In this document: one piece after another, positions 1-64,000 of the stretch
How positions within the stretch are numbered: position 1 is the first letter of the stretch
Layout: each line of letters begins with the position of its first letter
Notes under the pieces: generated by a model
Database searches by the model: none
Told to the model about the DNA's origin: nothing
What the model saw: the letters and a program-made list of their open reading frames with translations, nothing else
Program-made: the position numbers and the translations under genes
NCBI GenBank assembly: GCA_945863875.1
Contig: CAMBBS010000004.1
Coordinates: forward strand, 1 to 64,000
Length of the DNA: 64,000 nt
Reading direction: 5' to 3'
From: Desulfopila aestuarii DSM 18488
GTDB taxonomy: Bacteria; Desulfobacterota; Desulfobulbia; Desulfobulbales; Desulfocapsaceae

Positions 1-402
1 GTTCCGGACATTCAGCGAACCGCGGAACTGGTACAGGAAATTTCGGCGGCCAGTAAGGAGCAGGATACCGGCGCCGAGCAGGTCAATCAGGCGATTATGC
101 AGCTTGACCAGGTGATTCAGCAGAATGCCTCGGCTTCGGAAGAGATGGCCTCAACCTCGGAAGAGCTGTCCAGTCAGGCCGAGCAGCTGCAGGATACCAT
201 CGCTTTTTTCAAAATCGATACGAAAGGCGGTTCCAGAGTTCGTCATGCCCCGCAGCCGGTGGTCAAGAAAAAGCAGGCCGGTTTGCCGGCACCAAAACAG
301 ATGTTTAAAAAGACCAGAAAATCGACTGCCGCCTCCGGTGGCCTGGATCTCGATTTAGGTGCCGACAGCGCCAAGCTCGATGATGAATTTGAACGTTTTT
401 AA
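1..402 (+). CDS. Methyl-accepting chemotaxis protein, C-terminal part (5' end outside window)
   Basis: The reading frame is open from the first base and ends at the TAA at 400-402, so only the C-terminal 133 residues are present. The heptad-like Glu/Gln/Ala/Ser-rich stretch, including [17 protein letters not shown], is the C-terminal signalling and methylation helix typical of chemoreceptors, which dimerise and pass signals to CheA/CheW. It is followed by a Lys/Pro-rich linker and an acidic tail ending DDEFERF. Its position directly before cheR, cheD and cheB suggests the receptor is served by these adaptation enzymes. Ligand and topology cannot be judged without the missing N-terminus. Confidence 0.9.
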
Positions 403-441
403 TTAACCCCGGTCAGCGGGAAATAAGCTAGGTTAAGAACC

Positions 442-480
442 TTGCCGTACCGGAAAGCTCCCTGCTGCCCGGTACGGCAA
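442..480. other. Perfect 12-bp inverted repeat between receptor gene and cheR
   Basis: TTGCCGTACCGG at 442-453 is exactly complemented by CCGGTACGGCAA at 469-480 around a 15-base loop. No T-run follows, so a classical intrinsic terminator is unlikely. An intercistronic hairpin that stabilises or processes the receptor mRNA, or a weak attenuator, fits better. Confidence 0.6.
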
Positions 481-500
481 ATTAGTGTTGAAAGGCTACT

Positions 501-1337
501 ATGGACGTCAATCTGAGTAAACGTGACTTTCAGCAGTTGAGTTCCTTCATTTATGACAATCTGGGCATCAAAATGCCGGCAGGAAAAAGTACCATGCTTA
601 CCGGCAGGTTGAGTAAAAGATTACGGGCACTGAGCCTGTCCACTTTTAGTGAATATTGCGATTTTCTTTTCAGCCCTGAAGGGCAGGAAGAGGAAATGGT
701 TCATCTTATCAACGTCATCACCACCAATAAAACCGATTTTTTCCGGGAACCCAGCCATTTTACCTATTTGACGCAATACGCCCTGCCGACGCTGCAGAAT
801 CAGCACACCTTTGCTGGACGAAACAGCCTGAAAATCTGGAGCGCCGGCTGCTCGACCGGCGAGGAACCGTATACCCTCGCCATGGTTCTTGCCGAAGTCC
901 AGGCAATGCAGCCCGGTTTCAGCTTTGATATTCTGGCCACGGATATCTCTACCCGGGTGCTTGATATTGCCCGGCGGGCGGTTTACCCCATGGGGCTGAT
1001 AGCCCCGGTGACGCAGCAATTTCGCAAGAAATATCTGCTCAAGGGTACGAACAGGAAGAATCCTCAGGTGCGCATCGTGCCGGAACTGCGCAAGCGGGTT
1101 CGTTTCGGGCGGCTGAATTTCATGGCCGAAGATTTCGGTCTGCCGGAACAGGTGGATGTTATCTTTTGTCGCAATGTCATCATCTACTTTGACAAAAAGA
1201 CCCAGGAAAAATTGATGGTGAAATTCTGCCGCTATCTGAACCCGGGGGGCTTTCTTTTTCTCGGTCACTCTGAGTCTCTGCACGGCTATGATACCCCGCT
1301 CGTTCAGGTGGCACCGACCATTTATCGGAAACAGTGA
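501..1337 (+). CDS. cheR: Chemotaxis protein methyltransferase CheR
   Basis: This 278-residue protein has the usual CheR length and layout: a small N-terminal helical domain (to about residue 85), then an S-adenosylmethionine methyltransferase fold. The SAM-binding stretch WSAGCSTGEEPYTLAM and the later motif IFCRNVIIYF are hallmark CheR sequences. It transfers methyl groups to glutamates of chemoreceptors in the cytoplasm, opposing CheB. The stop codon overlaps the start of cheD, indicating translational coupling within a cheR-cheD-cheB operon. No unusual residues were noticed. Confidence 0.97.
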   Translation: MDVNLSKRDFQQLSSFIYDNLGIKMPAGKSTMLTGRLSKRLRALSLSTFSEYCDFLFSPEGQEEEMVHLINVITTNKTDFFREPSHFTYLTQYALPTLQNQHTFAGRNSLKIWSAGCSTGEEPYTLAMVLAEVQAMQPGFSFDILATDISTRVLDIARRAVYPMGLIAPVTQQFRKKYLLKGTNRKNPQVRIVPELRKRVRFGRLNFMAEDFGLPEQVDVIFCRNVIIYFDKKTQEKLMVKFCRYLNPGGFLFLGHSESLHGYDTPLVQVAPTIYRKQ

Positions 1338-1852
1338 TGAACTGTCAGGGTTCGCCACCAGGCTCTTTTCTGGAGAAAATATATCTTAAGCCTGGAGAGC
1401 TGTTGCTTACGGAGGAAGCGATAGTGGTGACCACCGTGCTTGGATCGTGTATCTCGGTGACGATGTTTCACCCCCGGAGCGGAATTGCGGCAATATGCCA
1501 TGCCATGCTGCCGCGCGGTGGGGGCAGCACGAGTTTTAAATATGTCGATACCTCCGTGCACCATATGGCGGCATATTTCTCCCGTCGGAAGATTAGTCCC
1601 GACGAGATCCAGGCCAAGCTGTTCGGCGGTGCGGACATGTTCAACAGTGGCCGGCCGAGTGTGCGCAATCTCACCGTCGGCTGGCAGAATATCGCCACGG
1701 CAACCCAATGTCTGCAGACACTGGGGCTGTCTCCGTCATCCACCGATGTTGGCGGCAAGCAGGGACGCAAATTGATTTTCACAACGGATACCGGGACCGT
1801 CTTCCTCAAGAAGTTGAAGCGCCAGGAGCTGGGGCCACCGGGCGATAAATAA
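1337..1852 (+). CDS. cheD: Chemoreceptor glutamine deamidase CheD
   Basis: The 171-residue product contains the CheD signature LGSCISV followed by a conserved His in ICHAMLPRG; the Cys and His are the expected catalytic pair for deamidating receptor glutamines. The ATG at 1337 overlaps the cheR stop (TGATG); a GTG two codons earlier is the alternative start. CheD usually prepares receptor sites for CheR/CheB and may bind CheC. No cheC is seen here, although the upstream part of the cluster lies outside the window. Confidence 0.95.
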   Translation: MNCQGSPPGSFLEKIYLKPGELLLTEEAIVVTTVLGSCISVTMFHPRSGIAAICHAMLPRGGGSTSFKYVDTSVHHMAAYFSRRKISPDEIQAKLFGGADMFNSGRPSVRNLTVGWQNIATATQCLQTLGLSPSSTDVGGKQGRKLIFTTDTGTVFLKKLKRQELGPPGDK

Positions 1853-1988
1853 GCAAAAAAGCAAAACGCGTCAGGAAAGTCCCCCCTTGACCTGGGAATA
1901 ACGGCAATAAAAGAGCAAGAGCGGAGTATGTTTGCCTTGTTATGTATAAGTTACAGTTAAATTTTTAATTGTTGAAGGAGGACGTAGT

Positions 1989-3053
1989 ATGGGACTCAAG
2001 GTGCTCGTTGTCGATGACTCGGCGGTGGTTCGACAAACGTTATCGGAAATACTCCTGGCCGACAGGGATATTGATGAGGTGGTCACTGCCCAGGATCCCT
2101 ATGTCGCTGCTTCGCGGTTGAAACAGTTTGTCCCGGACGTCATTACCCTTGATGTGGAAATGCCGCGTATGGATGGGCTGAGTTTTCTGCAGAAGCTCAT
2201 GTCCCAGCATCCTATTCCGGTGGTGATGTGCTCGAGTTTGACGGAAACGAATTCAGCGACGGCACTGCGGGCCATGGAATACGGCGCGGTGGATATCATC
2301 CAGAAACCGAGAATGGACACGAAAAAATTTTTGGATGAATCGAAGGTCGTCATCTGTGATGCGGTCAAGGCGGCGGCCAAGGCGAGGGTTACCAGGCAAA
2401 GCCGGGTTGCAACCATCAGCACCGACAAAAAAATGAATGCCGATGTTATCCTGGCCAAGGCCGGCAACCGGGCAATGATCCAGACCACGGAAACAATCGT
2501 TGCCGTCGGCGCCTCAACCGGCGGCACCGAGGCACTTCGGGTTTTTGTTGAAATGTTGCCTGCCGATTTTCCGGGTGTTATTATTGTGCAGCACATGCCG
2601 GAGCATTTCACCACCTCCTTCGCCGAGCGCCTGAACAGTTTAAGCAAAATGACCGTCAAAGAAGCGGTCGACGGTGATACCGTTATGCCCGGCCGGGTCC
2701 TTCTGGCGCCCGGCAACAAGCATATGCTGCTGCAACGAAGTGGGGCACGATATTATGTCCAGATTAAAGATGGGCCTCTGGTGAGTCGGCATCGGCCCTC
2801 GGTTGATGTTCTTTTCCGTTCGGCAGCCCGCTATGCCGGTAAAAATGCCGTTGGGGTTATCATGACCGGCATGGGGGATGACGGGGCAAAAGGGATGCTG
2901 GAGATGAAAGAGGCCGGGGCGGCGACTATTGCCCAGGATGAGAAAAGTTGTGTCGTCTTCGGCATGCCCAAGGTCGCAATCGAATTGGGCGGCGTCGATC
3001 AGGTCCTGCCGCTGACAAAAATTGCCCAGGCTGTGGCTGGGCTTTGTTATTGA
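1989..3053 (+). CDS. cheB: Chemotaxis response regulator protein-glutamate methylesterase CheB
   Basis: This 354-residue protein has an N-terminal receiver (VVDDSAVVR at 7-15, phospho-acceptor Asp55 in [11 protein letters not shown]) and a C-terminal methylesterase domain. The catalytic features are visible: the Ser loop [11 protein letters not shown], the His in [11 protein letters not shown] and the Asp in [13 protein letters not shown] strong ribosome site (GAAGGAGG) precedes the ATG. Between cheD and cheB lies a 136-base gap, so cheB may have its own control. Function: phosphorylation-dependent demethylation and deamidation of receptors during adaptation. Confidence 0.97.
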
Positions 3054-3089
3054 TGTCCGCGGATTATAAAAAAAGCAGGGGCAATTCGC

Positions 3090-3791
3090 TTGGAAAGAGA
3101 AGACCGTTTATTTGAAGCCTGCCGTATTCTCTTTGGCAATGATATTGCGCTTTCCAGCGAATTTCTCTGCTACCTGCAGGATGAGGGGGTAACGAGCGCC
3201 TTCAGAAAACGGGCGATGCAGGTGCATCCGGACAAGGCCCTGGTTTCCGGTCTGTCGCTGCAGAGATGTCAGGATGAGTTCGTTTCGCTGCAGTTCGCCT
3301 GCGAGACCCTGCGCCGGCATATTGCTTCACGGGAGATTCGCGCACGGTCGGTTGTTTCTCCGGCCAGAGCAAACACGAAACCTATCGTCTATCCCACCGG
3401 CTTGCCTGAAGAAAAACTGCTGTTTGGGCGCTTTCTCTATCGCATGGGGATTATTCAATGGCGTCAGCTTATCACGGCACTGGCCTGGCAAAAATCCGGC
3501 CGGCCAAGAATCGGCGAGCTGGGTATCAGCCTCGGTTACCTTGACCGCCATGACGTCGTGACCATTTTAAGGAATTCGGTCAGGATCGGCGCCTTTGGGG
3601 TGACGGCTCAGAACATGGGCTTTCTCACCGGCAAGGAGGTGCGGGAATTATTGCTGCGGCAAAAGCGGCAGGAAAAGAAAATCGGCCAGTTTTTTGTTGA
3701 AAAAGGCCTGCTGACGAGGAAGGAGCTGCTGGTTTTGCTCGGACAATGCCAGGCTCATAACCGACGGGTGGAAAGGCTTTACCAGAAATAG
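3090..3791 (+). CDS. J-domain-like protein at the end of the chemotaxis cluster
   Basis: The TTG start at 3090 gives 233 residues; no better ATG lies upstream. Residues about 5-80 resemble a J domain, with HPDK at 46-49, the motif that stimulates DnaK ATPase. The C-terminal half (about 105-233) has two related helical units (LLFGRFLYRMGIIQWRQL and KIGQFFVEKGLLTRKEL) that look like the small repeat seen in GspE-N-type domains. It lacks the Cys-rich zinc domain of DnaJ. The position 36 bases after cheB suggests co-transcription and a link to receptor arrays or motility, but its exact role is unknown to me. Confidence 0.7.
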   Translation: MEREDRLFEACRILFGNDIALSSEFLCYLQDEGVTSAFRKRAMQVHPDKALVSGLSLQRCQDEFVSLQFACETLRRHIASREIRARSVVSPARANTKPIVYPTGLPEEKLLFGRFLYRMGIIQWRQLITALAWQKSGRPRIGELGISLGYLDRHDVVTILRNSVRIGAFGVTAQNMGFLTGKEVRELLLRQKRQEKKIGQFFVEKGLLTRKELLVLLGQCQAHNRRVERLYQK

Positions 3792-3839
3792 TCGCTTGGA
3801 GCCCATTTCCAACTGAAGCAGTAGATCTTGGCAACAGTC

Positions 3840-4952
3840 TCACTGTGTATATCGATTGCGCAACTCAAGCCACTTGTCTGTTTCCATGAATTTCAGAAGT
3901 GCCTTGTTTATCGGTTTGCGGAGCAAACTTTTATTCTGTAAAGCCATGCTGACGAAGTATTCATCGAAGGTTCCTGGCAGAACCTGCACTCGCCCGGGGA
4001 ACTCCTTTTTCACCAGATACCTCAATATCTGCTCGTTGAGAACGAAGGCATCGACCTCTTTATCGGCAACCCCTTGCAGTCCTTCCTGTGGTCCTTGCAA
4101 GGGAATTACGGTTATTCCCTGTTTGGACAAAAAATGGAAACCTTCCGATCTGGGAATCGATCCGACTCGCGCATTGTAAAGATCATGAAAGCCGCGAACC
4201 TTGCCTCTTAACTCCGCAATGGTCAGAGATGTGGTGATGTTGGCTGTAATGCTGGCGATAAAAATTATTGAAAAAATCATCCAGATCAGCGCAAAAATCC
4301 GCCCACCCATTGTCTTGGGGGCCTTGTCGCCATAGCCCACAGTGGTCATTGTCACCATCGCCCACCAAATGCCGTGACCTATTCCCCTAACAGTTCCATC
4401 GCCGAACATTTCACTGTTCCTGCGCCTTTCAAATCCCCAGACGATAATCCCGGTTATCAGCGACAGTAAAAGCAGCAAGCCTATGGCTTTTAGAATATGC
4501 CTTGAAAAGATACTTTCGAAAATACGAAACCATCTGAATTCATAACCTTCAAAAGCTACCGCAATGGACAGTCCTGATTTTATATATGATTGACTGAAGT
4601 CTAATGTCGATTCGAAACGTTCTTCAACTGCCAGGGCCGGAATGACATCTATCTCCTGTTTTTCCAGGGCATGCAGCACCTCCTCCAGGGTGTTGAATTC
4701 CCGAAATTCATATGGTGTGTTTATATGTTCCGCCACGGCCTGCCATAGCTCGACGGCTAATCCCTCCCATCGACCATCACTGGTTTTCATGCACAACGGC
4801 GGAGCCGCAATCACCCCCACCTGTAGCACAGGTGGGGGTCCACTCTGATTTTCTGAACATGAAGTTGCAGGGCACAATAAGCAAAGCCAGAGCCCAAACA
4901 TTCCGTAAAAAATAAAATGGAAAGTTTTGTGGTTGTCGGGCATGATGCTCAT
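3840..4952 (-). CDS. Prokaryotic glutamate-receptor-type (GluR0-like) potassium channel
   Basis: The 370-residue product starts at the ATG ending at 4952 (MSIMPDN); ATG at 4943 is the alternative. Order of parts: a hydrophobic signal with a possible lipobox (ATSC near residue 32), a periplasmic solute-binding lobe (about 40-140), membrane helix M1 (about 152-173), a pore loop with TTVGYGDK (203-210), helix M2 (about 218-242), then the second binding lobe. TVGYGD is the K+ selectivity filter, and the split binding protein is the arrangement of GluR0. Residue-level ligand (probably an amino acid) cannot be assigned. The open frame runs upstream into a decayed IscB tail, which is probably not translated as part of the protein. 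Confidence 0.88.
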   Translation of the reverse strand: MSIMPDNHKTFHFIFYGMFGLWLCLLCPATSCSENQSGPPPVLQVGVIAAPPLCMKTSDGRWEGLAVELWQAVAEHINTPYEFREFNTLEEVLHALEKQEIDVIPALAVEERFESTLDFSQSYIKSGLSIAVAFEGYEFRWFRIFESIFSRHILKAIGLLLLLSLITGIIVWGFERRRNSEMFGDGTVRGIGHGIWWAMVTMTTVGYGDKAPKTMGGRIFALIWMIFSIIFIASITANITTSLTIAELRGKVRGFHDLYNARVGSIPRSEGFHFLSKQGITVIPLQGPQEGLQGVADKEVDAFVLNEQILRYLVKKEFPGRVQVLPGTFDEYFVSMALQNKSLLRKPINKALLKFMETDKWLELRNRYTQ

Positions 4953-5766
4953 AACTCTTGTTGATTTCGCTGACGTTCGAGGAAAACCGTAGTTATCCAC
5001 CCGGCACATCTGCCGTGATCCTCTGCCAGCAGCAGAAACATTGAGAGGTTGCAGTCCCGGCGGAAGGGGACACGCCCGCCTGTTGCACCGCCACAAACGG
5101 CATCAAGCCAATGGGATTTTCCGCAGCTTTGGTTCGTCCGGTTATACTTGGTTCTTCCTCCGGATCAGAAGGAAACCTGCAGGCCGAATTCCTTCAACCT
5201 GCCGCCGGTGGCATATCGAATCGATTGCGGCACCATCCTGTAACGGTGCTTTGGCTCGGGCAAGAGTGCCGATGAACCGTTTACAAAGATATTCTCTGAC
5301 TTCGTATCCGGCCAATTCCCCTTGCTGAGATTCAACACCTGAAATTTCAGGATTCTGCATGAGCTGCGTATCAAAACGCACTGTTTCAACGATAATCCCG
5401 GATACTGGAGCAAAGTTGATGCGACGCTTTGCCCAGGTAAAACATTGTCCACCCTGGAGAGAGGAGATGGGGCTATCCAGCCTTGAGGTCTTGTGCGGTT
5501 CTGAAACCTAGGGCTGACGGTATCTGGTTTTTCTCTTGCCCCTGCTGACACTCTGCCACCAGGGCAATGGTTGTCGTCTTGCTCCCTGGATCGAGCTTTA
5601 ACTCAAGATCTTGAACATCACTGCCGCTCGTTTCTTTTAAAATGATACTAAAAGGACATTTTTTATAGACAGCGGCTTTTCCCTTTCGCAAAAGCTCCCT
5701 CGCCCTTGCCGGATGGCAAGGCATCAAAGGCATTTTGTTTTTGTCTATGACCAACACATGCTGCAT
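4953..5766 (-). pseudogene. iscB: Decayed IscB (RNA-guided nuclease relative), multiple internal deletions
   Basis: The N-terminus (from ATG at 5766) is nearly identical to the intact IscB at 61641, including the PLMP segment KMPLMPCHPARAREL and the RuvC-I region LKLDPGSKTTTIALV. A deletion then removes the stretch between AECQQG and the KRKTRYR end of the bridge helix and shifts frame. A second deletion removes the whole HNH domain, joining EYL to the KR(L/F)I segment before LARAKAPL. Further frameshifts follow. Similarity stops at 4953, just after the TSAKSTRV segment, so the C-terminal 70 or so residues are also missing. The product cannot be an active nuclease. Confidence 0.9.
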
Positions 5767-6030
5767 TGAAAGTTACCTTTGAAATTCTTCGCTTTCGCGA
5801 ATAAAAATCACCTCGGCAATGGTAATGAAAGGTTTTGTACCAGCACCACCGGCTTAACTCCTTCAACCTGTCTAACCACTTGCCGCAGAGCCTGGAACTG
5901 GTGGAGCATTCCAGAGTGCCTCTCTCTTCTTTCTTAACGTAGCCCGTTAGCCTTGCGGCCCTCTGGCTGTGCCTGGTCAACAGAGGAACGTGCTTGCACA
6001 CGCTCCGTCCTTCAGGGCGGGGTCGTTGAC
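5767..6030 (-). ncRNA. HEARO/omega-RNA region of the decayed IscB copy
   Basis: Read on the minus strand, this 264-base stretch upstream of the decayed iscB matches the region upstream of the intact iscB (61380-61640) almost base for base. It begins with GTCAACGACCCCGCCCTG and contains the CCGCAAGGCTAACGGGCTAC block. Similarity between the two copies starts abruptly at the GTCAAC at 6030, which marks the element edge. In known IscB systems the guide RNA (HEARO/omega-RNA) is encoded directly upstream of iscB, with the guide taken from flanking DNA beyond this edge. Whether it is still transcribed is unknown. Confidence 0.7.
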
Positions 6031-6492
6031 TTTCGACCATGGTGCACTCAACACCTGAAACCCTCCAGCCGACTTCAGCATGGACAACCACGGCGGCGAA
6101 TGGGTAAAGATATCGCAGCGATTTGCCATTTTTTCTAAAGGCTTGGCAGGGACGACAGGCTAATTATACCTCTCGAGAGACTAATTGCAATGAGCAGATC
6201 AGGGGATGTGCCTGTTTTTTCTGTAATAGATGCAACCCTCGTTTGGTATTTTTGGGTCAGGAAGCGTCCAGCCAAGCGATATCCCTGGTATTCCCGACAC
6301 CGGGTTTAGGCGCCGGGCAAGGACAAGTCAACCAGAGATATTCAGGTGCAGGGGGGTGGATTCGAGTTCATTTGGGTTAATGAAGGCGAGAATATAGGCC
6401 CCGCCCCGGAAAATAAACACAAGCCGGTAAGCGGGGGCTGGTGGCTGGGATAACATCAAAAAAAGACATCGTTTGTTTTGCTCATCCAGCAA
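6031..6492. other. Non-coding stretch, no recognisable gene
   Basis: I see no convincing gene here. An 85-codon plus-strand frame (6123-6380) has no recognisable family and no ribosome site. The short block CCGGTAAGCGGG at 6424-6435 resembles part of a repeat found after stop codons at 405 and 24300. Confidence 0.4.
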
Positions 6493-6870
6493 CTACTCAT
6501 GACCTCCGATGAGTGGCAGTTCCTTGTCGATGGCGAAATATACGAGATACATCGGCTCCTGATTCTCGTCAGTATATTTCCGACGTTTGATCTTACGGAT
6601 AAGTTCCGGGTTGTTTTCTTCACGAATTTTACGAAGAAAAAGCCGCTTGCCTTTGTAGCCCGGTCCTTCTTCGATAAAGAGAAAGGTTGCCGAGGGGTTC
6701 GATTGCAGGTTGTGGTGGGTGAGGCGGTCGCGCATGATAAAGGCCATCGTCCCTTCTTCTAGAAAATGCGGATGAGAATATATCGCCGCATCCACTTTGC
6801 CGTTGCTGTCGGCCGTGGCCAACACCCCAGTTCCTTTGATTTTTTCGAAGTATTCTTGTAGTTTTTTCAC
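6493..6870 (-). CDS. Pyridoxamine 5'-phosphate oxidase family (FMN-binding split-barrel) protein
   Basis: The 125-residue product has the compact split-barrel flavin-binding pattern: a start helix MKKLQEYFEKIKGTGVLATAD, the strand pair KVDAAIYSHPHFL, then TMAFIMRDRLTHHNLQSNPSATFLF. Small members of this family bind FMN or F420 and act as flavoreductases or haem-degrading-type proteins; the exact substrate cannot be told. It stands alone on the minus strand, with a short hairpin-rich gap upstream. No membrane segment or signal peptide is visible, so a cytoplasmic location is expected. Confidence 0.85.
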   Translation of the reverse strand: MKKLQEYFEKIKGTGVLATADSNGKVDAAIYSHPHFLEEGTMAFIMRDRLTHHNLQSNPSATFLFIEEGPGYKGKRLFLRKIREENNPELIRKIKRRKYTDENQEPMYLVYFAIDKELPLIGGHE

Positions 6871-7040
6871 GTTTGCCCCTTTTGCTTTTTGTTATCCGGC
6901 GAATCTTTACTTTGCCCCAACAGGGTGGAATGAACAATAAATGGATTGTGCCGAAAATGAAAAAGTCCCCCACGGGTCCTGCAATGCAGTGAGGGACCGA
7001 AGATAATGTCAAAAGTCAATTACCTTACCTGCTCATCGCC

Positions 7041-7229
7041 CTACCAGCTATCTCCAAGAACGGTATTCAAATCGAGACAATTCTTCTTCTCTTCGTCCGT
7101 CAATTGCTCTTTGGTTTTAATTTTTCCTTTAAGGTCATCAATATAGCAGGCATATTCTTTTCCTTCTCTGTCATGAACCCACACCATCTTCTTATATTCT
7201 TCAGAAATAACCTCACCTCGCATACTCAT
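7041..7229 (-). CDS. Small conserved-looking hypothetical protein (62 aa)
   Basis: A good ribosome site (AAGGAG, about 8 bases before the ATG at 7229) and a soluble, charged sequence support a real gene. It includes the stretch MVWVHDREGKEYACYIDDL and ends LDLNTVLGDSW. I do not recognise a named family. No signal peptide or membrane helix is visible. It may be expressed alone; nearest neighbours are the FMN-binding protein gene (same strand, downstream) and the decayed IS element on the other side. Confidence 0.65.
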   Translation of the reverse strand: MSMRGEVISEEYKKMVWVHDREGKEYACYIDDLKGKIKTKEQLTDEEKKNCLDLNTVLGDSW

Positions 7230-7439
7230 ATCAGACTCCTTATGTAATAGTAACTAGAGATTAAAGAGTAAACCAGCCGTAAACTCTTTCATGCTTTTTG
7301 TATCTTCTGGCTGTGTCACTACCATATGTCTCTTGACTGCGTGGCACAATAGGTGAATAAAATCAGTTTAACGGTAGTATTTACTACCTGTGAAATCTGC
7401 CATGTTCCATTGCAGCTAGTTGACATTCTCCCCGGCCTG

Positions 7440-7690
7440 AAGGCCGGGCACGTCCTTATGGTATTCTGTGGCACCACGGAGATGAGCCAACCGCCATTCC
7501 AGGCCAGCTTGTCCTCAAGTTGCCGGCGAAACTCGAACCATCCCTGGCCGAGGAGGGAGCTGTTCAACCTGGACTTGGCCCGGACCTTCTTCCCTGGTGC
7601 CTCGCTTGTTGCCGATGCCGTCGCGGGTATCGAAAGAAATCGATGCCCTGGCCTTTTTTCTTGAACCGGGGAGACCGCTATTTATATGCC
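7440..7690 (-). pseudogene. tnpB: tnpB fragment (IS200/IS605, TnpB nuclease family)
   Basis: On the minus strand the segment QGWFEFRRQLEDKLAWNGG followed by VPQNTIRTCPAF corresponds to the C-terminal RuvC/zinc-finger region of TnpB. It is joined after a deletion to an upstream piece with the FKKKGQGIDFF motif of the N-terminal half. The zinc-finger cysteines are mostly lost. TnpB is an RNA-guided DNA nuclease in intact elements; this remnant is not functional. Confidence 0.8.
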
Positions 7691-7773
7691 TTGCGTATCT
7701 TCATAAGGTATATTATACTTTGGTCTATCGAGAAAAAAACGAGATTAGAACAGGATGACATGGCGTTTGCTAT

Positions 7774-8150
7774 ATGCACGTCCATCTGGTCTTTGTGACC
7801 AGGTGCCGGAAAAAAGTGTTGGACGGAAAAGCTATCGAAATACTTCGGGAATCTTCTGGTGGGATCTGCCGGATGTTTGCAGCTGAACTGATTGAGACGA
7901 ACGGCGCAGAGGACCCTGCTCCTCTGCTCCGTTTTTTATCCGCCCAAGGTGGCTGTCTCTGCCCTGGTGAACAGCCTGCAAGGCGTTGCGCCCAGGATAT
8001 TGAGGAAGCGTTATCCCCGGACAGCCGAAAGGTATGACAAAGATGTTCTTTGCAGTCCGAGCTGCTTTGCACCTTCCTGCGGCGGTGCGCCGATCTCCGT
8101 TATCCGGCACCAAGTGCCCTTGGGGTACAGAAAATATCTCCTTTCGACGT
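7774..8150 (+). pseudogene. tnpA: tnpA fragment (Y1 HUH transposase)
   Basis: Translation gives HVHLVFVTRCRKKV, then GGICRMFAAELIETNGAED, with later pieces PPKVAVSALVNSLQGVAPR and CGGAPISVIRH in other frames. This is the order seen in IS200-type Y1 transposases. At least two frameshifts are present, and the metal-binding His-x-His (normally DHVHLL) is replaced by DPAPLL. The same loss occurs in the second copy. Confidence 0.8.
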
Positions 8151-8167
8151 ACTCTCGTACGCCGAAA
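8142..8167. repeat. Subterminal hairpin at the tnpA side of the IS remnant
   Basis: TTTCG-A-CGTAC, loop TCTC, then GTACG-C-CGAAA form a 10-bp stem with one A/C mismatch. IS200/IS605 ends carry such imperfect hairpins, which TnpA recognises as single-stranded DNA; this is the likely left-end hairpin. Confidence 0.6.
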
Positions 8168-8316
8168 TAATATGGATTTTTCGCGCCTAGCATATGAAGT
8201 TTTTTTCGTGGTCACCCGAAGATTTGGGTTTTTACGAGTTTGTCATATTTCGGCACAAATATGATGATTTTCATGATGAGAGTGACAATTGACCAGGGAG
8301 TGCTGGAGTCAAGAAA

Positions 8317-9249
8317 ATGATAAAAATTGAACACGTTACCAGGAAATACGGCAGTTTCGTCGCGGTCGATGACGTGTCGATCGCCATTCCTTCGGGAGAG
8401 ATCGTCGGGCTTCTCGGCCATAACGGGGCAGGCAAGACGACGATCATAAAAATGATCACCGGCTTTCTTGAACCGACTGCGGGGACCATCACCGTCAACG
8501 GCAAGGAAATCGGAGCTGAACGTCGGGCGGTGCAGCAGGAGATCGGCTATCTGCCGGAAAACTGTCCGCTTTACCCGGAAATGACGGTGATCGAGTACCT
8601 CGACTATATGGCGTCACTGCATGACCTCCCGGTGGAAAAGCGCGCCTCGCTGCTTGCGACGGCCATTGCCCGGACCGGTCTGCAGGAAAAAGCCCTGCTG
8701 CCGATAGCGACACTTTCTAAGGGATATCGACAACGAACCGGTGTTGCCCAGGCAATCCTGCACGAACCGGATATCCTCATCCTCGACGAGCCGACCAATG
8801 GTCTTGATCCCACCCAGATTCGGCAGATGCGCCGGCTGATCACCGAGCTGGGCAGATCCGCGACGGTCATTGTCTCCACCCACGTGCTGCAGGAGGTGCA
8901 GGCCATCTGTGACCGGGTCATTATTCTTAAAAATGGCAAGGTGGCCCTCGATGGCCGGCTGGATGAACTGCGGACGGAGGGCCGACTGCTCCTGCAGCTG
9001 GGCGGGAGCGACGTCGATCCGCGACCGCTTATCGAAAGCTGTCCGGGCGTTGACGCCGCCCTGCAGGTCGGCAATTGTCGGTCATGCACATCGGGCAGGA
9101 GCTATACCGTGACAATAGCTTCATGTGAGGATCGTGAGGAAGCTGCGGCCCGCATAGCCGGTACCCTGCATGACAATGGCTACCGGCTTTACGACATGCA
9201 TTTTGCCTCACGTAATCTAGAAACGGTATTCGCGGAAATAAGCGGTTGA
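8317..9249 (+). CDS. ABC transporter ATP-binding protein, GldA-like
   Basis: The 310-residue protein has Walker A GHNGAGKT (34-41), a modified signature LSKGYRQRTGVAQ, Walker B ILILDEPTNG and the switch His in VSTHVL. The C-terminal 80 residues are the extra domain common in ABC-2-type exporters. A GGAG site precedes the ATG. It is the ATPase for the permease encoded 16 bases downstream, and the three-gene set ATPase, permease-GldG fusion, DUF4340 matches the Gld-type ABC group. In Bacteroidetes GldA/F/G are linked with gliding; outside them the substrate is unknown. Confidence 0.93.
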   Translation: MIKIEHVTRKYGSFVAVDDVSIAIPSGEIVGLLGHNGAGKTTIIKMITGFLEPTAGTITVNGKEIGAERRAVQQEIGYLPENCPLYPEMTVIEYLDYMASLHDLPVEKRASLLATAIARTGLQEKALLPIATLSKGYRQRTGVAQAILHEPDILILDEPTNGLDPTQIRQMRRLITELGRSATVIVSTHVLQEVQAICDRVIILKNGKVALDGRLDELRTEGRLLLQLGGSDVDPRPLIESCPGVDAALQVGNCRSCTSGRSYTVTIASCEDREEAAARIAGTLHDNGYRLYDMHFASRNLETVFAEISG

Positions 9250-9265
9250 GGAGGAAAAGAGCAGA

Positions 9266-12205
9266 ATGAGACATATCTTTCGACATATCTTTCGCATAAG
9301 CCGCAAGGAGTTCGGCTCCTTTTTCAGTTCGCCGATCGCCTTTATCTTCATCGGAACCTTTCTCGCCGTGAATCTGTTTATCTTTTTCTGGGTAGAAACA
9401 TTTTTCTCCCGTAATATTTCGGAAATACGACCGCTTTTTTCCTGGATGCCGATTCTTCTGATCTTTCTTTCGGCGGCGGTAACCATGCGCTCGTGGGCCG
9501 AGGAGAGGCGGGCGGGCACCCTGGAACTGCTGCTGAGCTCCCCGGTGACGCCTGCGGCACTGGTTCTCGGTAAATTTTTTGCCTGCCTGGGTCTTGCCGC
9601 TCTTTCCCTGCTGTTGACCCTGCCGATACCGATGACGGTGAGCTTTATGGGCCCTCTGGACTGGGGACCGGTTTACGCCGGCTACCTGGCCACCCTTTTC
9701 CTGGCTGCGGCGTATATTGCTGTTGGTCTTTATGTCAGCGTCAAGTCGGACAATCAGATTGTCAGCCTGATCGTCACGGTGCTCGTCTGTTCGCTCCTGT
9801 ATGTCATCGGTTCGAATACCCTGGTGTCGTTTTTCGGAAACCGTGGCGCGGAAATTCTGCAGATGCTCGGCTCCGGCTCCCGATTTACCTCGATTTCCCG
9901 TGGGGTTGTCGATCTGCGGGATCTCTACTACTATCTTGCGTTGGTGGGCATCTTCCTGACCCTGAATGTCTATGGCCTGGAGAAAATCCGCCGGGGTGAT
10001 AATCCGGTCAACGCTCATCATGCCCGCCGGCGACTGCTCTGCGTCCTGGTCATGGCCAACTTTCTTCTCGCCAATTTCTGGCTGGCCCCGGTGAACACGC
10101 TCCGCGTCGATATGACCACCGGGAACATCTATTCCATTTCGGAGACCACCCGCAGCTATCTGGCACAATTGAAAGAGCCGCTGCTTATCCGCGGTTATTT
10201 TTCAGCCCAGACGCATCCGCTTCTGGCTCCCCTGGTACCGCGCATCCGTGATCTGCTCGGCGAGTACGGCGTGGCCGGTGGAGACAAGGTTCGTGTCGAG
10301 TTTATTGATCCTCTGGAACATCCGGACCTGGAACAGGAGGCCGGTCAGAAATATGGTATCCGGCCGGTGCCCTTTCAGACCGCCAGCAGGTACCAGGCCT
10401 CGGTGACCAACTCCTATTTCGACGTCCTCATCCAGTATGGCGATCAATTCGAGACCCTGGGCTTTCGCGATCTGATCGAGGTCAAAACCGGGGGAGAGAC
10501 AGAGCTCGATGTCGAACTGCGCAACCCGGAATACGATATCACCCGGGCAATAAAAAAAGTCCTTTACAGTTATCAGGGAGGAGGGGATCTCTTTGCCGAT
10601 ATCGGCAAGCCGGTGGAATTTATCGGCTATATTTCGCCGGACAATCAGTTGCCCGAGGAACTGGATGGGTTGAAGGGAGAACTGCAGACCATTCTCGATG
10701 AGATGGAGCAGAAGGCACAAGGACTTTTCCGCAGTAAAATTGTCGATCCCGATGGTGACGGTGGGGCGGTTGCGGCAGCGATTCGGGCGGATTATGGCTT
10801 TCAGCCGATGGCGGCGAGCCTTTTCGATGAGCGTACCTTCTGGTTTTATCTGACCTTAAGGAGCGGCGAGCAGCAAGTGGAAGTGGCTTTGCCGGAAGAT
10901 TTTAGTCGGGAAAGCCTGCTGCGCGCACTTTCCGCCGGCCTGAAAAGGTTCGCTACCGGCTTTACCAGGACCGTGACCTTGCATACTCCGAAAAATCAGC
11001 CCCCCATGCCGCAATTGGGTATGTCGGGCGGGGGACCGCAGTTTGAGATTTTGCAGGACATACTGTCTGGGGAGCATGGCGTCATAGGCGCCGATCTGAC
11101 CAGCGGCCGCGTGTCCGATGACACGGATCTGCTGCTGGTCGTCGCCCCGGACTCCCTCGACGAAAAACAGCTCTTCGCCATGGATCAGTTTCTCATGCAG
11201 GGCGGCACGGTTGTTCTGGCCACGTCGCCTTTTGCCATTGATCTGGAACAACAGCTCGATGTCGCAAAGAAAGCATCGGGCCTGGAGGAGTGGCTGAAAT
11301 TTCATGGCATTTCCATCGAACAAGCAATGGTCCTTGATCCGCAAAACAGTGCTTTTCCAGTACCCGTGGAGCGGAATGTCGGCGGCTTCGCCGTGCAGGA
11401 GACCCAGCTGGTCGACTATCCTTATTTTATCGATATCCGGCCTGACGGCATGCATCAGGAGAACGGCCTGCTCAGCGGTCTGAATCAATTGACCATGAAC
11501 TGGGCCTCGCCCATAACTGTCGATATGGCCAAAAATGAGCAGCGACAGGTGACGCGGCTATTGGAAAGTTCGACAAACAGCTGGCTCTCCGACGCAACAG
11601 ATCTCCTACCGGATTTCTCCACCCAGGGGGAGCTTGGGTTTGCCCCCGTCGGCGAGACAGGCAGACATCTTCTCGGTGTCGTTGTCGAGGGACGATTCCC
11701 CTCGTTTTTTGCCGGAAAACCATCGCCCCTGCTCGTGGAGACAGATCAGCAAAACGAAAACAGAGAGGATGCAGACGCGGGGTCAGAACAGGAAATGCAG
11801 GAAGATCAGCCGCGGATCATCAGCCGCCAGATTGATAAGTCACCACCATCAAGCCGTATTGTTCTGTTCAGCTCGAATAGTTTCTTGAACGATACGGTTC
11901 TCGGCATCGGCTCCAGCGTCATGCGCAGCAGTTACCTCAACCCTGTTCAGCTGATCGCCAATACGGTCGACTGGTCCCTGGAGGATCGCGGTCTGCTGTC
12001 GATCAGAGGGCGCGGTCATTTTTCGCGCACCCTGCTACCGATGACCAGGGATCTCCAGTTGTTCTGGGAATATCTCAACTACGGCCTGGCCCTGTTCGGG
12101 CTGGTCCTGGTCTGGCTGGTGCGGCGCTCCCTGCGCAAGAGAACGCGGCTGCATTACCAACAGTATTTGACATTGGTACAGCAGGGTTTGGAGGAGAAGA
12201 GATGA
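9266..12205 (+). CDS. ABC-2 permease fused to GldG-type periplasmic domain
   Basis: At 979 residues this is a GldF-GldG fusion. The first 245 residues or so have six hydrophobic helices of an ABC-2 permease, including the typical RSWAEERRAGTLELLLSSPV segment. A further membrane helix near 255-280 is followed by a long extracytoplasmic region with the GldG-type ABC-associated fold (SETTRSYLAQLKEPLLIRGY, later DTDLLLVVAPDSL and VVLATSPF). A last membrane helix lies near residue 930-955, followed by a basic tail. GAGGAGG precedes the ATG. The stop overlaps the next gene (ATGA), implying coupled translation. Confidence 0.92.
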   Translation: MRHIFRHIFRISRKEFGSFFSSPIAFIFIGTFLAVNLFIFFWVETFFSRNISEIRPLFSWMPILLIFLSAAVTMRSWAEERRAGTLELLLSSPVTPAALVLGKFFACLGLAALSLLLTLPIPMTVSFMGPLDWGPVYAGYLATLFLAAAYIAVGLYVSVKSDNQIVSLIVTVLVCSLLYVIGSNTLVSFFGNRGAEILQMLGSGSRFTSISRGVVDLRDLYYYLALVGIFLTLNVYGLEKIRRGDNPVNAHHARRRLLCVLVMANFLLANFWLAPVNTLRVDMTTGNIYSISETTRSYLAQLKEPLLIRGYFSAQTHPLLAPLVPRIRDLLGEYGVAGGDKVRVEFIDPLEHPDLEQEAGQKYGIRPVPFQTASRYQASVTNSYFDVLIQYGDQFETLGFRDLIEVKTGGETELDVELRNPEYDITRAIKKVLYSYQGGGDLFADIGKPVEFIGYISPDNQLPEELDGLKGELQTILDEMEQKAQGLFRSKIVDPDGDGGAVAAAIRADYGFQPMAASLFDERTFWFYLTLRSGEQQVEVALPEDFSRESLLRALSAGLKRFATGFTRTVTLHTPKNQPPMPQLGMSGGGPQFEILQDILSGEHGVIGADLTSGRVSDDTDLLLVVAPDSLDEKQLFAMDQFLMQGGTVVLATSPFAIDLEQQLDVAKKASGLEEWLKFHGISIEQAMVLDPQNSAFPVPVERNVGGFAVQETQLVDYPYFIDIRPDGMHQENGLLSGLNQLTMNWASPITVDMAKNEQRQVTRLLESSTNSWLSDATDLLPDFSTQGELGFAPVGETGRHLLGVVVEGRFPSFFAGKPSPLLVETDQQNENREDADAGSEQEMQEDQPRIISRQIDKSPPSSRIVLFSSNSFLNDTVLGIGSSVMRSSYLNPVQLIANTVDWSLEDRGLLSIRGRGHFSRTLLPMTRDLQLFWEYLNYGLALFGLVLVWLVRRSLRKRTRLHYQQYLTLVQQGLEEKR

Positions 12206-13140
12206 AAAACTTGATTGCAGCAGCCATGCTCCTGCTGCTTCTGCAGATCGGCCTGTCGCTGTTTTTCCATATCGGCAGAAAGGGTGTCGAGACCGGCGCC
12301 CCCGACAGTCTCTTTCTCGACTTTGCCCCGGACGCGGTGCACTCCATCAAAATCACCGATGGTGAGGGGAAGAATGTGCTTCTGGTCAAAGAAAAGGAGA
12401 CGTGGATTGTGCCGGCGCATTTTTCGGCGCCGGTGGATGCCAACAAGGTCGAGGCGCTTCTTGATAACTTGGCCGGGATGAAACAGGGTTTGGTCGTGGC
12501 CACCTCGGTGGAGGCGGCGAAGAGGTTTAAGGTTGATTCCGAGAGCTTTGAAAACCATGTGCTGCTGCGGCGAGCTGAACAAACTCTGGCGGACTTTTAT
12601 GTCGGTACTTCCCCGGCTTTTCGCCAGGTGTATGCGCGGAGGGCGGAGAGCAAAGCAATTATCACCATTCCCCTCCCAGGCTTTGAGCTGGAAAGTGGTG
12701 TTGATAAATGGCTGGATACCTCTCTGGCGATGCAGAAAGATGACGACCTCGTCGGTTTAATCTTTGATACCTTCACCCTGAAAAAAGAGGCGGACGGCTG
12801 GCAGCTGGAAGGCCGTAAAGACGATGAACAGATCAACCGGCAGGAGGTGGATGCCCTGGTGACCCGGGCTCGCGGGCTGGTCGTCCAGGATGTGCTTGAT
12901 CCGGCGGCAGTGTCTGGTCTTTTTACCGGCCAGCCGCTCTTGCATTTCACCGCCGTCAGAAAAGATAAAAAACTGGTGGAATACCTTTTTGCACAAGGGC
13001 AGGGAGACTTTTCGGTCCTGAAGCTTTCCGACCGGGATCTCTACCTGAAGGTGCAAACCCTGCCGGTGGAGGCCCTGCGGAAAGTGACCCGTGAAAAACT
13101 GCTGGAGCCTGCACAGTCCGAGGAACCCAGCGTCGAGTAG
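12202..13140 (+). CDS. DUF4340 domain protein, accessory to the Gld-type ABC transporter
   Basis: The 312-residue protein has one N-terminal membrane helix (LIAAAMLLLLLQIGLSLFF), then repeated beta-rich units beginning with the pattern DAVHSIKITDGEGKNVLLVKE, as in DUF4340. It overlaps the end of the GldF-GldG fusion by four bases, so it is the third gene of the operon. The bulk of the protein should face the periplasm. Its biochemical role is not established; co-occurrence with GldG-type proteins suggests that it is a subunit or partner of the transporter. Confidence 0.88.
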   Translation: MKNLIAAAMLLLLLQIGLSLFFHIGRKGVETGAPDSLFLDFAPDAVHSIKITDGEGKNVLLVKEKETWIVPAHFSAPVDANKVEALLDNLAGMKQGLVVATSVEAAKRFKVDSESFENHVLLRRAEQTLADFYVGTSPAFRQVYARRAESKAIITIPLPGFELESGVDKWLDTSLAMQKDDDLVGLIFDTFTLKKEADGWQLEGRKDDEQINRQEVDALVTRARGLVVQDVLDPAAVSGLFTGQPLLHFTAVRKDKKLVEYLFAQGQGDFSVLKLSDRDLYLKVQTLPVEALRKVTREKLLEPAQSEEPSVE

Positions 13141-13363
13141 CGCACATTTCTTCCGCAGCGCGAGTGAGTTGCACAGCAAGAGTATCGACCGGACTCATTG
13201 GTTTTTTCTTGATAATCCTCGGCTATCGGGGTACAGCAACGCAAAGATTGGCAAGGACTAGAAGAAGAGAATAGTGTGACCAGGCAAAAAAAGAAAAGAA
13301 ACCACCTCCGGCAGAAGAGAATCGCCGTGTACAGGGTGGCGCTTACTATCTAAAAGGAAAAAT

Positions 13364-13651
13364 ATGAAAAAAACGTTTACCCTGACCCATCCGAAAATTA
13401 AATATGCCAGGCTGATAGAAGCGGTACGGCACGATGTGAAAAAATACATCAAGAGAGAGCGGAATAAAACGCTGCCGGATGGCGTTGACTTCTGGGATTT
13501 TGCCTGCAAATTCGGTAATAATGAAGGGGAGGCAGGGGAAATTCACCTCTCTGAAATCAATAAGTGCATCGATAAGGTCGAAGAGCAGCAGCTTGAATCG
13601 TTTTATCTGGAAATTCTTGCCAGGCCAGGGCATAGAACGAAGAAGGCGTAA
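13364..13651 (+). CDS. DUF6172 family protein
   Basis: This 95-residue protein begins KKTFTLTHPKIKYARLIEA and contains KRERNKTLPDGVDFWDF and SFYLEILARPGHRTKKA, which I recognise as the DUF6172 family. Function is unknown. It is basic, without a signal peptide or membrane helix. An AAGGAAAAAT stretch precedes the ATG. It is separated by 223 bases from the operon before it and faces the convergent pot operon. Confidence 0.85.
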   Translation: MKKTFTLTHPKIKYARLIEAVRHDVKKYIKRERNKTLPDGVDFWDFACKFGNNEGEAGEIHLSEINKCIDKVEEQQLESFYLEILARPGHRTKKA

Positions 13652-13709
13652 GCAGGAGAATAATCGCTGTCTCCGGACATATCCTCGCAAACTGCGTTGC
13701 CTGGCTACA

Positions 13710-14570
13710 TCAAGGAGTCGGCTGGCGTCGGCTGAGCAGCAGGTTTATCACCGCCAGCGTTGACGTAGAAACAATGAGCAAAAAGGATACGGCATTGATA
13801 ATCGGCGTGGAACCATCCCGTACCTGGAGGTAGAGATTGATCGGCAGGGTTGTCTCGGAGCCGACCAGGAAAAGCGAGGTGTTGAAATTCTCAAAACTCA
13901 TCAAAAAGGCCACCGCGCCGCTGCCGATGATGGCCGGGCGTAGAAAAGGCAGGGTGATGTAGCGGATGACCTGCAGTCTTGTCGCCCCGAGATTGAGCGC
14001 GGCTTCTTCGAGGAAAGGATCGAATTTTTTTAATCTCGCCGAGACCACCAGCAGGACAAAGGTGGTGATAAAGGAAAATTGTCCGAGCACCACCAGCCAG
14101 AAACTTGGCCGGAGAAAAGGGATATCGACGCCGAAGGTGTCCTCGAAGTAGATGCCGAGGCTGTTGGCGGTCAACAGCAGGGATATGCCGAGAATGACGC
14201 CGGGAATGACAAGCGGGGTCAAGGCCAGAAAGTAGAGCGCCTGTTTGCCCCGGAAATCTTCCTGCTCAAAGAGAAATGCTCCCATAGTGCCGACCGTGAC
14301 CGAGAGAATCGACACCCATACCGCGGTCTGGACACTGACCCAGATTGATCTGATATTCGAGCTGTCGTGCAGCAGGCCGATACGCTCCGGACCTTGTGCC
14401 AGAAACCAGTCCAGGCTGAATCCTTTCCAGGGCAGGGCAGGAAAATTCGAGTCATTGAAGGCGAGGATGCAGGTGATCACCAAGGGCGCAAAAAGAAAGA
14501 CATAAAACAGAATAATATACAGGGTAAAAGCGGTGCTATAGCCTTTTTGCCGTGGCAGTGTGCGAATCAT
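13710..14570 (-). CDS. potC: Spermidine/putrescine ABC transporter permease PotC
   Basis: The 286-residue protein has six membrane helices and the EAA-type cytoplasmic loop EEAALNLGATRLQVIRYITLP that contacts the ATPase. It is the last gene of potD-potA-potB-potC; its ATG overlaps the potB stop (ATGA). Together with PotB it forms the inner-membrane channel for polyamine uptake. Family-level assignment is firm; the exact polyamine preference cannot be read from the permease. Confidence 0.94.
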   Translation of the reverse strand: MIRTLPRQKGYSTAFTLYIILFYVFLFAPLVITCILAFNDSNFPALPWKGFSLDWFLAQGPERIGLLHDSSNIRSIWVSVQTAVWVSILSVTVGTMGAFLFEQEDFRGKQALYFLALTPLVIPGVILGISLLLTANSLGIYFEDTFGVDIPFLRPSFWLVVLGQFSFITTFVLLVVSARLKKFDPFLEEAALNLGATRLQVIRYITLPFLRPAIIGSGAVAFLMSFENFNTSLFLVGSETTLPINLYLQVRDGSTPIINAVSFLLIVSTSTLAVINLLLSRRQPTP

Positions 14571-15424
14571 GACAGGGCCTTGCCGAGTTGTTGTTTGCTT
14601 ATTTTCAACCCGGCCCAGATAATCAGCGAGCTGAGGGCGAGCAGAAGAAAACCGAAGGCCGCGCCCTGGTTCCAGTTGAAACTGGCGATGAACTCATTGT
14701 AGATCTGTTCGGTAAACCAGAGCGAGTTCTTGCCGCCCATCAATTTCGGCGTCAGGTAGTTGCCGAGGGCGAGCATAAAGACGACGATGGAGCCGGAGGT
14801 GATACCGGGCGCGGCATAGGGGATGATGATGCGATAGAAAATGGTCATCGGCGAAGCGCCCAGGTCATGGGCGGCCTCGATGAGGCTGTCGTCCATACCC
14901 TCGAGAGAAGAAATCAGCGGCACCACCATAAAGAGCATGGAGGTGTAGACCAGGCCCATCAGCATAGTGATGTCGTTGTAGAGCATCTCGACCGGTGCAT
15001 CGAGCAGTCCGGCACTGGTCAGCAGGTGATTGATAACCCCGCTCTCGCGCAAGAGAATCATCCAGCCGTAAACACGGACCAGCTCACTGACCCAGAAGGG
15101 CATCAGCAGCAGGACGGTGAGAAAGCCGCTGAGTCGGGGGGAGACGATTTTGGTGATATAAAATGCCACCGGAAAGGTCACCAGAAAGGTCAGGATGGTC
15201 ACTATGACGGCATATAGCGCCGTGCGGACAAAGGTATACCAGTAGATCTCTTCGGTGAAAAAATTCCGGTAATTGGCCAGGGTCCATACCGTCCTGCCCA
15301 TATCGTCCTTGCCGTGCAGGGACATTAACAGCAGTTCGACATGCGGCACAATAATCAGCAGCAGTAACCACAGCAGAACCGGTGTGATAAAAATAAACAG
15401 CCCGAGGCGGAAGTGGTTTTTCAT
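14567..15424 (-). CDS. potB: Spermidine/putrescine ABC transporter permease PotB
   Basis: This 285-residue permease has six membrane helices and the loop IEAAHDLGASPMTIFYRIIIP, the ATPase-coupling motif. The N-terminus (FRLGLFIFITPVLLWLLLLIIVPH) is typical of PotB. It overlaps potA upstream and potC downstream by four bases each, so the three are translationally coupled. It pairs with PotC in the membrane. Confidence 0.94.
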   Translation of the reverse strand: MKNHFRLGLFIFITPVLLWLLLLIIVPHVELLLMSLHGKDDMGRTVWTLANYRNFFTEEIYWYTFVRTALYAVIVTILTFLVTFPVAFYITKIVSPRLSGFLTVLLLMPFWVSELVRVYGWMILLRESGVINHLLTSAGLLDAPVEMLYNDITMLMGLVYTSMLFMVVPLISSLEGMDDSLIEAAHDLGASPMTIFYRIIIPYAAPGITSGSIVVFMLALGNYLTPKLMGGKNSLWFTEQIYNEFIASFNWNQGAAFGFLLLALSSLIIWAGLKISKQQLGKALS

Positions 15425-16503
15425 GATCCGCCACGGGGGTAGCAGCGACAGCTGTCGACATGGACTCCGGCCGGAACGGTATCGCCCTTGCCAATATGGG
15501 CAAACTGCTGATTCTGCGGCAGGGCGACCAGAAGTTCATGATCGCTTTGGCCGACGGTCGCCAGCAGTTTGGTGTTGGAGCCGTCAAAAAGTATATTCTG
15601 CACGGTGAGCGGAAAAAGGTTGATATCTTCATGTGATTCGGCGGGAGTGAGAATAATCGATTCCGGTCGGATAAAGAGATCGAGTGTATCGCTTTGGCAG
15701 TTGCCCACCGGGGTTGCGCGCAGCATGAGACCAAAAGAAGTCTGCACCTGCAAGGGTGCGCTGGAGGAGGCGCGCACCGGCAGAATGTTGGTTTCCCCGA
15801 CAAAACCGGCGACGAAGCGGGTGGCCGGATTACTGTAGAGGTTTCTCGGGGTATCGATCTGTTCGAAGCGGCCGTTATGCATGACTGCCACGCGATCGGA
15901 CATCACCAGTGCCTCGGATTGGTCATGGGTGATATACATAAAGGTGGTGCCGACATCGGCCTGGAGCTTTTTCAGCTCGATTTTCATCTGTTCCCGCAGT
16001 TTCAGATCCAGGGCGCCGAGGGGTTCATCGAGAAGCAGCAGCGAAGGTTCGAGGACCAGCGACCGGGCAATGGCTACCCGTTGCTTCTGGCCGCCTGAAA
16101 GCTGGCTAATGTCTTTATTTCCATAACCCGAGAGGTGGACACGTTCGAGCAGACTGTCGACCCGCCGGCTTATCTCCGGAGCGCCTACTCCCTGACGTTT
16201 CAGACCAAAGGCGATATTTTCACGGACATTCATCATCGGAAACAGGGCCAGATTCTGGAAGACCAGATTCACCGGCCGACGATTGGGCGGTACCCGGCTC
16301 ATATCCCGGCCGCGAATGAGCAGTTTGCCTTCCGTTGGCTGCTGGAAACCGGCGATCATGCGCAGTAAGGTGGTCTTGCCGCAGCCGGATGGTCCGAGAA
16401 TCGAGAAAAAACTCCCGTCCTCCACCTGAAAATTGAGGGTGTCGACGGCGATAAAATCGCCGAAGGTCTTTCTGAGATGCTGAATGTCGAGAACGGGCGC
16501 CAT
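15421..16503 (-). CDS. potA: Spermidine/putrescine ABC transporter ATPase PotA
   Basis: Starting at the ATG at 16503 the protein has 360 residues; a TTG six codons upstream is the alternative. Walker A is GPSGCGKTTLL (37-47), the signature LSGGQKQRVAIARSL, and Walker B LLLLDEPLGALD. The C-terminal third is the TOBE-type regulatory domain of PotA/MalK-like ATPases. It energises polyamine uptake by PotB and PotC. A long hairpin separates it from potD, so it may be expressed at a lower level than the binding protein. Confidence 0.94.
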   Translation of the reverse strand: MAPVLDIQHLRKTFGDFIAVDTLNFQVEDGSFFSILGPSGCGKTTLLRMIAGFQQPTEGKLLIRGRDMSRVPPNRRPVNLVFQNLALFPMMNVRENIAFGLKRQGVGAPEISRRVDSLLERVHLSGYGNKDISQLSGGQKQRVAIARSLVLEPSLLLLDEPLGALDLKLREQMKIELKKLQADVGTTFMYITHDQSEALVMSDRVAVMHNGRFEQIDTPRNLYSNPATRFVAGFVGETNILPVRASSSAPLQVQTSFGLMLRATPVGNCQSDTLDLFIRPESIILTPAESHEDINLFPLTVQNILFDGSNTKLLATVGQSDHELLVALPQNQQFAHIGKGDTVPAGVHVDSCRCYPRGGS

Positions 16504-16533
16504 TATATTTCCATCGGACAAGATAAAATACCG

Positions 16534-16583
16534 CGACGCTTCCTGCCGGTGAAGAACTCCAGACGGAGCGGCAGGAAGCGTCG
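16534..16583 (-). promoter_or_regulatory. Intercistronic 15-bp perfect hairpin between potD and potA
   Basis: CGACGCTTCCTGCCG (16534-16548) is exactly complemented by CGGCAGGAAGCGTCG (16569-16583) with a 20-base loop. There is no T-run in the direction of transcription, so it is more likely to protect the potD mRNA 3' end, or to reduce read-through, than to terminate completely. Confidence 0.65.
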
Positions 16584-16611
16584 TTGGTGCGAAAGGGTAG
16601 GACGTTGTTCG

Positions 16612-17673
16612 TTACTGAGCCGCCTTCACCTTATCAAGGAGCTTTCCTTCAAGCTGTTCGATTTCCGTGGAAACCGGAGGGTACCATTTGATGTTGTCAA
16701 TATCGGCCGCAGTGAATGAGCGGTTGATATTGTCGCGTACTTCGGCATCGAGGAATTTACCGGCCTCTTTTGAGGCAGTGGCGTATTTTTCCTGGTTGGA
16801 GAAGACCGCGGCATTTTCCGGGCGCAGCATGAAATTGATCCACTTGTAGGCACCGTCGACGTTTTTTGCCTTAGCCGGGATGGTAAAGGTGTCGATCCAG
16901 CCCAAAGCGCCGCTTTTCGGGGCGACAAAATCGATATCCGGATTTTCCGCATGGAGCTTCCAGCCGCCATTGTCCCAGCCCATGGCGACGGCCACCTCGC
17001 CGCTGCGTATCATCTCCAGCAGGGCGTCGCCGTTTGACCAGTAGTTTTTCACATAGGGTTTGCCGGCAATCATTTTGTCGGCAATCGTATCCATCAGCGC
17101 CTTGTAGGCTGTGGCGTCGCCGTATTTGGCAAAGGGATCATCTCCCTCGGCAAAGGCCAGGGCGATAAGGGTCGGGCGCTTCAGGCGGTAGCTGATGCGG
17201 CCTTCATAGGCCTTGTCGAGCAGGGCTGAATAATCTTTCGCGTCGGGAGCAAGTTTGGTGTTGACGACCAGTCCATCGGTTCCATAACAGAAAGGAACGC
17301 CGTAGGAAGCTTCACCGACCTTGGTGTTCTTTTGCACCGCTGCCAGCATCGAGGGGATAATCTGGGCGCTGTCTATCTTGGCATAATCCATCGGTTGATA
17401 GATGTTGAACTCAGCCTGGACGGATGAGATGCGATCCTGGCTTGGCTGGGCCAGATCAAATCCGGCGCCGCGGGTTGCTCGCAATTTGGCGATCATTTCT
17501 TCGTTGTTGGTAAAGGTCAATTCAACCTTGGTGCCGGTTTCCTTTTCGAATTTATCGACAAGTTCCTGCGGCGCATAGCCTTTCCAGGTGAGAATTTTCA
17601 GGGGCTCGGCGGCCTGGAGGTTTGTGGCCAGACCCATCAGTATACATGTGGCAATGGTGATAAGTTTTTTCAT
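16612..17673 (-). CDS. potD: Periplasmic spermidine/putrescine-binding protein PotD
   Basis: The 353-residue protein has a signal peptide (MKKLITIATCILMGLATNLQA, cut after QA) and a class of solute-binding fold starting LKILTWKGYAPQELVDKFEKETGTKVELTF, which is the PotD/PotF signature. Tryptophan and acidic residues such as GWDNGGW and LGWIDTFTIP line the expected polyamine site. A strong AAGGAGAAGGAGAA site precedes the ATG. It is first in the operon, which fits the need for more binding protein than transporter. Confidence 0.93.
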   Translation of the reverse strand: MKKLITIATCILMGLATNLQAAEPLKILTWKGYAPQELVDKFEKETGTKVELTFTNNEEMIAKLRATRGAGFDLAQPSQDRISSVQAEFNIYQPMDYAKIDSAQIIPSMLAAVQKNTKVGEASYGVPFCYGTDGLVVNTKLAPDAKDYSALLDKAYEGRISYRLKRPTLIALAFAEGDDPFAKYGDATAYKALMDTIADKMIAGKPYVKNYWSNGDALLEMIRSGEVAVAMGWDNGGWKLHAENPDIDFVAPKSGALGWIDTFTIPAKAKNVDGAYKWINFMLRPENAAVFSNQEKYATASKEAGKFLDAEVRDNINRSFTAADIDNIKWYPPVSTEIEQLEGKLLDKVKAAQ

Positions 17674-18034
17674 GAATGTTCTCCTTCTCCTTGCAATGGT
17701 TTATGGGTGTTTTCTCGACATCAAGATAACGGATACTATCCGCTGGAGCAGATTCGATCAATGAAATTCAAGGAAAAGAGTCGGAGCTAATACAATTTTA
17801 ACAGTTCCAGCAAGCGCTAAGGCATTGACCACGGCGCGTTCGTGTCATAATCGATCAGCCAGTGAGCTTTGGCAGGACTTGCATTTTTTTTGTTGTATCT
17901 TAGGTTCTTTGTCGAGGCAATGCGTCGTTGCCGGAAATTATGGGGGAATGGTAATTGATCTGCGGCAGCGTCATACGCCGGTGTCATATTGTGAGAAAAT
18001 ACATTGGTGATTTTTTGTTTATCCGGGGAAAAAC
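17674..18034. other. Divergent intergenic region potD / selD
   Basis: This 361-base gap must contain both promoters. I found no convincing -35/-10 pair and no riboswitch. A sequence resembling a sigma-54 site (TGGCAGGACTTGCA, 17872-17885) has the wrong spacing between GG and GC. Confidence 0.4.
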
Positions 18035-19087
18035 ATGTGGCTTTTTAAGAAAAAAACACTCACCGGTTTAGCCAGAACCTGCGGCTGAGCGGCAAAAATT
18101 GGTCCGGCGGATCTGTCGGACGCACTCAAGGATTTGGATTTCCGGCGCGACGCGAATCTGCTGGTTGGCGTGGAAACGAACGATGATGCGGCGGTTTATC
18201 GACTGTCCGACGAACTGGCCATGATCAACACCGTCGACTTTATCACGCCGCCGGTCGATGACCCGTACTGGTTTGGCCAGATTGCTGCCGCCAACTCAAT
18301 TTCCGATATCTATGCCATGGGCGGCAAACCTGTTACCGCACTGAATCTGGTCATGTTTCCCGCCAGATATCTTGATATGGGCATCCTCAAGGAAATTTTA
18401 CGCGGAGGCAACGACAAGGTTATCGAAGCCGGCGCCTGCCTGGCCGGCGGCCATTCCGTCGATGATAACGAACCGAAATATGGCCTCTGTGTCAACGGGA
18501 TTGTACATCCGGACAGGATTATCACCAACGCCGGGGCACAGCCGGGTGATGCGCTGATTCTCACCAAGCCGCTCGGCTCGGGGGTGCTCTTTAACGCGGT
18601 TCGGGCAGGAAAATTTAATGCCGTCGAGCTCGAACAATCGGTGTTGCCGATCATCGCTGCGCTGAACGGTCCGGCCATGGCCAAAGCACTGCAATACGAT
18701 CTGCATGCCTGTACCGATGTGACCGGATTCGGCATTCTCGGGCATCTGCTTGAGGTAGTCGACGGCAGCGGGGTGCATGCGATGCTGAACTATAATGCGT
18801 TGCCTTTTTATTCGGGGGCGCATGATATGTATAAAAAGGGGCAGACCACCGGCAGCAATAAGGCGAACAGGACCCTGGTAACCAGATATCCTCTTTTTGT
18901 CGAGAGATCGTTGGCAAAGTCCCAGGAAGAGCTGCTCTATGATCCGCAAACCTCGGGAGGACTGCTACTCTCTTTGCCCCCGGACCAGGCGCAAAAGCTG
19001 CTTGCTGAGCTGCATGGCGCCGGTATTGATCTCGCGGTGGAGATAGGTGAAATAGTCGAAGGTGCTGTCGGCATTACCGTTCGCTAA
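18035..19087 (+). CDS. selD: Selenide, water dikinase SelD with selenocysteine at the catalytic site (UGA at 18086-18088)
   Basis: From the ATG at 18035, after a GGGGA site, the frame reads MWLFKKKTLTGLARTCG, then in-frame TGA, then AAKIGPADLSDALKDL. The UGA falls exactly where other SelD proteins have the catalytic Cys/Sec before the Lys (GC-x-x-K). Reading through gives a full 350-residue protein with the AIR-synthase-type ATP fold, including VETNDDAAVYRL and CTDVTGFGILGHL. SelD makes selenophosphate from selenide and ATP for selenocysteine and 2-selenouridine synthesis. A conventional gene caller would start at 18134 and lose the catalytic end. Confidence 0.93.
18102..18121 (+). promoter_or_regulatory. 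Candidate bacterial SECIS hairpin in selD
   Basis: GTCCGG (18102-18107) pairs with TCGGAC (18116-18121), with one G-U pair, leaving the loop CGGATCTG. The stem starts 13 bases after the UGA, in the range where bacterial SECIS elements recruit SelB. The structure is inferred by eye. Confidence 0.6.
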
Positions 19088-19104
19088 ACGCCCGGAAAAT
19101 TGGC

Positions 19105-19449
19105 TTATTCCCGCCCTTTCAATGCTGACAGGGAATCAGCTAATGAGCGGTGGATAGTTATGAACGAGTCAAAGCCGGAAATCTCAAAAACCTCCTGGAC
19201 ATGCTCCTGCATGGCACAGGTGACAAAGAGATAGTGGCAGGATTTGTACGCTTTGGCGATATTCAGGATAATGCGCAGGCCGGCACTGGAGATATATTCG
19301 AGGTTGTTAAAGTCAAACAGCAGGTGCGTACAGGGGGAGACGAGAAAATCCTGCAGCTCTTCTTCGAACTGTGGTGCGGAGTTTGAATCGAGACGGCCGT
19401 TAAGGGCAAAGATGGTTGTATTGTTGTCTTTGGTTATCGTGGTTTTCAT
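19105..19449 (-). CDS. STAS-domain anti-sigma factor antagonist-like protein
   Basis: This 114-residue single-domain protein has the STAS pattern GRLDSNSAPQFEEEL and the phosphorylatable loop LEYISSAGLRIILN. In partner switching this serine is phosphorylated by an RsbW/SpoIIAB-type kinase and restored by a SpoIIE-type phosphatase. It is the last gene after an RsbW-like kinase, a cyclic-nucleotide-binding protein and an ABC exporter on the same strand. A SpoIIE-type phosphatase lies 11 kb away at 30805. No sigma-B-type sigma factor is encoded beside it, so the output may be something other than sigma release. Confidence 0.9.
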   Translation of the reverse strand: MKTTITKDNNTTIFALNGRLDSNSAPQFEEELQDFLVSPCTHLLFDFNNLEYISSAGLRIILNIAKAYKSCHYLFVTCAMQEHVQEVFEISGFDSFITIHRSLADSLSALKGRE

Positions 19450-19486
19450 AGCAGTCGTGGCAGGTGCGTGTCGCTCCCTGTGCTCC

Positions 19487-19894
19487 TTAGGTTAGTTTTT
19501 TTTGTAAGGTAAGAATGTTCTTGTCATTGAGCCGCGTGTAGTGCCAGCATTCACAGAATTGACGCACCAGGAGGATGCCGAGTCCGCCGCATTTTCTCTG
19601 TTCGAGGGGCAGGCTGGTATCGGGGATGGTACAGAGGGTCGGATCAAAGTGGAATCCGGTGTCAATGATCTGAATTATCAGTGTCTGTCCTGTTTTTGTC
19701 AGCGTAATGTCAATAGGTTGCCTCTTGTCGCAGTCACCATGCAAGATGGTGTTGGTGATCAGTTCATCGAGAATGAGGGTGATCTCAGCAATGGTTTTTC
19801 TGGAAAGAGACCATTGCTGCCCGAGAACCTGGAGTTGCTCCGGCAGCGTGACGATTTCTGCCATGTCATGGTGGATCTGGAAAGAGATCTTCAT
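19487..19894 (-). CDS. RsbW-like serine kinase / anti-sigma ATPase
   Basis: The 135-residue protein is a GHKL ATPase of the RsbW type: N box LILDELITNTILHG, G1 box DTGFHFDP and G2 box GGLGILLVRQF. It would bind or phosphorylate the STAS protein encoded 37 bases downstream. An AAGG sequence lies about nine bases before the ATG. The pair is a minimal partner-switching module. What it controls is not visible; its operon partners suggest the ABC exporter or a nucleotide signal. Confidence 0.88.
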   Translation of the reverse strand: MKISFQIHHDMAEIVTLPEQLQVLGQQWSLSRKTIAEITLILDELITNTILHGDCDKRQPIDITLTKTGQTLIIQIIDTGFHFDPTLCTIPDTSLPLEQRKCGGLGILLVRQFCECWHYTRLNDKNILTLQKKLT

Positions 19895-19905
19895 ATTCGC
19901 GTGCC

Positions 19906-20418
19906 TTAGAGGACGGTTACGCCCATTTTACTGAGGCAGCATGCCGAAGCCTGGTAGATGTTCTTTCTCTCCCAGGTATGCAGCTCTTTTAAAAGAGCTT
20001 TTAGGGCAAGTGTTGTTGTCTCGGGGAATTGTTCAAGTATTTTTGAAAACTGCTTGCGATTTATGGTCAGCAGAGTCGTTTCGGTTGCCGCCTCGAGGGT
20101 AAAGAGGGCGGGCATCGCCCCAAGAAGAGAAAAAAAGCCGAGGAAATCCCCCTCGGCGTAGTGTTTAACAATTAATTTTGTATTGTCCTGTTGGGTGACG
20201 AGGGTAAGCTTGCCGGAGAGTATGAGGTAAGCTCTGCCGTGGTCGTCTCCTTCCTCAAAGAGTACATCACCAGGGGATACCTGCGCTCTTTCTGAAAGAA
20301 AAGCTAGGAGTTTCAGTGCCTTGCCTGGGAAAGAAGAAAAGCAGGGCATCTCTTTCAACAGCTCCAGATTTTGTTGCATTTCCGGAACCTGACTATTTTC
20401 TGCCGTAGATGAGCTCAT
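19906..20418 (-). CDS. Cyclic-nucleotide-binding domain protein without DNA-binding domain
   Basis: From the ATG at 20418 (AAGGAAT eight bases before) the protein has 170 residues. Residues about 30-135 form a CRP-type effector domain, including PGDVLFEEGDDHGRAYLILSGKLTLV and GDFLGFFSLLGAMPALFTLEAA. There is no helix-turn-helix after it, so it is not a CRP-type transcription factor. The start lies inside the end of the ABC exporter gene, so the two are co-translated. It probably acts as a regulatory partner in the same system; a bound nucleotide has not been shown. Confidence 0.87.
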   Translation of the reverse strand: MSSSTAENSQVPEMQQNLELLKEMPCFSSFPGKALKLLAFLSERAQVSPGDVLFEEGDDHGRAYLILSGKLTLVTQQDNTKLIVKHYAEGDFLGFFSLLGAMPALFTLEAATETTLLTINRKQFSKILEQFPETTTLALKALLKELHTWERKNIYQASACCLSKMGVTVL

Positions 20419-22915
20419 GGAGTATTCCTTTGTCTTCGATGAGTTCCTGGTAGGTACCGAACTCAACCAGTTTTCCTGCCTTCATTACCGCGATTTTATC
20501 AAAGGTGTTCAGTATATCCAGGCGATGCACTGCGGCAATGACCGTTCTTTTGCCCTTCCAGCGGGTGGTCATCAGGCGTTGAATTCTCGCCTGGGATTTA
20601 TTGTCGAGGGCCGAGGTCGCTTCGTCCATCAAAATGATTTTCGGTTGTTTGATGAGCACTCGGGCGATGGCCAGTTTCTGTCGTTGTCCGCCGGAAAGAC
20701 GATCGCCCATGGTGCCGACCTGAAAAGACATGCCGAAGGCGGCGATTTTTTCTAGATAATCTTCTTCCACCAGCAGGTGCATGATCGATTGATTGATGAT
20801 TTCCTGGGCCTGGGGCAGACCTGGTTTTATCCTGCCGAAAAAGATATTGTTCAGGATGGATTGGCCATGGATATAGTTTGTTTCGTTGTAGGAGGTAAAA
20901 AGATCCTGGCTCATCGCGCGGCACCACTGCGGAAAAATTTTCCGTGCCGAGAGGATGAGCTCTTTGAGGTTCTCCGGCAACCGGCTCATAGTATGAATGG
21001 AGGGGGTGAAGTTCAATGCCAAGGAAAGGAGAAAGGATTGATTTTGTGCTGGAAGTGACGATAAAGACTGTTTTTTCAGTCTGACAAGTATGGTTTCACA
21101 TTCCTCCAGGCGGTCGGCGGGTACGGGGCTGTTTTTAAAGAACAGATCGACGGTGCCGACACCGGCGAGGATATCGACCGCCTGGCCGGCGAGTTCAATC
21201 CCCAGAGAGAGCAGCGGCTGCAAAAGATCAACCGATTGGAGAAAGGATCGAAACTGCGCATTAACCGGGAGAAGGTGAAAGGCAAATTCCGTGCTGGTGC
21301 TGGTGCCAAAGAGAATGTTTTCCGCCACATTCGAATTAACATGGTAGCTGTTCACGTTATAGAACTCGACGTAGCTGGAGAGTTTTTCGCCAAACTTTTC
21401 CCGGAAACGCCGGCGGATGCGAATAATCTTTGCGGTGGTATTTTCGTCGTCGGTGGCGATGATACTGTCCAGGCCGAAGCGCATGACGTCGATGAAAAGT
21501 CCGACCTGCTGGAGCACCAGGATCATTCTGTCTAGATCGATTTTCATCTCCTCATGTGGCAGCTCTGCCGCTGCTTCCATCGCCGCCCTATAGGCATAGA
21601 GCAGGTTTTCTTCGATCGAACCGGTGAAGATGAACGGGTTCTGGGAGATATAACCAACATTCTGGATAATTTCATTTTTGGGAATAGTCGACAGTTCACG
21701 GCCGCCCAGCTGAATACTGCCGGAGGTGTAATTGAACATCTTGCCGATACTCTGGATAAGCGTGCTTTTGCCGCCGCCGGAATAGCCGACCACCGCCAGG
21801 TGTTCTCCGGCCGTAAGAGAAAAGGAGATGCCGTTGAGCAGCCGATGACCATCGGTGGTTTCGTAGACGAGATTGCTGACATCGATGGTGCCGAGCAGCG
21901 GCGGCCGAGATGTCTTTGCAAGATCCAGGGAGAATTCGGGAACCGAATTGAAATAACTCATGGTGCGTCGGTAGCGGACGGCGGCGTCCTGGTAGGTCTG
22001 GTAGAAGTCGATCAGCTCCTTCCAGGGATCAAAAAGCTTTTCCTGGGCGGACAAAAAGGCGACCATCGCCCCCAGCGCAAGTTCGCCGCGCATAACCAGG
22101 TATCCGCCGAAGATGAATACCACAAAGGGCCCCAGGCCGACAAAGTAGTTGTTGGCCGTTTTAATGCCAAAGCGAAAGAGGGACCAGCGAATCCTGATCT
22201 TTTTTAGTTTTTCAGCGAGATTGTCAAATTTTCTTCCTTCCTGCTGGTATGCGCCGTGTACTTGAATTTCGTGAATACCGGATATCGACTCGGCGATCTG
22301 GTTGGACGCCGTACGCGACAGGTCAACCCTTTTCTTGTTGGCTTTGTTGGCTTTTTTCTGCAGGATAGGGATGACAAAAACGACCACCGGATAGATGAGC
22401 AGGGTGGCTCCCGCAAGTTTCGGGTTCAGCCAGAGGAGGTAGCCGGTGAAGGCGAGGAGGGTAAGGATGTTGGTAACCGGCACGGCAAAAGCCATACCGG
22501 CAAAGGTGCCGGCCGTGCTCAGTTCGGTCATCAGGGAGGAGACCACCATTCCCGGCTGGGTGGTGCGAAAAAAGCCTAAAGAGAGGGTGAGGATGTGGTG
22601 ATACAGTTCCTTGCGCATTGCGGTCATGGCTCTCTCACCAATGACCGCCTGGAGATAGTTGATGGCCAGCTTCAGGCCGCTTGCTGTGGTAATGGCCACC
22701 ATGTAAATGGCGGAGTAGAGGATAAGGCCATCAATATTGCGCAGGGCAATCGAGTCGTTGATGATGCGTTTCTGCATTTCGAGGGGAATAACCCGGGCAA
22801 AGACGATCAGAACAATAACCACCAGTAGGATGATCTGCAGTTTGAGATTGTCCCTGAATGCCCAATAGAAAAGGGATTTCTCGGTTATTGGAGAAGCTGC
22901 TTTGTCCTGCTTCAT
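20393..22915 (-). CDS. ABC exporter with a very long insertion in its nucleotide-binding domain
   Basis: The start is ATG at 22915, with AGGAG six bases before; an upstream open stretch to 23194 lacks coding character. The 840-residue protein has a type-1 exporter membrane domain (about 20-320), then an ATPase with Walker A GYSGGGKST and Q loop YISQNPF. The signature LSGGQRQKLAIARVL follows only about 316 residues later, where about 55 is usual; Walker B IILMDEATSALD and the switch His AVHRLD are normal. Three segments of the insertion look alike (SIEENLLYA, NVAENILFG, SILNNIFFG, each followed by a helical stretch), suggesting repeated copies of the helical subdomain. Substrate unknown. Confidence 0.88.
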   Translation of the reverse strand: MKQDKAASPITEKSLFYWAFRDNLKLQIILLVVIVLIVFARVIPLEMQKRIINDSIALRNIDGLILYSAIYMVAITTASGLKLAINYLQAVIGERAMTAMRKELYHHILTLSLGFFRTTQPGMVVSSLMTELSTAGTFAGMAFAVPVTNILTLLAFTGYLLWLNPKLAGATLLIYPVVVFVIPILQKKANKANKKRVDLSRTASNQIAESISGIHEIQVHGAYQQEGRKFDNLAEKLKKIRIRWSLFRFGIKTANNYFVGLGPFVVFIFGGYLVMRGELALGAMVAFLSAQEKLFDPWKELIDFYQTYQDAAVRYRRTMSYFNSVPEFSLDLAKTSRPPLLGTIDVSNLVYETTDGHRLLNGISFSLTAGEHLAVVGYSGGGKSTLIQSIGKMFNYTSGSIQLGGRELSTIPKNEIIQNVGYISQNPFIFTGSIEENLLYAYRAAMEAAAELPHEEMKIDLDRMILVLQQVGLFIDVMRFGLDSIIATDDENTTAKIIRIRRRFREKFGEKLSSYVEFYNVNSYHVNSNVAENILFGTSTSTEFAFHLLPVNAQFRSFLQSVDLLQPLLSLGIELAGQAVDILAGVGTVDLFFKNSPVPADRLEECETILVRLKKQSLSSLPAQNQSFLLSLALNFTPSIHTMSRLPENLKELILSARKIFPQWCRAMSQDLFTSYNETNYIHGQSILNNIFFGRIKPGLPQAQEIINQSIMHLLVEEDYLEKIAAFGMSFQVGTMGDRLSGGQRQKLAIARVLIKQPKIILMDEATSALDNKSQARIQRLMTTRWKGKRTVIAAVHRLDILNTFDKIAVMKAGKLVEFGTYQELIEDKGILHELIYGRK

Positions 22916-23548
22916 TTGTCTCCTAGCAAAGGGTTCACCTGCGCCATGGGATCTTCTCCTATGGGAGCCGTTGTGCCCCGGAAAACATTTAGGCCGCTCA
23001 TGGCGCATGGCTTCGTCGCAGAGAGGTATACCAAAAAAACATTTATTTGTCAGATTGTAACGCATTGCCGCCTCAAGTCCAGCCGTCACTGTCTTTTCCG
23101 TCCCGTCGCTCGGCGATTTGCCCGGGAAAAAGGGCACATCTCTCCGGCGGTAAATAACTTGACAAGGTGTTTTGCACCATGTACAAAATTGCAATTAAGA
23201 GAACAGTGAAACATTTATGTGCGTATGTGTATAAATGGACATATGTGGTAATCAAGGAGGGGCAAGAGCCTTTTTTGCGCTCTCTTTTAGTGAAGAAGGG
23301 CTTTTTTAGTTGTATTTTGTCGCCGTTTACTTCATAAATTGAAAGCTTTAGTCAGAGGTGTTTTGAACGACTCTCTAACAGGATATTAATGCGGTTTTAA
23401 ATCACTGCACGACATGGGTCTTTTGTCATTAGGCGTGGAAAATATTTACATTATATTAGTATTATAGCGAAGTTGTTTTGCTGAAAGAAAAATAAAATTC
23501 AGCGAGTGGATGTGTGTTGAGTTTTGTTGAAAATTAAGAGGCGTGAGT
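22916..23548 (+). other. Intergenic region before the ferredoxin gene
   Basis: This 633-base gap separates the ABC exporter operon from the ferredoxin gene. I see a promoter-like sequence at 23159 and a small hairpin with a T-rich tail (AGAGC at 23265, GCTCT at 23279, then CTTTTAG). If the promoter is real, the ferredoxin mRNA has a leader of about 350 bases. No gene is recognised. Confidence 0.4.
23159..23187 (+). promoter_or_regulatory. Candidate sigma-70-type promoter upstream of ferredoxin gene
   Basis: TTGACA at 23159-23164 is followed after 17 bases by TACAAA. The spacer holds the inverted repeat GGTGTTTTGCACC. The same layout (TTGACA, 17 bases ending ATG, TACA) occurs at 27660 before the second NrfD locus. 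Confidence 0.45.
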
Positions 23549-24301
23549 ATGAAAATTGATGATTTGGAACAGATGGAAAGTGAAGATCTGCGTACCCTTT
23601 CTTCGGCTGAGCGCCGGAGGTTTTTGAAGTTTGGTCTGGCGGTCACCGGCATGTATCTCGGCGGAAGCGTCCTGTCGCTGACCTCTGCGCAAACGGTTCT
23701 TGCCGCAGGCGTCGTGCCTGAACTCGGCAAGTACGCCTACACTCCACATTACAGCATGGTTCTCAGGGAAAAACTCTGTATCGATTGTGAGCGCTGCAAA
23801 GATGCCTGTGTTAAAACCAATCATGTGCCGGCGTATGGCTTCAGAACCACTATTCTTGAAAAACGTCGGTCTCTCGGCGGTGATAATTTCGAGACAACCT
23901 TTATGCCGGTACTCTGCAATCACTGCAATCGACCACCGTGTGTGCGGGTCTGTCCGACAACGGCAACCTGGAAGGATGAGAAAACAGGCATCGTTGTTAT
24001 GAACCCCAGTCGCTGTATCGGCTGTAAAACCTGCATGACGGCATGTCCGTATAATGCCCGGTATTTTAAGGAAGAAACACGGGCGGTGGATAAATGCGAT
24101 TTCTGTTTCGAAGCAAAGTTGTCCAAGGGCGAGACGACCACCGCCTGCGTTGAAGCGTGTCCGGCTGACGTGCGTGTCTTTGGTGATCTGGCTGATCCGA
24201 AAAGCCGCGTGTATCAGCTTGTCCATTCGCCGGAAACCATGGTGTGGGTGTTGCGTCCGGAAACAGGTGCTGTGCCGAATGTGTTTTATATAAATTCATA
24301 A
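23549..24301 (+). CDS. Tat-exported four-cluster ferredoxin, NrfC/PsrB-like electron transfer subunit
   Basis: The ATG at 23549 has AAGAGG seven bases before it; a GTG two codons earlier is too close. The 250-residue protein starts with a Tat-type signal (AERRRFLKFGLAVTG, hydrophobic stretch, ending VLAAG). It then has four cysteine groups for [4Fe-4S] clusters: CIDCERCKDAC, CNHCNRPPCVRVCP, CIGCKTCMTACP, and CDFC with CVEACP. Such subunits pass electrons between NrfD-type quinone-interacting membrane proteins and periplasmic partners. A trihaem cytochrome and two NrfD genes follow, so a quinone-linked periplasmic redox complex is likely. Confidence 0.92.
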   Translation: MKIDDLEQMESEDLRTLSSAERRRFLKFGLAVTGMYLGGSVLSLTSAQTVLAAGVVPELGKYAYTPHYSMVLREKLCIDCERCKDACVKTNHVPAYGFRTTILEKRRSLGGDNFETTFMPVLCNHCNRPPCVRVCPTTATWKDEKTGIVVMNPSRCIGCKTCMTACPYNARYFKEETRAVDKCDFCFEAKLSKGETTTACVEACPADVRVFGDLADPKSRVYQLVHSPETMVWVLRPETGAVPNVFYINS

Positions 24302-24323
24302 CCCCGGTAAGCGGGAAATAAGC
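24300..24323 (+). repeat. 24-bp dispersed repeat, copy 2 (copy 1 at 405-428)
   Basis: The 24 bases at 24300-24323 match those at 405-428 with one difference (GGTAAGCGGG against GGTCAGCGGG). Both lie directly after a stop codon and can form a small CCCG/CGGG hairpin. Confidence 0.6.
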
Positions 24324-24392
24324 CTCGAGAGTAATTTGATCTTCTCCGTCTGCAGGACGGGGGGAAGTGATGATGATACGTCGGAGAAAAAA

Positions 24393-24812
24393 ATGAAGAA
24401 GATTTTGTTATTGATGGTTGTCGGTGTTTTTCTGTTTTCCGGGGCGCTTCTTTCGGCGAGCGGCGATGTGCAGGTTGCAGATGATTATGATGAAGACACC
24501 TACGGCCCCAAAGATCCCATTATCTGGGTAAAGCCCGTCAAATCAGTTGTTTTTCATCATAAAACACACACCATGGATGCCGGTCTCGATTGTGATTCCT
24601 GTCATGACGAGCTGTTTGCCATGGAGGCTGGGGCCGCCGAGGAAAATGAGGATTTCACCATGGCGACCTTGTACGAGGGCGGCTATTGCGGCGCCTGCCA
24701 TGACGGCTCAACGGCCTTTGCCTCGAATACCCGCTGTACAACCTGCCATATCGGGGTGCGGGGGCACGCCCGCCTGCTTGGTGACGATGGTTCTGCCGCA
24801 AAAGGACATTGA
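24393..24812 (+). CDS. Trihaem cytochrome c7/c3-type periplasmic protein
   Basis: The start is taken as the ATG at 24393 (CGGAG before it), giving 139 residues. A signal peptide (KKILLLMVVGVFLFSGALLSASG) is followed by three haem-binding motifs, CDSCH, CGACH and CTTCH, and by the segment VVFHHKTHTM whose His residues fit distal ligands. This matches class III c7-type cytochromes with three haems. It lies 91 bases after the ferredoxin gene and is followed by a strong terminator, so the two form a transcription unit. Expected location: periplasm, as electron carrier or subunit of the redox complex. Confidence 0.92.
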   Translation: MKKILLLMVVGVFLFSGALLSASGDVQVADDYDEDTYGPKDPIIWVKPVKSVVFHHKTHTMDAGLDCDSCHDELFAMEAGAAEENEDFTMATLYEGGYCGACHDGSTAFASNTRCTTCHIGVRGHARLLGDDGSAAKGH

Positions 24813-24847
24813 GACGAGAAAATAAATATTTGCCTTAACCATCGTTT

Positions 24848-24883
24848 AAGAAAAAGGACCGTTCTCGCACGGTCCTTTTTCTT
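24848..24883 (+). terminator. Intrinsic terminator after the cytochrome gene
   Basis: AAAAAGGACCG (24851-24861) pairs with CGGTCCTTTTT (24870-24880), extended by three outer pairs. The eight-base loop and T-run make it a textbook terminator, usable in both directions. Confidence 0.92.
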
Positions 24884-24946
24884 GTCCGCCGCTTCGTCTT
24901 TAGTCCGCAGTATGCTCCCAACGTTTCCGGCTTATTCTTGTGTCAC

Positions 24947-24961
24947 GGCGCAAAATACGCC
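24947..24961. promoter_or_regulatory. Palindromic operator-like site, copy 1
   Basis: GGCGCAAAATACGCC is an inverted repeat. It matches four other 15-bp sites upstream of the two NrfD loci (consensus G[GA]CGCAAAATGCG[CT]C) and is followed by CAATGCG. Confidence 0.55.
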
Positions 24962-25120
24962 CAATGCGTTATATTTCTCTTTAAATATTTGGAAATATAG
25001 AAAATATTGTAAGTAGTTCTCCTCCCCTTCCGTCTGCTGTATCATCGACTGGAAAGTCTTTTCTTTTCTGTAGTGCAAAATAAGTTCGTTATTTCAGCAA
25101 CATGCCCTCGTTCCCAGTTG

Positions 25121-25169
25121 GACGCAAAATGCGCCTATGGTTTGACGCGGTTGTGGCGCGTATTGCGCC
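25121..25169. promoter_or_regulatory. Pair of palindromic operator-like sites upstream of the first NrfD locus
   Basis: GACGCAAAATGCGCC (25121-25135) and GGCGCGTATTGCGCC (25155-25169) lie 34 bases apart, the second followed by CAATAGGG. They are about 200 bases upstream of the small membrane protein gene. The MerR proteins encoded after each NrfD gene are obvious candidates to bind them. Confidence 0.6.
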
Positions 25170-25357
25170 CAATAGGGGAAGAGTTTCCCTTGTGTGGCTG
25201 CCTTCTCTTTCGAACTTTTTGTTCAAAATATTAATAAAAACAATAGGGTGTATTGTTCGAGGGCCATGTTCTCCATGGCTTTTGAATCATGGCATATCTC
25301 TTGCTAACTTAAAGGTAGCTTAAGGATGTTTTTGATAAAAAATAGGAGGAGGTTGTC

Positions 25358-25585
25358 ATGGCGGCTACACTGCAGAAACAAGGAATAGGTCGATCGGTTG
25401 AGAGTGTTTTTTACAGTCTCCGGATCTTGGTGGAGCAGGTCAGCGAATGGTTCTGGTTTGTCCTCTCATTTGTCCTGTTTGTCGTCCTCGGCCCCTTTAG
25501 CGCTCCGATTGCATTGATAGCCCTTGTTAAACTGGGCTTGGAGGACAATGACCATCGGGAGCCGGAATCAATAGCCGTAAAGTAA
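25358..25585 (+). CDS. Small single- or double-pass membrane protein before NrfD gene 1
   Basis: A strong TAGGAGGAGG site precedes the ATG. The 75-residue protein has a hydrophobic stretch WFWFVLSFVLFVVLGPFSAP followed by IALIALVKLGL, then an acidic tail. I recognise no family. It is 54 bases upstream of an NrfD gene, and the second NrfD gene has a tiny membrane protein in the same place. A role as small subunit or assembly factor is a reasonable guess only. Confidence 0.7.
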   Translation: MAATLQKQGIGRSVESVFYSLRILVEQVSEWFWFVLSFVLFVVLGPFSAPIALIALVKLGLEDNDHREPESIAVK

Positions 25586-25639
25586 CTGCAACGATCGTTC
25601 AATCTAATAAAACCAGTCTTAAAAAGAAGGAGATACACA

Positions 25640-26815
25640 ATGGAAGGGAATATGTCTATCACCACTGCACCGACAGCCGTCAAGTTGCCGGCGAATAAGC
25701 TGATGTGGCTGAGTCTGTTTATGATATGTATCGGGGTGGCCGCAGCAGTCTACGCGCAATGGGTAGGACATCATCACGCCTTTGCCAACACGCGGGAGAT
25801 GCCCTGGGGAATGCTTATCGGAGTGTATGCCTATTTCGCTATTATTTCCACGGGACTCTGTGTTCTGGCGGCCTTTAGCCACGCCTTTGGCGGCAATCAG
25901 ATGGCGCCTCTAGCTAATCGGATGGTCTGGCTGTCGATTATTTCGCTTCTTGGCGCTTTCACGGTGATAGGTCTGGAGATCGAAAACCCGTGGCGCATGC
26001 CTCTCGGGGTTGTCCTGTATCCCAATGTGACGTCCAATATCTGGTGGATGGGAACGCTTTACGGCATGGCTGTCGGGGTGATGTTTCTCGAGCTTTTTCT
26101 GATCATCACCAGACGCTATTCGATCGCAATTTTTCTCGGCGTTGTTGGGGCAATTACCGAGGCGCTGGCGAACAGTAATTTAGGTTCGGTCTTTGCGTCG
26201 CTTGCCTCGCGACCCTTCTGGTACGGTTCGCAGCTGCCGGTATTCTTTCTCGCCTGTGCCGTCTTGTCAGGGGCTGCGGCGATAGTGATGTTTACACATT
26301 ACAGCCATATCCTCCAGAAAAGACCGATGAGTGACGATACCTTTCGCGGCTTGCAGACCGCTGGTAAGATAATGGTTCTTATGACATTTCTCGTCACCCT
26401 CGCCACTGCATGGAAGTTTGCCAACGCCTATAGCAGCAATGACGAAATGATCATGGCGGCCAATTCGATGATCAATGGACCGCTGTCCACCAGCTTTTGG
26501 GTCTTTGAGATAGGTATCGGCCTGGTATTGCCTTGCTTTCTTCTGGTTGTCAGCCGGCTAAATTCAATGTATGCCATGTCCACTGCTGCGCTGATGATCC
26601 TGGTGGGACAGTTTTTCTCACGCTATAACCTGGTTGTCTCCGGTCAGATCGTCCCCAGTGATTATGGCCTTGTTGGTGTGCCGCAGTATCTCTCCTATAT
26701 GCCTACTGCTTCTGAATACCTTCTGGTGGTTGCCGGACTCGGCGTAGTCGGCCTGGGTTTCGTTTTGGGAGAGCGATTTCTCGATGGCATTTTCAGCGGC
26801 AAGGCCTCTCACTGA
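25640..26815 (+). CDS. NrfD/PsrC-family quinone-interacting membrane protein 1
   Basis: AAGGAG lies seven bases before the ATG. The 391-residue protein is almost entirely membrane helices (about nine or ten) with NrfD-type features such as EMPWGMLIGVYAYFAIISTG and IWWMGTLYGMAVG. These proteins bind quinol or quinone and exchange electrons with an FeS partner on the periplasmic side. The likely partner is the Tat ferredoxin encoded 1.3 kb upstream. A MerR-type regulator follows. It is clearly paralogous to the gene at 27948. Confidence 0.9.
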   Translation: MEGNMSITTAPTAVKLPANKLMWLSLFMICIGVAAAVYAQWVGHHHAFANTREMPWGMLIGVYAYFAIISTGLCVLAAFSHAFGGNQMAPLANRMVWLSIISLLGAFTVIGLEIENPWRMPLGVVLYPNVTSNIWWMGTLYGMAVGVMFLELFLIITRRYSIAIFLGVVGAITEALANSNLGSVFASLASRPFWYGSQLPVFFLACAVLSGAAAIVMFTHYSHILQKRPMSDDTFRGLQTAGKIMVLMTFLVTLATAWKFANAYSSNDEMIMAANSMINGPLSTSFWVFEIGIGLVLPCFLLVVSRLNSMYAMSTAALMILVGQFFSRYNLVVSGQIVPSDYGLVGVPQYLSYMPTASEYLLVVAGLGVVGLGFVLGERFLDGIFSGKASH

Positions 26816-26906
26816 TTGACCCGGAATTTGCCGTTATGACCGATGCTTCCGGCGCGGCGACAGAATTTCTGTTCCTCGCCGGAAGAATGACAAGGGAGAA
26901 AAAGAT

Positions 26907-27266
26907 ATGAAAGAAAATAAGGCCCTCTTCACTATAGGTACCGCGGCTGAAATGCTCGGCGTTCATCCACGTACTTTGAGAAACTATGAGGATGCCGGCC
27001 TCATCAGTCCCGCACGAAAAGGATCCTGGAGATATTACACCCTGCGTGACATCCAGTGGATTGAGTGTCTCAGGGAAATGGTGCACGAGCATGGACTCAG
27101 TATAAACTCCGTCAAAAAACTGCTCAAATACACCCCCTGCTGGAATCTTATAGATTGTCCTTTTGAAAAAAGAAGACGCTGTTCCGCCTTTTTCTCAAAT
27201 ACCTTGGTGCCCAAAAAGATTACCAGGATTGTTCCGCCGCCAATGAATGATGATATCGCTGCCTAG
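26907..27266 (+). CDS. MerR-family regulator 1
   Basis: The 119-residue protein has the MerR winged-helix start TIGTAAEMLGVHPRTLRNYEDAGLISPARKG, then HDLR-like ECLREMVHEHGLSINSVKKLLKY. The C-terminus holds the Cys pattern CWNLIDCPFEKRRRC, which could bind metal or an FeS cluster or act as a redox switch. It is shorter than metal-sensing MerR proteins and lacks a long dimerisation helix. AGGGAG precedes the ATG. It follows NrfD gene 1 and closely resembles the regulator after NrfD gene 2 (29232). Confidence 0.92.
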   Translation: MKENKALFTIGTAAEMLGVHPRTLRNYEDAGLISPARKGSWRYYTLRDIQWIECLREMVHEHGLSINSVKKLLKYTPCWNLIDCPFEKRRRCSAFFSNTLVPKKITRIVPPPMNDDIAA

Positions 27267-27475
27267 GCATTGATATCACCGCGTCTCCCCCCCCCCTCGT
27301 TCTCTGTTCTCGCCGCGTTGAATCTTTTGCTGTGCCGCGTCTTTCGCGGACTACATTCCCTTTCTGACGGTTTCGCCTCCCATCCCGCGGCACATCTGCC
27401 GACATGCTCGGTTTTTTCCGCCCTCTTTTCCTGTTTTCTGGTCGGGATCTTTTGACCACTCTCGACAATATTTAT

Positions 27476-27519
27476 GGCGCAAAATGCGTCTAGTGTAATA
27501 GGTGGACGATAAATGCGTC
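27476..27519. promoter_or_regulatory. Pair of palindromic operator-like sites upstream of the second NrfD locus
   Basis: GGCGCAAAATGCGTC (27476-27490) and GACGATAAATGCGTC (27505-27519), 29 bases apart, match the three sites at 24947-25169. The second is followed by CTATTGG, like the flank of the earlier copies. Confidence 0.6.
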
Positions 27520-27659
27520 CTATTGGAAAGGATAAAATATGAATGCCTGCTCGCCTGCGTAGAAAATAAAATACAATAAAATCAAAACTAAAGAACTTTT
27601 TTTGTGATTTTTGTGCCGTGCTGTTAAGGAACAGCTGCATATTTTCTGTGATCAATTAC

Positions 27660-27688
27660 TTGACAATTGAAATTGTAAGATGTACAGC
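27660..27688 (+). promoter_or_regulatory. Candidate promoter before the second NrfD locus
   Basis: TTGACA at 27660-27665, a 17-base spacer ending ATG, then TACAGC. It resembles the site at 23159 in layout and sequence. It lies about 85 bases before the tiny gene at 27770. Confidence 0.45.
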
Positions 27689-27769
27689 TGATTTTAGTTT
27701 TGCATGGTGAAGAGCAGGTGGGCGACCACTCGTATGATTGAATGGCCGGATACTGGAGCAGGAGGTGCT

Positions 27770-27895
27770 ATGGAAGGAATCTATTTTCTCATATTTTGGA
27801 TAGGGAGTGCAGTATTGCACACATTATACGATCTAAAAGTGAAACCGTATTTAGATACCTTTTGGAGGAATACCGGTAATTGGCCGTTTTCCTGA
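27770..27895 (+). CDS. Tiny membrane protein (41 aa) before NrfD gene 2
   Basis: An AGGAGG site sits four to five bases before the ATG at 27770. The 41-residue product, beginning MEGIYFLIFWIGSAVLHTLY, has one membrane helix and a short polar tail. It is 52 bases before NrfD gene 2, the position occupied by the 75-residue membrane protein before NrfD gene 1. No family is recognised. Confidence 0.6.
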   Translation: MEGIYFLIFWIGSAVLHTLYDLKVKPYLDTFWRNTGNWPFS

Positions 27896-27947
27896 GAAAG
27901 ATAAACATAAACATAAACCAGCTTTACTATTTTTAGAGAGGTGAAAA

Positions 27948-29141
27948 ATGAACAATGTCTTGGCAGGAATCCTTCCCCAGGAAGGAGGTCTGGAAGCGGC
28001 CGGATCCGGCAAGTACACCCTGACAATCGGGGTGCTGGCGCTGCTCACCGTTGTCGGGGTTGCCGCCGGAATCCATTCCCTGTATGTGGGCCATGAACAT
28101 ACCTTCGGGGTAAGTCGTGGTGTGCCCTGGGGCATACTGATTGCGGCCTATGTCTTTTTCGTGGTGACGTCGACGGGGCTGTGCATCGTCTCTTCGGTGG
28201 GGCATGTCTTCGGCTTTGAAAATTTCAACCCAATTGCCAAACGGGCGGTGTTTATGTCCATTGGCACTATCATTGCCGGTTTTCTGGTCATTGCCTTCGA
28301 GATTGAAAACTCCTGGCGGATGCCGGTGGGCAATGTCATCGGGGCAAATCCTACCTCCAACATCTGGTGGATGGGTACCCTGTACGGCGCCTATCTCTTC
28401 TTTATGATGATTGAGTTCGTCATGCTGCAGATGAATAATCATAAGGTCGCCACCGGTTTTGGGCTGGCCGGACTCTTGACCGGTATCGTTGCCCATTCCA
28501 ATCTTGGAGCGGTCTTTGGACTATTGAATGGTCGCGAATTCTGGCACGGCCCCTATATGCCAATCTATTTCATTACTTCGGCGGCGATGTCCGGTTGTGT
28601 GGCAATTATCTTCTTTACCTACATTGCCTATCGCTTCAATGGCTGGAAAATGAGTGAGAAGATGAAAAAATCGTTGGAAAGTGTGGCGAAGATGGGTGCT
28701 CTGATGATGGGTATCATCATCTTTTTCACCGCCTGGAAGATGATTACCGGTGTCACCGGTCAACCTCCTGGAAAATACGAGGCAATGCAGACGCTGTTAA
28801 CGGGGCAGTATGCGTGGAATTTCTGGATCGGTGAGGTAGCACTGGGCATGGTTATCCCCTTCGTCATCATTTTGGCGGTAAAAGGCCGGAATATGAATGC
28901 CCTGTTTATCGCCGCACTGGCAGGTATGGTCGGGATCTTTTTTATGCGCTACGACCTGGTGATTGTCGGCCAGCTGGTACCGGCTTACCATGGTATGGGA
29001 CTGGTTGATTACCCGGAGTTGCTCACCTATATGCCTAGCCTGCATGAAAATCTCGTTGTGCTGGGCGGTATGGCCTTTTGTGGGCTGACCTTCTTTATGG
29101 GGGAAAAATTGTTTCGCGGACATGTCTCTGAACACCACTGA
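27948..29141 (+). CDS. NrfD/PsrC-family quinone-interacting membrane protein 2
   Basis: The 397-residue protein is paralogous to the one at 25640, sharing the segments RGVPWGILIAAYVFFVVTSTG, EIENSWRMP and NIWWMGTLYGAY. It has about nine or ten membrane helices. GAGAGGTG precedes the ATG. With its own tiny membrane protein upstream and MerR regulator downstream it forms a second copy of the same module. The two modules may serve alternative forms of one quinone-reactive complex. Confidence 0.9.
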   Translation: MNNVLAGILPQEGGLEAAGSGKYTLTIGVLALLTVVGVAAGIHSLYVGHEHTFGVSRGVPWGILIAAYVFFVVTSTGLCIVSSVGHVFGFENFNPIAKRAVFMSIGTIIAGFLVIAFEIENSWRMPVGNVIGANPTSNIWWMGTLYGAYLFFMMIEFVMLQMNNHKVATGFGLAGLLTGIVAHSNLGAVFGLLNGREFWHGPYMPIYFITSAAMSGCVAIIFFTYIAYRFNGWKMSEKMKKSLESVAKMGALMMGIIIFFTAWKMITGVTGQPPGKYEAMQTLLTGQYAWNFWIGEVALGMVIPFVIILAVKGRNMNALFIAALAGMVGIFFMRYDLVIVGQLVPAYHGMGLVDYPELLTYMPSLHENLVVLGGMAFCGLTFFMGEKLFRGHVSEHH

Positions 29142-29231
29142 GCTGTGGTCTGATCCCCAATTTTTCTCCCATTGTTCGAAGTTAAATTGGGGACGACAGT
29201 TACAAATCCATGTTGCAGGAGATTACCCAGA

Positions 29232-29708
29232 GTGAAAAATAAATCCAAGGTAGAGCCGTTACGGAAAGATTTGCCTATTTACCCGATTGGCGTGGCCGCG
29301 AAATTACTCGACGTTCATCCCCGTACCCTGCGGATTTACGAAGATGAAGGCCTGATTAAACCCGGTCGTGAAGGCAACAGAAGGCTCTACTCGACAAATG
29401 ATATTACCTGGATAGGCTGTCTGCGCAGGCTCATTCATGATGAGGGCATTTCTATCGCTGGAATTAAACGGCTTTTGCGCTATGCCACCTGCCATGAAAT
29501 AGCCGACTGTCCAAAGGAAATCCACTGTACCTGTGGGGCCTTAGTGGACAAGGCTATCCCGAGAAGTCTTCGTCTGGCCGGCGATGCAGAGGCCGAAAGA
29601 AAGGCGAAGGAGCGAGATGTCGCCGCCCGAAACAAAGCACAGGATACAAAAAAAAAGAAAAAACAAAGGATCGAAAGGTGCGCTGAAAAGACGCAGGCAC
29701 CCTCCTGA
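29232..29708 (+). CDS. MerR-family regulator 2
   Basis: The GTG at 29232, ten bases after AGGAG, gives 158 residues; a TTG at 29172 is possible. Winged-helix part: PIGVAAKLLDVHPRTLRIYEDEGLI, then CLRRLIHDEGISIAGIKRLLRYATC. The Cys pattern CHEIADCPKEIHCTC matches the one in MerR regulator 1, suggesting the same signal. The tail (about 120-158) is very Lys/Arg/Glu-rich and probably disordered. A bidirectional terminator follows. Confidence 0.9.
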   Translation: MKNKSKVEPLRKDLPIYPIGVAAKLLDVHPRTLRIYEDEGLIKPGREGNRRLYSTNDITWIGCLRRLIHDEGISIAGIKRLLRYATCHEIADCPKEIHCTCGALVDKAIPRSLRLAGDAEAERKAKERDVAARNKAQDTKKKKKQRIERCAEKTQAPS

Positions 29709-29729
29709 TTCTTTGTCTTCAGGCCAATA

Positions 29730-29771
29730 AAAAAAGGTTTGTCCTACGTCCTTGGGCAAACCTTTTTTTAT
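29730..29771. terminator. Bidirectional terminator between merR 2 and yhhQ
   Basis: AAAAAAAGGTTTG pairs with CAAACCTTTTTTT around a 15-base loop. With A- and T-runs on both sides it can end both converging transcripts. Confidence 0.9.
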
Positions 29772-29796
29772 GGAAAAATTATTCGTGCAACCTGAC

Positions 29797-30534
29797 CTAT
29801 TCCTCATTGTCAACGTCTGCTGCTATCATCCCTCGGGTGAACATAAGCTGGGCCAGATAGAGAAATGGCGTGTCGATAACGGCGACGATCCATTTCAAAA
29901 CATACGTGGTTATAAGAATTTGCATAAATTCGGCCTGGGGCAGCAGGCCCCAGAACGCGATAAAGGTAAAAATCACCGAGTCGAGTAACTGGCTGATCAT
30001 GGTGCTGGCGTTGTTGCGCAGCCAGAGAAATTTCATGCCTGGAAAGAGATTTTTCCAGAAATCATATGCCCAGACGTCATGCAGCTGCGATATCCCGTAG
30101 GCGACAAGAGATGCCAGAGCGATTCGAGGCAGAAGGGCAAAGATGTTCCGCAGGCTCTCCTGGATAAAATCAAACTCATTCGGCTTGAACATCAGGGCGA
30201 TATTCATGATGATGACCGTGGTGGTCAGGGAAAAGAAACCGATGAATACGGCCTTTCTTGCCGCCTTTTTGCCATAGTTTTCGGAAAGGATATCAGTGAC
30301 CAGAAAGGAAGAAGCGTAGGTTATATTGCCGAGAGTGACCCCTATCGCCAGCAGGTCGACCATTTTCAGAACCTGAATGTTGGCGAGAATAGTGGCAATG
30401 GGTATCCAGATATAGAGACCGAGTTTGCCGAAAAATCTATAGGAAAAGAGAATGGCGGCAAAATTGGCCAGGAGCAGGAGGAACCAAAGAACTTCGTTGG
30501 AAAGCGTGCCGAGATTTAGAGAAAATGTGGTCAT
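29797..30534 (-). CDS. yhhQ: Queuosine precursor transporter, YhhQ family
   Basis: This 245-residue protein has about six membrane helices and the YhhQ-type stretch ITYASSFLVTDILSENYGKKAARKAV and later SQLLDSVIFTFIAFWG. The family imports preQ0/preQ1 or related bases for queuosine modification of tRNA. It is monocistronic, between a bidirectional terminator and a structured leader. GAGG nine bases before the ATG is its likely ribosome site and forms one strand of the leader structure described below. Confidence 0.92.
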   Translation of the reverse strand: MTTFSLNLGTLSNEVLWFLLLLANFAAILFSYRFFGKLGLYIWIPIATILANIQVLKMVDLLAIGVTLGNITYASSFLVTDILSENYGKKAARKAVFIGFFSLTTTVIIMNIALMFKPNEFDFIQESLRNIFALLPRIALASLVAYGISQLHDVWAYDFWKNLFPGMKFLWLRNNASTMISQLLDSVIFTFIAFWGLLPQAEFMQILITTYVLKWIVAVIDTPFLYLAQLMFTRGMIAADVDNEE

Positions 30535-30540
30535 AATAAA

Positions 30541-30590
30541 GCCTCAGGGTTAATGAGCAACACGTTGCAGAGAGCGGAGAGGCTAACCCC
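30541..30590 (-). promoter_or_regulatory. Candidate H-type pseudoknot leader of yhhQ that can hide the ribosome site
   Basis: On the minus strand, GGGGTTA (30590-30584) can pair with TAACCCT (30552-30546), and the adjoining GCCTC (30583-30579) with GAGGC (30545-30541). The order A-B-A'-B' is a pseudoknot. A small hairpin GCAACGTGTTGC (30568-30557) sits in the long loop. GAGG in the last strand is the ribosome site. Known preQ1 riboswitches are compact pseudoknots, but this does not match the class I consensus I know. A TATAAT at 30597-30592 lies too close to be the promoter if the first strand is to be transcribed. Confidence 0.45.
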
Positions 30591-30804
30591 TATTATAAAC
30601 CAACATCGCAGATGAATCGGTTTTGATAAGGCGGGTAGCCGAGACCGCCGTCGAATAATGCCGAGAAAAGTAGCAGATGTTGTCCAAGGGTGCAAGGGTG
30701 GAACAGGAGAGACGAGGAAAAAAAATCAGTGGCTGTGGAAATACAACGCGTCAAGTGAAAGCAGTGCAAGGTGAAAAGCGGCGAGCTGTTTCGTCAGCCG
30801 ATGC

Positions 30805-32247
30805 TCAGACCAATTTTATGACGACGAGGGTGATATCATCTTCCTGCACCACAACTCCTCGAAAGGATTCGATCTCTTGGACGAGAGCTTCTTGGATTGT
30901 TCGCGCCGAAACATGCGCGTGCTCGCGGATAACCCTCTGCAGCCGTTCTGGACCGAACATCTCATCGGTTCTATTGCGCGTTTCATAGATGCCGTCGGTA
31001 CCGACAAGAATAATATCGCCGGCCAGGCAGGTCGACGTGGTGTTATCCTCAAAAATAAAGTCGTCATCTACCCCGAGTACAAGCCCCGGGCCACCGAGCT
31101 GCGAAAAGGATTGGGACGCGGCATGGAATACCACCGCCGGTTCATGGCCGGCCCGAGCCCATTTGAGCTCGGATCGTCTCGGGTTGATTTCTAAGAAAAA
31201 CATCGTCGTAAATCGGCCGGATTTTGAGCAGTCGCGGGTGACATATCTGTTGATAACCTGAAGGAGCTGGGCCGGACTCTGGTAATTGGGTACGGCTGCA
31301 GTGAGAAAGGCCCGGACGGAAATCATGAGCATCGCTGCCCCGATGCCGTGGCCGCAGGAGTCGGCTACCGCGATGCCGATCTTGTCTTCCGGGAGAAGAA
31401 AGTAGTCGTAATAATCGCCGCCGGTCTCATCACAGTAGATGGAGGTGCCGCTTATCTCAAAATTTTCATGCAGAGGGCTGTGCCGCGGGAGAAGATTTTG
31501 CTGCACCTCTTCAGCCAGTTTCAGGGAAGTAATCAATTTAAACCGATGCCGCAATCCATCGATCATATGGTTGGTATGTTCGGCGATGATGCCGAATTCG
31601 TCGTAGCTGGCAACAGGAACCTTGGCGGACAGGTTCCCCTGGCGTACCTGTTCCAGCACGCTGGTTTCATTGTCGAAAAGCAGTTTTAGATTGCGTGAGT
31701 AGGAAAAGATGAGATTGACGATCAGCACCATGAGGACAACCATGATAAAAAAAACTTCCCTGATGACCGAGAGCTGCGCCGCACGAATGGACTGGGCGTC
31801 CTGAACGGTCTGGGTCAACCATGCGATATCCCGATTAAAAACCAGAATGAGGACGAGGGATACCAGAACCGAGGTGGTCACCGCAACAAAGGTGAATTTT
31901 CGGGTCATGGGAAAAAGACGTCCGGGCGAAGATGAAAAGGCATCTTTTGCCTCTGCCAAAAGAATAACCTTTCTCTCCTGAGCCAGGGAGGAGTCGAGGC
32001 CAATGAAAAAGCCGGCGATAACGCACCCGATCATCAGCGAGGTGATACTGGACAGGGGAACATCAAAGACGATTTTATTATAGCTGTTAATGACAATACC
32101 GGCACTGCAGCATAGCCCGAAGTCGAGGATAAGAGCCCTTTTTGCTTGAGCGAGAGATGTCGCCTTCTGGACGAAGACCCGGCGCAAAAAAGGTCTGACG
32201 AGCAGGGCTGCGCCAAAGCCGACAAGAATAATTGTCCCCAGGTGCAC
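30805..32247 (-). CDS. Membrane SpoIIE/RsbU-type protein phosphatase with HAMP domain
   Basis: The 480-residue product from the GTG at 32247 has three or four membrane helices in its first 130 residues, another near 150-185, a HAMP-like linker (SVLEQVRQGNLSAKVPV) and a C-terminal PP2C-type phosphatase. Phosphatase motifs are GGDYYDYFLL, VADSCGHGIGAAML and LVGTDGIYETRN, with metal-binding Asp residues. It should dephosphorylate STAS proteins such as the one at 19105. The start is uncertain: in the same frame 90 bases upstream lies MRLFVQYTFTVLALTFYGG, separated by an in-frame TGA at 32272-32274. Confidence 0.87.
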   Translation of the reverse strand: MHLGTIILVGFGAALLVRPFLRRVFVQKATSLAQAKRALILDFGLCCSAGIVINSYNKIVFDVPLSSITSLMIGCVIAGFFIGLDSSLAQERKVILLAEAKDAFSSSPGRLFPMTRKFTFVAVTTSVLVSLVLILVFNRDIAWLTQTVQDAQSIRAAQLSVIREVFFIMVVLMVLIVNLIFSYSRNLKLLFDNETSVLEQVRQGNLSAKVPVASYDEFGIIAEHTNHMIDGLRHRFKLITSLKLAEEVQQNLLPRHSPLHENFEISGTSIYCDETGGDYYDYFLLPEDKIGIAVADSCGHGIGAAMLMISVRAFLTAAVPNYQSPAQLLQVINRYVTRDCSKSGRFTTMFFLEINPRRSELKWARAGHEPAVVFHAASQSFSQLGGPGLVLGVDDDFIFEDNTTSTCLAGDIILVGTDGIYETRNRTDEMFGPERLQRVIREHAHVSARTIQEALVQEIESFRGVVVQEDDITLVVIKLV

Positions 32248-32460
32248 GGGGGACAGCGAGGCTAAAAACGGTCAGACCTGGCCACCGTAAAAGGTCAAAG
32301 CGAGTACGGTGAAGGTATATTGAACAAAAAGTCGCATCTCAATGTTTTTATTTGGAAAATTAAAAAAGCGCCAGGCGGGGCCATTGCTGGAAAAGATCTT
32401 CGGCATAAGTGTTTCTTCCACAGGAAACGCTCCCTTTACCAGATGAAGGTGAGAGGAAAA

Positions 32461-34854
32461 TTAACCTCCTGTCTCGAGGATACTGGTCAGCTGATACTTT
32501 TCGATTTTTCTCCGTAAGGTATCTTTTGAGATCCCCAGTTCTTTACAGGTAAGCATTTTCTTCCACTTGTTACGTTGCAGAGAAAGTTCGATGGCACTTT
32601 TTTCAATTTCATCAAGCGAGTGTCCTTCATAGGCCGAAAGCAATGCGGCGTCCACTGGTTTTTCCTCCCCACTAAATGTTGCCGGCAGGTGTTCAAGCTG
32701 GATATAGCCGCCGGGACAGAGGATAAAAGCGTATTCGATGATGTTTTCCAACTCGCGAATATTGCCTGGATAGGTGTATTTCATTAGAAGCGAGACGACC
32801 TCATCGCTTATGCCGACAATATCTTTTTGTTTTTCCGCCCGGAATTTTTTGACGAAATGCTCCAGGAGCAGGGGAATATCTTCAAGTCTCTCACGGAGAG
32901 GAGGCAGCAGAATGTTGACCACGTTGAGACGGTAATAAAGGTCATCTCTGAATGTGCCCTGCTGGACCAGTTCGAGAAGATCTTTATTGGTGGCGGCGAT
33001 TATCCGCACGTCGGCCTGGATCGGCACGTTTGATCCCAGGGGTTCGTATACCTTCTGCTGCAGAACCCGGAGGAGTTTTACCTGCAGGGAATGGGGGATA
33101 TCGCCGATCTCGTCGAGAAAGATCGTGCCCCCTTCGGCGGCGGCAAAACGACCGATTTTGTCTTTGCGGGCGTCGGTAAAGGCCCCGGCCTTATAGCCGA
33201 AGAGCTCCGATTCCAGCAGGGTGTCCGGCAGGGCGCCGCAATTTACCACAATAAAAGGTTTGTCGTTTCGGGCCGAGGCATGGAAAATGGCACTGGCCAC
33301 CAGCTCTTTTCCGGTACCGCTTTCCCCGAGGATGAGCACATTGCTTTCACTTTTAGATATCTCCGGCATGATCTGAAATATGCGCTGCATGGCGGGACTC
33401 TTGCTGATAATCTGATCAAAGGTATATTTTTTCGACAGCTGCTGCCGCAGGCTCATCTCCACACTGAGATCACGAAAAGTCTCTACTCCGCCGAGGACGT
33501 TGCCGTCGTGGTCGACCAGCGGAGCGGCACTGATACTCACCGAGACCTTTTTCCCATTGCGGTTTTTGATGGTAATTGTTCGGCCTGCAACGGGCAGACC
33601 GCTGTAAAGGCTTTCGGCTATGGCACAGTTTTTCCCGCAGATGGACGAACAGAAGACATCGCTGCAGTAGCGGCCGATGGCCGATTCCCGGTTCCAGCCG
33701 GTGATCAGCTCGGCGGAAAGGTTGAAGGAGGTGATGCGCCACTCACGGTCCACGGTGAAAACGCCGTCGGCGACTGAATCGAGGATGAGTGCTCTCTGGA
33801 GGCGGTTGGTATTGTCTCTAAAGGACTGGACGCCCCCTAGTATATCGCCGTTATGACCGATAAAGGGCGCGGCGCTGACACTGACGGGGATGGAGTAGCC
33901 GTCTTTGCCGATCATGAAAAGTTCCTGGTCAACGAGGGTAATTTTCTGCTCCATGCAGATGCTCAAAGGGCAGCTGCGGAAATTCTTACTGGAGAGAAGG
34001 ACCTCGGAACTCAGTCGACCCAGCACCTCGGATGCGGTGTAACCGGTAATTTTTTCCGCAGCCCGGTTGAACGAGGTGATCTTGCCTTCCGCATTGACGG
34101 TAATAATGCCATCGGCGACGGCCTGAAAGATAAGTTCATACTGCAGGGTGGCGGTGATATCAGTAAAGGTTTCCACGCCGCCGATGACATTGCCGTACAT
34201 ATCGAGTATGGGCGCGGCACTCAGTTTTACCGGAACAGATCGGCCGTCTTTCGCTTCGATATAGGCCATCCGTTCCTGGACCACTGATTTTGTGTGAATG
34301 CAATCGGAAATGGCACAATTGGTCCGGCAGACATTGGCCTTGAATATTATTTTACAGCAGCTGCCGAGTACTTCCTCTTCCTTATAGCCGGTGATTTTTT
34401 CTGCGGCGGCATTAAAACTGGTAATCTGCCAGTTTTTGTCGACGGTAAATACCCCCTCGGCAATACTGTTCAGGGCAAGGCGGCTGGCGGCCAGGGGTTC
34501 AGAGAGGTCGGCAAAGCCGATAATCGCCCCGACAAGAGCTCCTTTTGTCCCGGGAATGAGGATGATTCTCACCCGTACCGCGTTTTCTTCCCCGGTGACA
34601 GGGTTACTGATCGTTAATTCAACGTCACGATGATCTTTCTTTAGACTGAGGGAAATAATATGTGAGCAGATGCCGGCAAAGCGGGGGTCTTTTGAGAAGA
34701 CGTCGCGACACTGTTTGCCGATTATGTCCTTGGGGTCCCGGTCAAGAATGATGGAACCTTTCTGGTTGCAGTTGGTAACAACCCAATTTTCGTCGACGGT
34801 AACATAGCCGCTGGCCAGAAGTTCCGACTCAGCAACAGCAGGGGAAAACGCCAT
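32461..34854 (-). CDS. Sigma-54-dependent transcriptional activator with four PAS domains
   Basis: The ATG at 34854 has GAGGAG six bases before it; the product has 797 residues. Four PAS domains occupy about 1-475, several with clusters of Cys (for example CCKIIFKANVCRTNCAISDC) that could bind iron or sense redox state. The AAA+ domain follows with Walker A GESGTGKE, the sigma-54-contacting loop GAFTDA, and Walker B TIFLDEIGD. A Fis-type helix-turn-helix ends the protein (CKELGISKDTLRRKIEKY). No receiver domain is present, so it senses its signal directly. Targets are unknown; a sigma-54 promoter lies at 39300. Confidence 0.93.
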   Translation of the reverse strand: MAFSPAVAESELLASGYVTVDENWVVTNCNQKGSIILDRDPKDIIGKQCRDVFSKDPRFAGICSHIISLSLKKDHRDVELTISNPVTGEENAVRVRIILIPGTKGALVGAIIGFADLSEPLAASRLALNSIAEGVFTVDKNWQITSFNAAAEKITGYKEEEVLGSCCKIIFKANVCRTNCAISDCIHTKSVVQERMAYIEAKDGRSVPVKLSAAPILDMYGNVIGGVETFTDITATLQYELIFQAVADGIITVNAEGKITSFNRAAEKITGYTASEVLGRLSSEVLLSSKNFRSCPLSICMEQKITLVDQELFMIGKDGYSIPVSVSAAPFIGHNGDILGGVQSFRDNTNRLQRALILDSVADGVFTVDREWRITSFNLSAELITGWNRESAIGRYCSDVFCSSICGKNCAIAESLYSGLPVAGRTITIKNRNGKKVSVSISAAPLVDHDGNVLGGVETFRDLSVEMSLRQQLSKKYTFDQIISKSPAMQRIFQIMPEISKSESNVLILGESGTGKELVASAIFHASARNDKPFIVVNCGALPDTLLESELFGYKAGAFTDARKDKIGRFAAAEGGTIFLDEIGDIPHSLQVKLLRVLQQKVYEPLGSNVPIQADVRIIAATNKDLLELVQQGTFRDDLYYRLNVVNILLPPLRERLEDIPLLLEHFVKKFRAEKQKDIVGISDEVVSLLMKYTYPGNIRELENIIEYAFILCPGGYIQLEHLPATFSGEEKPVDAALLSAYEGHSLDEIEKSAIELSLQRNKWKKMLTCKELGISKDTLRRKIEKYQLTSILETGG

Positions 34855-35154
34855 ATTCTCCTCATTGGCAGGGGTTGGTTTCAGATGCAAAAATTATTTA
34901 TTTCACTATATACTTAAACGGTTGTTCGGACAAGTCCTAGTCCATAGAGATTGGGGTGTCGAGGTAGGAAATGTATCGGACAGGACATGGGAAGATCTGT
35001 CAGGTCTCTTCGTTGTTGATTTTTATTGGAAAAAACGTGAAGATGAAGAGAAAGTTACCTGTCGGAGGTTGTGCCGTGGAAAACTATATGCTTTTTGTCC
35101 AGACGCATATGCGGCAGATCCAGGAAAGAAATTACCGCTCAACGGGGACTCTCG
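34855..35154. other. Divergent intergenic region between two regulators
   Basis: This 300-base region separates the four-PAS activator from the histidine kinase. I see no clear promoter or operator. A short frame running into the kinase gene (from 35071) lacks a ribosome site and is likely part of the leader. Confidence 0.4.
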
Positions 35155-36309
35155 ATGACCAGTGACCGCCCACCTTTGCCCGAAATGCTGGCTAAGACCG
35201 ATGGTCTAAACAGCACCTACGGCTTGCCGTCCTTACCTAAGGGGGTTGGCGCGGCCCTTTTTCACTCGAGCAAGGATCCCTTACTCGTTGTCACGCCGCA
35301 GGGCGAAATCGTCCAGGTGAATGGTGCGTTGTTGCAGGCGGCGAACAAGACCCTTGCCGAGGTGAAAGGAAAAGGGGTCTGCCAGATCATCCACGGCGGG
35401 CGCTGGCCCCATATAAAATGTCCGCTGGAAGAGTTCCTCCTGACCAGATCCAGCCGGGTCGAGGATACCAGGTTACCCGGTCTCAATGGAGAATACAGTC
35501 TGAGCGTCGTGCCGGTGGAGCAGGGGCCGAAAGGCAAGGAACTGATTCTGCTCATTGCCAGAAAACTCACCCAGGACGAGGTGCGCAAGGTTGAGTCTAT
35601 TCGTACCGCGCAACTGGCGGCTATCGGCGAGCTGGCCGCCGGCGTTGCCCATGAAGTGAACAATCCCATTAACGGCGTTATCAATTTTGCCCAATTGCTC
35701 TATGACGATAGTCCGGAAGACAGCGAACAGGCCATGATTCTGCGGCGGATCGTCCAGGAAGGAGAAAGAATCGCGGCTATTACCTACAATTTGCTCTCTT
35801 TTGCCCGGGGAAACGAAAATGAGCTGACCCTGGTCGACGTCAATGGGGTCGTTGCCGACAGCATATCTCTGGTCGAACACCAATTGAAAAATGACGGTAT
35901 TCTTCTTTCTACGGATTTTCCTTCGCCCTCGATACCGATAATCGGCAACCACATACAACTCATGCAGGTGGTGCTTAATTTGATAAGCAACAGCCGTTAT
36001 GCCCTCAATGAAAGGTATCCCGAGCCCTCGCCGGATAAAAAGATGCATTTTTCTACCACGGCTGTGGCAATTGATGGCAGGAAGTATTGCCGTCTTATCG
36101 TCAGAGATCATGGAACCGGGATACCCCAGGGGATCTTGGATAAACTCTTTGACCCGTTTTTTACCAGCAAACCGGCCGGTAAAGGCACGGGGCTTGGACT
36201 CAGCATCAGTTATGGTATTGTGAAGAATCATAACGGCTTTCTCCGTGTCGATTCGATGCTGCATAAATACACGGAAATGATTGTCGAGATTCCCGCCGTG
36301 GAGCTGTAA
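35155..36309 (+). CDS. PAS-containing soluble sensor histidine kinase (NtrB-like)
   Basis: From the ATG at 35155 the protein has 384 residues. It contains one PAS domain (about 30-140; [17 protein letters not shown] has two Cys), the phospho-acceptor helix [22 protein letters not shown], and ATPase motifs N box [14 protein letters not shown]1 DHGTGIP and G2 [13 protein letters not shown]. No membrane helix is present, so it senses a cytoplasmic signal. Its stop overlaps the start of the response regulator (TAATG), so the two form a coupled two-component pair. Confidence 0.93.
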
Positions 36310-38096
36310 TGGACATAAAGAAAGAGGATATTCATATCCTGATCGTCGACGACGAGGAAAGCATACGCATTACCTTTGAGATGTTTTTAAAAAGGGAAGG
36401 CTACGGCACAATCACCACCGCGTCAACTCTCGAAGAGGCGTTGGCGTTAATCAATGAACAGCCGTTTGATCTGATCATCAGCGACATTGTCCTTGAAGGC
36501 GCCAGCGGCACTGATCTTCTACGTTATATCAGACAAACCGGCGTGCAGTGTCCGGTGGTGATGATAACCGGCTTTCCAAATCTGGACAGTGCCGCCGAGG
36601 CGGTACGCCTTGGTGCATTTGATTACATTTCCAAACCGGTGAACAAGGAAACACTGCTGCGTTTTGTCCGCCAGGCTCTGAAACACTGGCAGCTGGCCAT
36701 GGAAAAAAGCGCCCTGCAGCGTGAAAATGAAAAATTTAGACGATACCTCGAGGTGATTTTCCGATCGGTGAGTGATGCGATCATCACCGTTAATGAAAAA
36801 TTGGAAATCATCCAGCTCAACAATACCGCCCGGCAATGGCTGGGAGAGATAGATCCGAGCGCCGTGCACAAGCTGAAGGATCTGCCGGGTGAAATGGGGC
36901 GGGCCTGTTTCCTTGATGCCGGCAAGGTCGTTAAAAATGGAGATGTCGTCAGGGAGCATCAGGTAGAATGTTATAAACCCGACGGCGCTGTCCGGATGAT
37001 CAGCCTGAACGCCGCACCAATCAGGGATGAGGTCGAAGAATTTAACGGTGCGGTGATTGTTGCTCGCGATATCACCCTCGGTCTGCCGGAAGATAAAAAA
37101 AACAAGCGGATACAGTTTCATGGGTTTATCGGCGCCAGCGATATCATGCAGGAGGTTTACCGTCTCATCGAAAATGTCGGCAGGGTTGATACGGCTGTAC
37201 TGCTGACCGGAGAATCAGGCACCGGCAAAGAGTTGGCCGCCGAAGCGCTGCATGCCGAAAGTAAAAGAAGCGACCGCCTTCTGGTCAAGGTCGATTGTGC
37301 GGCTATGCCGGAAGATTTACTGGAGAGTGAGCTTTTCGGCCACAAAAAAGGTGCGTTTACCGGGGCGGACCGTGACCGGTCCGGGAGATTGCTGCTGGCG
37401 GATAAAGGGAGCCTTCTTCTTGATGAAATCGGCGATATCTCGCCGAGAATGCAGCTGCGCCTGCTGCGCTTTCTGCAGGAAAAGACCTTTAACCCGGTGG
37501 GACAGGATCGTTTCGTCCAGGTCGATGTACGGATTATCGCCGCCACCAATGTCGATCTCAGGCAGAAGGTCAAAGAGGGTGTTTTTCGGGAAGATCTCTA
37601 TTACCGATTGAAGGTGGTCGAGATTCATCTGCCGCCTCTTCGCGAGCGACCGGAGTGCATTCCCCTGCTGGTGCACCATTTTCTGGCCAAATTTTGTGGT
37701 GAGCTGGACAAGAAGATCATTAATATTTCCGACCAGGCGATGGCCATCCTAAAGGCATATCCCTGGCCGGGTAACGTCCGGGAACTGCGGCACGTCATAG
37801 AAAGAGCCTGTGTTCTCTGCAATGGAAAAACCCTGCTGCAGAAGCATTTGTCAGAGGAACTCTTACTTGCCGCACCCGGTGCAGATTTAGCGGCCTTAGA
37901 TTGCAAAGAAATCCGCACCCCGCCGGATACGACAACCGGGAGGCCGCCGTACCCGCAGTATCAGACCCTTAAAAGTGAAGAGGCCCGGATTGTCGAGGCC
38001 TTACAGGCCGTCGGCGGTAATAAAAGCAAGGCGGCAAAACTCCTCGGTTTTGACCGGAGTACCTTGTACCGCAAGATGAAGCGCTATAAGTTTTGA
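36309..38096 (+). CDS. NtrC-type sigma-54 response regulator with extra PAS domain
   Basis: This 595-residue protein has a receiver (ILIVDDEESIR, phospho-Asp in LIISDIVLEG), a PAS domain (about 140-260), an AAA+ domain (Walker A GESGTGKE, loop GAFTGA, Walker B LLLDEIGD) and a Fis-type helix-turn-helix (NKSKAAKLLGFDRSTLYRKMKRY). An additional PAS between receiver and AAA+ is uncommon. It is the partner of the kinase encoded directly upstream. The stop codon lies inside the end sequence of a decayed IS element, so the last residues may have been altered by the insertion. Confidence 0.93.
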   Translation: MDIKKEDIHILIVDDEESIRITFEMFLKREGYGTITTASTLEEALALINEQPFDLIISDIVLEGASGTDLLRYIRQTGVQCPVVMITGFPNLDSAAEAVRLGAFDYISKPVNKETLLRFVRQALKHWQLAMEKSALQRENEKFRRYLEVIFRSVSDAIITVNEKLEIIQLNNTARQWLGEIDPSAVHKLKDLPGEMGRACFLDAGKVVKNGDVVREHQVECYKPDGAVRMISLNAAPIRDEVEEFNGAVIVARDITLGLPEDKKNKRIQFHGFIGASDIMQEVYRLIENVGRVDTAVLLTGESGTGKELAAEALHAESKRSDRLLVKVDCAAMPEDLLESELFGHKKGAFTGADRDRSGRLLLADKGSLLLDEIGDISPRMQLRLLRFLQEKTFNPVGQDRFVQVDVRIIAATNVDLRQKVKEGVFREDLYYRLKVVEIHLPPLRERPECIPLLVHHFLAKFCGELDKKIINISDQAMAILKAYPWPGNVRELRHVIERACVLCNGKTLLQKHLSEELLLAAPGADLAALDCKEIRTPPDTTTGRPPYPQYQTLKSEEARIVEALQAVGGNKSKAAKLLGFDRSTLYRKMKRYKF

Positions 38097-38097
38097 C

Positions 38098-38632
38098 ATT
38101 CTCCCCGGACCTTCTTACCTGGTGCTTCGCTTGTTGCCGATGCCGATCTAAACATATCCCTTATCTTTACATCCTCGATACACACTACCGCGTGGTTTTT
38201 GCCGATAGTGGACGAGGCGTTGTGAAGAGAGTCGTTACCGGCGTCGGCAATACGCCTAGGCAGCCGGGTTATTTTTTGTCTTGGTTCGACAGCCTGCCGC
38301 TCGGTCTGAATCGAGACCTGCCAATGATCCCCCCGCCTGGACACGGTGACATTTCCTGGTGTTCCCTCGATATCCCGGCTGTTGATAAATCGAACCCATC
38401 CTCCCTTGGGCAGGAAAACCCGATCCCCATCCAGCTTGAAATCTTGCCGGTATCGAAAGGAATCGATGCCCTGGCCTTTTTTCTTGAACCGGGGAAACCG
38501 CTGCGGATTCTTTTGATCTTGTTTGACCTTCAGCCTCTCTGTAAATGCCTTGCGTACCTTCATAAGGTAAATTATATTTTGGTCTATGGCTACAAACAAC
38601 CAGATTCGAACCGGATGACATGACGTTTTCAA
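38098..38632 (-). pseudogene. tnpB: tnpB fragment, copy 2
   Basis: From 38632 the minus strand encodes the TnpB N-terminal half with FPRFKKKGQGIDSFRY and GGWVRFINSRDIEGTPGNV, then jumps by a deletion to GKNHAVVCIEDVKIRDM, a RuvC-II region. The C-terminal zinc finger and the first RuvC motif are missing. It cannot be an active nuclease. Confidence 0.82.
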
Positions 38633-38636
38633 TTTA

Positions 38637-38997
38637 CACGTCCATCTGGCCTTTGTGACCAGATACCGGAAAAAAGTGGTGGACGGAGAAGCTGTCGAAA
38701 TACTCCGGGAATCTTTTGGTGGGATCTGCCGGAAGTTTGCAGCTGAACTGATCGAGACGAACGGAGCAGAGGACCTTGTTCCTCTGCTCGTTTTTTATCC
38801 GCCCAAGGTGGCCGTCTCTGCCCTGGTGGACAGTCTGAAAGGCGCTTCACCAGGATATTGAGGAAGCGTTATCCCGGGATAGCCGAAAGGTATGACAAAG
38901 TATTCTTTGCAGCCCGAGCTGCTTTGCACCTTCCTGCGGCACTGCGCCGATCTCCATTACCCGGCACTATGTCGAACAGCAGCTGGCAACCAGTCGA
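38637..38997 (+). pseudogene. tnpA: tnpA fragment, copy 2
   Basis: The plus strand encodes HVHLAFVTRYRKKVVDGEAV, then GGICRKFAAELIETNGAEDLVPLL, PPKVAVSALVDSLKGA and, after a frameshift, RKRYPGIAERYDKV and a C-terminal RHYVEQQ. The normal His-x-His is replaced by DLVPLL, as it is replaced by DPAPLL in copy 1. Confidence 0.82.
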
Positions 38998-39010
38998 CAG
39001 CCGAACCTCG

Positions 39011-39098
39011 TGTTGCAAATGTGTGGCAGATATGTCGCAAAAATGCTGCGCCGGCTGGCTATTTTTCGCTTGCAACACTATTGCACCATCTGTTGCAT
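39011..39098. promoter_or_regulatory. Cluster of TGTTGCA sites, candidate sigma-54 activator binding region
   Basis: TGTTGCAA (39011), its reverse complement TTGCAACA (39070), ATTGCACC (39080) and TGTTGCAT (39091) lie 200-290 bases before the sigma-54 promoter at 39300. This is the usual distance for enhancer-type activator sites. The assignment is inferred from repetition and position only. Confidence 0.5.
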
Positions 39099-39299
39099 CA
39101 CCTGCTGTGTCCCGCCGTTTGCGGCAAAAAGATAACAACAATTAATTATTACAGTGGGTTGGCTTGAATGTGCCGCCTTCCGGTCCGATGTTATCGCATT
39201 TTTTGTCGGCGATGATGCAGTGGACTACGTCGAAATAAATATTTAATGTCATGTTATATTAAAACCTTAGTCCTTGTGCGGCGGCTTGAGGTGAAATTG

Positions 39300-39314
39300 T
39301 GGCACGTAACCTGC
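39300..39314 (+). promoter_or_regulatory. Sigma-54 (-24/-12) promoter
   Basis: TGGCACGTAACCTGC has the invariant GG and GC exactly ten bases apart and matches the sigma-54 consensus TGGCAC-N5-TTGC except one base. It lies 80 bases before the ATG of the small membrane protein gene at 39394. Confidence 0.75.
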
Positions 39315-39393
39315 AATAAAAAGAGCAAGACAAGCACGGAAACCGGTCACCAGGCCAGCCGGTGCAGATAAGAACCAGCAATGGAGGAAGACG

Positions 39394-39606
39394 ATGAGAA
39401 CTCAAAGAGCAGCAGTTAAAACAAAAGGTGTGGTTCGGGCAAACGAGAAAGCGGACGTCCAGGTAGCCAGGGTGAGTTTTGCGGTAATCGGAATCTCTTC
39501 CTGTGCAATAGGCCTTTGGGCAGTGGCCAGTCTGGTGGGTGGCATGGTTGCAAGTGGTGGTCCCGTTGCTCTTGCCGCCAACTGGTTAAAAGCGGTTATC
39601 GGCTAG
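39394..39606 (+). CDS. Small membrane protein A (70 aa), paralogue of the next gene
   Basis: GGAGGAAG precedes the ATG. The product has a basic 25-residue start, then one long hydrophobic region with the motif GLWAVASLVGGMVASGGP, ending NWLKAVIG. The following gene encodes a clear paralogue. I know no named family. Sigma-54 control and the downstream FtsH protease gene suggest a role in an envelope or membrane-protein stress response, but this is inference. Confidence 0.75.
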   Translation: MRTQRAAVKTKGVVRANEKADVQVARVSFAVIGISSCAIGLWAVASLVGGMVASGGPVALAANWLKAVIG

Positions 39607-39659
39607 TAATATAAAATAGAATCTCTTCTATACTTCTCCATTACAAGGGGCGGATGAAA

Positions 39660-39878
39660 ATGGCACACAACACACGTATTCAACAGCGAGAAAAGACCAG
39701 GGTAACCGATAAGACAAGTGTTTCGACAGAGGTTTCCAAAGTGAGCATGACTTTTGTGGCAATTCTTGGAGTCGCTGTCGGCGTGTGGAGTCTTGCCTGC
39801 ATCGTCGGTGGGCTGGCTGCGAGCGGTGGTCCTCTGCAACTTGTCGGCAGCTGGGTAAAGGCGGTAAGCGGAATGTAA
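39660..39878 (+). CDS. Small membrane protein B (72 aa), paralogue of the previous gene
   Basis: AAGGGG lies nine bases before the ATG at 39660; another ATG two codons earlier is possible. The protein repeats the architecture of protein A: polar start, then GVWSLACIVGGLAASGGP, ending SWVKAVSGM. Both share the pattern W-x3-x-(V/L)VGG-x-x-ASGGP and W-x-KAV. A strong terminator follows, so the two genes form one short sigma-54-driven transcript. Confidence 0.75.
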   Translation: MAHNTRIQQREKTRVTDKTSVSTEVSKVSMTFVAILGVAVGVWSLACIVGGLAASGGPLQLVGSWVKAVSGM

Positions 39879-39926
39879 GCAGCAGACGAAGTTCGCTTCG
39901 CCTTCCACCGAAAAATTGTATGAGCA

Positions 39927-39959
39927 GGGCCGGGGTTTTCTTATCCCCCGGCCCTTTTT
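39927..39959 (+). terminator. Intrinsic terminator after the small membrane protein pair
   Basis: GGGCCGGGG (39927-39935) pairs with CCCCGGCCC (39946-39954), followed by TTTTT. Confidence 0.92.
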
Positions 39960-40106
39960 GTCGTTTTTTTGCCGTTTCATTGATGTGCAGATGCAGAGAG
40001 ACAACACGGGAAGTGAGAACGATGTTCAATTCTGATAGAAAGTACTGTATAAAATAATAAAAATATCTTTTTGTTATCTCTGTTATCACTTCTCTCCGGA
40101 GGCCGA

Positions 40107-41975
40107 ATGGCAATACTTGTTAGAAACCTCTTTGTTTTCTTTATCGTCTTGTTCTCCCTGTTCATGGTTGGCTTTTTCCTCAACATGGAAAAAAGATTAC
40201 CGGAAAAGGATTACAACGAGTTTCTTCAGGATCTCAGAGGCAATGCGATAGCTGAGATTCGTTTTACCGGGAACAACGCCGATATCACCCTGATATCGGG
40301 CTACAGGTACGCTGCAAGGGTGGCTGACGCAGCCAGGTTGACCGATGAAATCCCTGTTGCAACCACGAGAGTCAGCTTCCATGAGGACTACACCCCCTAC
40401 TATTTCCAGGGGGGGCTTTTTGCCTTGGCCCTTGCCCTTGCTTTCGTTGTCTGGATATCTTTTTCCGCCAGAAAAACGGCGGAGGAAAAAAACAAATTTG
40501 CCAGCGACAAACTCATCACCCCGGGAGGAAACAGGGAGTCGGTCACCTTTGACGACGTCGCCGGTGTGCCCGAGGCAAAAGAAGAACTGGAAGAAATCGT
40601 TTCTTTTTTGAAGAATCCACAACAGTTTAACAGGCTTGGCGCCTTCATGCCGAAAGGATTGTTGCTCCAGGGGCCGCCGGGGACGGGAAAGACGCTCCTT
40701 GCCCGGGCCATTGCCGGAGAGGCCGGAGTGCCCTTCTACAGTTTCAGTGGGTCTGATTTTGTTGAAATGTTTGTCGGCGTCGGCGCCTCAAGGGTGCGGG
40801 ATCTTTTTAAGGAAGCGAAAAAAAATGCGCCGTGCATTGTCTTTATCGATGAAATAGACGCCGTGGGCAGCAGCAGGGCGACAGCGCCTACCGATGGCCA
40901 GGACGAGCGGGGGCAGACGCTTAATGCCTTGCTCGTTGAAATGGATGGTTTCAGCTCAAAAGATACTATTGTCGTTCTGGCTGCAACCAATCGACCGGAT
41001 ATCCTCGACTCCGCCCTGTCCAGGCCTGGGCGCTTCGACCGACGGATCACCTTGCTGCCGCCCGATGTGAAAGGGCGGGTGAAAATCCTTCAGGTCCATA
41101 GCCAAAAAGTCACCCTGTCGCCGGAGATTGACTTTGAAGAAATTGCCCAGATGACGTCCGGTTTTACCGGCGCGGAACTGGCCAATCTCGTCAATGAGGC
41201 AGCCCTTCTGGCCGGTAGAGACCGTTGTGATGCAATCAGTAAAAGCCATTTTGATATGGCCCGTGATCGGATCATGCTCGGTGTGGAGCGAAAAGGGGTC
41301 ATTCTCACCGATAAAGATAAACGTATTCTCGCTCACCATGAGGCAGGGCACGCCATTGTCGCGAAAATGCTCCCCGGTTCCGATCCGGTGCATAAGATCA
41401 CCATTATTCCTCGTGGCCGGGCACTCGGTCAGACCCAGCAACTGCCGCTTGGCGATCGGACCGCATACAGTAAAGCCTATCTGACCAACAGAATCACCAC
41501 CCTTCTCGGCGGCAGGGCGGCGGAAAAGATCATCTTTGACAGTCGTACGACGCGGACAGAAAATGACCTGCTGCAGGCAACAGAGATTGCAACGAATATG
41601 GTCTGTCGCTGGGGCATGAGTGAGGCCCTCGGGCCGCAGGCCTATGCTGTCGGCGATAGTTCGTTTCTTGGCGATGAAACCTCGCTGCGTTTTGTCATGA
41701 GTAACGATACAACCAGCCTGATTGATAGGGAAATTAAGGGATTGTTGTCATCGTGTTATAAGCAGGCGGTGGAGATTCTCAAACGGGAGAGAATCTTTTT
41801 AAATGCGCTGTCGGATATTCTTTTTCAGGTGGAAACCCTCGATGCGGAAGAGTTTGAGATTATCTATCAATGCTCCGTGACGAAGAAGGCCGAGGAAGAA
41901 GGCACCATTGAGAAAGTATCGGAATGCAGCGTCTGTCCCGCCAAGGATCACTGTCTCCAGTTCAACGCGAACTAA
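40107..41975 (+). CDS. ftsH: FtsH-family membrane AAA+ zinc protease with Cys-rich tail
   Basis: The ATG at 40107 has CGGAGG four bases before it; the product has 622 residues. Two membrane helices (about 7-25 and 103-120) flank a short periplasmic domain. The AAA+ domain has Walker A GPPGTGKT (189-196), Walker [13 protein letters not shown] and the second region of homology RPGRFDR. The zinc site HEAGH is near residue 411. FtsH degrades damaged or unassembled membrane proteins. The end, [12 protein letters not shown], is an unusual Cys cluster (C-x2-C-x5-C) for this family. It starts an operon with a sensor-like protein and a multihaem cytochrome, so it is likely a second, specialised FtsH. 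Confidence 0.92.
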
Positions 41976-41980
41976 CGCCC

Positions 41981-42889
41981 ATGAATTCCTTGAAAAGACT
42001 GGTATGGCTGGCCTTTCTCGTGGTGTCCATCCTCCTTGCGACCATCATTGCCCTGGGTATTTATCAATATCGCCTGGCCGATACCTATAACCAGGTCATC
42101 AGTGCAAATGAGAGCGCTCTGTTTCACTTCATGACCATCAGGGAGACAATTACCGAAACGCTTATCGCCGGCGAGTGGGAATTGCTGGAACGGCTTACCG
42201 GCGATGTTGAAAAGCTCAACTCGGAACTCTCGCGGCTAAAAGAAAACAAACAGGTGTCGGCGGAACTGAAACTGGGCCTTGTCGACAAGATAGATCTCAC
42301 CGGCCTGGCCATCCTCCTGCGCCAGGCGGTAAGCAATCCGGACAAGATCAAACGCAGCAAACAACTGCAGGAACAGCTGCGCTCCATCTCCGACTACCTG
42401 CTGCAATACGATCGGATCATCGTCGGCCAGGCCCGGGAGCAGATCGTCAGTTTTCAGAAGGTGGTCATTGGTGCCCTAGCTTTGATCATCAGCCTGGCCA
42501 GTTTTTCTCTCATCCTGCTGCACCGCAACACGGTATCACCGCTTTTGCAATTGTCTCGCCGGCTGCAGCCGGACCGGTTCGAGGGCAGCACCTTCACACC
42601 TGGACCGCCGGTTGTCAAGGAAGTGGCCGATCTTGCAGAGGCTATTGAGCTGCTGGCGCTTCGTTCAGACGGCAGGCCGGCAGAGGAATCAGCCGGTAGA
42701 GATATGAGGGCCCTGCTGGCGGAAACCGTCAACGAAACGACAAACAGGCTGAACGGCATAATGAATTACGCGCAGCTCCTCTGTGATTCGTCCGAACAGC
42801 TGCAGATGACGGAAGAACAGAAGAGCATGCTGCAGAAAATAATGGATGGCGGGGTGTACATCGCGCACGAATGGCAAAAAATAAAATAG
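41981..42889 (+). CDS. Membrane sensor with degenerate histidine-kinase helix and no ATPase domain
   Basis: From the ATG at 41981 the protein has 302 residues. A first membrane helix (7-26), a periplasmic helical domain of about 130 residues, a second helix (about 160-182) and a HAMP-like linker are followed by a helix NETTNRLNGIMNYAQLL. This aligns with [17 protein letters not shown] of the kinase at 35155, but the phospho-acceptor His is Asn. No ATP-binding domain follows. It sits 5 bases after ftsH and 8 bases before the cytochrome gene. It may be a pseudo-kinase or scaffold that signals by dimerisation. Confidence 0.8.
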   Translation: MNSLKRLVWLAFLVVSILLATIIALGIYQYRLADTYNQVISANESALFHFMTIRETITETLIAGEWELLERLTGDVEKLNSELSRLKENKQVSAELKLGLVDKIDLTGLAILLRQAVSNPDKIKRSKQLQEQLRSISDYLLQYDRIIVGQAREQIVSFQKVVIGALALIISLASFSLILLHRNTVSPLLQLSRRLQPDRFEGSTFTPGPPVVKEVADLAEAIELLALRSDGRPAEESAGRDMRALLAETVNETTNRLNGIMNYAQLLCDSSEQLQMTEEQKSMLQKIMDGGVYIAHEWQKIK

Positions 42890-42897
42890 GAGAAACC

Positions 42898-44337
42898 ATG
42901 GCGGAGATACTACCGGAAAAGCCGGGCACTGAAGAAAAAAAGGTGGATATGGATAATTTCACCTGGCAGGAAAAGGCCGGCCTGTCGATGAAAACGCCGA
43001 TCGGTCTGTTTGGTGTCGCTTTGACCACTGTCTGTCTTACCCTGACCGTTCTCGGGCTCCTCGGCCATATCACGGGGCTGATTGAAAATCCGTATGCGGC
43101 GATCGTCACTTTTCTCGTTTTTCCGGCCGGAGCAGTTTTCGGTCTGCTGCTCATTCCCATTTCATGGTATTTTCGCCGCAAGAAATGGTTTAAAGACAAC
43201 ATCAACATGGGTAATGTGATAATCGACTTCGGCAAAAGAAGTCACCGGAGACTGGTGACACTCATTCTCGTTCTGTCGGTGGTCAATTTGACGGTTTTTG
43301 CCCTGGTTGTCTACGAAGCCTATCATTTTACCGAGTCCGATTTTTTCTGCGGGGCAATTTGTCATACCGTTATGGATCCGGAATATACCGCCTATCAACG
43401 TTCACCCCATGCCAAGGTCGGCTGTGTTTCCTGTCATATCGGCTCCGGCGCCGAGTGGTATGTCAAGGCCAAACTCTCCGGGTTACGGCAGGTAAAAGCG
43501 GTACTTGACGGCAGTTACAGCACGCCCATCCCCGCCCCGGTCGCCCACCTGCGGCCGGCTCAGGATACCTGCGAGGAATGCCACTGGCCGGAAAAGTTTC
43601 ATGGTAAAAAAATCAAGGAGTTTGTCAGCTTTACCAATGATGACCAGGGAAATGCCCAGATTCAGGAAATTGCCCTGCATATCGGCGGGCGAAATCCGAT
43701 GACCGATACGTTCGAAGGTATCCACTGGCATGTCAGTAACAACGTCAAGGTCGAATATCATTCCCTCGATGAGAAGAGAACCTCCATCGGCGCCATCAAG
43801 GTGACCAAACCATCCGGTGTTACCGAGGAATACAGCCTCGACGGGGCAACTTCAGACGGCACGGAAGGCTACTGGCGGACCATGGATTGTGTCGATTGCC
43901 ATAACCGGCCGACGCATGTCTACGATGACCTGGCAAGCAGTGTGGATCTTGGCCTGTACAGTAAAAAGATCAATCCGGAAATTCCCGGTATCCGTGAGGA
44001 CAGTCTGGAGGTTCTGCAAAAAGAGTATATCAGCCGGGAGGAAGCCAAAGCACAGATCGTGGAAAGTCTGCTGGCATTACAGGCTGAACGGCATGGGGCG
44101 TCTTTCGTCGCTGCAAACGAGCAGACCCTGATCACCTCAGGTGCCTACCTGCTTGATACCTATATGGCCAACGTCTGGCCGAAGATGAAGGTTAGCTGGG
44201 GAACCTACAAACAGCATCTCGGCCATCAGAACGAAGAGGAAGGATACGGCTGTTTCCGATGTCACGACGATGAACACCAGACGGCATTCGGCAAGACAAT
44301 CTCCCAGAGCTGTGACCTCTGTCACGATGAGCCCTGA
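42898..44337 (+). CDS. Membrane-anchored NapC/NirT-type multihaem cytochrome c
   Basis: AGGAG lies five bases before the ATG at 42898; the product has 479 residues. Membrane helices near 37-57, 60-85 and 120-145 precede a periplasmic domain with six haem motifs: one CGAICH (C-x3-CH) and five usual CxxCH (CVSCH, CEECH, CVDCH, CFRCH, CDLCH). The first motif, in FFCGAICHTVMDPEYTAYQ, is characteristic of a NapC-related group. Such proteins oxidise quinol and pass electrons to periplasmic partners. Co-transcription with ftsH and the pseudo-sensor suggests that these three work together at the membrane. Confidence 0.9.
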   Translation: MAEILPEKPGTEEKKVDMDNFTWQEKAGLSMKTPIGLFGVALTTVCLTLTVLGLLGHITGLIENPYAAIVTFLVFPAGAVFGLLLIPISWYFRRKKWFKDNINMGNVIIDFGKRSHRRLVTLILVLSVVNLTVFALVVYEAYHFTESDFFCGAICHTVMDPEYTAYQRSPHAKVGCVSCHIGSGAEWYVKAKLSGLRQVKAVLDGSYSTPIPAPVAHLRPAQDTCEECHWPEKFHGKKIKEFVSFTNDDQGNAQIQEIALHIGGRNPMTDTFEGIHWHVSNNVKVEYHSLDEKRTSIGAIKVTKPSGVTEEYSLDGATSDGTEGYWRTMDCVDCHNRPTHVYDDLASSVDLGLYSKKINPEIPGIREDSLEVLQKEYISREEAKAQIVESLLALQAERHGASFVAANEQTLITSGAYLLDTYMANVWPKMKVSWGTYKQHLGHQNEEEGYGCFRCHDDEHQTAFGKTISQSCDLCHDEP

Positions 44338-44349
44338 GCCTTGCTTAAC

Positions 44350-45234
44350 TCAACCGAAGCGGCCGGTAATATAATCTTCCGTCAGCCGATGCTTGGGATT
44401 GGTGAAAATCTTATCGGTCGGTCCTACCTCAATGAGGTCGCCAAGATGAAAATAGGCGGTGCGCTGCGATACCCTGGCCGCCTGCTGCATGGCATGGGTA
44501 ACGATAACAATGGAAAACTGTGTGCGCAGCTCGGCAATAAGTTCTTCAACCTTGGCCGTGGCAATTGGATCGAGGGCGGAACAGGGTTCGTCCATGAGGA
44601 TGACTTCAGGGGACACGGCGATGGCTCTGGCGATGCACAGACGTTGCTGCTGTCCGCCGGACAGCCCGGTGCCGGGTTCCTGCAGCCGGTCCTTGACCTC
44701 ATTCCATAGTCCGGCTTTCATAATCGAGGTTTCGACAATCTCATCGAGTTCGGCCTTGTTTTTGGTCAGCCCATGAATCCGTGGCCCATAGGCGACATTG
44801 TCATAGATTGATTTTGGGAAAGGATTCGGTTTCTGAAAGACCATGCCGACCCGTGCCCGCAGGGGTACGACGTCAATTGACGGATGGTAGATATCTATGT
44901 TGTCGAGGCGGATTTCCCCTATGACGCGGCAGGAAGGGACCGTGTCGTTCATCCTGTTCAGGCAGCGGAGAAAGGTAGATTTACCGCAACCGGATGGCCC
45001 GATCATAGCCAGAACTTCATTGCAATCGACATCGATGCTGATTTTGTTGATGGCGCATTTCTCGCCGTAGTAGACCTCGACATCCCTGCAGGTCATACGT
45101 GGATTGTCGACAAAAGGGCTGCCGACGGTTTTCCTGCCGGTCGTATAGGCATGCGCCTCGTCAGCTTCCCGGATAATGTCGCCGCTGAGCATGGTCGGGA
45201 AGGCCGGATTGCTGGTTCTGGATGCGAGTTCCAT
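44350..45234 (-). CDS. pstB: Phosphate ABC transporter ATPase PstB
   Basis: This 294-residue protein has a longer N-terminus (about 45 residues) than most PstB proteins, then the normal ATPase: Walker [12 protein letters not shown], signature [15 protein letters not shown], Walker [13 protein letters not shown], switch His [11 protein letters not shown]. The core starts [16 protein letters not shown]. It powers high-affinity phosphate uptake with PstA and PstC and is last in the operon phoU-pstC-pstA-pstS-pstB. Confidence 0.95.
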
Positions 45235-45252
45235 GGTGTATTCTCCGCTTTC

Positions 45253-45294
45253 TTATTGGTGTTGCCTTAATAGTGTTGCTTTATTGATGTTGCA
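45253..45294. repeat. Three 14-bp tandem repeats upstream of pstB
   Basis: TTATTGGTGTTGCC, TTAATAGTGTTGCT and TTATTGATGTTGCA follow each other without a gap, just before the pstB start. They may be a replication-slippage repeat or a binding array. Confidence 0.7.
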
Positions 45295-45302
45295 TTTTCA
45301 GG

Positions 45303-45339
45303 GGCAGAGCCCTCCGGATACAATGGGAGCGGCTCTGCC
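45303..45339 (-). promoter_or_regulatory. Intercistronic hairpin between pstS and pstB
   Basis: GGCAGAGCC (45303-45311) pairs with GGCTCTGCC (45331-45339). In the direction of transcription no T-run follows. Like the potD/potA hairpin, it lies just after a binding-protein gene and may raise the pstS:pstB ratio. Confidence 0.55.
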
Positions 45340-45367
45340 TGTCTTTCTTTGTTACTTTTTACGACGA

Positions 45368-46411
45368 TTACTTCATGTCCATAACTTTGAGAGAAGCAAC
45401 GTTTTTACTAAACAATTGCCTTTCCTCTTTGGGCATGGGGATCATGCCCTTGTCGGCGAGATAGCCTTCCTCACCCCAGGCTTTTTCGCTGGTGAACTCA
45501 GCAAGGTATCCCTTAATACCGGGAATGACGTCAACATGGGCCTTCTTCACATAGAAGAAGAGGGGGCGAGAGACAGGATAGGCGCCCTTGGCAATACCTT
45601 CAAAGTTTGGTTCTTCGCCTTCAATGATCGATCCATGGAGGACGTCGGCATTTTGGTCAAGAAAAGAAAAACCGAAGATACCTACTGCGGTGGGATTGGC
45701 CTGAAGTTTCTGGACAATCAGATTGTCATTTTCACCTGCTTCTATGTATGCGCCATCTTCTCTGACGGTCTGGCTGACCCTTTTGTACCCCTCTTTATCA
45801 GTCTTTTTCATGCCCTCAATGACAGGAAAAGTATCAGCGCCGGTCTCCATGGCAAGTTCAACAAAGGCATCGCGGGTGCCCGATGTCGGCGGCGGCCCGA
45901 GAACTTCGATTTTGGTGTCGGCCAAGGCACTGTTGACATCTTTCCAGGTTTTGTATGGGTTGGCGATCAGTTTTTCGGGGTTGGCCGGATCGGGTACTTC
46001 TTTGGCGAGGGCGAGGAAGATATCCTGTCGGGTCAGTTTGAGCGCTTCTACCGTCTTGGAATTGGCCAGGACGATGCCGTCATAACCGATTTTTACTTCA
46101 ACGATTTCCGTGACGCCGTTGTCGGCACAGGTCTTCATCTCAGACGCTTTGATCGCCCGAGAGGAATTGGTGATGTCCGGAAAGTTCACGCCTACGCCGC
46201 TGCAGAAAAGTTTGAACCCGCCGCCCGATCCAGTTGACTCGATCTTAGGCGTCTTGGACCCACTGGTTTTGCCGAACTGTTCCGCAACTACGGTGGCAAA
46301 GGGGTAGACGGTTGACGACCCAACTATGGAAATATAGTCACGGGCAGCCATTGCCGGGGCGGTCAGGGCGAGGGTCAGAGCGCCCGCTACGAAGATACTT
46401 GTTACTTTCAT
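45368..46411 (-). CDS. pstS: Periplasmic phosphate-binding protein PstS
   Basis: The ATG at 46411 has AAGGAG six bases before it; the product has 347 residues. A signal peptide (KVTSIFVAGALTLALTAPAMA) is followed by the phosphate-binding loops IVGSSTVYPF, ESTGSGGGFKLF and TSGTRDAFVEL. The Ser/Thr/Arg/Asp residues that hold phosphate in PstS are present. Unlike the E. coli order, pstS lies after pstA, with 93 bases between them. Confidence 0.95.
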   Translation of the reverse strand: MKVTSIFVAGALTLALTAPAMAARDYISIVGSSTVYPFATVVAEQFGKTSGSKTPKIESTGSGGGFKLFCSGVGVNFPDITNSSRAIKASEMKTCADNGVTEIVEVKIGYDGIVLANSKTVEALKLTRQDIFLALAKEVPDPANPEKLIANPYKTWKDVNSALADTKIEVLGPPPTSGTRDAFVELAMETGADTFPVIEGMKKTDKEGYKRVSQTVREDGAYIEAGENDNLIVQKLQANPTAVGIFGFSFLDQNADVLHGSIIEGEEPNFEGIAKGAYPVSRPLFFYVKKAHVDVIPGIKGYLAEFTSEKAWGEEGYLADKGMIPMPKEERQLFSKNVASLKVMDMK

Positions 46412-46504
46412 TTTTTTCTCCTTGTAAGGTTTTTTGGGTACGTTTGTTTGAACGTTTATGTGGTGGAACGATGGCAAAGATACTCTTCAATTATTAGGAT
46501 TCCG

Positions 46505-47779
46505 TTACCATTTGATTTCAAATTTCTTGCGTAGAAAAACTGCCAGACTGTTCATGGCGATGAGAAATGTCAGCAGGATCATGATCGCCGCTGCTGTTTT
46601 CTCGGTGAAGCCGCGTTCCGGACTGTCTGCCCAGAGATAAATCTGTACGGGAAGGACGGCGGACGGATCGGTTATTCCTCCTGGAACATCGACAATAAAG
46701 GCGACCATGCCGATCATCAGCAGGGGTGCGGTTTCTCCGAGGGCCTGGGCCATGCCGATAATCGTCCCGGTGAGCATCCCCGGCATGGCCAGAGGGAGGA
46801 CATGATGCGTCACCGTCTGCATCTTCGAGGCGCCGACGCCAAGGGCTGCTTCTCGTATGGACGGCGGTACCGATTTCAGCGAAGCACGGCCGGCAATTAT
46901 GATCGTCGGCAGGGTCATCAGGGTCAGAACCAGTCCTCCGACCATGGGCGTTGAGCGGGGCAGACCCCAAAAATTGATAAAGATGGCCAGCCCGAGCAGG
47001 CCAAAGATTATCGAGGGTACTGCGGCGAGATTATTAATATTAATCTCAATGAGATCAGTCCATTTGTTCTCCGGGGCAAATTCTTCCAGATAGACAGCCG
47101 CCGCAACCCCGATGGGAAAGGACAGCGACAGGGTGATGAGCAGGGTAAAAAATGAGCCTTTGACCGCCCCGAGGATGCCAGCCAGCTCCGGCTCCCGTGA
47201 ATCGCCGGTGGTGAAAAAGGTTTTGTTGAATCTTGTTTCCAGCCTATTTTCGCTTTCCAGCCTATCTATCCAGGCGAGCTGGATGTCGCGGACCCGCCTG
47301 TTCCCTTCACCGAGACTGCGGTCAATTTTGCCTTTCATTAGCATGTCGACATCGTCATCGGCTAATACCCAGACCTTCTGCGTGGTGCCGATCATTTTCG
47401 GATCGGCTTCGACCATATTCTGTAAAGTGTAGGCGGCCGCAGGGCTGATCAGGCTATAGAGAAATTTTTTACCTTCTCTGGATGTGACTTCGGGAAACAT
47501 CGTGCGCATCGCGTGTTTCACCAGGCCGGGATAATCGGCATTGGCCAGTTTTTCCTGGGAAAATTCTTCCGCGGCAAAATGGACTTCCAGCTCGATATAG
47601 CTCTGCTTGAAAGCCGTGTAGCCGTCGGAGAATATGGTGAAAAATAAAAACGCCACAAAAGACAAAGAAAGGGCGATGGCCGTTAATCCGAGACGTTTAA
47701 ACCATCTCTCCACGCGGTAGCGCCGCTTGAGTCTTGTTGTCGGTTTCAGAAGGTCGGAGGTCGTTTCAATACTGTTCAT
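46505..47779 (-). CDS. pstA: Phosphate ABC transporter permease PstA
   Basis: The 424-residue protein is longer than the 290 or so of E. coli PstA, with an extra extracytoplasmic region between the first helix (about 30-50) and the permease core. The core has EAALGVGASKMQTVTHHVLP, the ATPase-coupling loop, and GIMLALGETAPLL-like segments (GMAQALGETAPLLMIG). It pairs with PstC. Long PstA/PstC pairs of this type are common in other proteobacteria. Confidence 0.94.
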   Translation of the reverse strand: MNSIETTSDLLKPTTRLKRRYRVERWFKRLGLTAIALSLSFVAFLFFTIFSDGYTAFKQSYIELEVHFAAEEFSQEKLANADYPGLVKHAMRTMFPEVTSREGKKFLYSLISPAAAYTLQNMVEADPKMIGTTQKVWVLADDDVDMLMKGKIDRSLGEGNRRVRDIQLAWIDRLESENRLETRFNKTFFTTGDSREPELAGILGAVKGSFFTLLITLSLSFPIGVAAAVYLEEFAPENKWTDLIEININNLAAVPSIIFGLLGLAIFINFWGLPRSTPMVGGLVLTLMTLPTIIIAGRASLKSVPPSIREAALGVGASKMQTVTHHVLPLAMPGMLTGTIIGMAQALGETAPLLMIGMVAFIVDVPGGITDPSAVLPVQIYLWADSPERGFTEKTAAAIMILLTFLIAMNSLAVFLRKKFEIKW

Positions 47780-47843
47780 GGCTCTTTTTTTTAAATAGTA
47801 TGTTATCGGTTCTGAATGAGGGCGTCATTTCCATGTAATCAAT

Positions 47844-49229
47844 TTATTCGTACTGCTCGCGGTATCGCCGCACGACCCGCAGGGCGATAAAATTGAGAAA
47901 CAGGGTGAACACAAAGAGCAGAAGGCCAAGGGCAAAGGCGGCCAGAGTCTTTGGACTGTCGAATTCCTGATCACCGACCAGCAGGGTGACGATCTGCACG
48001 GTTACCGTGGTCACCGCCTCCAATGGGTTGAAGGTGAGATTGGCGGACAGGCCGGCGGCCATGACAACGATCATTGTTTCGCCGATAGCCCGGGACACGG
48101 CCAGCAGGATACTGCCGACAATGCCGGGCAGAGCTGCGGGAATGATGACTAACATGATAGTCTCAAAGCGAGTGGCGCCAAGTGCCAGGGAGCCGTCACG
48201 CATGGACTGGGGTACCGCATGAATGACGTCGTCGGAGAGCGAAGAGACAAAGGGGATGATCATGATGCCCATAACCAGGCCGGCGGCAAGGGCACTTTCC
48301 GAAGAAACCTGCAAGCCAAGGGACTGGCCGAAGTCTCTGATCAGCGGCGCTACCGTCAGGGCGGCAAAAAAGCCATAGACAACTGTTGGAATTCCGGCAA
48401 GAATCTCCAGCATCGGTTTGGCCCAGGTGCGCATGCGGGAACTGGCATATTCGGACAGATAGATTGCGGCAAGAAGGCCGATGGGAATGGCCACCGCCAT
48501 GGCTATCAAGGCGATGAGCAGTGTGCCGACAAAAACCGGTACGGCGCCGAAGGCTCCGGAAGAGCCTGCCTGATCGACGCGCATTGCCGTTTGCGGACTC
48601 CATTGCAGGCCAAGGAGAAAATCGGAAAAATTGACGCTCTGGAAAAATATCAATGCCTCGAATACCACCGAGAGAACAATGCCCAGGGTGGTGAGAATGG
48701 CGACCGTTGAACAGGCGATGAGAAAGATTTTTACCGTGCCTTCAACCAGATTTCGTGCTCGTAAATCCTTATTGATACTTCGGTAGGCAATAACGGCGGG
48801 GACGAGGCAGCAGAAGATGGTACCCATGCCGAGCAGATTTCTCATCCAGCTCCTGGTTGATAGATACAGGTCGGCGGCAGTCTGAATGGCCGGAGCGGTA
48901 TTGTGTGCGCCAAAGCCGCCAAAGGCCACGTTTTTCACCTCGTTCAACACGAGGGTCAGCTCGTTGGCGGACAGCTGCAGAAGTTCAGCCGGCAGACTTT
49001 TTGCCACCAGAGAGGTGACGATAGTATCCTCTACCATCTGCCATATGATAAACAGTAAAAGGGCTGGAAGTGCACTGCTCAGGGCGGTGAGCATGCCATA
49101 ATGGCTTGGCAGGGAGTGCAGGGAGCGCATGCCGCCCGAGGCTTCAGCAATGCTGTTGGCGCGAGAAGCCCCCCAATAATAGGCCCCGGTGGAGAAGAGC
49201 AGAATGCAGGGGAGTAAATAGCTATACAT
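47844..49229 (-). CDS. pstC: Phosphate ABC transporter permease PstC
   Basis: At 461 residues this is the long type of PstC, with two or three extra N-terminal helices and an extracytoplasmic segment before the permease core. The core includes LLAAIYLSEYASSRMR and the coupling loop GSLALGATRFETIMLVIIPAALPG, and SRAIGETMIVVMAAG. It lies 11 bases after phoU in the direction of transcription. Confidence 0.94.
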   Translation of the reverse strand: MYSYLLPCILLFSTGAYYWGASRANSIAEASGGMRSLHSLPSHYGMLTALSSALPALLLFIIWQMVEDTIVTSLVAKSLPAELLQLSANELTLVLNEVKNVAFGGFGAHNTAPAIQTAADLYLSTRSWMRNLLGMGTIFCCLVPAVIAYRSINKDLRARNLVEGTVKIFLIACSTVAILTTLGIVLSVVFEALIFFQSVNFSDFLLGLQWSPQTAMRVDQAGSSGAFGAVPVFVGTLLIALIAMAVAIPIGLLAAIYLSEYASSRMRTWAKPMLEILAGIPTVVYGFFAALTVAPLIRDFGQSLGLQVSSESALAAGLVMGIMIIPFVSSLSDDVIHAVPQSMRDGSLALGATRFETIMLVIIPAALPGIVGSILLAVSRAIGETMIVVMAAGLSANLTFNPLEAVTTVTVQIVTLLVGDQEFDSPKTLAAFALGLLLFVFTLFLNFIALRVVRRYREQYE

Positions 49230-49240
49230 GATTATTTCTC

Positions 49241-49900
49241 TCAGTTAAAACGGGTGATAGTGCCTTCCACGAAGTAGATGACTTCCTCGGCGATATTGAC
49301 GGCACGATCGGCGATGCGCTCGAGATGGCGGGCAAGGAGATAGGTGTTGATATGATAACCCGGATGCTCAGGGTCTTTTTTGATTCTTTCTTTTATGTCC
49401 ACATAACAGAGATTTCTGCATTTATCGACGATGTCGTCATCATGAAATATCGATCTGGCCAGTTTGACATCCTTATTTATCAGGGCATCAATACTGTTTT
49501 TTAGCATGGAGACGACCTTGTCGCTCATCTTTGAAAAATCATAGGAGATGGCAGCGGGATGGTTGAATTTGGAAATATTATCGACGCGCTTGGCGATATT
49601 GACAGCGTAGTCGGCAATTCTTTCCATTTCGTTGTTGATTTTAATAACCGCAATGAGAAATCGGAGGTCGCTGGCCACCGGCTGATGCAGGGCAAGGATC
49701 TTCAGGCAATCCTCCTCGATCTCGACCTCCATGTCATCCACCTCGTAATCCGAGACGATTAAAGCCTGGATGACCGCCTGGTCCTTCGATTCAATCACCT
49801 GGGCTGCTGTACGCACCCGTTCTTCGACCATGGTGCTTAATTTGAGGAGCTTTTTGTTCAGTTTTGTCAGCTCGTGATGAAAGGTGTAATGGTGATCCAT
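49241..49900 (-). CDS. phoU: Phosphate transport regulator PhoU
   Basis: The ATG at 49900 has AGAGGA before it; a longer frame from 49939 is less likely. The 219-residue protein has the two three-helix PhoU units with metal-binding motifs (DLRFLIAVIKINNEMERIADYAVNIAKR and YLLARHLERIADRAVNIAEE). PhoU reports transporter state to PhoR and dampens the Pho response. It is first in the pst operon and divergent from phoB. Confidence 0.95.
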   Translation of the reverse strand: MDHHYTFHHELTKLNKKLLKLSTMVEERVRTAAQVIESKDQAVIQALIVSDYEVDDMEVEIEEDCLKILALHQPVASDLRFLIAVIKINNEMERIADYAVNIAKRVDNISKFNHPAAISYDFSKMSDKVVSMLKNSIDALINKDVKLARSIFHDDDIVDKCRNLCYVDIKERIKKDPEHPGYHINTYLLARHLERIADRAVNIAEEVIYFVEGTITRFN

Positions 49901-50172
49901 ATTAATAAAATCCTCTAAGAAAATGTTATGTCCTGCCATGCCGGAAATCTGTTTCCGATACGTATGCGTGCTACAATAGGGGGCGATTGTTTATTGTCCG
50001 TTAGGGAAATATTAAGATATGGTTAGGAGGGCGGATTGGGACTTGCGGTGGAGCCAAAAATGGTACACGATAGGGACATGTTCGGGGAGGAAATCTGACG
50101 GGGTTATGGTCCGGTGTGGCGGTTGCTGTCAGGGTTAAGTTGATCAACTAGTTGAAAACAAATTAATAAATT

Positions 50173-50895
50173 ATGGGTAAAGTGAACGTGCTTGTCGTTG
50201 AGGATGAAGCGGATATTCAGCAGCTGGTCAGCTATAATTTGATCAGAGCAGGTTTTCATGTTACCTGTGCCGATTCCGGGGAAGAAGCTTTGGAGCGACT
50301 GCGAACCGAAGAGATTGACTGTGTTTTGCTCGATCTGATGCTACCGGGAATAAGCGGCCTGCAGGTATGCACGGCGATGAGAAAGGTTGAATCGAATACT
50401 CAACGCTCCATTCCGATCATCATGCTGACGGCCAAGGGAGAAGAGGAAGATGTGGTGTCCGGCCTCGAGTGCGGTGCCGATGACTATATAACCAAGCCCT
50501 TTAGCCCCAAGGTTCTGATAGCCAGAATAAAGGCGGTGATCAAGCGGGCATTTGCCGACCAGAGCGAGGCCGATGAATCGCGGAAATCGATAATCGTCGT
50601 CGACGGGCTGGAGATTGACAAGGGCCGGCATGAAGTGAAGGTGAGCGGCGCTGATGTGCAGCTGACCTCGACGGAGTTCAGCATTCTTTCACTTCTTGCC
50701 GCAAAGCCCGGCTGGGTTTTTACCCGTCAGCAGATTATAGATCATGCCCGGGGCTATGATTTTCTCATCACCCCCCGAGCCATTGATGTACAGATCTTTG
50801 GTCTGCGTAAGAAACTTAACGAATACGGTAAAATGATCGAAACGGTCCGCGGTATCGGCTATCGTTATCGATCGACACCGGATGCCGAGGCGTAG
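50173..50895 (+). CDS. phoB: Phosphate regulon response regulator PhoB
   Basis: The 240-residue protein is an OmpR-type regulator with receiver (VLVVEDEADIQQLV; phospho-Asp in CVLLDLMLPG) and a winged-helix DNA-binding domain (LTSTEFSILSLLAAKPGWVFTRQQII). Its divergent position to phoU-pst and pairing with a PhoR-type kinase support PhoB rather than another OmpR-type regulator. I could not confirm a Pho box by eye in the 272-base divergent region. Confidence 0.93.
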   Translation: MGKVNVLVVEDEADIQQLVSYNLIRAGFHVTCADSGEEALERLRTEEIDCVLLDLMLPGISGLQVCTAMRKVESNTQRSIPIIMLTAKGEEEDVVSGLECGADDYITKPFSPKVLIARIKAVIKRAFADQSEADESRKSIIVVDGLEIDKGRHEVKVSGADVQLTSTEFSILSLLAAKPGWVFTRQQIIDHARGYDFLITPRAIDVQIFGLRKKLNEYGKMIETVRGIGYRYRSTPDAEA

Positions 50896-50899
50896 AGCT

Positions 50900-52744
50900 A
50901 TGTTAAAACCCAGAAAGCTGGTCTGGCAGATTTTCCCGGCCAATATCCTGACAATTCTTATTACCGTTATTGCCATCGGCTGGTACGGTACCACCTCCGT
51001 GAGGGAGTTTTATCTTCTCGATACCGAAGCCGACCTTGAGGCCCGGGCCAAACTGATCAGTGGGAGAGTGACGGAGTATCTGGCGGAGGGGCGGGAGGAA
51101 AAGCTGCGGGAATATGTCGTCCGCGCAGGACGGGAATCGGGAACACGGATCACCGTCATCTCTGAAGATGGCCAGGTCGTTGCTGACTCCAATGAGAATC
51201 CGAAGGTCATGGATAACCACCGGCATCGGCTTGAAATAGAAAAGGCTTTTGCCGGCGGCATAGGCAAATCAAGGCGATTCAGCAATACCCTTGATGAGAT
51301 GCTCCTCTATGTGGCTATTCCGCTGCGGGTGCCGTTGCAGCAGGTTTTGGAAAACGGTGTTAGCGGTGAGGTGGTCAGTGCGGTGCTCAGGACCTCGGTT
51401 TCAGTGGCCACACTGGAGAAAACCCTGGCTGCGATCAAAATCCGGATAGGCGTGGGGGCGATGGCGATCATGTTCCTGGCCGGTATTATCACCCTGCTGA
51501 TTTCCCGTAATATCAGCAAACCGCTGGAGCAGATGACCAAGAGTGCCGAGCGGTTTTCCCGGGGGGACTTCAGTGAGAGAATGCTGCCGATGGCGCGAAA
51601 AACCGCGTCGCTCGAGGTTATTACCCTGGCCTCCTCCATGGATCGTATGGCAGAACTCCTCGATGAAAAAATTCAGGCCATTATTACCCATAGGAATCAG
51701 CTGGAAACTGTTTTTTCAAGCATGGTAGAGGCGGTCATCGCCATCGATACGGAGGAACGGGTCATCAGCCTCAACGATGCCGCCGCAGAACTGTTCGACG
51801 TGGACAGGAAGACCGCTCCTGGCCGGATAGTGCAGCAGATTGTGCGCAACGTCAATCTGCAGCAGCAGATCAGCCATACCCTGGCGAGCAAGGAATGTCT
51901 TGAGGAGGAAATAGTTTTCCACGATATTGACGGTGACCGGTTTTTGCAGACCAATATCGTCACCCTGAGCAACGGCATCGGTGAAAATGTCGGGGTGCTG
52001 GTGGTCATGAACGATGTAACCAAGCTCCGTCGGCTGGAAAATGTGCGGCGGGATTTCGTTGCCAACGTCTCCCATGAACTTCGCACGCCGATCACCTCGA
52101 TTCGCGGCTATGTCGAAACCCTGCTTGACGGCGCACTCGATATTCGCGAAGATGCCGAACGGTTTCTGCACATCGTTCTGCGCCAGTCCGAGCGGCTCAC
52201 CACTATTATCGACGATCTCCTCGCCCTGTCGAGAATTGAAGAAGATTCCAAACAGGATCAGATCCGCCTTAAAAAAGGGCCGCTGCGGCCGGTGATAGAG
52301 TCGGCCATCCAGACCTGTCAGTTGAAGGCCGACGAGGCCGGAGTGAAGATGGTCATCGACTGTGCAGATAATATTCTCGTCGAAATGAATACCACCCTCC
52401 TCGAACAGGCTTTGGTCAATCTGCTGATCAACGGTATTACCTATAGTAAACAGGGAGATATGGTCACGGTTGAGGGCGTGGTCAGTGGAGATGACCAGGG
52501 AAATACCGTAAGGATCGTCGTGCGGGATACTGGCTGCGGTATTGCCAAAAAACATCTGCCCCGACTGTTTGAGCGCTTCTACCGCAGTGATAAGGCCAGA
52601 AGCCGGACCCTCGGCGGAACCGGCCTGGGGCTTGCCATCGTCAAGCATATCGCCCAGGCCCATAACGGCAAAATCGAGGTGGCCAGTGAGGAGGGCAAGG
52701 GATCGGAATTTACCCTGATTGTCAAAGGATGCCGGCAGAGCTGA
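50900..52744 (+). CDS. phoR: Phosphate regulon sensor histidine kinase PhoR
   Basis: From the ATG at 50900 the protein has 614 residues; an ATG at 50882 overlapping phoB is possible. It has a membrane helix (about 12-32), a periplasmic domain of about 140 residues, a second helix (about 180-202), a HAMP domain, a PAS domain, the phospho-acceptor motif FVANVSHELRTPITSIRGY, and ATPase motifs DTGCGIAKKHL and GGTGLGLAIVKHI. The large periplasmic domain differs from E. coli PhoR but is common elsewhere. It is the partner kinase of PhoB. Confidence 0.93.
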   Translation: MLKPRKLVWQIFPANILTILITVIAIGWYGTTSVREFYLLDTEADLEARAKLISGRVTEYLAEGREEKLREYVVRAGRESGTRITVISEDGQVVADSNENPKVMDNHRHRLEIEKAFAGGIGKSRRFSNTLDEMLLYVAIPLRVPLQQVLENGVSGEVVSAVLRTSVSVATLEKTLAAIKIRIGVGAMAIMFLAGIITLLISRNISKPLEQMTKSAERFSRGDFSERMLPMARKTASLEVITLASSMDRMAELLDEKIQAIITHRNQLETVFSSMVEAVIAIDTEERVISLNDAAAELFDVDRKTAPGRIVQQIVRNVNLQQQISHTLASKECLEEEIVFHDIDGDRFLQTNIVTLSNGIGENVGVLVVMNDVTKLRRLENVRRDFVANVSHELRTPITSIRGYVETLLDGALDIREDAERFLHIVLRQSERLTTIIDDLLALSRIEEDSKQDQIRLKKGPLRPVIESAIQTCQLKADEAGVKMVIDCADNILVEMNTTLLEQALVNLLINGITYSKQGDMVTVEGVVSGDDQGNTVRIVVRDTGCGIAKKHLPRLFERFYRSDKARSRTLGGTGLGLAIVKHIAQAHNGKIEVASEEGKGSEFTLIVKGCRQS

Positions 52745-52801
52745 GTGGACACGGCGGGACATCTGCCACAAGCCGATATGCGCAGGCCAAGAGAAAAGGC
52801 T

Positions 52802-52830
52802 TTGACAAAATCCTCACCTGATTCTATAGT
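52802..52830 (+). promoter_or_regulatory. Sigma-70 promoter of the tRNA gene
   Basis: TTGACA (52802-52807), 17-base spacer, TATAGT (52825-52830). The mature tRNA starts 15 bases later. Confidence 0.8.
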
Positions 52831-52844
52831 GTGCGCACAAACAA

Positions 52845-52919
52845 GCGGGATTAACTCAGTGGTAGAGTGTTAGCTTCCCAAGCTGAAAGTCGCGCGTTCG
52901 AATCGCGTATCCCGCTCCA
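52845..52919 (+). tRNA. tRNA-Gly (anticodon CCC)
   Basis: The acceptor strands GCGGGAT and ATCCCGC pair fully, the anticodon loop is TTCCCAA (anticodon CCC), the T arm has GTTCGAAT, and CCA is encoded at the end. It has its own promoter and terminator. Confidence 0.95.
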
Positions 52920-52926
52920 GAAATAT

Positions 52927-52962
52927 AAAGCACTTATCGTTTACTCGGTGGGTGCTTTTTTT
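52927..52962 (+). terminator. Terminator after tRNA-Gly
   Basis: AAAGCAC (52927-52933) pairs with GTGCTTT (52952-52958), followed by a T-run. The loop is 18 bases. Confidence 0.75.
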
Positions 52963-53260
52963 ATTTTCCCCCCAACAAGTTTTGCCGCTGGATAGCTGTT
53001 TTCATAATCCAATTATTAAAGAATGTTCTCACCATGAAAATGAGGGCATAAATAATGGCCAGCTCCAGAAAACCAGCTCGATAGGGACAGGGTTTCGGCC
53101 AGTCGACAGACCTGCTCCTCCTGCATTCCCCTGGTGAGAAGAGCTGCAAGATAGTGAACAGTCGAGCAACCTCAATTTGAAGCACTTACCAGATTTGCGT
53201 AGATTTGGTCTGGCAATCTTAGCCCAACTGGACGAGAAAAAAGAGTGAAGCAGCGTCATG
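52963..53260. other. No recognisable gene downstream of the tRNA
   Basis: Short frames on both strands show no family I can name. One minus-strand frame contains a hydrophobic stretch (FLELAIIYALIFMVRTFF) but no start signals. This is probably decayed sequence. Confidence 0.35.
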
Positions 53261-53289
53261 ACATTAACTTAAGGCTTGTGTTGCGGTCT

Positions 53290-53590
53290 TTGTGGCACTG
53301 TTTTTGTTGATTTTCTGTGTTTCTGGGTCTTTGTTGTCATAAGCATATCCCACGAGTCCGCCGACGCAGTCATACCCACCGCCACCACCGCACCGCCGTT
53401 GCCGGTGACCGTGGCATTGGCTCGATGAGAGCGTTAATGGTGGCTTCTTCCACCTGAATCGTGGCCGGGCCCCGAGGTCGGGGACGACTTTGCTGCCGGC
53501 GCCCAGGAGCACGTTGCTGTTGTGGGGGGTGAGGGTGCCGCTGATGCTCCTGAAAAGGCAGAAATACTTCACAGGCGGACAACCCACTCA
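53290..53590 (-). pseudogene. Fragment of an exported beta-helix/adhesin-like protein
   Basis: Minus-strand pieces in two frames, ISGTLTPHNSNVLLGAGSKV then GPATIQVEEATINALIE, followed by Thr/Gly-rich sequence, look like repeats of extracellular filamentous proteins. Frameshifts break it and no start is seen. The assignment is tentative. Confidence 0.4.
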
Positions 53591-53599
53591 GAAACCGGC

Positions 53600-53827
53600 T
53601 CAATATCGGCTACTCGTAAAGCGTCCATAATCGAAGAACTTTAATGGTACTTTCCTGTTGAAAAGAAGGTAGAGTGTTTCGGATATTGCATTCCAGTCTT
53701 CTTCACATATGCGTACAGCATTTCCTCTTTTGCCGGTGAATATGACTGGCTGATGAGAAGCTGCCGTTTCATCTATGAGGGTATACAGTTTTGCTCTGGC
53801 TTCCGTTGCATTGATACAAATATTCCC
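53600..53827 (-). pseudogene. Phd/YefM-type antitoxin remnant
   Basis: The minus strand encodes INATEARAKLYTLIDETA, then HQPVIFTGKRGNAVRICEED and WNAISETLYLL, closely matching YefM/Phd antitoxins. The start codon is missing: the frame runs in from the upstream SDR remnant without ATG. No toxin gene follows. Confidence 0.7.
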
Positions 53828-53833
53828 GATGCC

Positions 53834-54152
53834 TGCTGGCGTGTTGAAAGGGATCCCATGCGCAACACATAATTGACATGGTCGTAGGAGCAGGTGCGAA
53901 GGACTCTCCGGGAAGCACAGGCGTTTTTTGTCAGATAGTCAACCGCACCGTATTCGGTGATGACCTTGCATGCAAAAACCCGGAGAACCTGTTCATCGGC
54001 GATATCTCCGACAAAATAATTGTTGTCCAGCAGGTCAATGGTGCAGACAGAAATGCCGTGTGTGACAAACGCGTCGCAGATTGCCTTGCCAATGGCCCTT
54101 GCCCCACCGTTGATAACGGCGACTTTCGGTTTGTCGATGGTTTGATCTCATT
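53834..54152 (-). pseudogene. Short-chain dehydrogenase (SDR) remnant
   Basis: The minus strand reads PKVAVINGGARAIGKAICDAF, a degraded form of the SDR nucleotide-binding motif TGGARGIGKA, followed by TIDLLDNNYFVGDIADEQVL and TEYGAVDYLTKNA. The ATG at its start is out of frame, and the catalytic Ser-Tyr-Lys part is missing. It is non-functional. Confidence 0.75.
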
Positions 54153-54245
54153 TCTCTTTGATGTTGTCTTACTTACCCAACTCTGGTAATCCTGATCTGC
54201 TACTGATAAATTAACAGCTTATAAATGGGTAACCTCGTCTTGAAA

Positions 54246-54710
54246 ATGAGCAATATTCCTGAAAAAGTGCAATTGTTTCTAGCAAGTCATGGTCTTTCCG
54301 CCCTTGAGTTTGAGCCTGGATCAACGCCAACGGCGGAAACAGCAGCCCAACGGATAGGAGTGCCTGTCGGCCAGATAGCCAAATCCATCCTTTTCAAAGG
54401 AAAGGATGATAGGTATCGACTGGTGGTGGCTGCCGGTGACAGGAAAATCAACAGTGGAGCGCTAAAACGTTCAACAGGTGCCAAGCACCGGATGGCCAGT
54501 GCGGAGGAGACTAAGGAAGCGACAGGTTTTTTTCCAGGTGGAGTGTGCCCCTTCGGATTGGCAGGCACCTCTGTTGCTATTCTGCTCGACGTATCACTTG
54601 ATGAGTATGACCTTGTATACCCGGCGGCTGGTACAGATGCCACAGGTGTCCCCTTGAGCCCAGATTATCTCCAGCAGATTACCGGTGGCGTGAAGGTTGA
54701 GGTGACCTGA
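54246..54710 (+). CDS. ybaK: YbaK/EbsC-type aminoacyl-tRNA deacylase
   Basis: The product has 154 residues from ATG 54246 (161 from ATG 54225; neither has a strong ribosome site). It carries the family pattern TAETAAQRIGVPVGQIAKSILFK, VVAAGDRKINSGAL and GGVCPFGLAG. The lysine in AKSI is the conserved functional residue. These proteins hydrolyse mischarged Cys-tRNA-Pro or similar. It stands alone beside decayed sequences. Confidence 0.9.
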   Translation: MSNIPEKVQLFLASHGLSALEFEPGSTPTAETAAQRIGVPVGQIAKSILFKGKDDRYRLVVAAGDRKINSGALKRSTGAKHRMASAEETKEATGFFPGGVCPFGLAGTSVAILLDVSLDEYDLVYPAAGTDATGVPLSPDYLQQITGGVKVEVT

Positions 54711-54793
54711 TATAGAGCAAATGATAATAAAGGGCTCATGATAAGGGTCCTGGCGGGGGGAAGGGCGCCTGCGGTAAAAAAATCAGAGATCGC

Positions 54794-55945
54794 TTAGTCA
54801 AAACGAACCGCTTGCCGGCTGGAGGCAACTTGAACCAACGGTTTTTTACCAATAGATCCCTTGACATATTCAAGCAGAAGAACCTTGACCAACTCCTCGC
54901 GGCTCATTAGTTCGAGGTATTTTCCGGAAGCTAAAAGGCTTTTGAAGGGATTGGCGTTTACTTTCGAAGCTCCGGATTCTTTCATGGCCTGCAGATAGGG
55001 CGAGACCATTCGGCGCAGATCCTGTTTACTGCTCTGCAGCAGCTGTCGATGCTTCTCCGCCAGCAGCTGCGCGTCGGGTAAGCCGGGCGCCTCCAACACT
55101 GTCTTGAAATCACCGGCAAAGCGCTTAATCCCGGTCAGAATATGGCTCGACTTCACCATGTTTATTTTGCTCCACCCTGCATTAAGCCACTTGAAAGAGC
55201 CTACATGGATCACGCTTGCTGAAGAATCGAAAACATAAATGAGCACAGAATGGGCGTGATACATATAAGAATCCACCCATCCCAGTCCGGTGGTGTTTAA
55301 TCCTGTTTCATCGGAGTAGAGATAGTTCCAGTCCTTGTCATCGCCGACAACACACCCTTTTTTGCCTACTTCGGACAAATCATTCTGGCTCGAGACGGAA
55401 ATAAGCACCGGTCCCTTTGGTCCGGGCATAATTGTCACTATTCGGTTCTGGTTGTACTCATAATAACCACCGGTATTTGTGTCTGGGGTGATGACCTCGC
55501 GATCTCGTCCACGGAGAAGGCGGATGTCAGCAGCCGATTCTACTTTGCGCGGCAGATTTTTCAGTGCATCGTTTATGTGCGGGGTCAACCATTCATGCTG
55601 CCACAATGACGAGGGCATGGTGACATAGACGGGAATATCCGGATTGTAGACATAGTCGAGAACATGGGCAAGATCGGCCTTGATCGAAAAGGCATAAAAG
55701 GCACCGGATGCTCCCTGCCGCTCCTTGAGGTTCATGCTCGAATCGTCCGGCCTGGAACCGACGAATTGTATGAGGGAGGCGAGTTCTTTTGGCTCAATGT
55801 CAGTCGAGGACTGGGAAAGGGCAAGAGCATATTCCAGGTCAGGATAGACGTGGTCGGGCACCGTTTGCTCGCCCTCGCCCTCGCCATAGGCGATGGTACT
55901 TATTCCCACGATCAGCAGTGCTGTTAAAATATAATTAAATGGCAT
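54794..55945 (-). CDS. Exported protein of unknown function
   Basis: The 383-residue protein starts with a signal peptide (MPFNYILTALLIVGISTIAYG). I do not recognise a domain. The mature part has several Trp/Tyr-rich strands (WNYLYSDETGLNTTGLGWVDSYMYH) and a helical C-terminus with KQDLRRMVSPYLQAMKESGA. It is likely periplasmic or attached to the outer membrane. It is convergent with ybaK and separated from the next gene by about 380 bases. Confidence 0.75.
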   Translation of the reverse strand: MPFNYILTALLIVGISTIAYGEGEGEQTVPDHVYPDLEYALALSQSSTDIEPKELASLIQFVGSRPDDSSMNLKERQGASGAFYAFSIKADLAHVLDYVYNPDIPVYVTMPSSLWQHEWLTPHINDALKNLPRKVESAADIRLLRGRDREVITPDTNTGGYYEYNQNRIVTIMPGPKGPVLISVSSQNDLSEVGKKGCVVGDDKDWNYLYSDETGLNTTGLGWVDSYMYHAHSVLIYVFDSSASVIHVGSFKWLNAGWSKINMVKSSHILTGIKRFAGDFKTVLEAPGLPDAQLLAEKHRQLLQSSKQDLRRMVSPYLQAMKESGASKVNANPFKSLLASGKYLELMSREELVKVLLLEYVKGSIGKKPLVQVASSRQAVRFD

Positions 55946-56329
55946 AGTATTTGATATGTTTGTAGTTTTTCTATGGTGTTTCGCTCAAGTGAGAACGCCG
56001 CTGTAAAGCCCGTCGTAATTGCATTAGGCCTGTTGTACTCTCTTCTTTTGTATTTCTATGCATTGACCGGCAGAATTTCAAGCGAGCAAGATTGGAAATT
56101 CGTTATGCAGGGTCTGATATGATGTCAATTTCTTTGATAGGAAGTGTATGTAAAACGACTTACTTTCCACCTGAATTTCTGACGAGCAGGGAGTTTTGAG
56201 TTTATTGATAATCTCAAACAATCGGGATCCTATGACCCGGCCAGCTCTCTTGCCATCACTTGCGAAGACCTTTTGCAGGCCATAACAAAAAACCACAGGC
56301 CCGTCAACCAAAACAAAAGAGGTGTGGCT
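55946..56329. other. Intergenic region before the lipoprotein gene
   Basis: I see no gene in this 384-base gap. A minus-strand 88-codon frame has no recognisable features. It must hold the promoters of both divergent genes. Confidence 0.4.
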
Positions 56330-56653
56330 GTGAAATCGATACATTTTACATTGGTGTTATTTTGCCTGGCGTTCACTAGTTGTTCCGGCCATTGTAAGAA
56401 AATGAATGGGCGCGCGCTAACCTTGTCTCTCGATAAACCAGAGGCCAAAAGCGTGGCTATCTTCTGTTCGCTGAATGGCTATGCGGGCCAGATGCTGAAT
56501 CAGCGGAAGGGGATCTGGCAGGTGACCGTACCGGCTGACAAACCGTTCAGGTATTTTTATAAAGTCGATGGCAAAACCTTTCTGCCTGTTTGTCCCAAGA
56601 AGGAAAAAGATGATTTTGGCTCGGAAAATTGTATTTTTGAACCTCGACTGTAA
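56330..56653 (+). CDS. Lipoprotein with glycogen-binding-type (AMPK1/CBM48-like) domain
   Basis: The GTG at 56330 has AAGAGG before it; the product has 107 residues. A lipoprotein signal ends at FTSC (lipobox). The rest resembles an early-set/CBM48 domain: VAIFCSLNGYAGQMLNQRKGIW, FRYFYKVDGKTFLP, ending KEKDDFGSENCIF. The same ending, REKDDFGGENSVV, occurs in the anti-sigma-like protein at 58176. This suggests that both domains bind the same kind of ligand, or each other, in the periplasm. Confidence 0.7.
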   Translation: MKSIHFTLVLFCLAFTSCSGHCKKMNGRALTLSLDKPEAKSVAIFCSLNGYAGQMLNQRKGIWQVTVPADKPFRYFYKVDGKTFLPVCPKKEKDDFGSENCIFEPRL

Positions 56654-56720
56654 CCATTCTGCGGCGCAACCGTTATAGAGAGGAACGCACTTCACTTTTA
56701 TTTAATGCAGGGATCTTTTT

Positions 56721-57578
56721 ATGATGAAAGGCACATATCTGATTTTTGTTGCTGTTTTGGTTTTATCGACGTGGGCCTATGCCGAAGAACCTCCTCTGTC
56801 GACTCAGGAGCAGGAGCGTGTTCGCCAGCTCACCCAGGAAATGGTTACTCAGGGTATTCCTGAAGCTGGGGTAGAAAGGATGTTTACCTTGATGCATCAA
56901 AAGAGATATCAAGAGCGAAACATCGTCCGTGCCCAGCAGACCATACAGAATGCGGCCCAAGAGAATTTGCCGACCGAACCGTTAATGCATAAGGCCATGG
57001 AAGGCATGGCCAAACAGGTCCCGGAGGAACAGGTCATAGCGGCAATGGAACGGGTGCGCGATCGTTACAGTTATTCCTACCAACAGGCCAGATCCCTTTC
57101 TGCGGACCAAAAAACAAATGAGCGTGTGGCGGAGGCAATTGCCGGCAGTCTGGCCGCAGGAATAACGGATCAGGAAATGGATATGATAATGACCCAATTG
57201 CAGGTCCGGACTCGCCAGGAAACAAGAAACCAGGCCGATGATCTCGCACTGGAGACCATGCAGACAGTCCGTTCGATGGTAAGGTTGGGTGCCAAATCGA
57301 CGGATGTGTCAGATACCGTTTGCAAGGCGTTACAAAACCGATATACAGCTCGAAATATGGAACAGCTGCGGCATCGCTTTGCCGATGAAGCCCAGCAAAA
57401 CGGGCCCGGTCAGTTTGCACATCAACATGCTCAGTCCCTTAGCAGAGCCAATGACTCAGGTGGTCAAGGTGCAAGCGGCAACGAATCCGGCGGCAACGAA
57501 TCCGGCGGCAGTGAAGCAGGGGGCAGCGGATCCGGGGGGAGTGGTTCCGGCGGCGGTTCGGGTGGCGGCGGCAAATAG
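56721..57578 (+). CDS. Exported helical protein with Gly/Ser-rich tail
   Basis: The 285-residue protein has a signal peptide (MMKGTYLIFVAVLVLSTWAYA), a helical middle (25-235) made of two or three similar units (for example TQEMVTQGIPEAGVERMFTLM and AGITDQEMDMIMTQL), and a tail from about 246 consisting of NESGG/GSGSGG repeats ending GGGGK. The low-complexity tail resembles a flexible linker or surface-exposed part. The sigma factor gene starts 121 bases later, so this may be a target or component of that system. No family is recognised. Confidence 0.75.
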   Translation: MMKGTYLIFVAVLVLSTWAYAEEPPLSTQEQERVRQLTQEMVTQGIPEAGVERMFTLMHQKRYQERNIVRAQQTIQNAAQENLPTEPLMHKAMEGMAKQVPEEQVIAAMERVRDRYSYSYQQARSLSADQKTNERVAEAIAGSLAAGITDQEMDMIMTQLQVRTRQETRNQADDLALETMQTVRSMVRLGAKSTDVSDTVCKALQNRYTARNMEQLRHRFADEAQQNGPGQFAHQHAQSLSRANDSGGQGASGNESGGNESGGSEAGGSGSGGSGSGGGSGGGGK

Positions 57579-57699
57579 CTCATCCTTTGCTCGGCTTCCA
57601 GAGGGGCCGGAACGGAAACAGTCTCTCGGATGCTGTCAAGATGCGCGGAAAAAATTAAAGAAAATATTCCGGGCAGAAAAATCTTCTCGCCACAATCAC

Positions 57700-58179
57700 A
57701 TGGAAAAATACGATGTGTTCTATAAAAGCAGTAAAGACGGATTGTTCGCCTATCTGCTGAGGATGACCGGGGACTATCATCTGGCCTGTGATCTGGTCCA
57801 GGAGAGTTTTGCCCGTTACCTGCACCGGTACAGCAACATTGGTCAAGCCAGTCGGTCATTGCTGTACACTATTGCCAGAAATGCGGCGATGGATGCCTTT
57901 CGGAAGCCTAAAACAGAATATTTTGAGCCGGAAGACCATGCCGATCAAAAAAACAATCCGGAACAGACAGTTGAGGATCGGCAGACGTATGAACGGGTTC
58001 TTGCAGCAATACAACAAATGGGGATTTTTGACCGCGAACTGCTTGCTCTCCTTTCCGGGGCAGACCTTTCTTATACCGAGATAGGCGGGATCATGAACAT
58101 CAGCGAGGCAAATGTAAAAGTGAAAGTACACCGTGCCCGGATCAGGCTCAAGGAGATCTTGAGCGATGGAGGTAAATGA
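57700..58179 (+). CDS. ECF-type RNA polymerase sigma factor
   Basis: From the ATG at 57700 the protein has 159 residues. Region 2: FAYLLRMTGDYHLACDLVQESFARYLHRY and SLLYTIARNAAMDAFRKP. Region 4: LLALLSGADLSYTEIGGIMNISEANVKVKVHRARIRLKEIL. This is the standard ECF architecture. The start at 57289 implied by the open frame would run through the previous gene and is rejected. The stop overlaps the ATG of the following membrane protein (ATGA), the usual sign of a sigma/anti-sigma pair. Confidence 0.93.
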   Translation: MEKYDVFYKSSKDGLFAYLLRMTGDYHLACDLVQESFARYLHRYSNIGQASRSLLYTIARNAAMDAFRKPKTEYFEPEDHADQKNNPEQTVEDRQTYERVLAAIQQMGIFDRELLALLSGADLSYTEIGGIMNISEANVKVKVHRARIRLKEILSDGGK

Positions 58180-58760
58180 TGGACTATCTTTCCAGTATGT
58201 ATATCGACAACGAACTCAACCTGGGAGAAAAGGTTCAGTTTATTGAGAAAATTCGCTCTGAAGAAGAGTTTTTTCAGGAAACCGTGGGGCTGCTTAAGCA
58301 GGAGAAAGTGCTGCGAACCCAACCGGAAAGACTAAAATTATTAATTCCGGCAGAAAGCCGCATCCGCCCAAGTCTGAAGAGATGGATAGGCAACCTTTTC
58401 AGACCAATGATCTACGTCGGTAGCGGATTTGCTCTTGCCGCTCTTTTCCTGTTCAATTTGACACCAGAGTTAACCGATGCAACCGATCAACTGACGACTG
58501 CCGGAAGATTCGTCATCTTTGAGCCTGCGGTGAGCCGAGTCGAATTGACCGGAACGTTTAATGGATGGCAGCGCATGGAAATGAAGCAAATCGGAACCAC
58601 CGGCTACTGGGAACTGAACCTCCGGCTTCCAGCCGGTGAGCACCGGTTTGCTTATATCCTCGATGGTTCGCGTCGAATGGCCGATCCAACTCATCCGGCC
58701 CGGGAAAAAGATGATTTTGGCGGAGAAAATTCGGTTGTTACAATACCCTTGAGTACCTGA
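58176..58760 (+). CDS. Anti-sigma-like membrane protein with periplasmic glycogen-binding-type domain
   Basis: The 194-residue protein has a cytoplasmic N-terminus (1-85) starting MMDYLSSMYIDNELNLGEKVQFIEKI, as in short anti-sigma domains. One membrane helix (about 88-105, FRPMIYVGSGFALAALFLF) is followed by a periplasmic AMPK1/CBM48-like domain: SRVELTGTFNGWQRMEM, GYWELNLRLPAGEHRFAYILDG, ending REKDDFGGENSVVTIPL. It is translationally coupled to the ECF sigma gene. The architecture suggests that sigma release responds to a glycan or protein ligand in the periplasm. Confidence 0.85.
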   Translation: MMDYLSSMYIDNELNLGEKVQFIEKIRSEEEFFQETVGLLKQEKVLRTQPERLKLLIPAESRIRPSLKRWIGNLFRPMIYVGSGFALAALFLFNLTPELTDATDQLTTAGRFVIFEPAVSRVELTGTFNGWQRMEMKQIGTTGYWELNLRLPAGEHRFAYILDGSRRMADPTHPAREKDDFGGENSVVTIPLST

Positions 58761-58947
58761 AAAGATTCCATCAGCTCAAAACCACTCCTCTGCTTGACGA
58801 TTTTTTATGTTCGAAATGCTCTTTCAGGGTAGGATAGAGAGCACTGTGGACACCTGCGACTGTGTCTCATGCAAAGGCCAGGTAACACGGCGGTTATAAC
58901 CGGCATTCAAAAAAATGCCCAAGGGAGAAGGGGGAGGATCGTCGAAA

Positions 58948-60807
58948 ATGGTAAAAGACAACAGGTTCAAAGGAAAAGTAGTGACGGCCGGCGAAGCATT
59001 ATCAACCATCAAAAATGGTAGCCGTATCTTCATTGGGTCGGGCTGCGGCGAGCCGCAGCATCTTATTCATACTCTGGTAAACAATCACAATCTGGACGAT
59101 ATCATGATCTTCCAGATGTTGGCTCATACCCTCGCCGATTACCTCAACGACGATTCCTTTTTGCAACGCTTCTCGGTAAAACTCTTTTTTGTACCAATCA
59201 AGATGCAGCAGGCGGCGTTTGAAGGAAAGGTTGATTATATACCAACCTACCTTTCGCAGTTGCCGCAGCTTTTCAAAAACAAACAGATTGTCATCGATAC
59301 GGTACTTATCCAGATTAGCCCCCCTGATGCCTTTGGCATTGCCAGTCTAGGTGTGTCCGTCGATGTCACCCTGGAGGCAGTGAAGAGTGCAAAAACAGTT
59401 ATAGCACAAATCAACCCCCGGATGCCAAGAACCCATGGCGACGGATTTCTGCATATCAAGGACATTGACTATCTGGTTCCTTTTGAGGAGGAATTGATAT
59501 GTATTGATCAGGAAACAGTTGAAGACAGTACCGCCTGCCGTATTGCTCAATACGTCAGGGAACTCGTTGATGATGGCAGCACCTTGCAGGTGGGCTATGG
59601 CCATATGCCCTATGCCTTGTTGAAGTATTTTGATAACAAAAATGATCTTGGCATCCATACCCACATGATTTCCGATGCATTCATTCCTCTCATCAAACAA
59701 GGCATTATTACAAACAAATATAAAAACTTCATGACTGATCGCGCAGTAGCGACCTTTTGTATGGGGACAAGGGTTGCCTACGATTATATAGACAACAATA
59801 TCCAGTTCTACTTTGGCACGGCGGATTGGGTGAATACGCCAGGTATAATCGGCAAAAACGATAATTTCATATCCATCAGTTCTGCCTTGGAGGTCGATTT
59901 GACAGGGCAGGTATGCTCTGATTCTGTTGGCAAGCAATTTTTCAGTGGAACAGGGGATCAGTCAAATTTCATCCGCGGGGCTACCCTGTCAAAAGGCGGA
60001 TTGTCGATAATCGCCCTCCCTGCAACGGCCAGGGGCGGCAAGGTTTCCCGGATTGTTGCCAACCTGAGTGCCGGAGCAGGAGTAGCTACTCTCCGGGCTG
60101 ATGTTAATTTTGTGGTCACAGAGTTCGGCATCGCCCAGCTTAAGGGAAAAAGCATTAGTCAGCGTGTTATTGAGCTGTGCCAGATAGCCCATCCGGATTT
60201 CCGGGAGAGCCTTATTGAGGAAGCGAAAAAAAATCATTATATCTTCCCCGATCAATTGCCTCCACTGGCGGAAGATCTCATATTTATCGAGGAGTACAAA
60301 AGCCGTATAAAACTAAAAAACGGCAAAACCATGTCGGTGCGGCCGCTTCTCCCATCTGATGAAATCGCTTATCGCAATTTTTTTTATTCCTTAGAAGAAG
60401 AAACTGTCTATCTGCGTTTTTTTCATTCGGTGAAGATTTTTTCACGGAAAATGGCTCAAGATCATTGGGCTAATATGGATTATCGCAAGAATATTTCACT
60501 GATTGGCCTTGTGCAAACCAAGGGTAATAAAGAGATTGTCGCCATCGGAACCTATGCAAAAATGGATGATACATGGGCCGAAGTGGCTTTTGTCGTTCGA
60601 GAAGATTTTCAAAATCAGGGGATTGCCGGCTATATCTTTAAAGAACTCGAAAGGGTGGCTTCGGCAAATGGGTTCGATGGCTTTCTGGCCACTACCTTAC
60701 CTGAAAATAAATCCATGATCAACCTTTGCAAGAAGTGCTTTTCCGATATAAAAATAACCCCGACTCACGAAGCCATAGAAATCTGGATGAAGTTTTCCAA
60801 AGAATAA
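58948..60807 (+). CDS. Acetyl-CoA hydrolase/transferase-GNAT fusion protein
   Basis: From the ATG at 58948 (GGGGGAGG about ten bases before) the protein has 619 residues. Residues about 10-440 are a CoA-transferase family I enzyme: YGHMPYALLKYF, SALEVDLTGQVCSDSVG (with the catalytic Glu), and GGLSIIALPATARGGKVSRIV. From about 455 a GNAT acetyltransferase domain follows, with the acetyl-CoA loop VREDFQNQGIAGYIFKEL. Such fusions occur in Desulfobacterota. They may transfer CoA between acetate and other acids while acetylating a protein. It is monocistronic. Confidence 0.9.
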   Translation: MVKDNRFKGKVVTAGEALSTIKNGSRIFIGSGCGEPQHLIHTLVNNHNLDDIMIFQMLAHTLADYLNDDSFLQRFSVKLFFVPIKMQQAAFEGKVDYIPTYLSQLPQLFKNKQIVIDTVLIQISPPDAFGIASLGVSVDVTLEAVKSAKTVIAQINPRMPRTHGDGFLHIKDIDYLVPFEEELICIDQETVEDSTACRIAQYVRELVDDGSTLQVGYGHMPYALLKYFDNKNDLGIHTHMISDAFIPLIKQGIITNKYKNFMTDRAVATFCMGTRVAYDYIDNNIQFYFGTADWVNTPGIIGKNDNFISISSALEVDLTGQVCSDSVGKQFFSGTGDQSNFIRGATLSKGGLSIIALPATARGGKVSRIVANLSAGAGVATLRADVNFVVTEFGIAQLKGKSISQRVIELCQIAHPDFRESLIEEAKKNHYIFPDQLPPLAEDLIFIEEYKSRIKLKNGKTMSVRPLLPSDEIAYRNFFYSLEEETVYLRFFHSVKIFSRKMAQDHWANMDYRKNISLIGLVQTKGNKEIVAIGTYAKMDDTWAEVAFVVREDFQNQGIAGYIFKELERVASANGFDGFLATTLPENKSMINLCKKCFSDIKITPTHEAIEIWMKFSKE

Positions 60808-61379
60808 AACCGGTTCCGCGCCGTTCTTTTGTGGATCTTCCCGGCTTTTTTTTTCGAAAGATTGCCGGTTAAATCGCCGCATATAAAGGGACGATAGCTC
60901 TCTTTCGTCCACGCCGCTTTTACTCTGCCCATCTGACAATTGTGTGAAAAACACGTCATAATCAGACAAATGTGTACTACACGTACCATGTAATAAAGCA
61001 TGTAAGGCTATATAGCGACAAGGGGCCACAGTGGGTCATATATGGCACTGTTTTTTTTGTCGCATAATAACAAGCGGATATGTGTAAATGTAAGCAATTG
61101 CAGTGCGGATTTGACCCAACCTGAGCCCACTTGGTGAGTATTGCTTCTTGGATATTGTTTCTTTACCGGCTGACCAGGGTTGTCCTGAGGCAAATTCCAA
61201 ATCCGGCAACGTCTGCTACTGCCGGTGTTTATCAAGGTCTGCGAGGCTAAAAGGCGCTCGGTCAATGGAAAAATTTCGCTTGAGATACGGCGGGGTCAGG
61301 CAAGATAAGAGTTACAGTGGTCTCTATTTTGCATAGCAATATTTGTTTATTGCATTGTGGGTTGGAGGATTTCGGCTCG
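60808..61379. other. Intergenic region before the IscB element
   Basis: I see no gene in this 572-base stretch. A T9 run at 60847-60855 may be part of a weak terminator of the preceding gene. The last 16 bases (61364-61379) are the expected guide segment of the IscB RNA. Confidence 0.4.
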
Positions 61380-61640
61380 TCAACTACCCCGCCCTGAAGG
61401 ACGGAGCTTGTGCAAGCAAGTTCCTGTGTTGACCAGGCACAGCCAGGGCCGCAAGGCTAACGGGCTACGTTAAGAAAGAATATATAGGCACTCTGGAATG
61501 CTCCACCAGTTCCAGGCTCTGCGACAAGTGGTTAAACAGGTTGAAGGGGTTAAGCCAGTGCCGCTTGTACAAAACCTTTCATTAACATTGCCGAGGTGGT
61601 TTTTACTCGCGAAAACGAAGAATTTTAAAGGTAACTTTAA
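61380..61640 (+). ncRNA. HEARO/omega-RNA region of the intact IscB element
   Basis: The 261 bases before iscB match the minus-strand region 6030-5767 of the decayed copy with few differences; similarity begins at the GTCAAC around 61379. Inside are the GC-rich hairpin CCCGCCCTGAAGGACGG and the GCCGCAAGGCTAACGGGC block. Known HEARO RNAs lie directly before iscB, provide its guide and carry the guide at their 5' end, outside the element. The candidate guide is therefore about 61364-61379. RNA ends and structure were not computed. Confidence 0.8.
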
Positions 61641-62948
61641 ATGCAGAATGTGTTGGTCATAGACAAAAACAAAATGCCCTTGATGCCTTGTCATCCGGCA
61701 AGGGCGAGGGAGCTTTTGCGAAAGGGAAAAGCTGCTGTCTATAAAAGATTTCCTTTTACTATCATCTTAAAAGAAAAGAGCGGCAGTGATGTTCAAGATC
61801 TTGAGTTAAAGTTCGATCCAGGGAGCAAGACGACAGGCATTGCCCTGGTGGCAGAGTGTCAGCAGGGCAGAAAGGTTGTTTGGGCCGGAGAGCTTACTCA
61901 CCGTGGACAGGCCATCAGAAATAATCTGCTCTCTCGCAGGCAGATAAGACGAAGCCGGCGCAAGAGAAAAACCAGATACCGTCAGCCTCGGTTTCAGAAC
62001 CGCACAAGACCTCAAGGCTGGATGGCCCCATCTCTTCGCTCCAGGGTGGACAATGTTTTTACCTGGGCGAAGCGTCTCATCAACTTTGCTCCAGTATCCG
62101 GGATTGTCGTTGAAACAGTGCGTTTTGATACGCAGCTCATGCAGAATCCTGAAATTTCAGGTGTTGAATATCAGCAAGGGGAATTGGCCGGATACGAAGC
62201 CAGAGAATATCTTTTGGAAAAATGGGGTCGTACGTGCGCTTATTGCGGAACCGGGAATGTGCCTCTGGAGGTAGAGCATATTGTCCCTCGGGTAAAAGGT
62301 GGCTCCAACCGGATAAGCAACCTTACCCTTTCTTGCAAACCATGCAATCAGGCCAAAGGCTCAAAGGATATACAAGATTTTTGTGACCCGAAACGGTTAA
62401 TCAACATTCTTGCCCGGGCCAAAGCACCGTTAAAGGATGCCGCCGCAATCAATTCGATTCGCTATGCCACCGGCGGCAGGTTGAAGGAATTCGGCCTGCA
62501 GGTTTTTTTCTGGTCCGGAGGAAGAACCAAGTATAACCGGATGAACCAAAGCTACGGAAAATCCCATTGGCTTGATGCGGTTTGTGTCGGTGCAACAGGC
62601 GGGCGTGTCCATATTCCGCCGGGACTGCAACCTCTCCATGTTTCTGCTACTGGCAGAGGATCACGGCAGATGTGCCGGGTGGATACATATGGTTTTCCTC
62701 GAACGTCAGCGAAATCAATAAGAGTTGTCAATGGATTTAAAACCGGGGATCTGGTCAAGGCACTGGTCAACAAAGGCAAAAAGCTCGGGACGTATGTTGG
62801 CAGGGTATCTGTGCGAAAGTCCGGCAGTTTCAATATCAAGACAGAAGCGGGTACAATACCGGGGATTTCATGGCAACATTGCTCTCTTTTGCAGCGTGCC
62901 GATGGTTACAATTACTACATGGGAGACAGCGTTTCCTCCTCCACCTGA
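61641..62948 (+). CDS. iscB: IscB RNA-guided DNA nuclease (intact)
   Basis: The 435-residue protein has the complete IscB order: PLMP segment KMPLMPCHPARAREL (11-25), RuvC-I LKFDPGSKTTGIAL (Asp59), an Arg-rich bridge helix RRQIRRSRRKRKTRYR (99-114), RuvC-II GIVVETVRFD (Glu158), an HNH domain with zinc cysteines C199/C202 and C232/C235 and the catalytic VEHIVPR (His213), RuvC-III KSHWLDAV (His309, Asp312) and a C-terminal domain. AAGGTAAC precedes the ATG. All catalytic residues are present, so it should be active. No tnpA is adjacent, so the element moves, if at all, with a transposase in trans. Confidence 0.95.
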   Translation: MQNVLVIDKNKMPLMPCHPARARELLRKGKAAVYKRFPFTIILKEKSGSDVQDLELKFDPGSKTTGIALVAECQQGRKVVWAGELTHRGQAIRNNLLSRRQIRRSRRKRKTRYRQPRFQNRTRPQGWMAPSLRSRVDNVFTWAKRLINFAPVSGIVVETVRFDTQLMQNPEISGVEYQQGELAGYEAREYLLEKWGRTCAYCGTGNVPLEVEHIVPRVKGGSNRISNLTLSCKPCNQAKGSKDIQDFCDPKRLINILARAKAPLKDAAAINSIRYATGGRLKEFGLQVFFWSGGRTKYNRMNQSYGKSHWLDAVCVGATGGRVHIPPGLQPLHVSATGRGSRQMCRVDTYGFPRTSAKSIRVVNGFKTGDLVKALVNKGKKLGTYVGRVSVRKSGSFNIKTEAGTIPGISWQHCSLLQRADGYNYYMGDSVSSST

Positions 62949-62969
62949 AGGAAGAGGTCGCCACGCTGT
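62926..62969 (+). repeat. Hairpin at the 3' end of the IscB element
   Basis: ACAGCGT (62926-62932) pairs with ACGCTGT (62963-62969), and inside it CCTC pairs with GAGG around ACCTGAAGG. This overlaps the end of iscB and is followed by AATTTTA. It resembles the subterminal hairpins of IS200/IS605-type right ends, so the element probably ends near 62970. Confidence 0.55.
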
Positions 62970-62977
62970 AATTTTAG

Positions 62978-63193
62978 ATGAAAACGAAAATTATTGTTGT
63001 GTTGATTTGCTCCTTGTTTTTCTGTGCTTCGCTCACTAATTGCGGCGGAGGCGGTGCTAAAGTCGAAAGTCATGTGAGTACTCAAACTCTGGGTCAGCAG
63101 TTAATCGATCTCGACAGAGCGTTTAAAGAAGGAGTTCTTACTGAGAAGGAATATAAAAATTCCAAACAAGCTTTGCTTAAAAAATACAAATAG
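62978..63193 (+). CDS. Small lipoprotein with SHOCT-like C-terminus
   Basis: The 71-residue protein has a lipoprotein signal (MKTKIIVVLICSLFFCASLTNC, lipobox LTNC) and a C-terminal stretch LIDLDRAFKEGVLTEKEYKNSKQALLKKY that matches the short SHOCT helix pair. It starts eight bases after the IscB element end, and no clear ribosome site is visible, so the insertion may have cut its upstream region. Confidence 0.75.
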   Translation: MKTKIIVVLICSLFFCASLTNCGGGGAKVESHVSTQTLGQQLIDLDRAFKEGVLTEKEYKNSKQALLKKYK

Positions 63194-63308
63194 CGTTCGT
63201 GTCCGGCTGGCCCCTTAACATCAGCCGTTTTGACCAGAACATGTGCCAGGAAATCAATGAGCAATCGCAACAAACAAAACCCACTGATTAAACAGAGAGG
63301 AAAAAGCA

Positions 63309-63779
63309 ATGCATAAATTTTTCGGTTTGCTCTTGGTGATCTGGTCCTTCTCCGTTTTAGGTGGTTGTGCCGGAATAATGCGATCCAGCCTGAATCCTCC
63401 GGATGTCAGCCTGCAGACATTCAAGGTGCTGCCGCAACAAGGTGTCGGTCCACGAGTTGAAATTGGACTCCACCTTATAAATCCTAACAGCGAACCCCTC
63501 AATTTTACAGGTATTTACTATACTGTCGATATTGAGGGGTATAAAGTTCTGTCGGGAGTTTCCAACAACCTCCCGACTGTCGAACCCTACGGTGAAGCTG
63601 ATATCTACCTTGAAGCCGGTGTCGATCTGCTTAGCGGTATCAGACTTCTCAGTTCTCTCATGAATGACCCCAGGGACTCCTTCAAATATGGTTTTAAGGC
63701 GAAGTTGGATCCGCGTGGGTATTTACCTGATATTATCCTCCAGGAGGAAGGCGAATTTAATTTGCGGGGTGGTCGATAA
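63309..63779 (+). CDS. LEA type 2 (WHy-domain) family lipoprotein
   Basis: AGAGAGG precedes the ATG. The 156-residue protein has a lipoprotein signal (lipobox LGGC) and a beta-rich domain with VEIGLHLINPNSEPLNFTGIYYTVDIEGYKVLSG, the pattern of LEA14/WHy domains. These are common periplasmic or outer-membrane lipoproteins; their role is not well defined, though stress protection is often proposed. It follows the small lipoprotein by 115 bases and may be co-transcribed with it. Confidence 0.85.
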   Translation: MHKFFGLLLVIWSFSVLGGCAGIMRSSLNPPDVSLQTFKVLPQQGVGPRVEIGLHLINPNSEPLNFTGIYYTVDIEGYKVLSGVSNNLPTVEPYGEADIYLEAGVDLLSGIRLLSSLMNDPRDSFKYGFKAKLDPRGYLPDIILQEEGEFNLRGGR

Positions 63780-64000
63780 AAGGGTGTTGAAAAAACACAA
63801 TCTAACTCATAAATTCAGTTAACCGTGAACTGTAAATTCAGCTTTTTCGCCACTATTCCCAATTTTCGGATATGAATATGCAATGCTTACCGAATGTTTA
63901 AAAGGGTTTTATGACCCTTTAAGAATAACCCCAGATCTGTATTGATACTACTGAACGTTCTTTACCGGCAATTCGAATAACGGAACAGATACCTCTTGTA
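63780..64000 (+). other. Non-coding end of window
   Basis: AAAGGG (63901) and CCCTTT (63915) can form a weak hairpin with a T-run in the loop. No gene is recognised. Confidence 0.3.

Follow-up and report, generated by a model that had tools for sequence, protein, structure and literature searches.

The window considered here (the whole stretch of DNA analysed, 64,000 nucleotides from Desulfopila aestuarii) carries two tandem modules, at 25358–27266 and 27770–29708, each made up of a tiny membrane protein, an NrfD protein, and a MerR protein; this parallel arrangement had been described in an earlier sequence-only reading, and all six open reading frames were found where that reading placed them. 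The tiny proteins, tiny1 (25358–25585, plus strand; 75 amino acids) and tiny2 (27770–27895, plus strand; 41 amino acids), are encoded by open reading frames with a ribosome-binding site (AGGAGG in the case of tiny2), each with a single hydrophobic stretch, strongly so in tiny1, that is enough for one membrane helix; both have homologs in relatives, those of tiny1 at the equivalent place. NrfD1 (25640–26815, plus strand) and NrfD2 (27948–29141, plus strand), which share 38% identity, belong to the NrfD family of membrane subunits by the Pfam gathering score (90.4 and 120.1 bits, cut-off 25.8). Neither reaches the curated NCBIfam equivalogs with which it was compared: NrfD1 scores 35.4 bits for HmcC (cut-off 550), and NrfD2 scores 52.8 bits for HmcC and 41.7 bits for DsrP (cut-offs 550 and 350).

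The two regulators, MerR1 (26907–27266, plus strand) and MerR2 (29232–29708, plus strand), are 45% identical across 100 amino acids and contain a MerR-type winged helix-turn-helix (HTH), with the Pfam models MerR_1 (64.9 and 65.9 bits, respectively) and MerR both above cut-off. The closest curated NCBIfam model for both is HspR (64.6 bits for MerR1 and 74.8 for MerR2), and because neither attains the equivalog cut-off of 105 bits, we refer to them as HspR-like rather than as HspR. Four cysteines (in MerR1, C54 and C78-x5-C84-x7-C92) are present in both and invariant across 26 homologs. A Cys pattern common to the two proteins had thus been recognized correctly, but the spacing then given, CP-x4/5-C, is replaced by C-x5-C-P-x6-C in the aligned proteins, and a fourth invariant Cys, at position 54 of MerR1, is added to the pattern. 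In the predicted model of MerR1, the DNA-binding half has pLDDT above 90, and its matches among solved structures are MerR-family DNA-binding domains in general; the Cys tail is poorly confident (pLDDT of approximately 50–77), and we therefore do not read Cys geometry from the model. The Cys set is shared by MerR homologs that have no NrfD module near (L095, 10806–11937, and L096, 3211–4416) and that adjoin genes resembling histidine kinase.

Upstream of the modules lie genes for a ferredoxin-type subunit (23549–24301, plus strand), which is DsrO/NrfC-like with several 4Fe-4S motifs (Pfam Fer4_11; NCBIfam TtrB, NrfC, and DsrO matches below their cut-offs), and for a periplasmic triheme c7-type cytochrome (24393–24812, plus strand; Pfam Cytochrome_C7; NCBIfam nanowire_3heme at 76 bits, cut-off 40). 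Among more than 100 loci gathered from relatives, from the phylum at large, and from a named genome collection, these two genes belong to the same conserved block as the modules, and the arrangement is shared by Desulfobulbales and further Desulfobacterota, with named carriers including Desulforhopalus singaporensis, Desulfofustis glycolicus, Desulfopila aestuarii, Desulfogranum species, Desulfobulbus rhabdoformis, and D. elongatus. The usual order in the window's family is [NrfD]-FeS-c7, sites, tiny1-NrfD1-MerR1, sites, tiny2-NrfD2-MerR2, where the bracketed third NrfD gene is found in several relatives and is absent from the window. The analysis bears out that the modules are parallel and co-inherited, with a regulatory site common to both. 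One relative (L064) has two NrfD2-type genes, at 3759–4949 and 9501–10691, and since 1167 of their 1191 bases are identical, this suggests a recent duplication or gene conversion.

The sites in question are five 15-bp palindromes, three before module 1 and two before module 2. Those before module 1 are at 24947–24961 (GGCGCAAAATACGCC, the distal site), 25121–25135 (GACGCAAAATGCGCC), and 25155–25169 (GGCGCGTATTGCGCC, the proximal site), with 34 bp from the second to the third; those before module 2 are at 27476–27490 (GGCGCAAAATGCGTC) and 27505–27519 (GACGATAAATGCGTC), 29 bp apart. All five are real, as had been proposed, but the consensus originally given fits exactly only two of them (25121 and 27476). 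The better consensus is GRCGCA-N3-TGCGYC, with a 3-bp centre that is free and indeed varies freely in relatives, from which the five sites deviate by 1, 0, 1, 0, and 2 mismatches in order. The place of the distal site is filled in many relatives too, comparable sites to the fourth occur in relatives, and the fifth, which is weak alone, gains support from the paired sites of relatives.

The genome search that had been proposed as a check showed that the motif is not widespread, and whole-genome counts reject the possibility that it is common genome-wide. The free-centre dyad occurs exactly four times in the 4.69-Mb genome (the two sites here and two within open reading frames elsewhere), and with up to one mismatch at 38 places, compared with 20 for the reversed pattern; four of the 38 lie in this 2.6-kb stretch. 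The off-cluster matches that we examined in this genome (the two exact ones and three other one-mismatch ones) all overlap open reading frames. Within the window, 16 matches compare with an expectation of 8.1, the cluster itself accounting for the excess, and other weak matches (2–3 mismatches) are scattered. The original consensus, taken exactly, is confined in the 4.69-Mb genome to 25121 and 27476.

Before module 1, the palindromes stand in a regular relation to a candidate sigma-54 promoter, the exact TGGCA-N6-TTGC (−24/−12) element at 25290–25305 on the plus strand (TGGCATATCTCTTGCT). The three sites lie 343, 169, and 135 bp before this element, approximately 135–345 bp upstream of a promoter that is itself conserved, with the exact element found upstream of NrfD1 in 60 of 78 loci of relatives. 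Over the same 78 loci, the palindromes upstream of NrfD1 number 104 when up to one mismatch is tolerated and 158 when two are, compared with 0 and 6, respectively, for the reversed control; their density is 29 times that of the rest of the same loci. Adjacent palindromes in relatives are mostly 33–34 bp apart, and upstream sites are phased to the promoter: some genomes have them at −134 to −138 and −166 to −171, others at −144 to −149 and −177 to −183, two sets of positions that differ by approximately one helical turn. In their layout, the module 1 palindromes look like enhancers from which a sigma-54 activator works, and rpoN was found as well.

A candidate reader of these sites is encoded nearby at 32461–34890 on the minus strand. 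This putative sigma-54 activator (hereafter, EBP) combines PAS domains, an AAA+ sigma-54 interaction domain (Pfam Sigma54_activat, 232.8 bits, cut-off 20.2), and a C-terminal Fis-type HTH (Pfam HTH_8, 34.2 bits). C-x8-C-x3-C-like motifs are repeated in its PAS region, the last of which is kept in 15 of 15 aligned sequences. The EBP is linked to the NrfD cluster across the order and beyond, and is found in cluster-bearing genomes; it is convergent, where near, in the window's family, and other families often have it placed between the two modules. In the window, genes for a Vut_1-type transporter and a MASE10-SpoIIE phosphatase (29797–32247) separate MerR2 from the EBP; MerR2 adjoins the EBP directly in several relatives. 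The recognition helix is conserved where the sites occur and is altered at two loci (L215 and L218) that keep the promoter element and have no consensus palindromes, a coincidence that fits ownership of the sites by the EBP but is suggestive only, with a new site consensus not definable from two loci. At L215, a long inverted repeat (GCCTACGGCTTATTTTGC ... GCAAAATAAGCCGTAGGC) 184–127 bp before the sigma-54 promoter occupies the place that the palindromes have in other genomes.

The clearest indication comes from loci that have lost the EBP, with absence judged on draft genomes and by a score threshold. Among NrfD1 loci that bear MerR, a palindrome with at most one mismatch is found at 40 of 51 with an EBP and at 0 of 6 without (L277, L279, L282, L283, L301, and L320; Fisher p = 0.0003, relatedness ignored), and the −24/−12 element at 48 of 51 and 1 of 6, respectively (Fisher p = 0.00008, relatedness again ignored). 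The EBP-less loci are spread over several branches of the NrfD1 tree. In most of them, FeS, c7, and NrfD1 are also fused into one operon, which leaves room for promoter loss as the cause rather than the consequence. In a separate clade (L246, L248, L249, L251, and L256), the EBP, MerR, tiny1, and the sites are all missing; at four of these loci (all except L251), the cluster is reduced to FeS-c7-NrfD1, and a second FeS-NrfD-c7 operon lies a few kilobases off on the opposite strand. Taking sites, promoter, and gene linkage together, we consider it highly likely that the palindromes belong to the EBP and that it works on the sigma-54 promoter. Several observations weigh against this reading: 11 of the 51 EBP-bearing loci have no palindrome within one mismatch, L282 retains the −24/−12 element with no EBP detected, and the sigma-54 contact loop of the EBP (residue 569) reads GAFTDA rather than GAFTGA, a single substitution. 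The EBP of L285 also has GAFTDA.

Module 2 is preceded by a different type of promoter. An exact −24/−12 element, as expected of a sigma-54 promoter, was found before module 2 in none of 54 loci; instead, a sigma-70-type promoter, TTGACA-N17-TACAGC, lies at 27660–27688 on the plus strand, and TTGACA-N17 recurs in 51 of the 54 loci. Overlapping its −35 is an HspR-like dyad at 27659–27680 (CTTGACAAT-TGAA-ATTGTAAGA), a candidate MerR operator whose general form is CTTGACAAT-N4-ATTGTCAAG, with a spacer conserved across module 2 promoters (38 loci shown). We lean toward the MerR proteins as the owners of this second dyad. The main rival, which we regard as appreciably less probable but still a serious contender, is that the dyad is no more than a strong sigma-70 promoter or another repressor's site, with MerR acting through something else, such as its own partner protein or a site that this analysis did not find. 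The −35 hexamer makes up one half of the dyad, which fits this rival and weighs against ownership by MerR; so does the lack of a good dyad at several MerR-only loci, where scores were mostly at chance level. A further point against MerR is a spacing 1 bp longer than that of the HspR operator (CTTGAGT-N7-ACTCAAG; PMC6102357). Against the rival, spacer positions 13–18 carry approximately 1–1.4 bits over the 38 loci, the dyad is perfect in some lineages (L207 and L211), and a like dyad recurs at a fixed distance, 151–156 bp before EBP-less FeS-c7-NrfD1-MerR1 operons (L084, L277, L279, and L320), and was not found before the operons of the MerR-less clade. These recurring dyads have 3–4 mismatches in 18 positions, a score reached by approximately 2% of random 400-bp stretches; L301, also EBP-less and MerR1-bearing, has no dyad.

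Two further candidates for reading the palindromes have to be set against the EBP at 32461. The first is some other protein, encoded elsewhere or, for example, the response-regulator-type sigma-54 activator at 36309–38096, which with a histidine kinase gene adjoins the EBP (35071–38096), is likewise close to the modules, and also has a Fis-type HTH. Close homologs of this histidine kinase and activator pair were found with the cluster in one relative only (L064, with a second copy, L081), whereas the palindromes persist across the order and are tracked by the EBP at 32461; we consider such a reader very improbable, and the activator at 36309, not being conserved with the cluster, is disfavoured. 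The second is the proposal of the sequence-only reading that the palindromes are sites of the MerR proteins, which would thereby control both modules. MerR genes with a common Cys set do sit inside both modules, and palindromes precede both, even module 2 with no sigma-54 promoter; but no palindrome is left at the six EBP-less loci that keep MerR, and the sites, phased to −24/−12, lie far upstream of the promoters. MerR-family operators are normally within the promoter, a position unlike that of these enhancer-like sites. Both the loss pattern and the position thus disfavour MerR as palindrome owner, and MerR-bearing operons are accompanied by a dyad of another, HspR-like type, so that MerR control through the palindromes is not borne out, and we give it even less credence than the preceding candidate.

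Simple action of the EBP does not explain why the fourth and fifth palindromes precede module 2, where there is no −24/−12 element. Repression or activation of the sigma-70-type promoter is one possible role; others are action on module 1 from afar and service to an undetected promoter. More specifically, a single EBP might, from the same enhancer sites, activate the sigma-54 promoter of module 1 and modulate the sigma-70-type promoter of module 2 with a Cys-bearing HspR-like MerR on its −35; we think this unlikely, but if true, one redox signal would select, by way of two promoter types, which of two alternative NrfD membrane subunits is made.

Since the EBP fits the palindromes while MerR more plausibly reads the second dyad, we propose that the locus probably represents a two-regulator circuit over a DsrOP/NrfCD-like quinone–cytochrome cluster. 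The Fis-type HTH of the EBP would bind the GRCGCA-N3-TGCGYC palindromes, and from the three module 1 sites the protein would loop to sigma-54 RNA polymerase at 25290–25305 to turn on tiny1-NrfD1-MerR1. The MerR proteins would bind the dyad over the −35 of module 2 and adjust how strongly tiny2-NrfD2-MerR2 is expressed, the simplest mode being repression that a redox or metal signal lifts, with the Cys residues as presumptive sensors of redox state or metal. The products, together with the ferredoxin-type subunit and the triheme cytochrome, would form or vary a DsrOP/NrfCD-like complex that carries electrons between menaquinone and periplasmic cytochromes, although for this quinone–cytochrome function we regard the case as evenly balanced. 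Built from comparative sequence data, the proposal supplies a testable control circuit, with DNA sites named for two regulators, for an electron-transfer cluster that is conserved in sulfate reducers, and corrects a natural misreading, as a palindrome beside a MerR gene need not belong to MerR. If the Cys sets of the EBP and of MerR sense redox state or metal, the cluster may show how a choice is made between alternative quinone-linked membrane subunits.

The general kind of system is already known: sigma-54 regulons under an EBP, with linked targets and more than one site upstream, including those of one-component PAS activators, have been reconstructed in Clostridiales (PMC6615313) and in Desulfovibrio vulgaris (PMC4641369). 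The literature searched yielded no description of the motif, of the target cluster, of the NrfD-MerR pair, or of a Cys-bearing HspR-like MerR as partner in such a system, which is weak evidence with most subscription journals lying outside it; the text of PMC4641369 contains neither this motif nor this target. As in PAS-EBP regulons, a PAS-AAA+-Fis HTH activator is encoded by a gene adjoining its putative target, and several inverted repeats lie 100–250 bp upstream of a TGGCAT-N5-TTGCT promoter; unlike them, the present system has the 15-bp GRCGCA-N3-TGCGYC site, an NrfD/FeS/c7 target, and sites before a sigma-70-type promoter as well. The MerR proteins resemble HspR and its HAIR operator in their best curated match and in a candidate dyad with CTTGA/TCAAG ends, and differ in scoring below 105 bits, in their four invariant cysteines, in a dyad one base longer, and in their association with NrfD modules instead of chaperones. 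In its protein set, the cluster comes closest to DsrOP/NrfCD modules, above all to the dsrOhPh-tetrahaem locus of cable bacteria with its TMH1 (PMC13047784), which also combines a ferredoxin subunit, an NrfD subunit, a small periplasmic multihaem cytochrome, and a single-helix small protein; electron transfer between menaquinone and periplasmic cytochromes has been proposed for DsrOP/NrfCD modules (PMC13047784). Compared with both DsrOP/NrfCD and dsrOhPh, the cluster described here is set apart by its triheme c7-type cytochrome, by the extra NrfD modules that each come with a MerR, and by its putative control by an EBP.

What the first reader, a model, noticed from the sequence alone, without database searches (positions are those of the whole stretch)
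61364..62970. Complete IscB element with omega-RNA and a predictable guide
The protein keeps every catalytic residue of the RuvC and HNH centres, and the upstream 261 bases are conserved in the decayed copy at 5767-6030. Comparing the two copies fixes the 5' element edge at GTCAAC, so the guide of this copy should be the ~16 bases at 61364-61379. This is a naturally self-contained RNA-guided nuclease in a Desulfobacterota-like genome.
Basis: partly seen in the sequence, partly recalled or inferred. Interest (0 to 1): 0.75.

Follow-up and report, generated by a model that had tools for sequence, protein, structure and literature searches.

The report
IscB element lodged at start codons
The region is a complete, probably working RNA-guided DNA cutter (an IscB mobile element) sitting between a gene's ribosome-binding site and its start codon; its many broken copies in the same genome mostly sit at gene starts too and keep an open reading frame although their protein looks dead, as if they were kept so that the host gene behind them can still be translated.

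Summary
Empty sites in relatives show insertion exactly before ATGA.

The wider finding is the family. This genome holds 25-32 copies; 14 same-genus genomes searched gave no HEARO hit. Of 23 right ends, 20 open an ORF of at least 58 aa in the target ATGA/TTGA (15 with a Pfam domain: argJ, gcvPB, pncB and others); four copies split a stop-start ATGA overlap. 27 of 31 aligned copies have internal deletions. In these copies amino acids drift neutrally (dN/dS about 1), and so do omega-RNA pairs. Yet the frame stays open: stop gains 3 against 13.3 expected, other forward frames normal; 16 of 18 copies open against 8.7 expected. Shared deletion classes are multiples of three in 8 of 9, unique ones in 2 of 14.

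Best reading: a working IscB master copy plus dead copies kept as translational bridges to the host genes they displaced. Identity is shown; bridging is inferred from selection patterns, untested by expression. In three other genomes 8 of 38 located right ends are at such starts.

The parts
61363..61378 (+). predicted 16-nt guide: left flank of the element; holds the Shine-Dalgarno-like GGAGG (61364-61368) of the gene whose ATG is now at 62978
   Evidence: left edge fixed by 25 left ends and empty sites of other copies in relatives; 16 nt as guide length is recalled for IscB, not measured; a search of the own genome with 15 guide bases plus ATGA, up to 3 mismatches, found besides the element's own flank only 3-mismatch places, two of them with ATGA
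61379..62977 (+). complete IscB element, GTCAAC...TTTTAG
   Evidence: 25 left and 23 right ends compared; ungapped 495-nt empty site of another copy in a relative
61379..61606 (+). omega-RNA scaffold, HEARO RF02033
   Evidence: cmscan 154.7 bits, full model 1-211; 60 of 66 model pairs are standard
61627..61631 (+). Shine-Dalgarno-like AAAGG of iscB, 9 nt before ATG
   Evidence: AAAGG in 19 of the 21 copies that retain the region
61641..62948 (+). iscB, 435 aa, RuvC I-III plus HNH
62215..62388 (+). 174 bp (codons 192-249, the HNH region) whose in-frame loss is shared by 16 copies (alone in 6, within a total loss of 270 bp in 10)
   Evidence: in copy C23 the 270 bp align as 174 + 96, in nine others as 264 + 6, which I take as one event
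62948..62957 (+). AAGGAAGAGG, purine-rich stretch between the iscB stop and the host ATG
   Evidence: identical in 19 of 22 aligned right ends; role in reinitiation inferred
62978..62981 (+). ATGA: insertion target, predicted TAM, and start codon of the host gene
   Evidence: 22 of 23 right ends ATGA, one TTGA
62978..63193 (+). 71-aa lipoprotein-like gene that begins at the right edge
   Evidence: homologues in 3 of the 56 other genomes searched, aligned from residue 4-5 on; no Pfam hit above its cut-off
4953..6030 (-). decayed copy: omega-RNA 5801-6030, iscB remnants, 174-bp HNH loss, private frameshifts, right end lost

Best explanation
Shown: a complete IscB element (omega-RNA, iscB, defined ends) inserted exactly in front of ATGA, the start codon of a lipoprotein-like gene, and the only full-length copy found of a family of 25-32 in this genome. 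Inferred from known OMEGA biology: the omega-RNA, with 61363-61378 as guide, directs IscB to the re-formed empty site next to the TAM ATGA, so that a copy lost by excision is restored by repair. Inferred from the family: insertion cuts host genes from their ribosome-binding site or from a coupled upstream gene; the element's own ORF, with its own Shine-Dalgarno and a stop 29 nt before the host ATG (at -6, -55 or -58 in frame-shifted copies), carries ribosomes to the host start. Selection for host gene expression then keeps the ORF open long after the protein and the guide RNA have lost function.
For: Identity. Ends and empty sites. Host genes: 20 of 23 right ends open an ORF of at least 58 aa, 15 of these 20 with a Pfam domain above cut-off; 12 of 16 two-ended copies meet a gene-start definition that 11% of 1918 ATGA words in own-genome stretches meet, p 3.7e-9. 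Upstream genes of four copies end in the same ATGA (frames). Open frame without protein: dN/dS 1.20 for private changes of deleted copies and 0.84 for changes shared among deleted copies only; stop gains 3 against 13.3 expected, p 0.0007, but 19 against 14.1 and 18 against 16.0 in the other forward frames (one of the three, in C7, is no stop in its real codon); 16 of 18 copies with their own ATG open against 8.7 expected, p 1.2e-5. Deletion classes shared by copies: 8 of 9 multiples of 3, unique: 2 of 14, p 0.0007. Pair-breaking private changes in the omega-RNA at the neutral rate, 20 against 21.4. Elsewhere: 0 of 11 broken iscB copies but 23 of 46 intact ones are followed by a gene start, p 0.0018.
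Against: No expression data. The three copies without a downstream gene (ORFs of 27, 11 and 13 aa) are open too, so openness is not tied to a downstream gene within this family; three are too few to decide. In Methanosarcina, Scytonema and Microseira genomes only 8 of 38 located right ends open an ORF of 60 aa or more, so nesting at starts is not general. The broken-versus-intact contrast depends on settings: p 0.05 in a 120-nt window, and p 0.30, 0.10 and 0.015 when ORFs from 60 aa count (windows 120, 230, 350). The simulation treats copies as independent, and for the nine copies without private large deletions p is only 0.03. A same-genome control on Y1 transposase copies had too few changes to decide. 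No transposase with these ends was found in the 10 of 25 Y1 loci looked at.
Confidence: 0.68

Rival explanations
1. Ordinary IscB family with recent dead copies; the open frames are leftovers of recent function and the gene-start positions reflect only the ATGA target and loss of insertions inside genes.
For: TAM NTGA is known for IsrB; such elements are common and multi-copy (61, 61 and 45 HEARO hits in three other genomes); aligned pieces of the copies are mostly 90-96% alike to the intact one; openness does not depend on a downstream gene in the three copies that lack one.
Against: The simulation places each copy's own private changes at random, so youth is accounted for, and still expects 8.7 open copies where 16 of 18 are seen. 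Frame control. The same kind of target gives 8 of 38 gene starts in other genomes against 20 of 23 here, p 4.7e-7.
Confidence: 0.25
2. The shortened proteins (no HNH, no bridge-helix region) are a new functional mini-IscB, for instance an RNA-guided DNA-binding repressor.
For: Frame kept in shared deletions; the HNH region is lost in frame, so that these copies resemble IsrB.
Against: dN/dS about 1 in private and shared changes; RuvC-II E158 kept in 9, deleted in 14, mutated in 1, not covered in 7 of 31 rows; omega-RNA pairs neutral; several different deletions rather than one form.
Confidence: 0.04
3. Openness is needed in cis for transposition: only elements with a translated ORF move.
For: Shared, hence propagated, deletions are nearly all multiples of 3; shared changes contain no stop gains (0 against 4.3, p 0.014).
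Against: Private changes, most of which should postdate the last move, also keep the frame and show few stops (3 against 8.8, p 0.016); no transposase is encoded.
Confidence: 0.12

Closest known systems
IscB (OgeuIscB, HfmIscB, TbaIscB) OMEGA systems
   Same: PLMP start, RuvC plus HNH with the catalytic residues, HEARO-type omega-RNA directly upstream, guide from the left flank
   Different: Sits on start codons; the family has internally deleted copies that keep an open frame
IsrB
   Same: NTGA TAM reported for DtIsrB, with ATGA and TTGA targets cut (passages of PMC9581776); copies with the 174-bp loss lack HNH as IsrB does
   Different: IsrB keeps the bridge helix and is a natural nickase; here most HNH-less copies have lost the Arg-rich bridge region too and show no selection on sequence
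ORF-less HEARO elements of Methanosarcina, Scytonema and Microseira
   Same: left end GTCAAC or GTCAAT in the Methanosarcina copies printed; right ends at GTGA or ATGA where located
   Different: 55 of the 80 stretches fetched from these three genomes show no iscB match, and 30 of 38 located right ends are not at a gene start
IStrons
   Same: a mobile element whose insertion is made harmless to the host (abstract of PMC4227781)
   Different: IStrons splice out as RNA; here the element would stay in the mRNA and be translated through

Membership tests
IscB | split RuvC with D, E, H/D residues and an inserted HNH | tested here: met
IscB | N-terminal PLMP motif | tested here: met
   residues MPLMPCHPAR near the start of the ORF; aligned to the same motif of TbaIscB
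IscB | HEARO omega-RNA directly upstream | tested here: met
   154.7 bits, E 1.2e-32
IscB | guide-dependent double-strand cleavage next to a TAM | not testable with these tools
   needs biochemistry
IS200/IS605-type element | insertion without target duplication at a short fixed motif | tested here: met
   ungapped empty site of copy C10; 22 ATGA and 1 TTGA of 23 right ends
IS200/IS605-type element | Y1 transposase in or for the element | tested here: inconclusive
   none inside; 25 Y1_Tnp hits in the genome, and the 10 loci fetched show no such ends around the transposase
IsrB (for the HNH-less copies) | functional RuvC-only protein with bridge helix | tested here: not met
   bridge region deleted in most, dN/dS about 1
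Cas9 | CRISPR array and cas genes | not tested
   no dedicated search; the architecture and omega-RNA are those of IscB

The most novel reading that the evidence does not exclude
An RNA-guided mobile element family that uses a target (ATGA) which is at once start codon and, in overlapping genes, stop codon, lodges in translational coupling junctions, and is retained there after the death of its nuclease and guide RNA because its mere open reading frame has become part of how about 20 host genes are translated: selection for being translated, not for any protein sequence.
Probability: 0.45. Interest if true: 0.72.

Novelty: new variant of a known kind. Interest (0 to 1): 0.52.

Why it matters
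It suggests how an insertion at the start of important genes can be tolerated without splicing or excision, and gives a natural case of selection for an open frame with no visible selection on the amino acids. It also offers an IscB with a predicted TAM, defined edges and a predicted guide, which can be tested at once.

Tried and rejected
Mini-IscB as a selected protein: rejected by dN/dS about 1. Dispersed omega-RNAs as a selected set of guides for the one intact IscB: not supported, pair-breaking private changes are neutral; W and C77 keep 60 of 66 pairs, the other 18 copies 52-58, though the pairs were taken from the model's alignment of the window copy, which favours it. Gene-start nesting as a general IscB trait: only weakly, 18 of 51 loci against 55 of 274 control gene ends, p 0.016, and 8 of 38 located right ends in three genomes (38 right ends located in 80 stretches, which cover most of the 45 Methanosarcina hits and the best 20 of 61 in each of the other two genomes). 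Y1 transposase copies as a same-genome control for stop gain: 84 changes, undecided. A transposase with matching ends: none in 10 of 25 Y1 loci. Self-targets of the window guide: none with ATGA and fewer than 3 mismatches.

Rows left out: one of 32 copies (C29b, right end only) before the alignments. Simulations use 23 and 18 of 31 copies: the window copy and seven short or cut ones (C77, C17, C51, C52, C30, C55, C15) were left out of both, five without their own ATG (C72, C18, C33, C87, C5) also of the second. Deletion classes count losses of 30 bp or more; the 96 + 174 of C23 was counted as the shared 270-bp loss (counted as unique it would make 3 of 15). The control ATGA words come from the fetched stretches, elements included. 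Searches use 57 of the 65 loci. One search was a first rough count, replaced.

Papers: IsrB structure (PMC9581776, passages), compact Cas9d/HEARO (PMC9755519, passages), TnpB gene drive (PMC11870625, passages), IStrons (PMC4227781, abstract and outline). Among the titles and abstract starts listed by searches I saw none on IscB insertion at start codons or on open frames kept in dead copies; 25 of 41, 20 of 111 and 8 of 121 papers were listed in 35, 42 and 84, and the library holds open-licence papers only. Three earlier papers looked up by DOI (those I recall as the HEARO, OMEGA and ISC papers) were not held; I recall that the HEARO paper reports ATGA/GTGA insertion sites, so that part is probably in print.

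Full report
Observation. Rfam HEARO matches 61379-61606 on the + strand with 154.7 bits over the whole model, and 5801-6030 on the - strand with 124.4 bits. The ORF 61641-62948 (435 aa) is intact and carries RRXRR and HNH domains; its best sequence matches in the PDB are IscB proteins. The catalytic positions are present.

Family and edges. The own genome (4.69 Mb, 93 contigs, 98.5% complete) has 23 HEARO hits, 20 over cut-off, and many iscB pieces. Thirty stretches were fetched. They give 25 left ends, 22 with GTCAAC and three with one change in these six bases, and 23 right ends, ATGA in 22 and TTGA in one, mostly after TTTTAG. This makes 32 entries; those cut by contig ends may be halves of one copy, so the true number lies between 25 and 32. 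Of the 56 other genomes searched, the 14 of the same genus have no HEARO hit, and one of the same family has a weak one below cut-off: the family is a local expansion. In a relative of the same family the glutaredoxin-like/ferredoxin-thioredoxin-reductase gene pair that holds copy C10 is uninterrupted, 495 nt without a gap at 90% identity across the junction. In same-genus genomes gcvPA and gcvPB, split here by copy C5, are adjacent; in the three whose junction was printed they overlap in ATGA. A 0.55-kb repeat of the window's left flank on contig 69 also continues into an ATGA without an element.

Position. In the window the element lies between GGAGG (61364-61368) and the ATG (62978) of a 71-aa lipoprotein-like gene that has homologues in 3 of the 56 other genomes searched. 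Of 23 right ends, 20 open an ORF of at least 58 aa starting in the target. Fifteen of these 20 have a Pfam domain above cut-off: ArgJ, PilZ, FeThRed_B, GNAT/CN_hydrolase, SBP_bac_3, SIMPL, Rhomboid, Rhodanese, Macro, NAPRTase, Mrp-type ParA, Peptidase_M17, CBS, GcvP2 and CbiK; the other five (C7, C13, C57a, C55 and the window copy) have none above cut-off. Of 16 copies with both ends, 13 open an ORF of 60 aa or more, and 12 meet the stricter definition that 11% of 1918 ATGA words in the own-genome stretches meet. Four copies (C4_71k, C4_80k, C10, C5) interrupt an upstream gene exactly at its stop in the ATGA; the insertion lengthens that gene by a few codons, to +19 of the element.

Decay without closure. 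Only the window copy is full length; C77 is 98% like it over the first 154 residues but cut by its contig end. 27 of the 31 aligned copies have internal deletions of 30 bp or more, the exceptions being the window copy and three cut by contig ends. Sixteen copies share the 174-bp loss of the HNH region, ten of them within a total loss of 270 bp. Nine deletion classes are shared by copies (108, 116, 147, 174, 177, 180, 240, 270 [264 + 6] and 312 bp); all but 116 are multiples of three, and 116 has a 9-bp direct repeat at its ends and may have recurred. Of 14 unique deletions two are multiples of three (p 0.0007). Amino-acid changes are neutral: private changes in deleted copies 178 N and 59 S against 169.4 and 67.6 expected; changes shared among deleted copies only, 74 and 33 against 77.8 and 29.2; the window copy's own 9 changes are 3 N and 6 S. 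Stop gains are rare in the reading frame (3 against 13.3, p 0.0007) and not in the other forward frames (19 against 14.1, 18 against 16.0). Reading each copy from its start, or from its first in-frame codon where the start is missing, premature stops occur in 3 of 31 (C4_6k, C29a, C72); the rest are open to 62920 or beyond or to the end of their sequence. With each copy's private changes placed at random, 8.7 of 18 are expected open and 16 are (p 1.2e-5; substitutions alone p 0.003, indels alone p 0.0017; the nine copies without private large deletions p 0.03). A first run with 23 copies gave 20 against 11.5 (p 9e-6). The omega-RNA of the copies shows no such constraint: 20 pair-breaking private changes against 21.4 expected.

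Interpretation. A frame kept open with no visible constraint on the residues points to selection for translation as such. Because private changes mostly arose after the last move, selection would act on the resident copy, and the obvious object is the host gene behind it. The ORF has its own Shine-Dalgarno-like AAAGG, kept in 19 of 21 copies that retain the region, and ends 29 nt before the host ATG in front of a purine-rich stretch kept in 19 of 22; frame-shifted copies end at -6, -55 or -58, and one beyond the ATG. That a terminating ribosome can restart over such distances, and that untranslated stretches cause polarity, is general knowledge and was not tested here. Against a simple link, the three copies with no downstream gene are open as well.

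Elsewhere. Seven genomes with HEARO hits were searched and 80 stretches from three of them fetched. In 55 of these 80 there is no iscB match. Right ends could be located in 38, at GTGA or ATGA, and only 8 of them open 60 aa or more, so nesting at gene starts is not a general trait. Among 57 iscB loci of other genomes, 11 have a broken ORF; none of these is followed within 230 nt by an ATGA/GTGA opening 100 aa, against 23 of 46 intact ones (p 0.0018; nine other or equal settings p 0.001 to 0.30; by genome p 0.03). This agrees with bridging but could also reflect gene-poor cyanobacterial genomes, from which several broken copies come.

Verdict. The finding itself is a new member of a known kind, correctly read. 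Its family behaves in a way I did not see described in the papers searched, hence new variant.

Noticed in passing
window 60840-61372 and own genome contig 69:1-552 (L160): A 0.53-kb repeat, nearly identical in its first half and more diverged towards the element, lies upstream of both the IscB insertion and a TRAP-transporter-like operon on contig 69 (names from recall); the sudden change in similarity looks like gene conversion or a chimeric repeat.
   Followed up: partly
window 3840-5096 (-): The decayed IscB copy has lost its right end, and its last iscB codons run in frame into a gene for a receptor-like potassium channel with a solute-binding domain (name from recall), so that the two now lie in one open frame of 418 aa.
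   Followed up: no
window 7771-8107 and 38625-38849: Remnants of Y1 (IS200-type) transposase genes; the genome holds 25 Y1_Tnp hits, five of them over nearly the whole model.
   Followed up: partly
own genome contig 4, about 71.0 and 80.7 kb (L057, L058): Two more copies lie just outside the window; both follow upstream genes that end exactly in the target ATGA.
   Followed up: partly
L216-L255 (Methanosarcina isolate STD2_179): A 4.2-Mb archaeal genome with 45 HEARO hits, most of the stretches without an iscB match, in at least two families with different right ends (CACAT before GTGA, and CCTGCTGAG... before ATGA).
   Followed up: partly
L095, L106, L128: In these distant iscB elements the iscB stop codon appears to be the TGA of the target site itself, so that a host start codon would overlap the iscB stop.
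   Followed up: no
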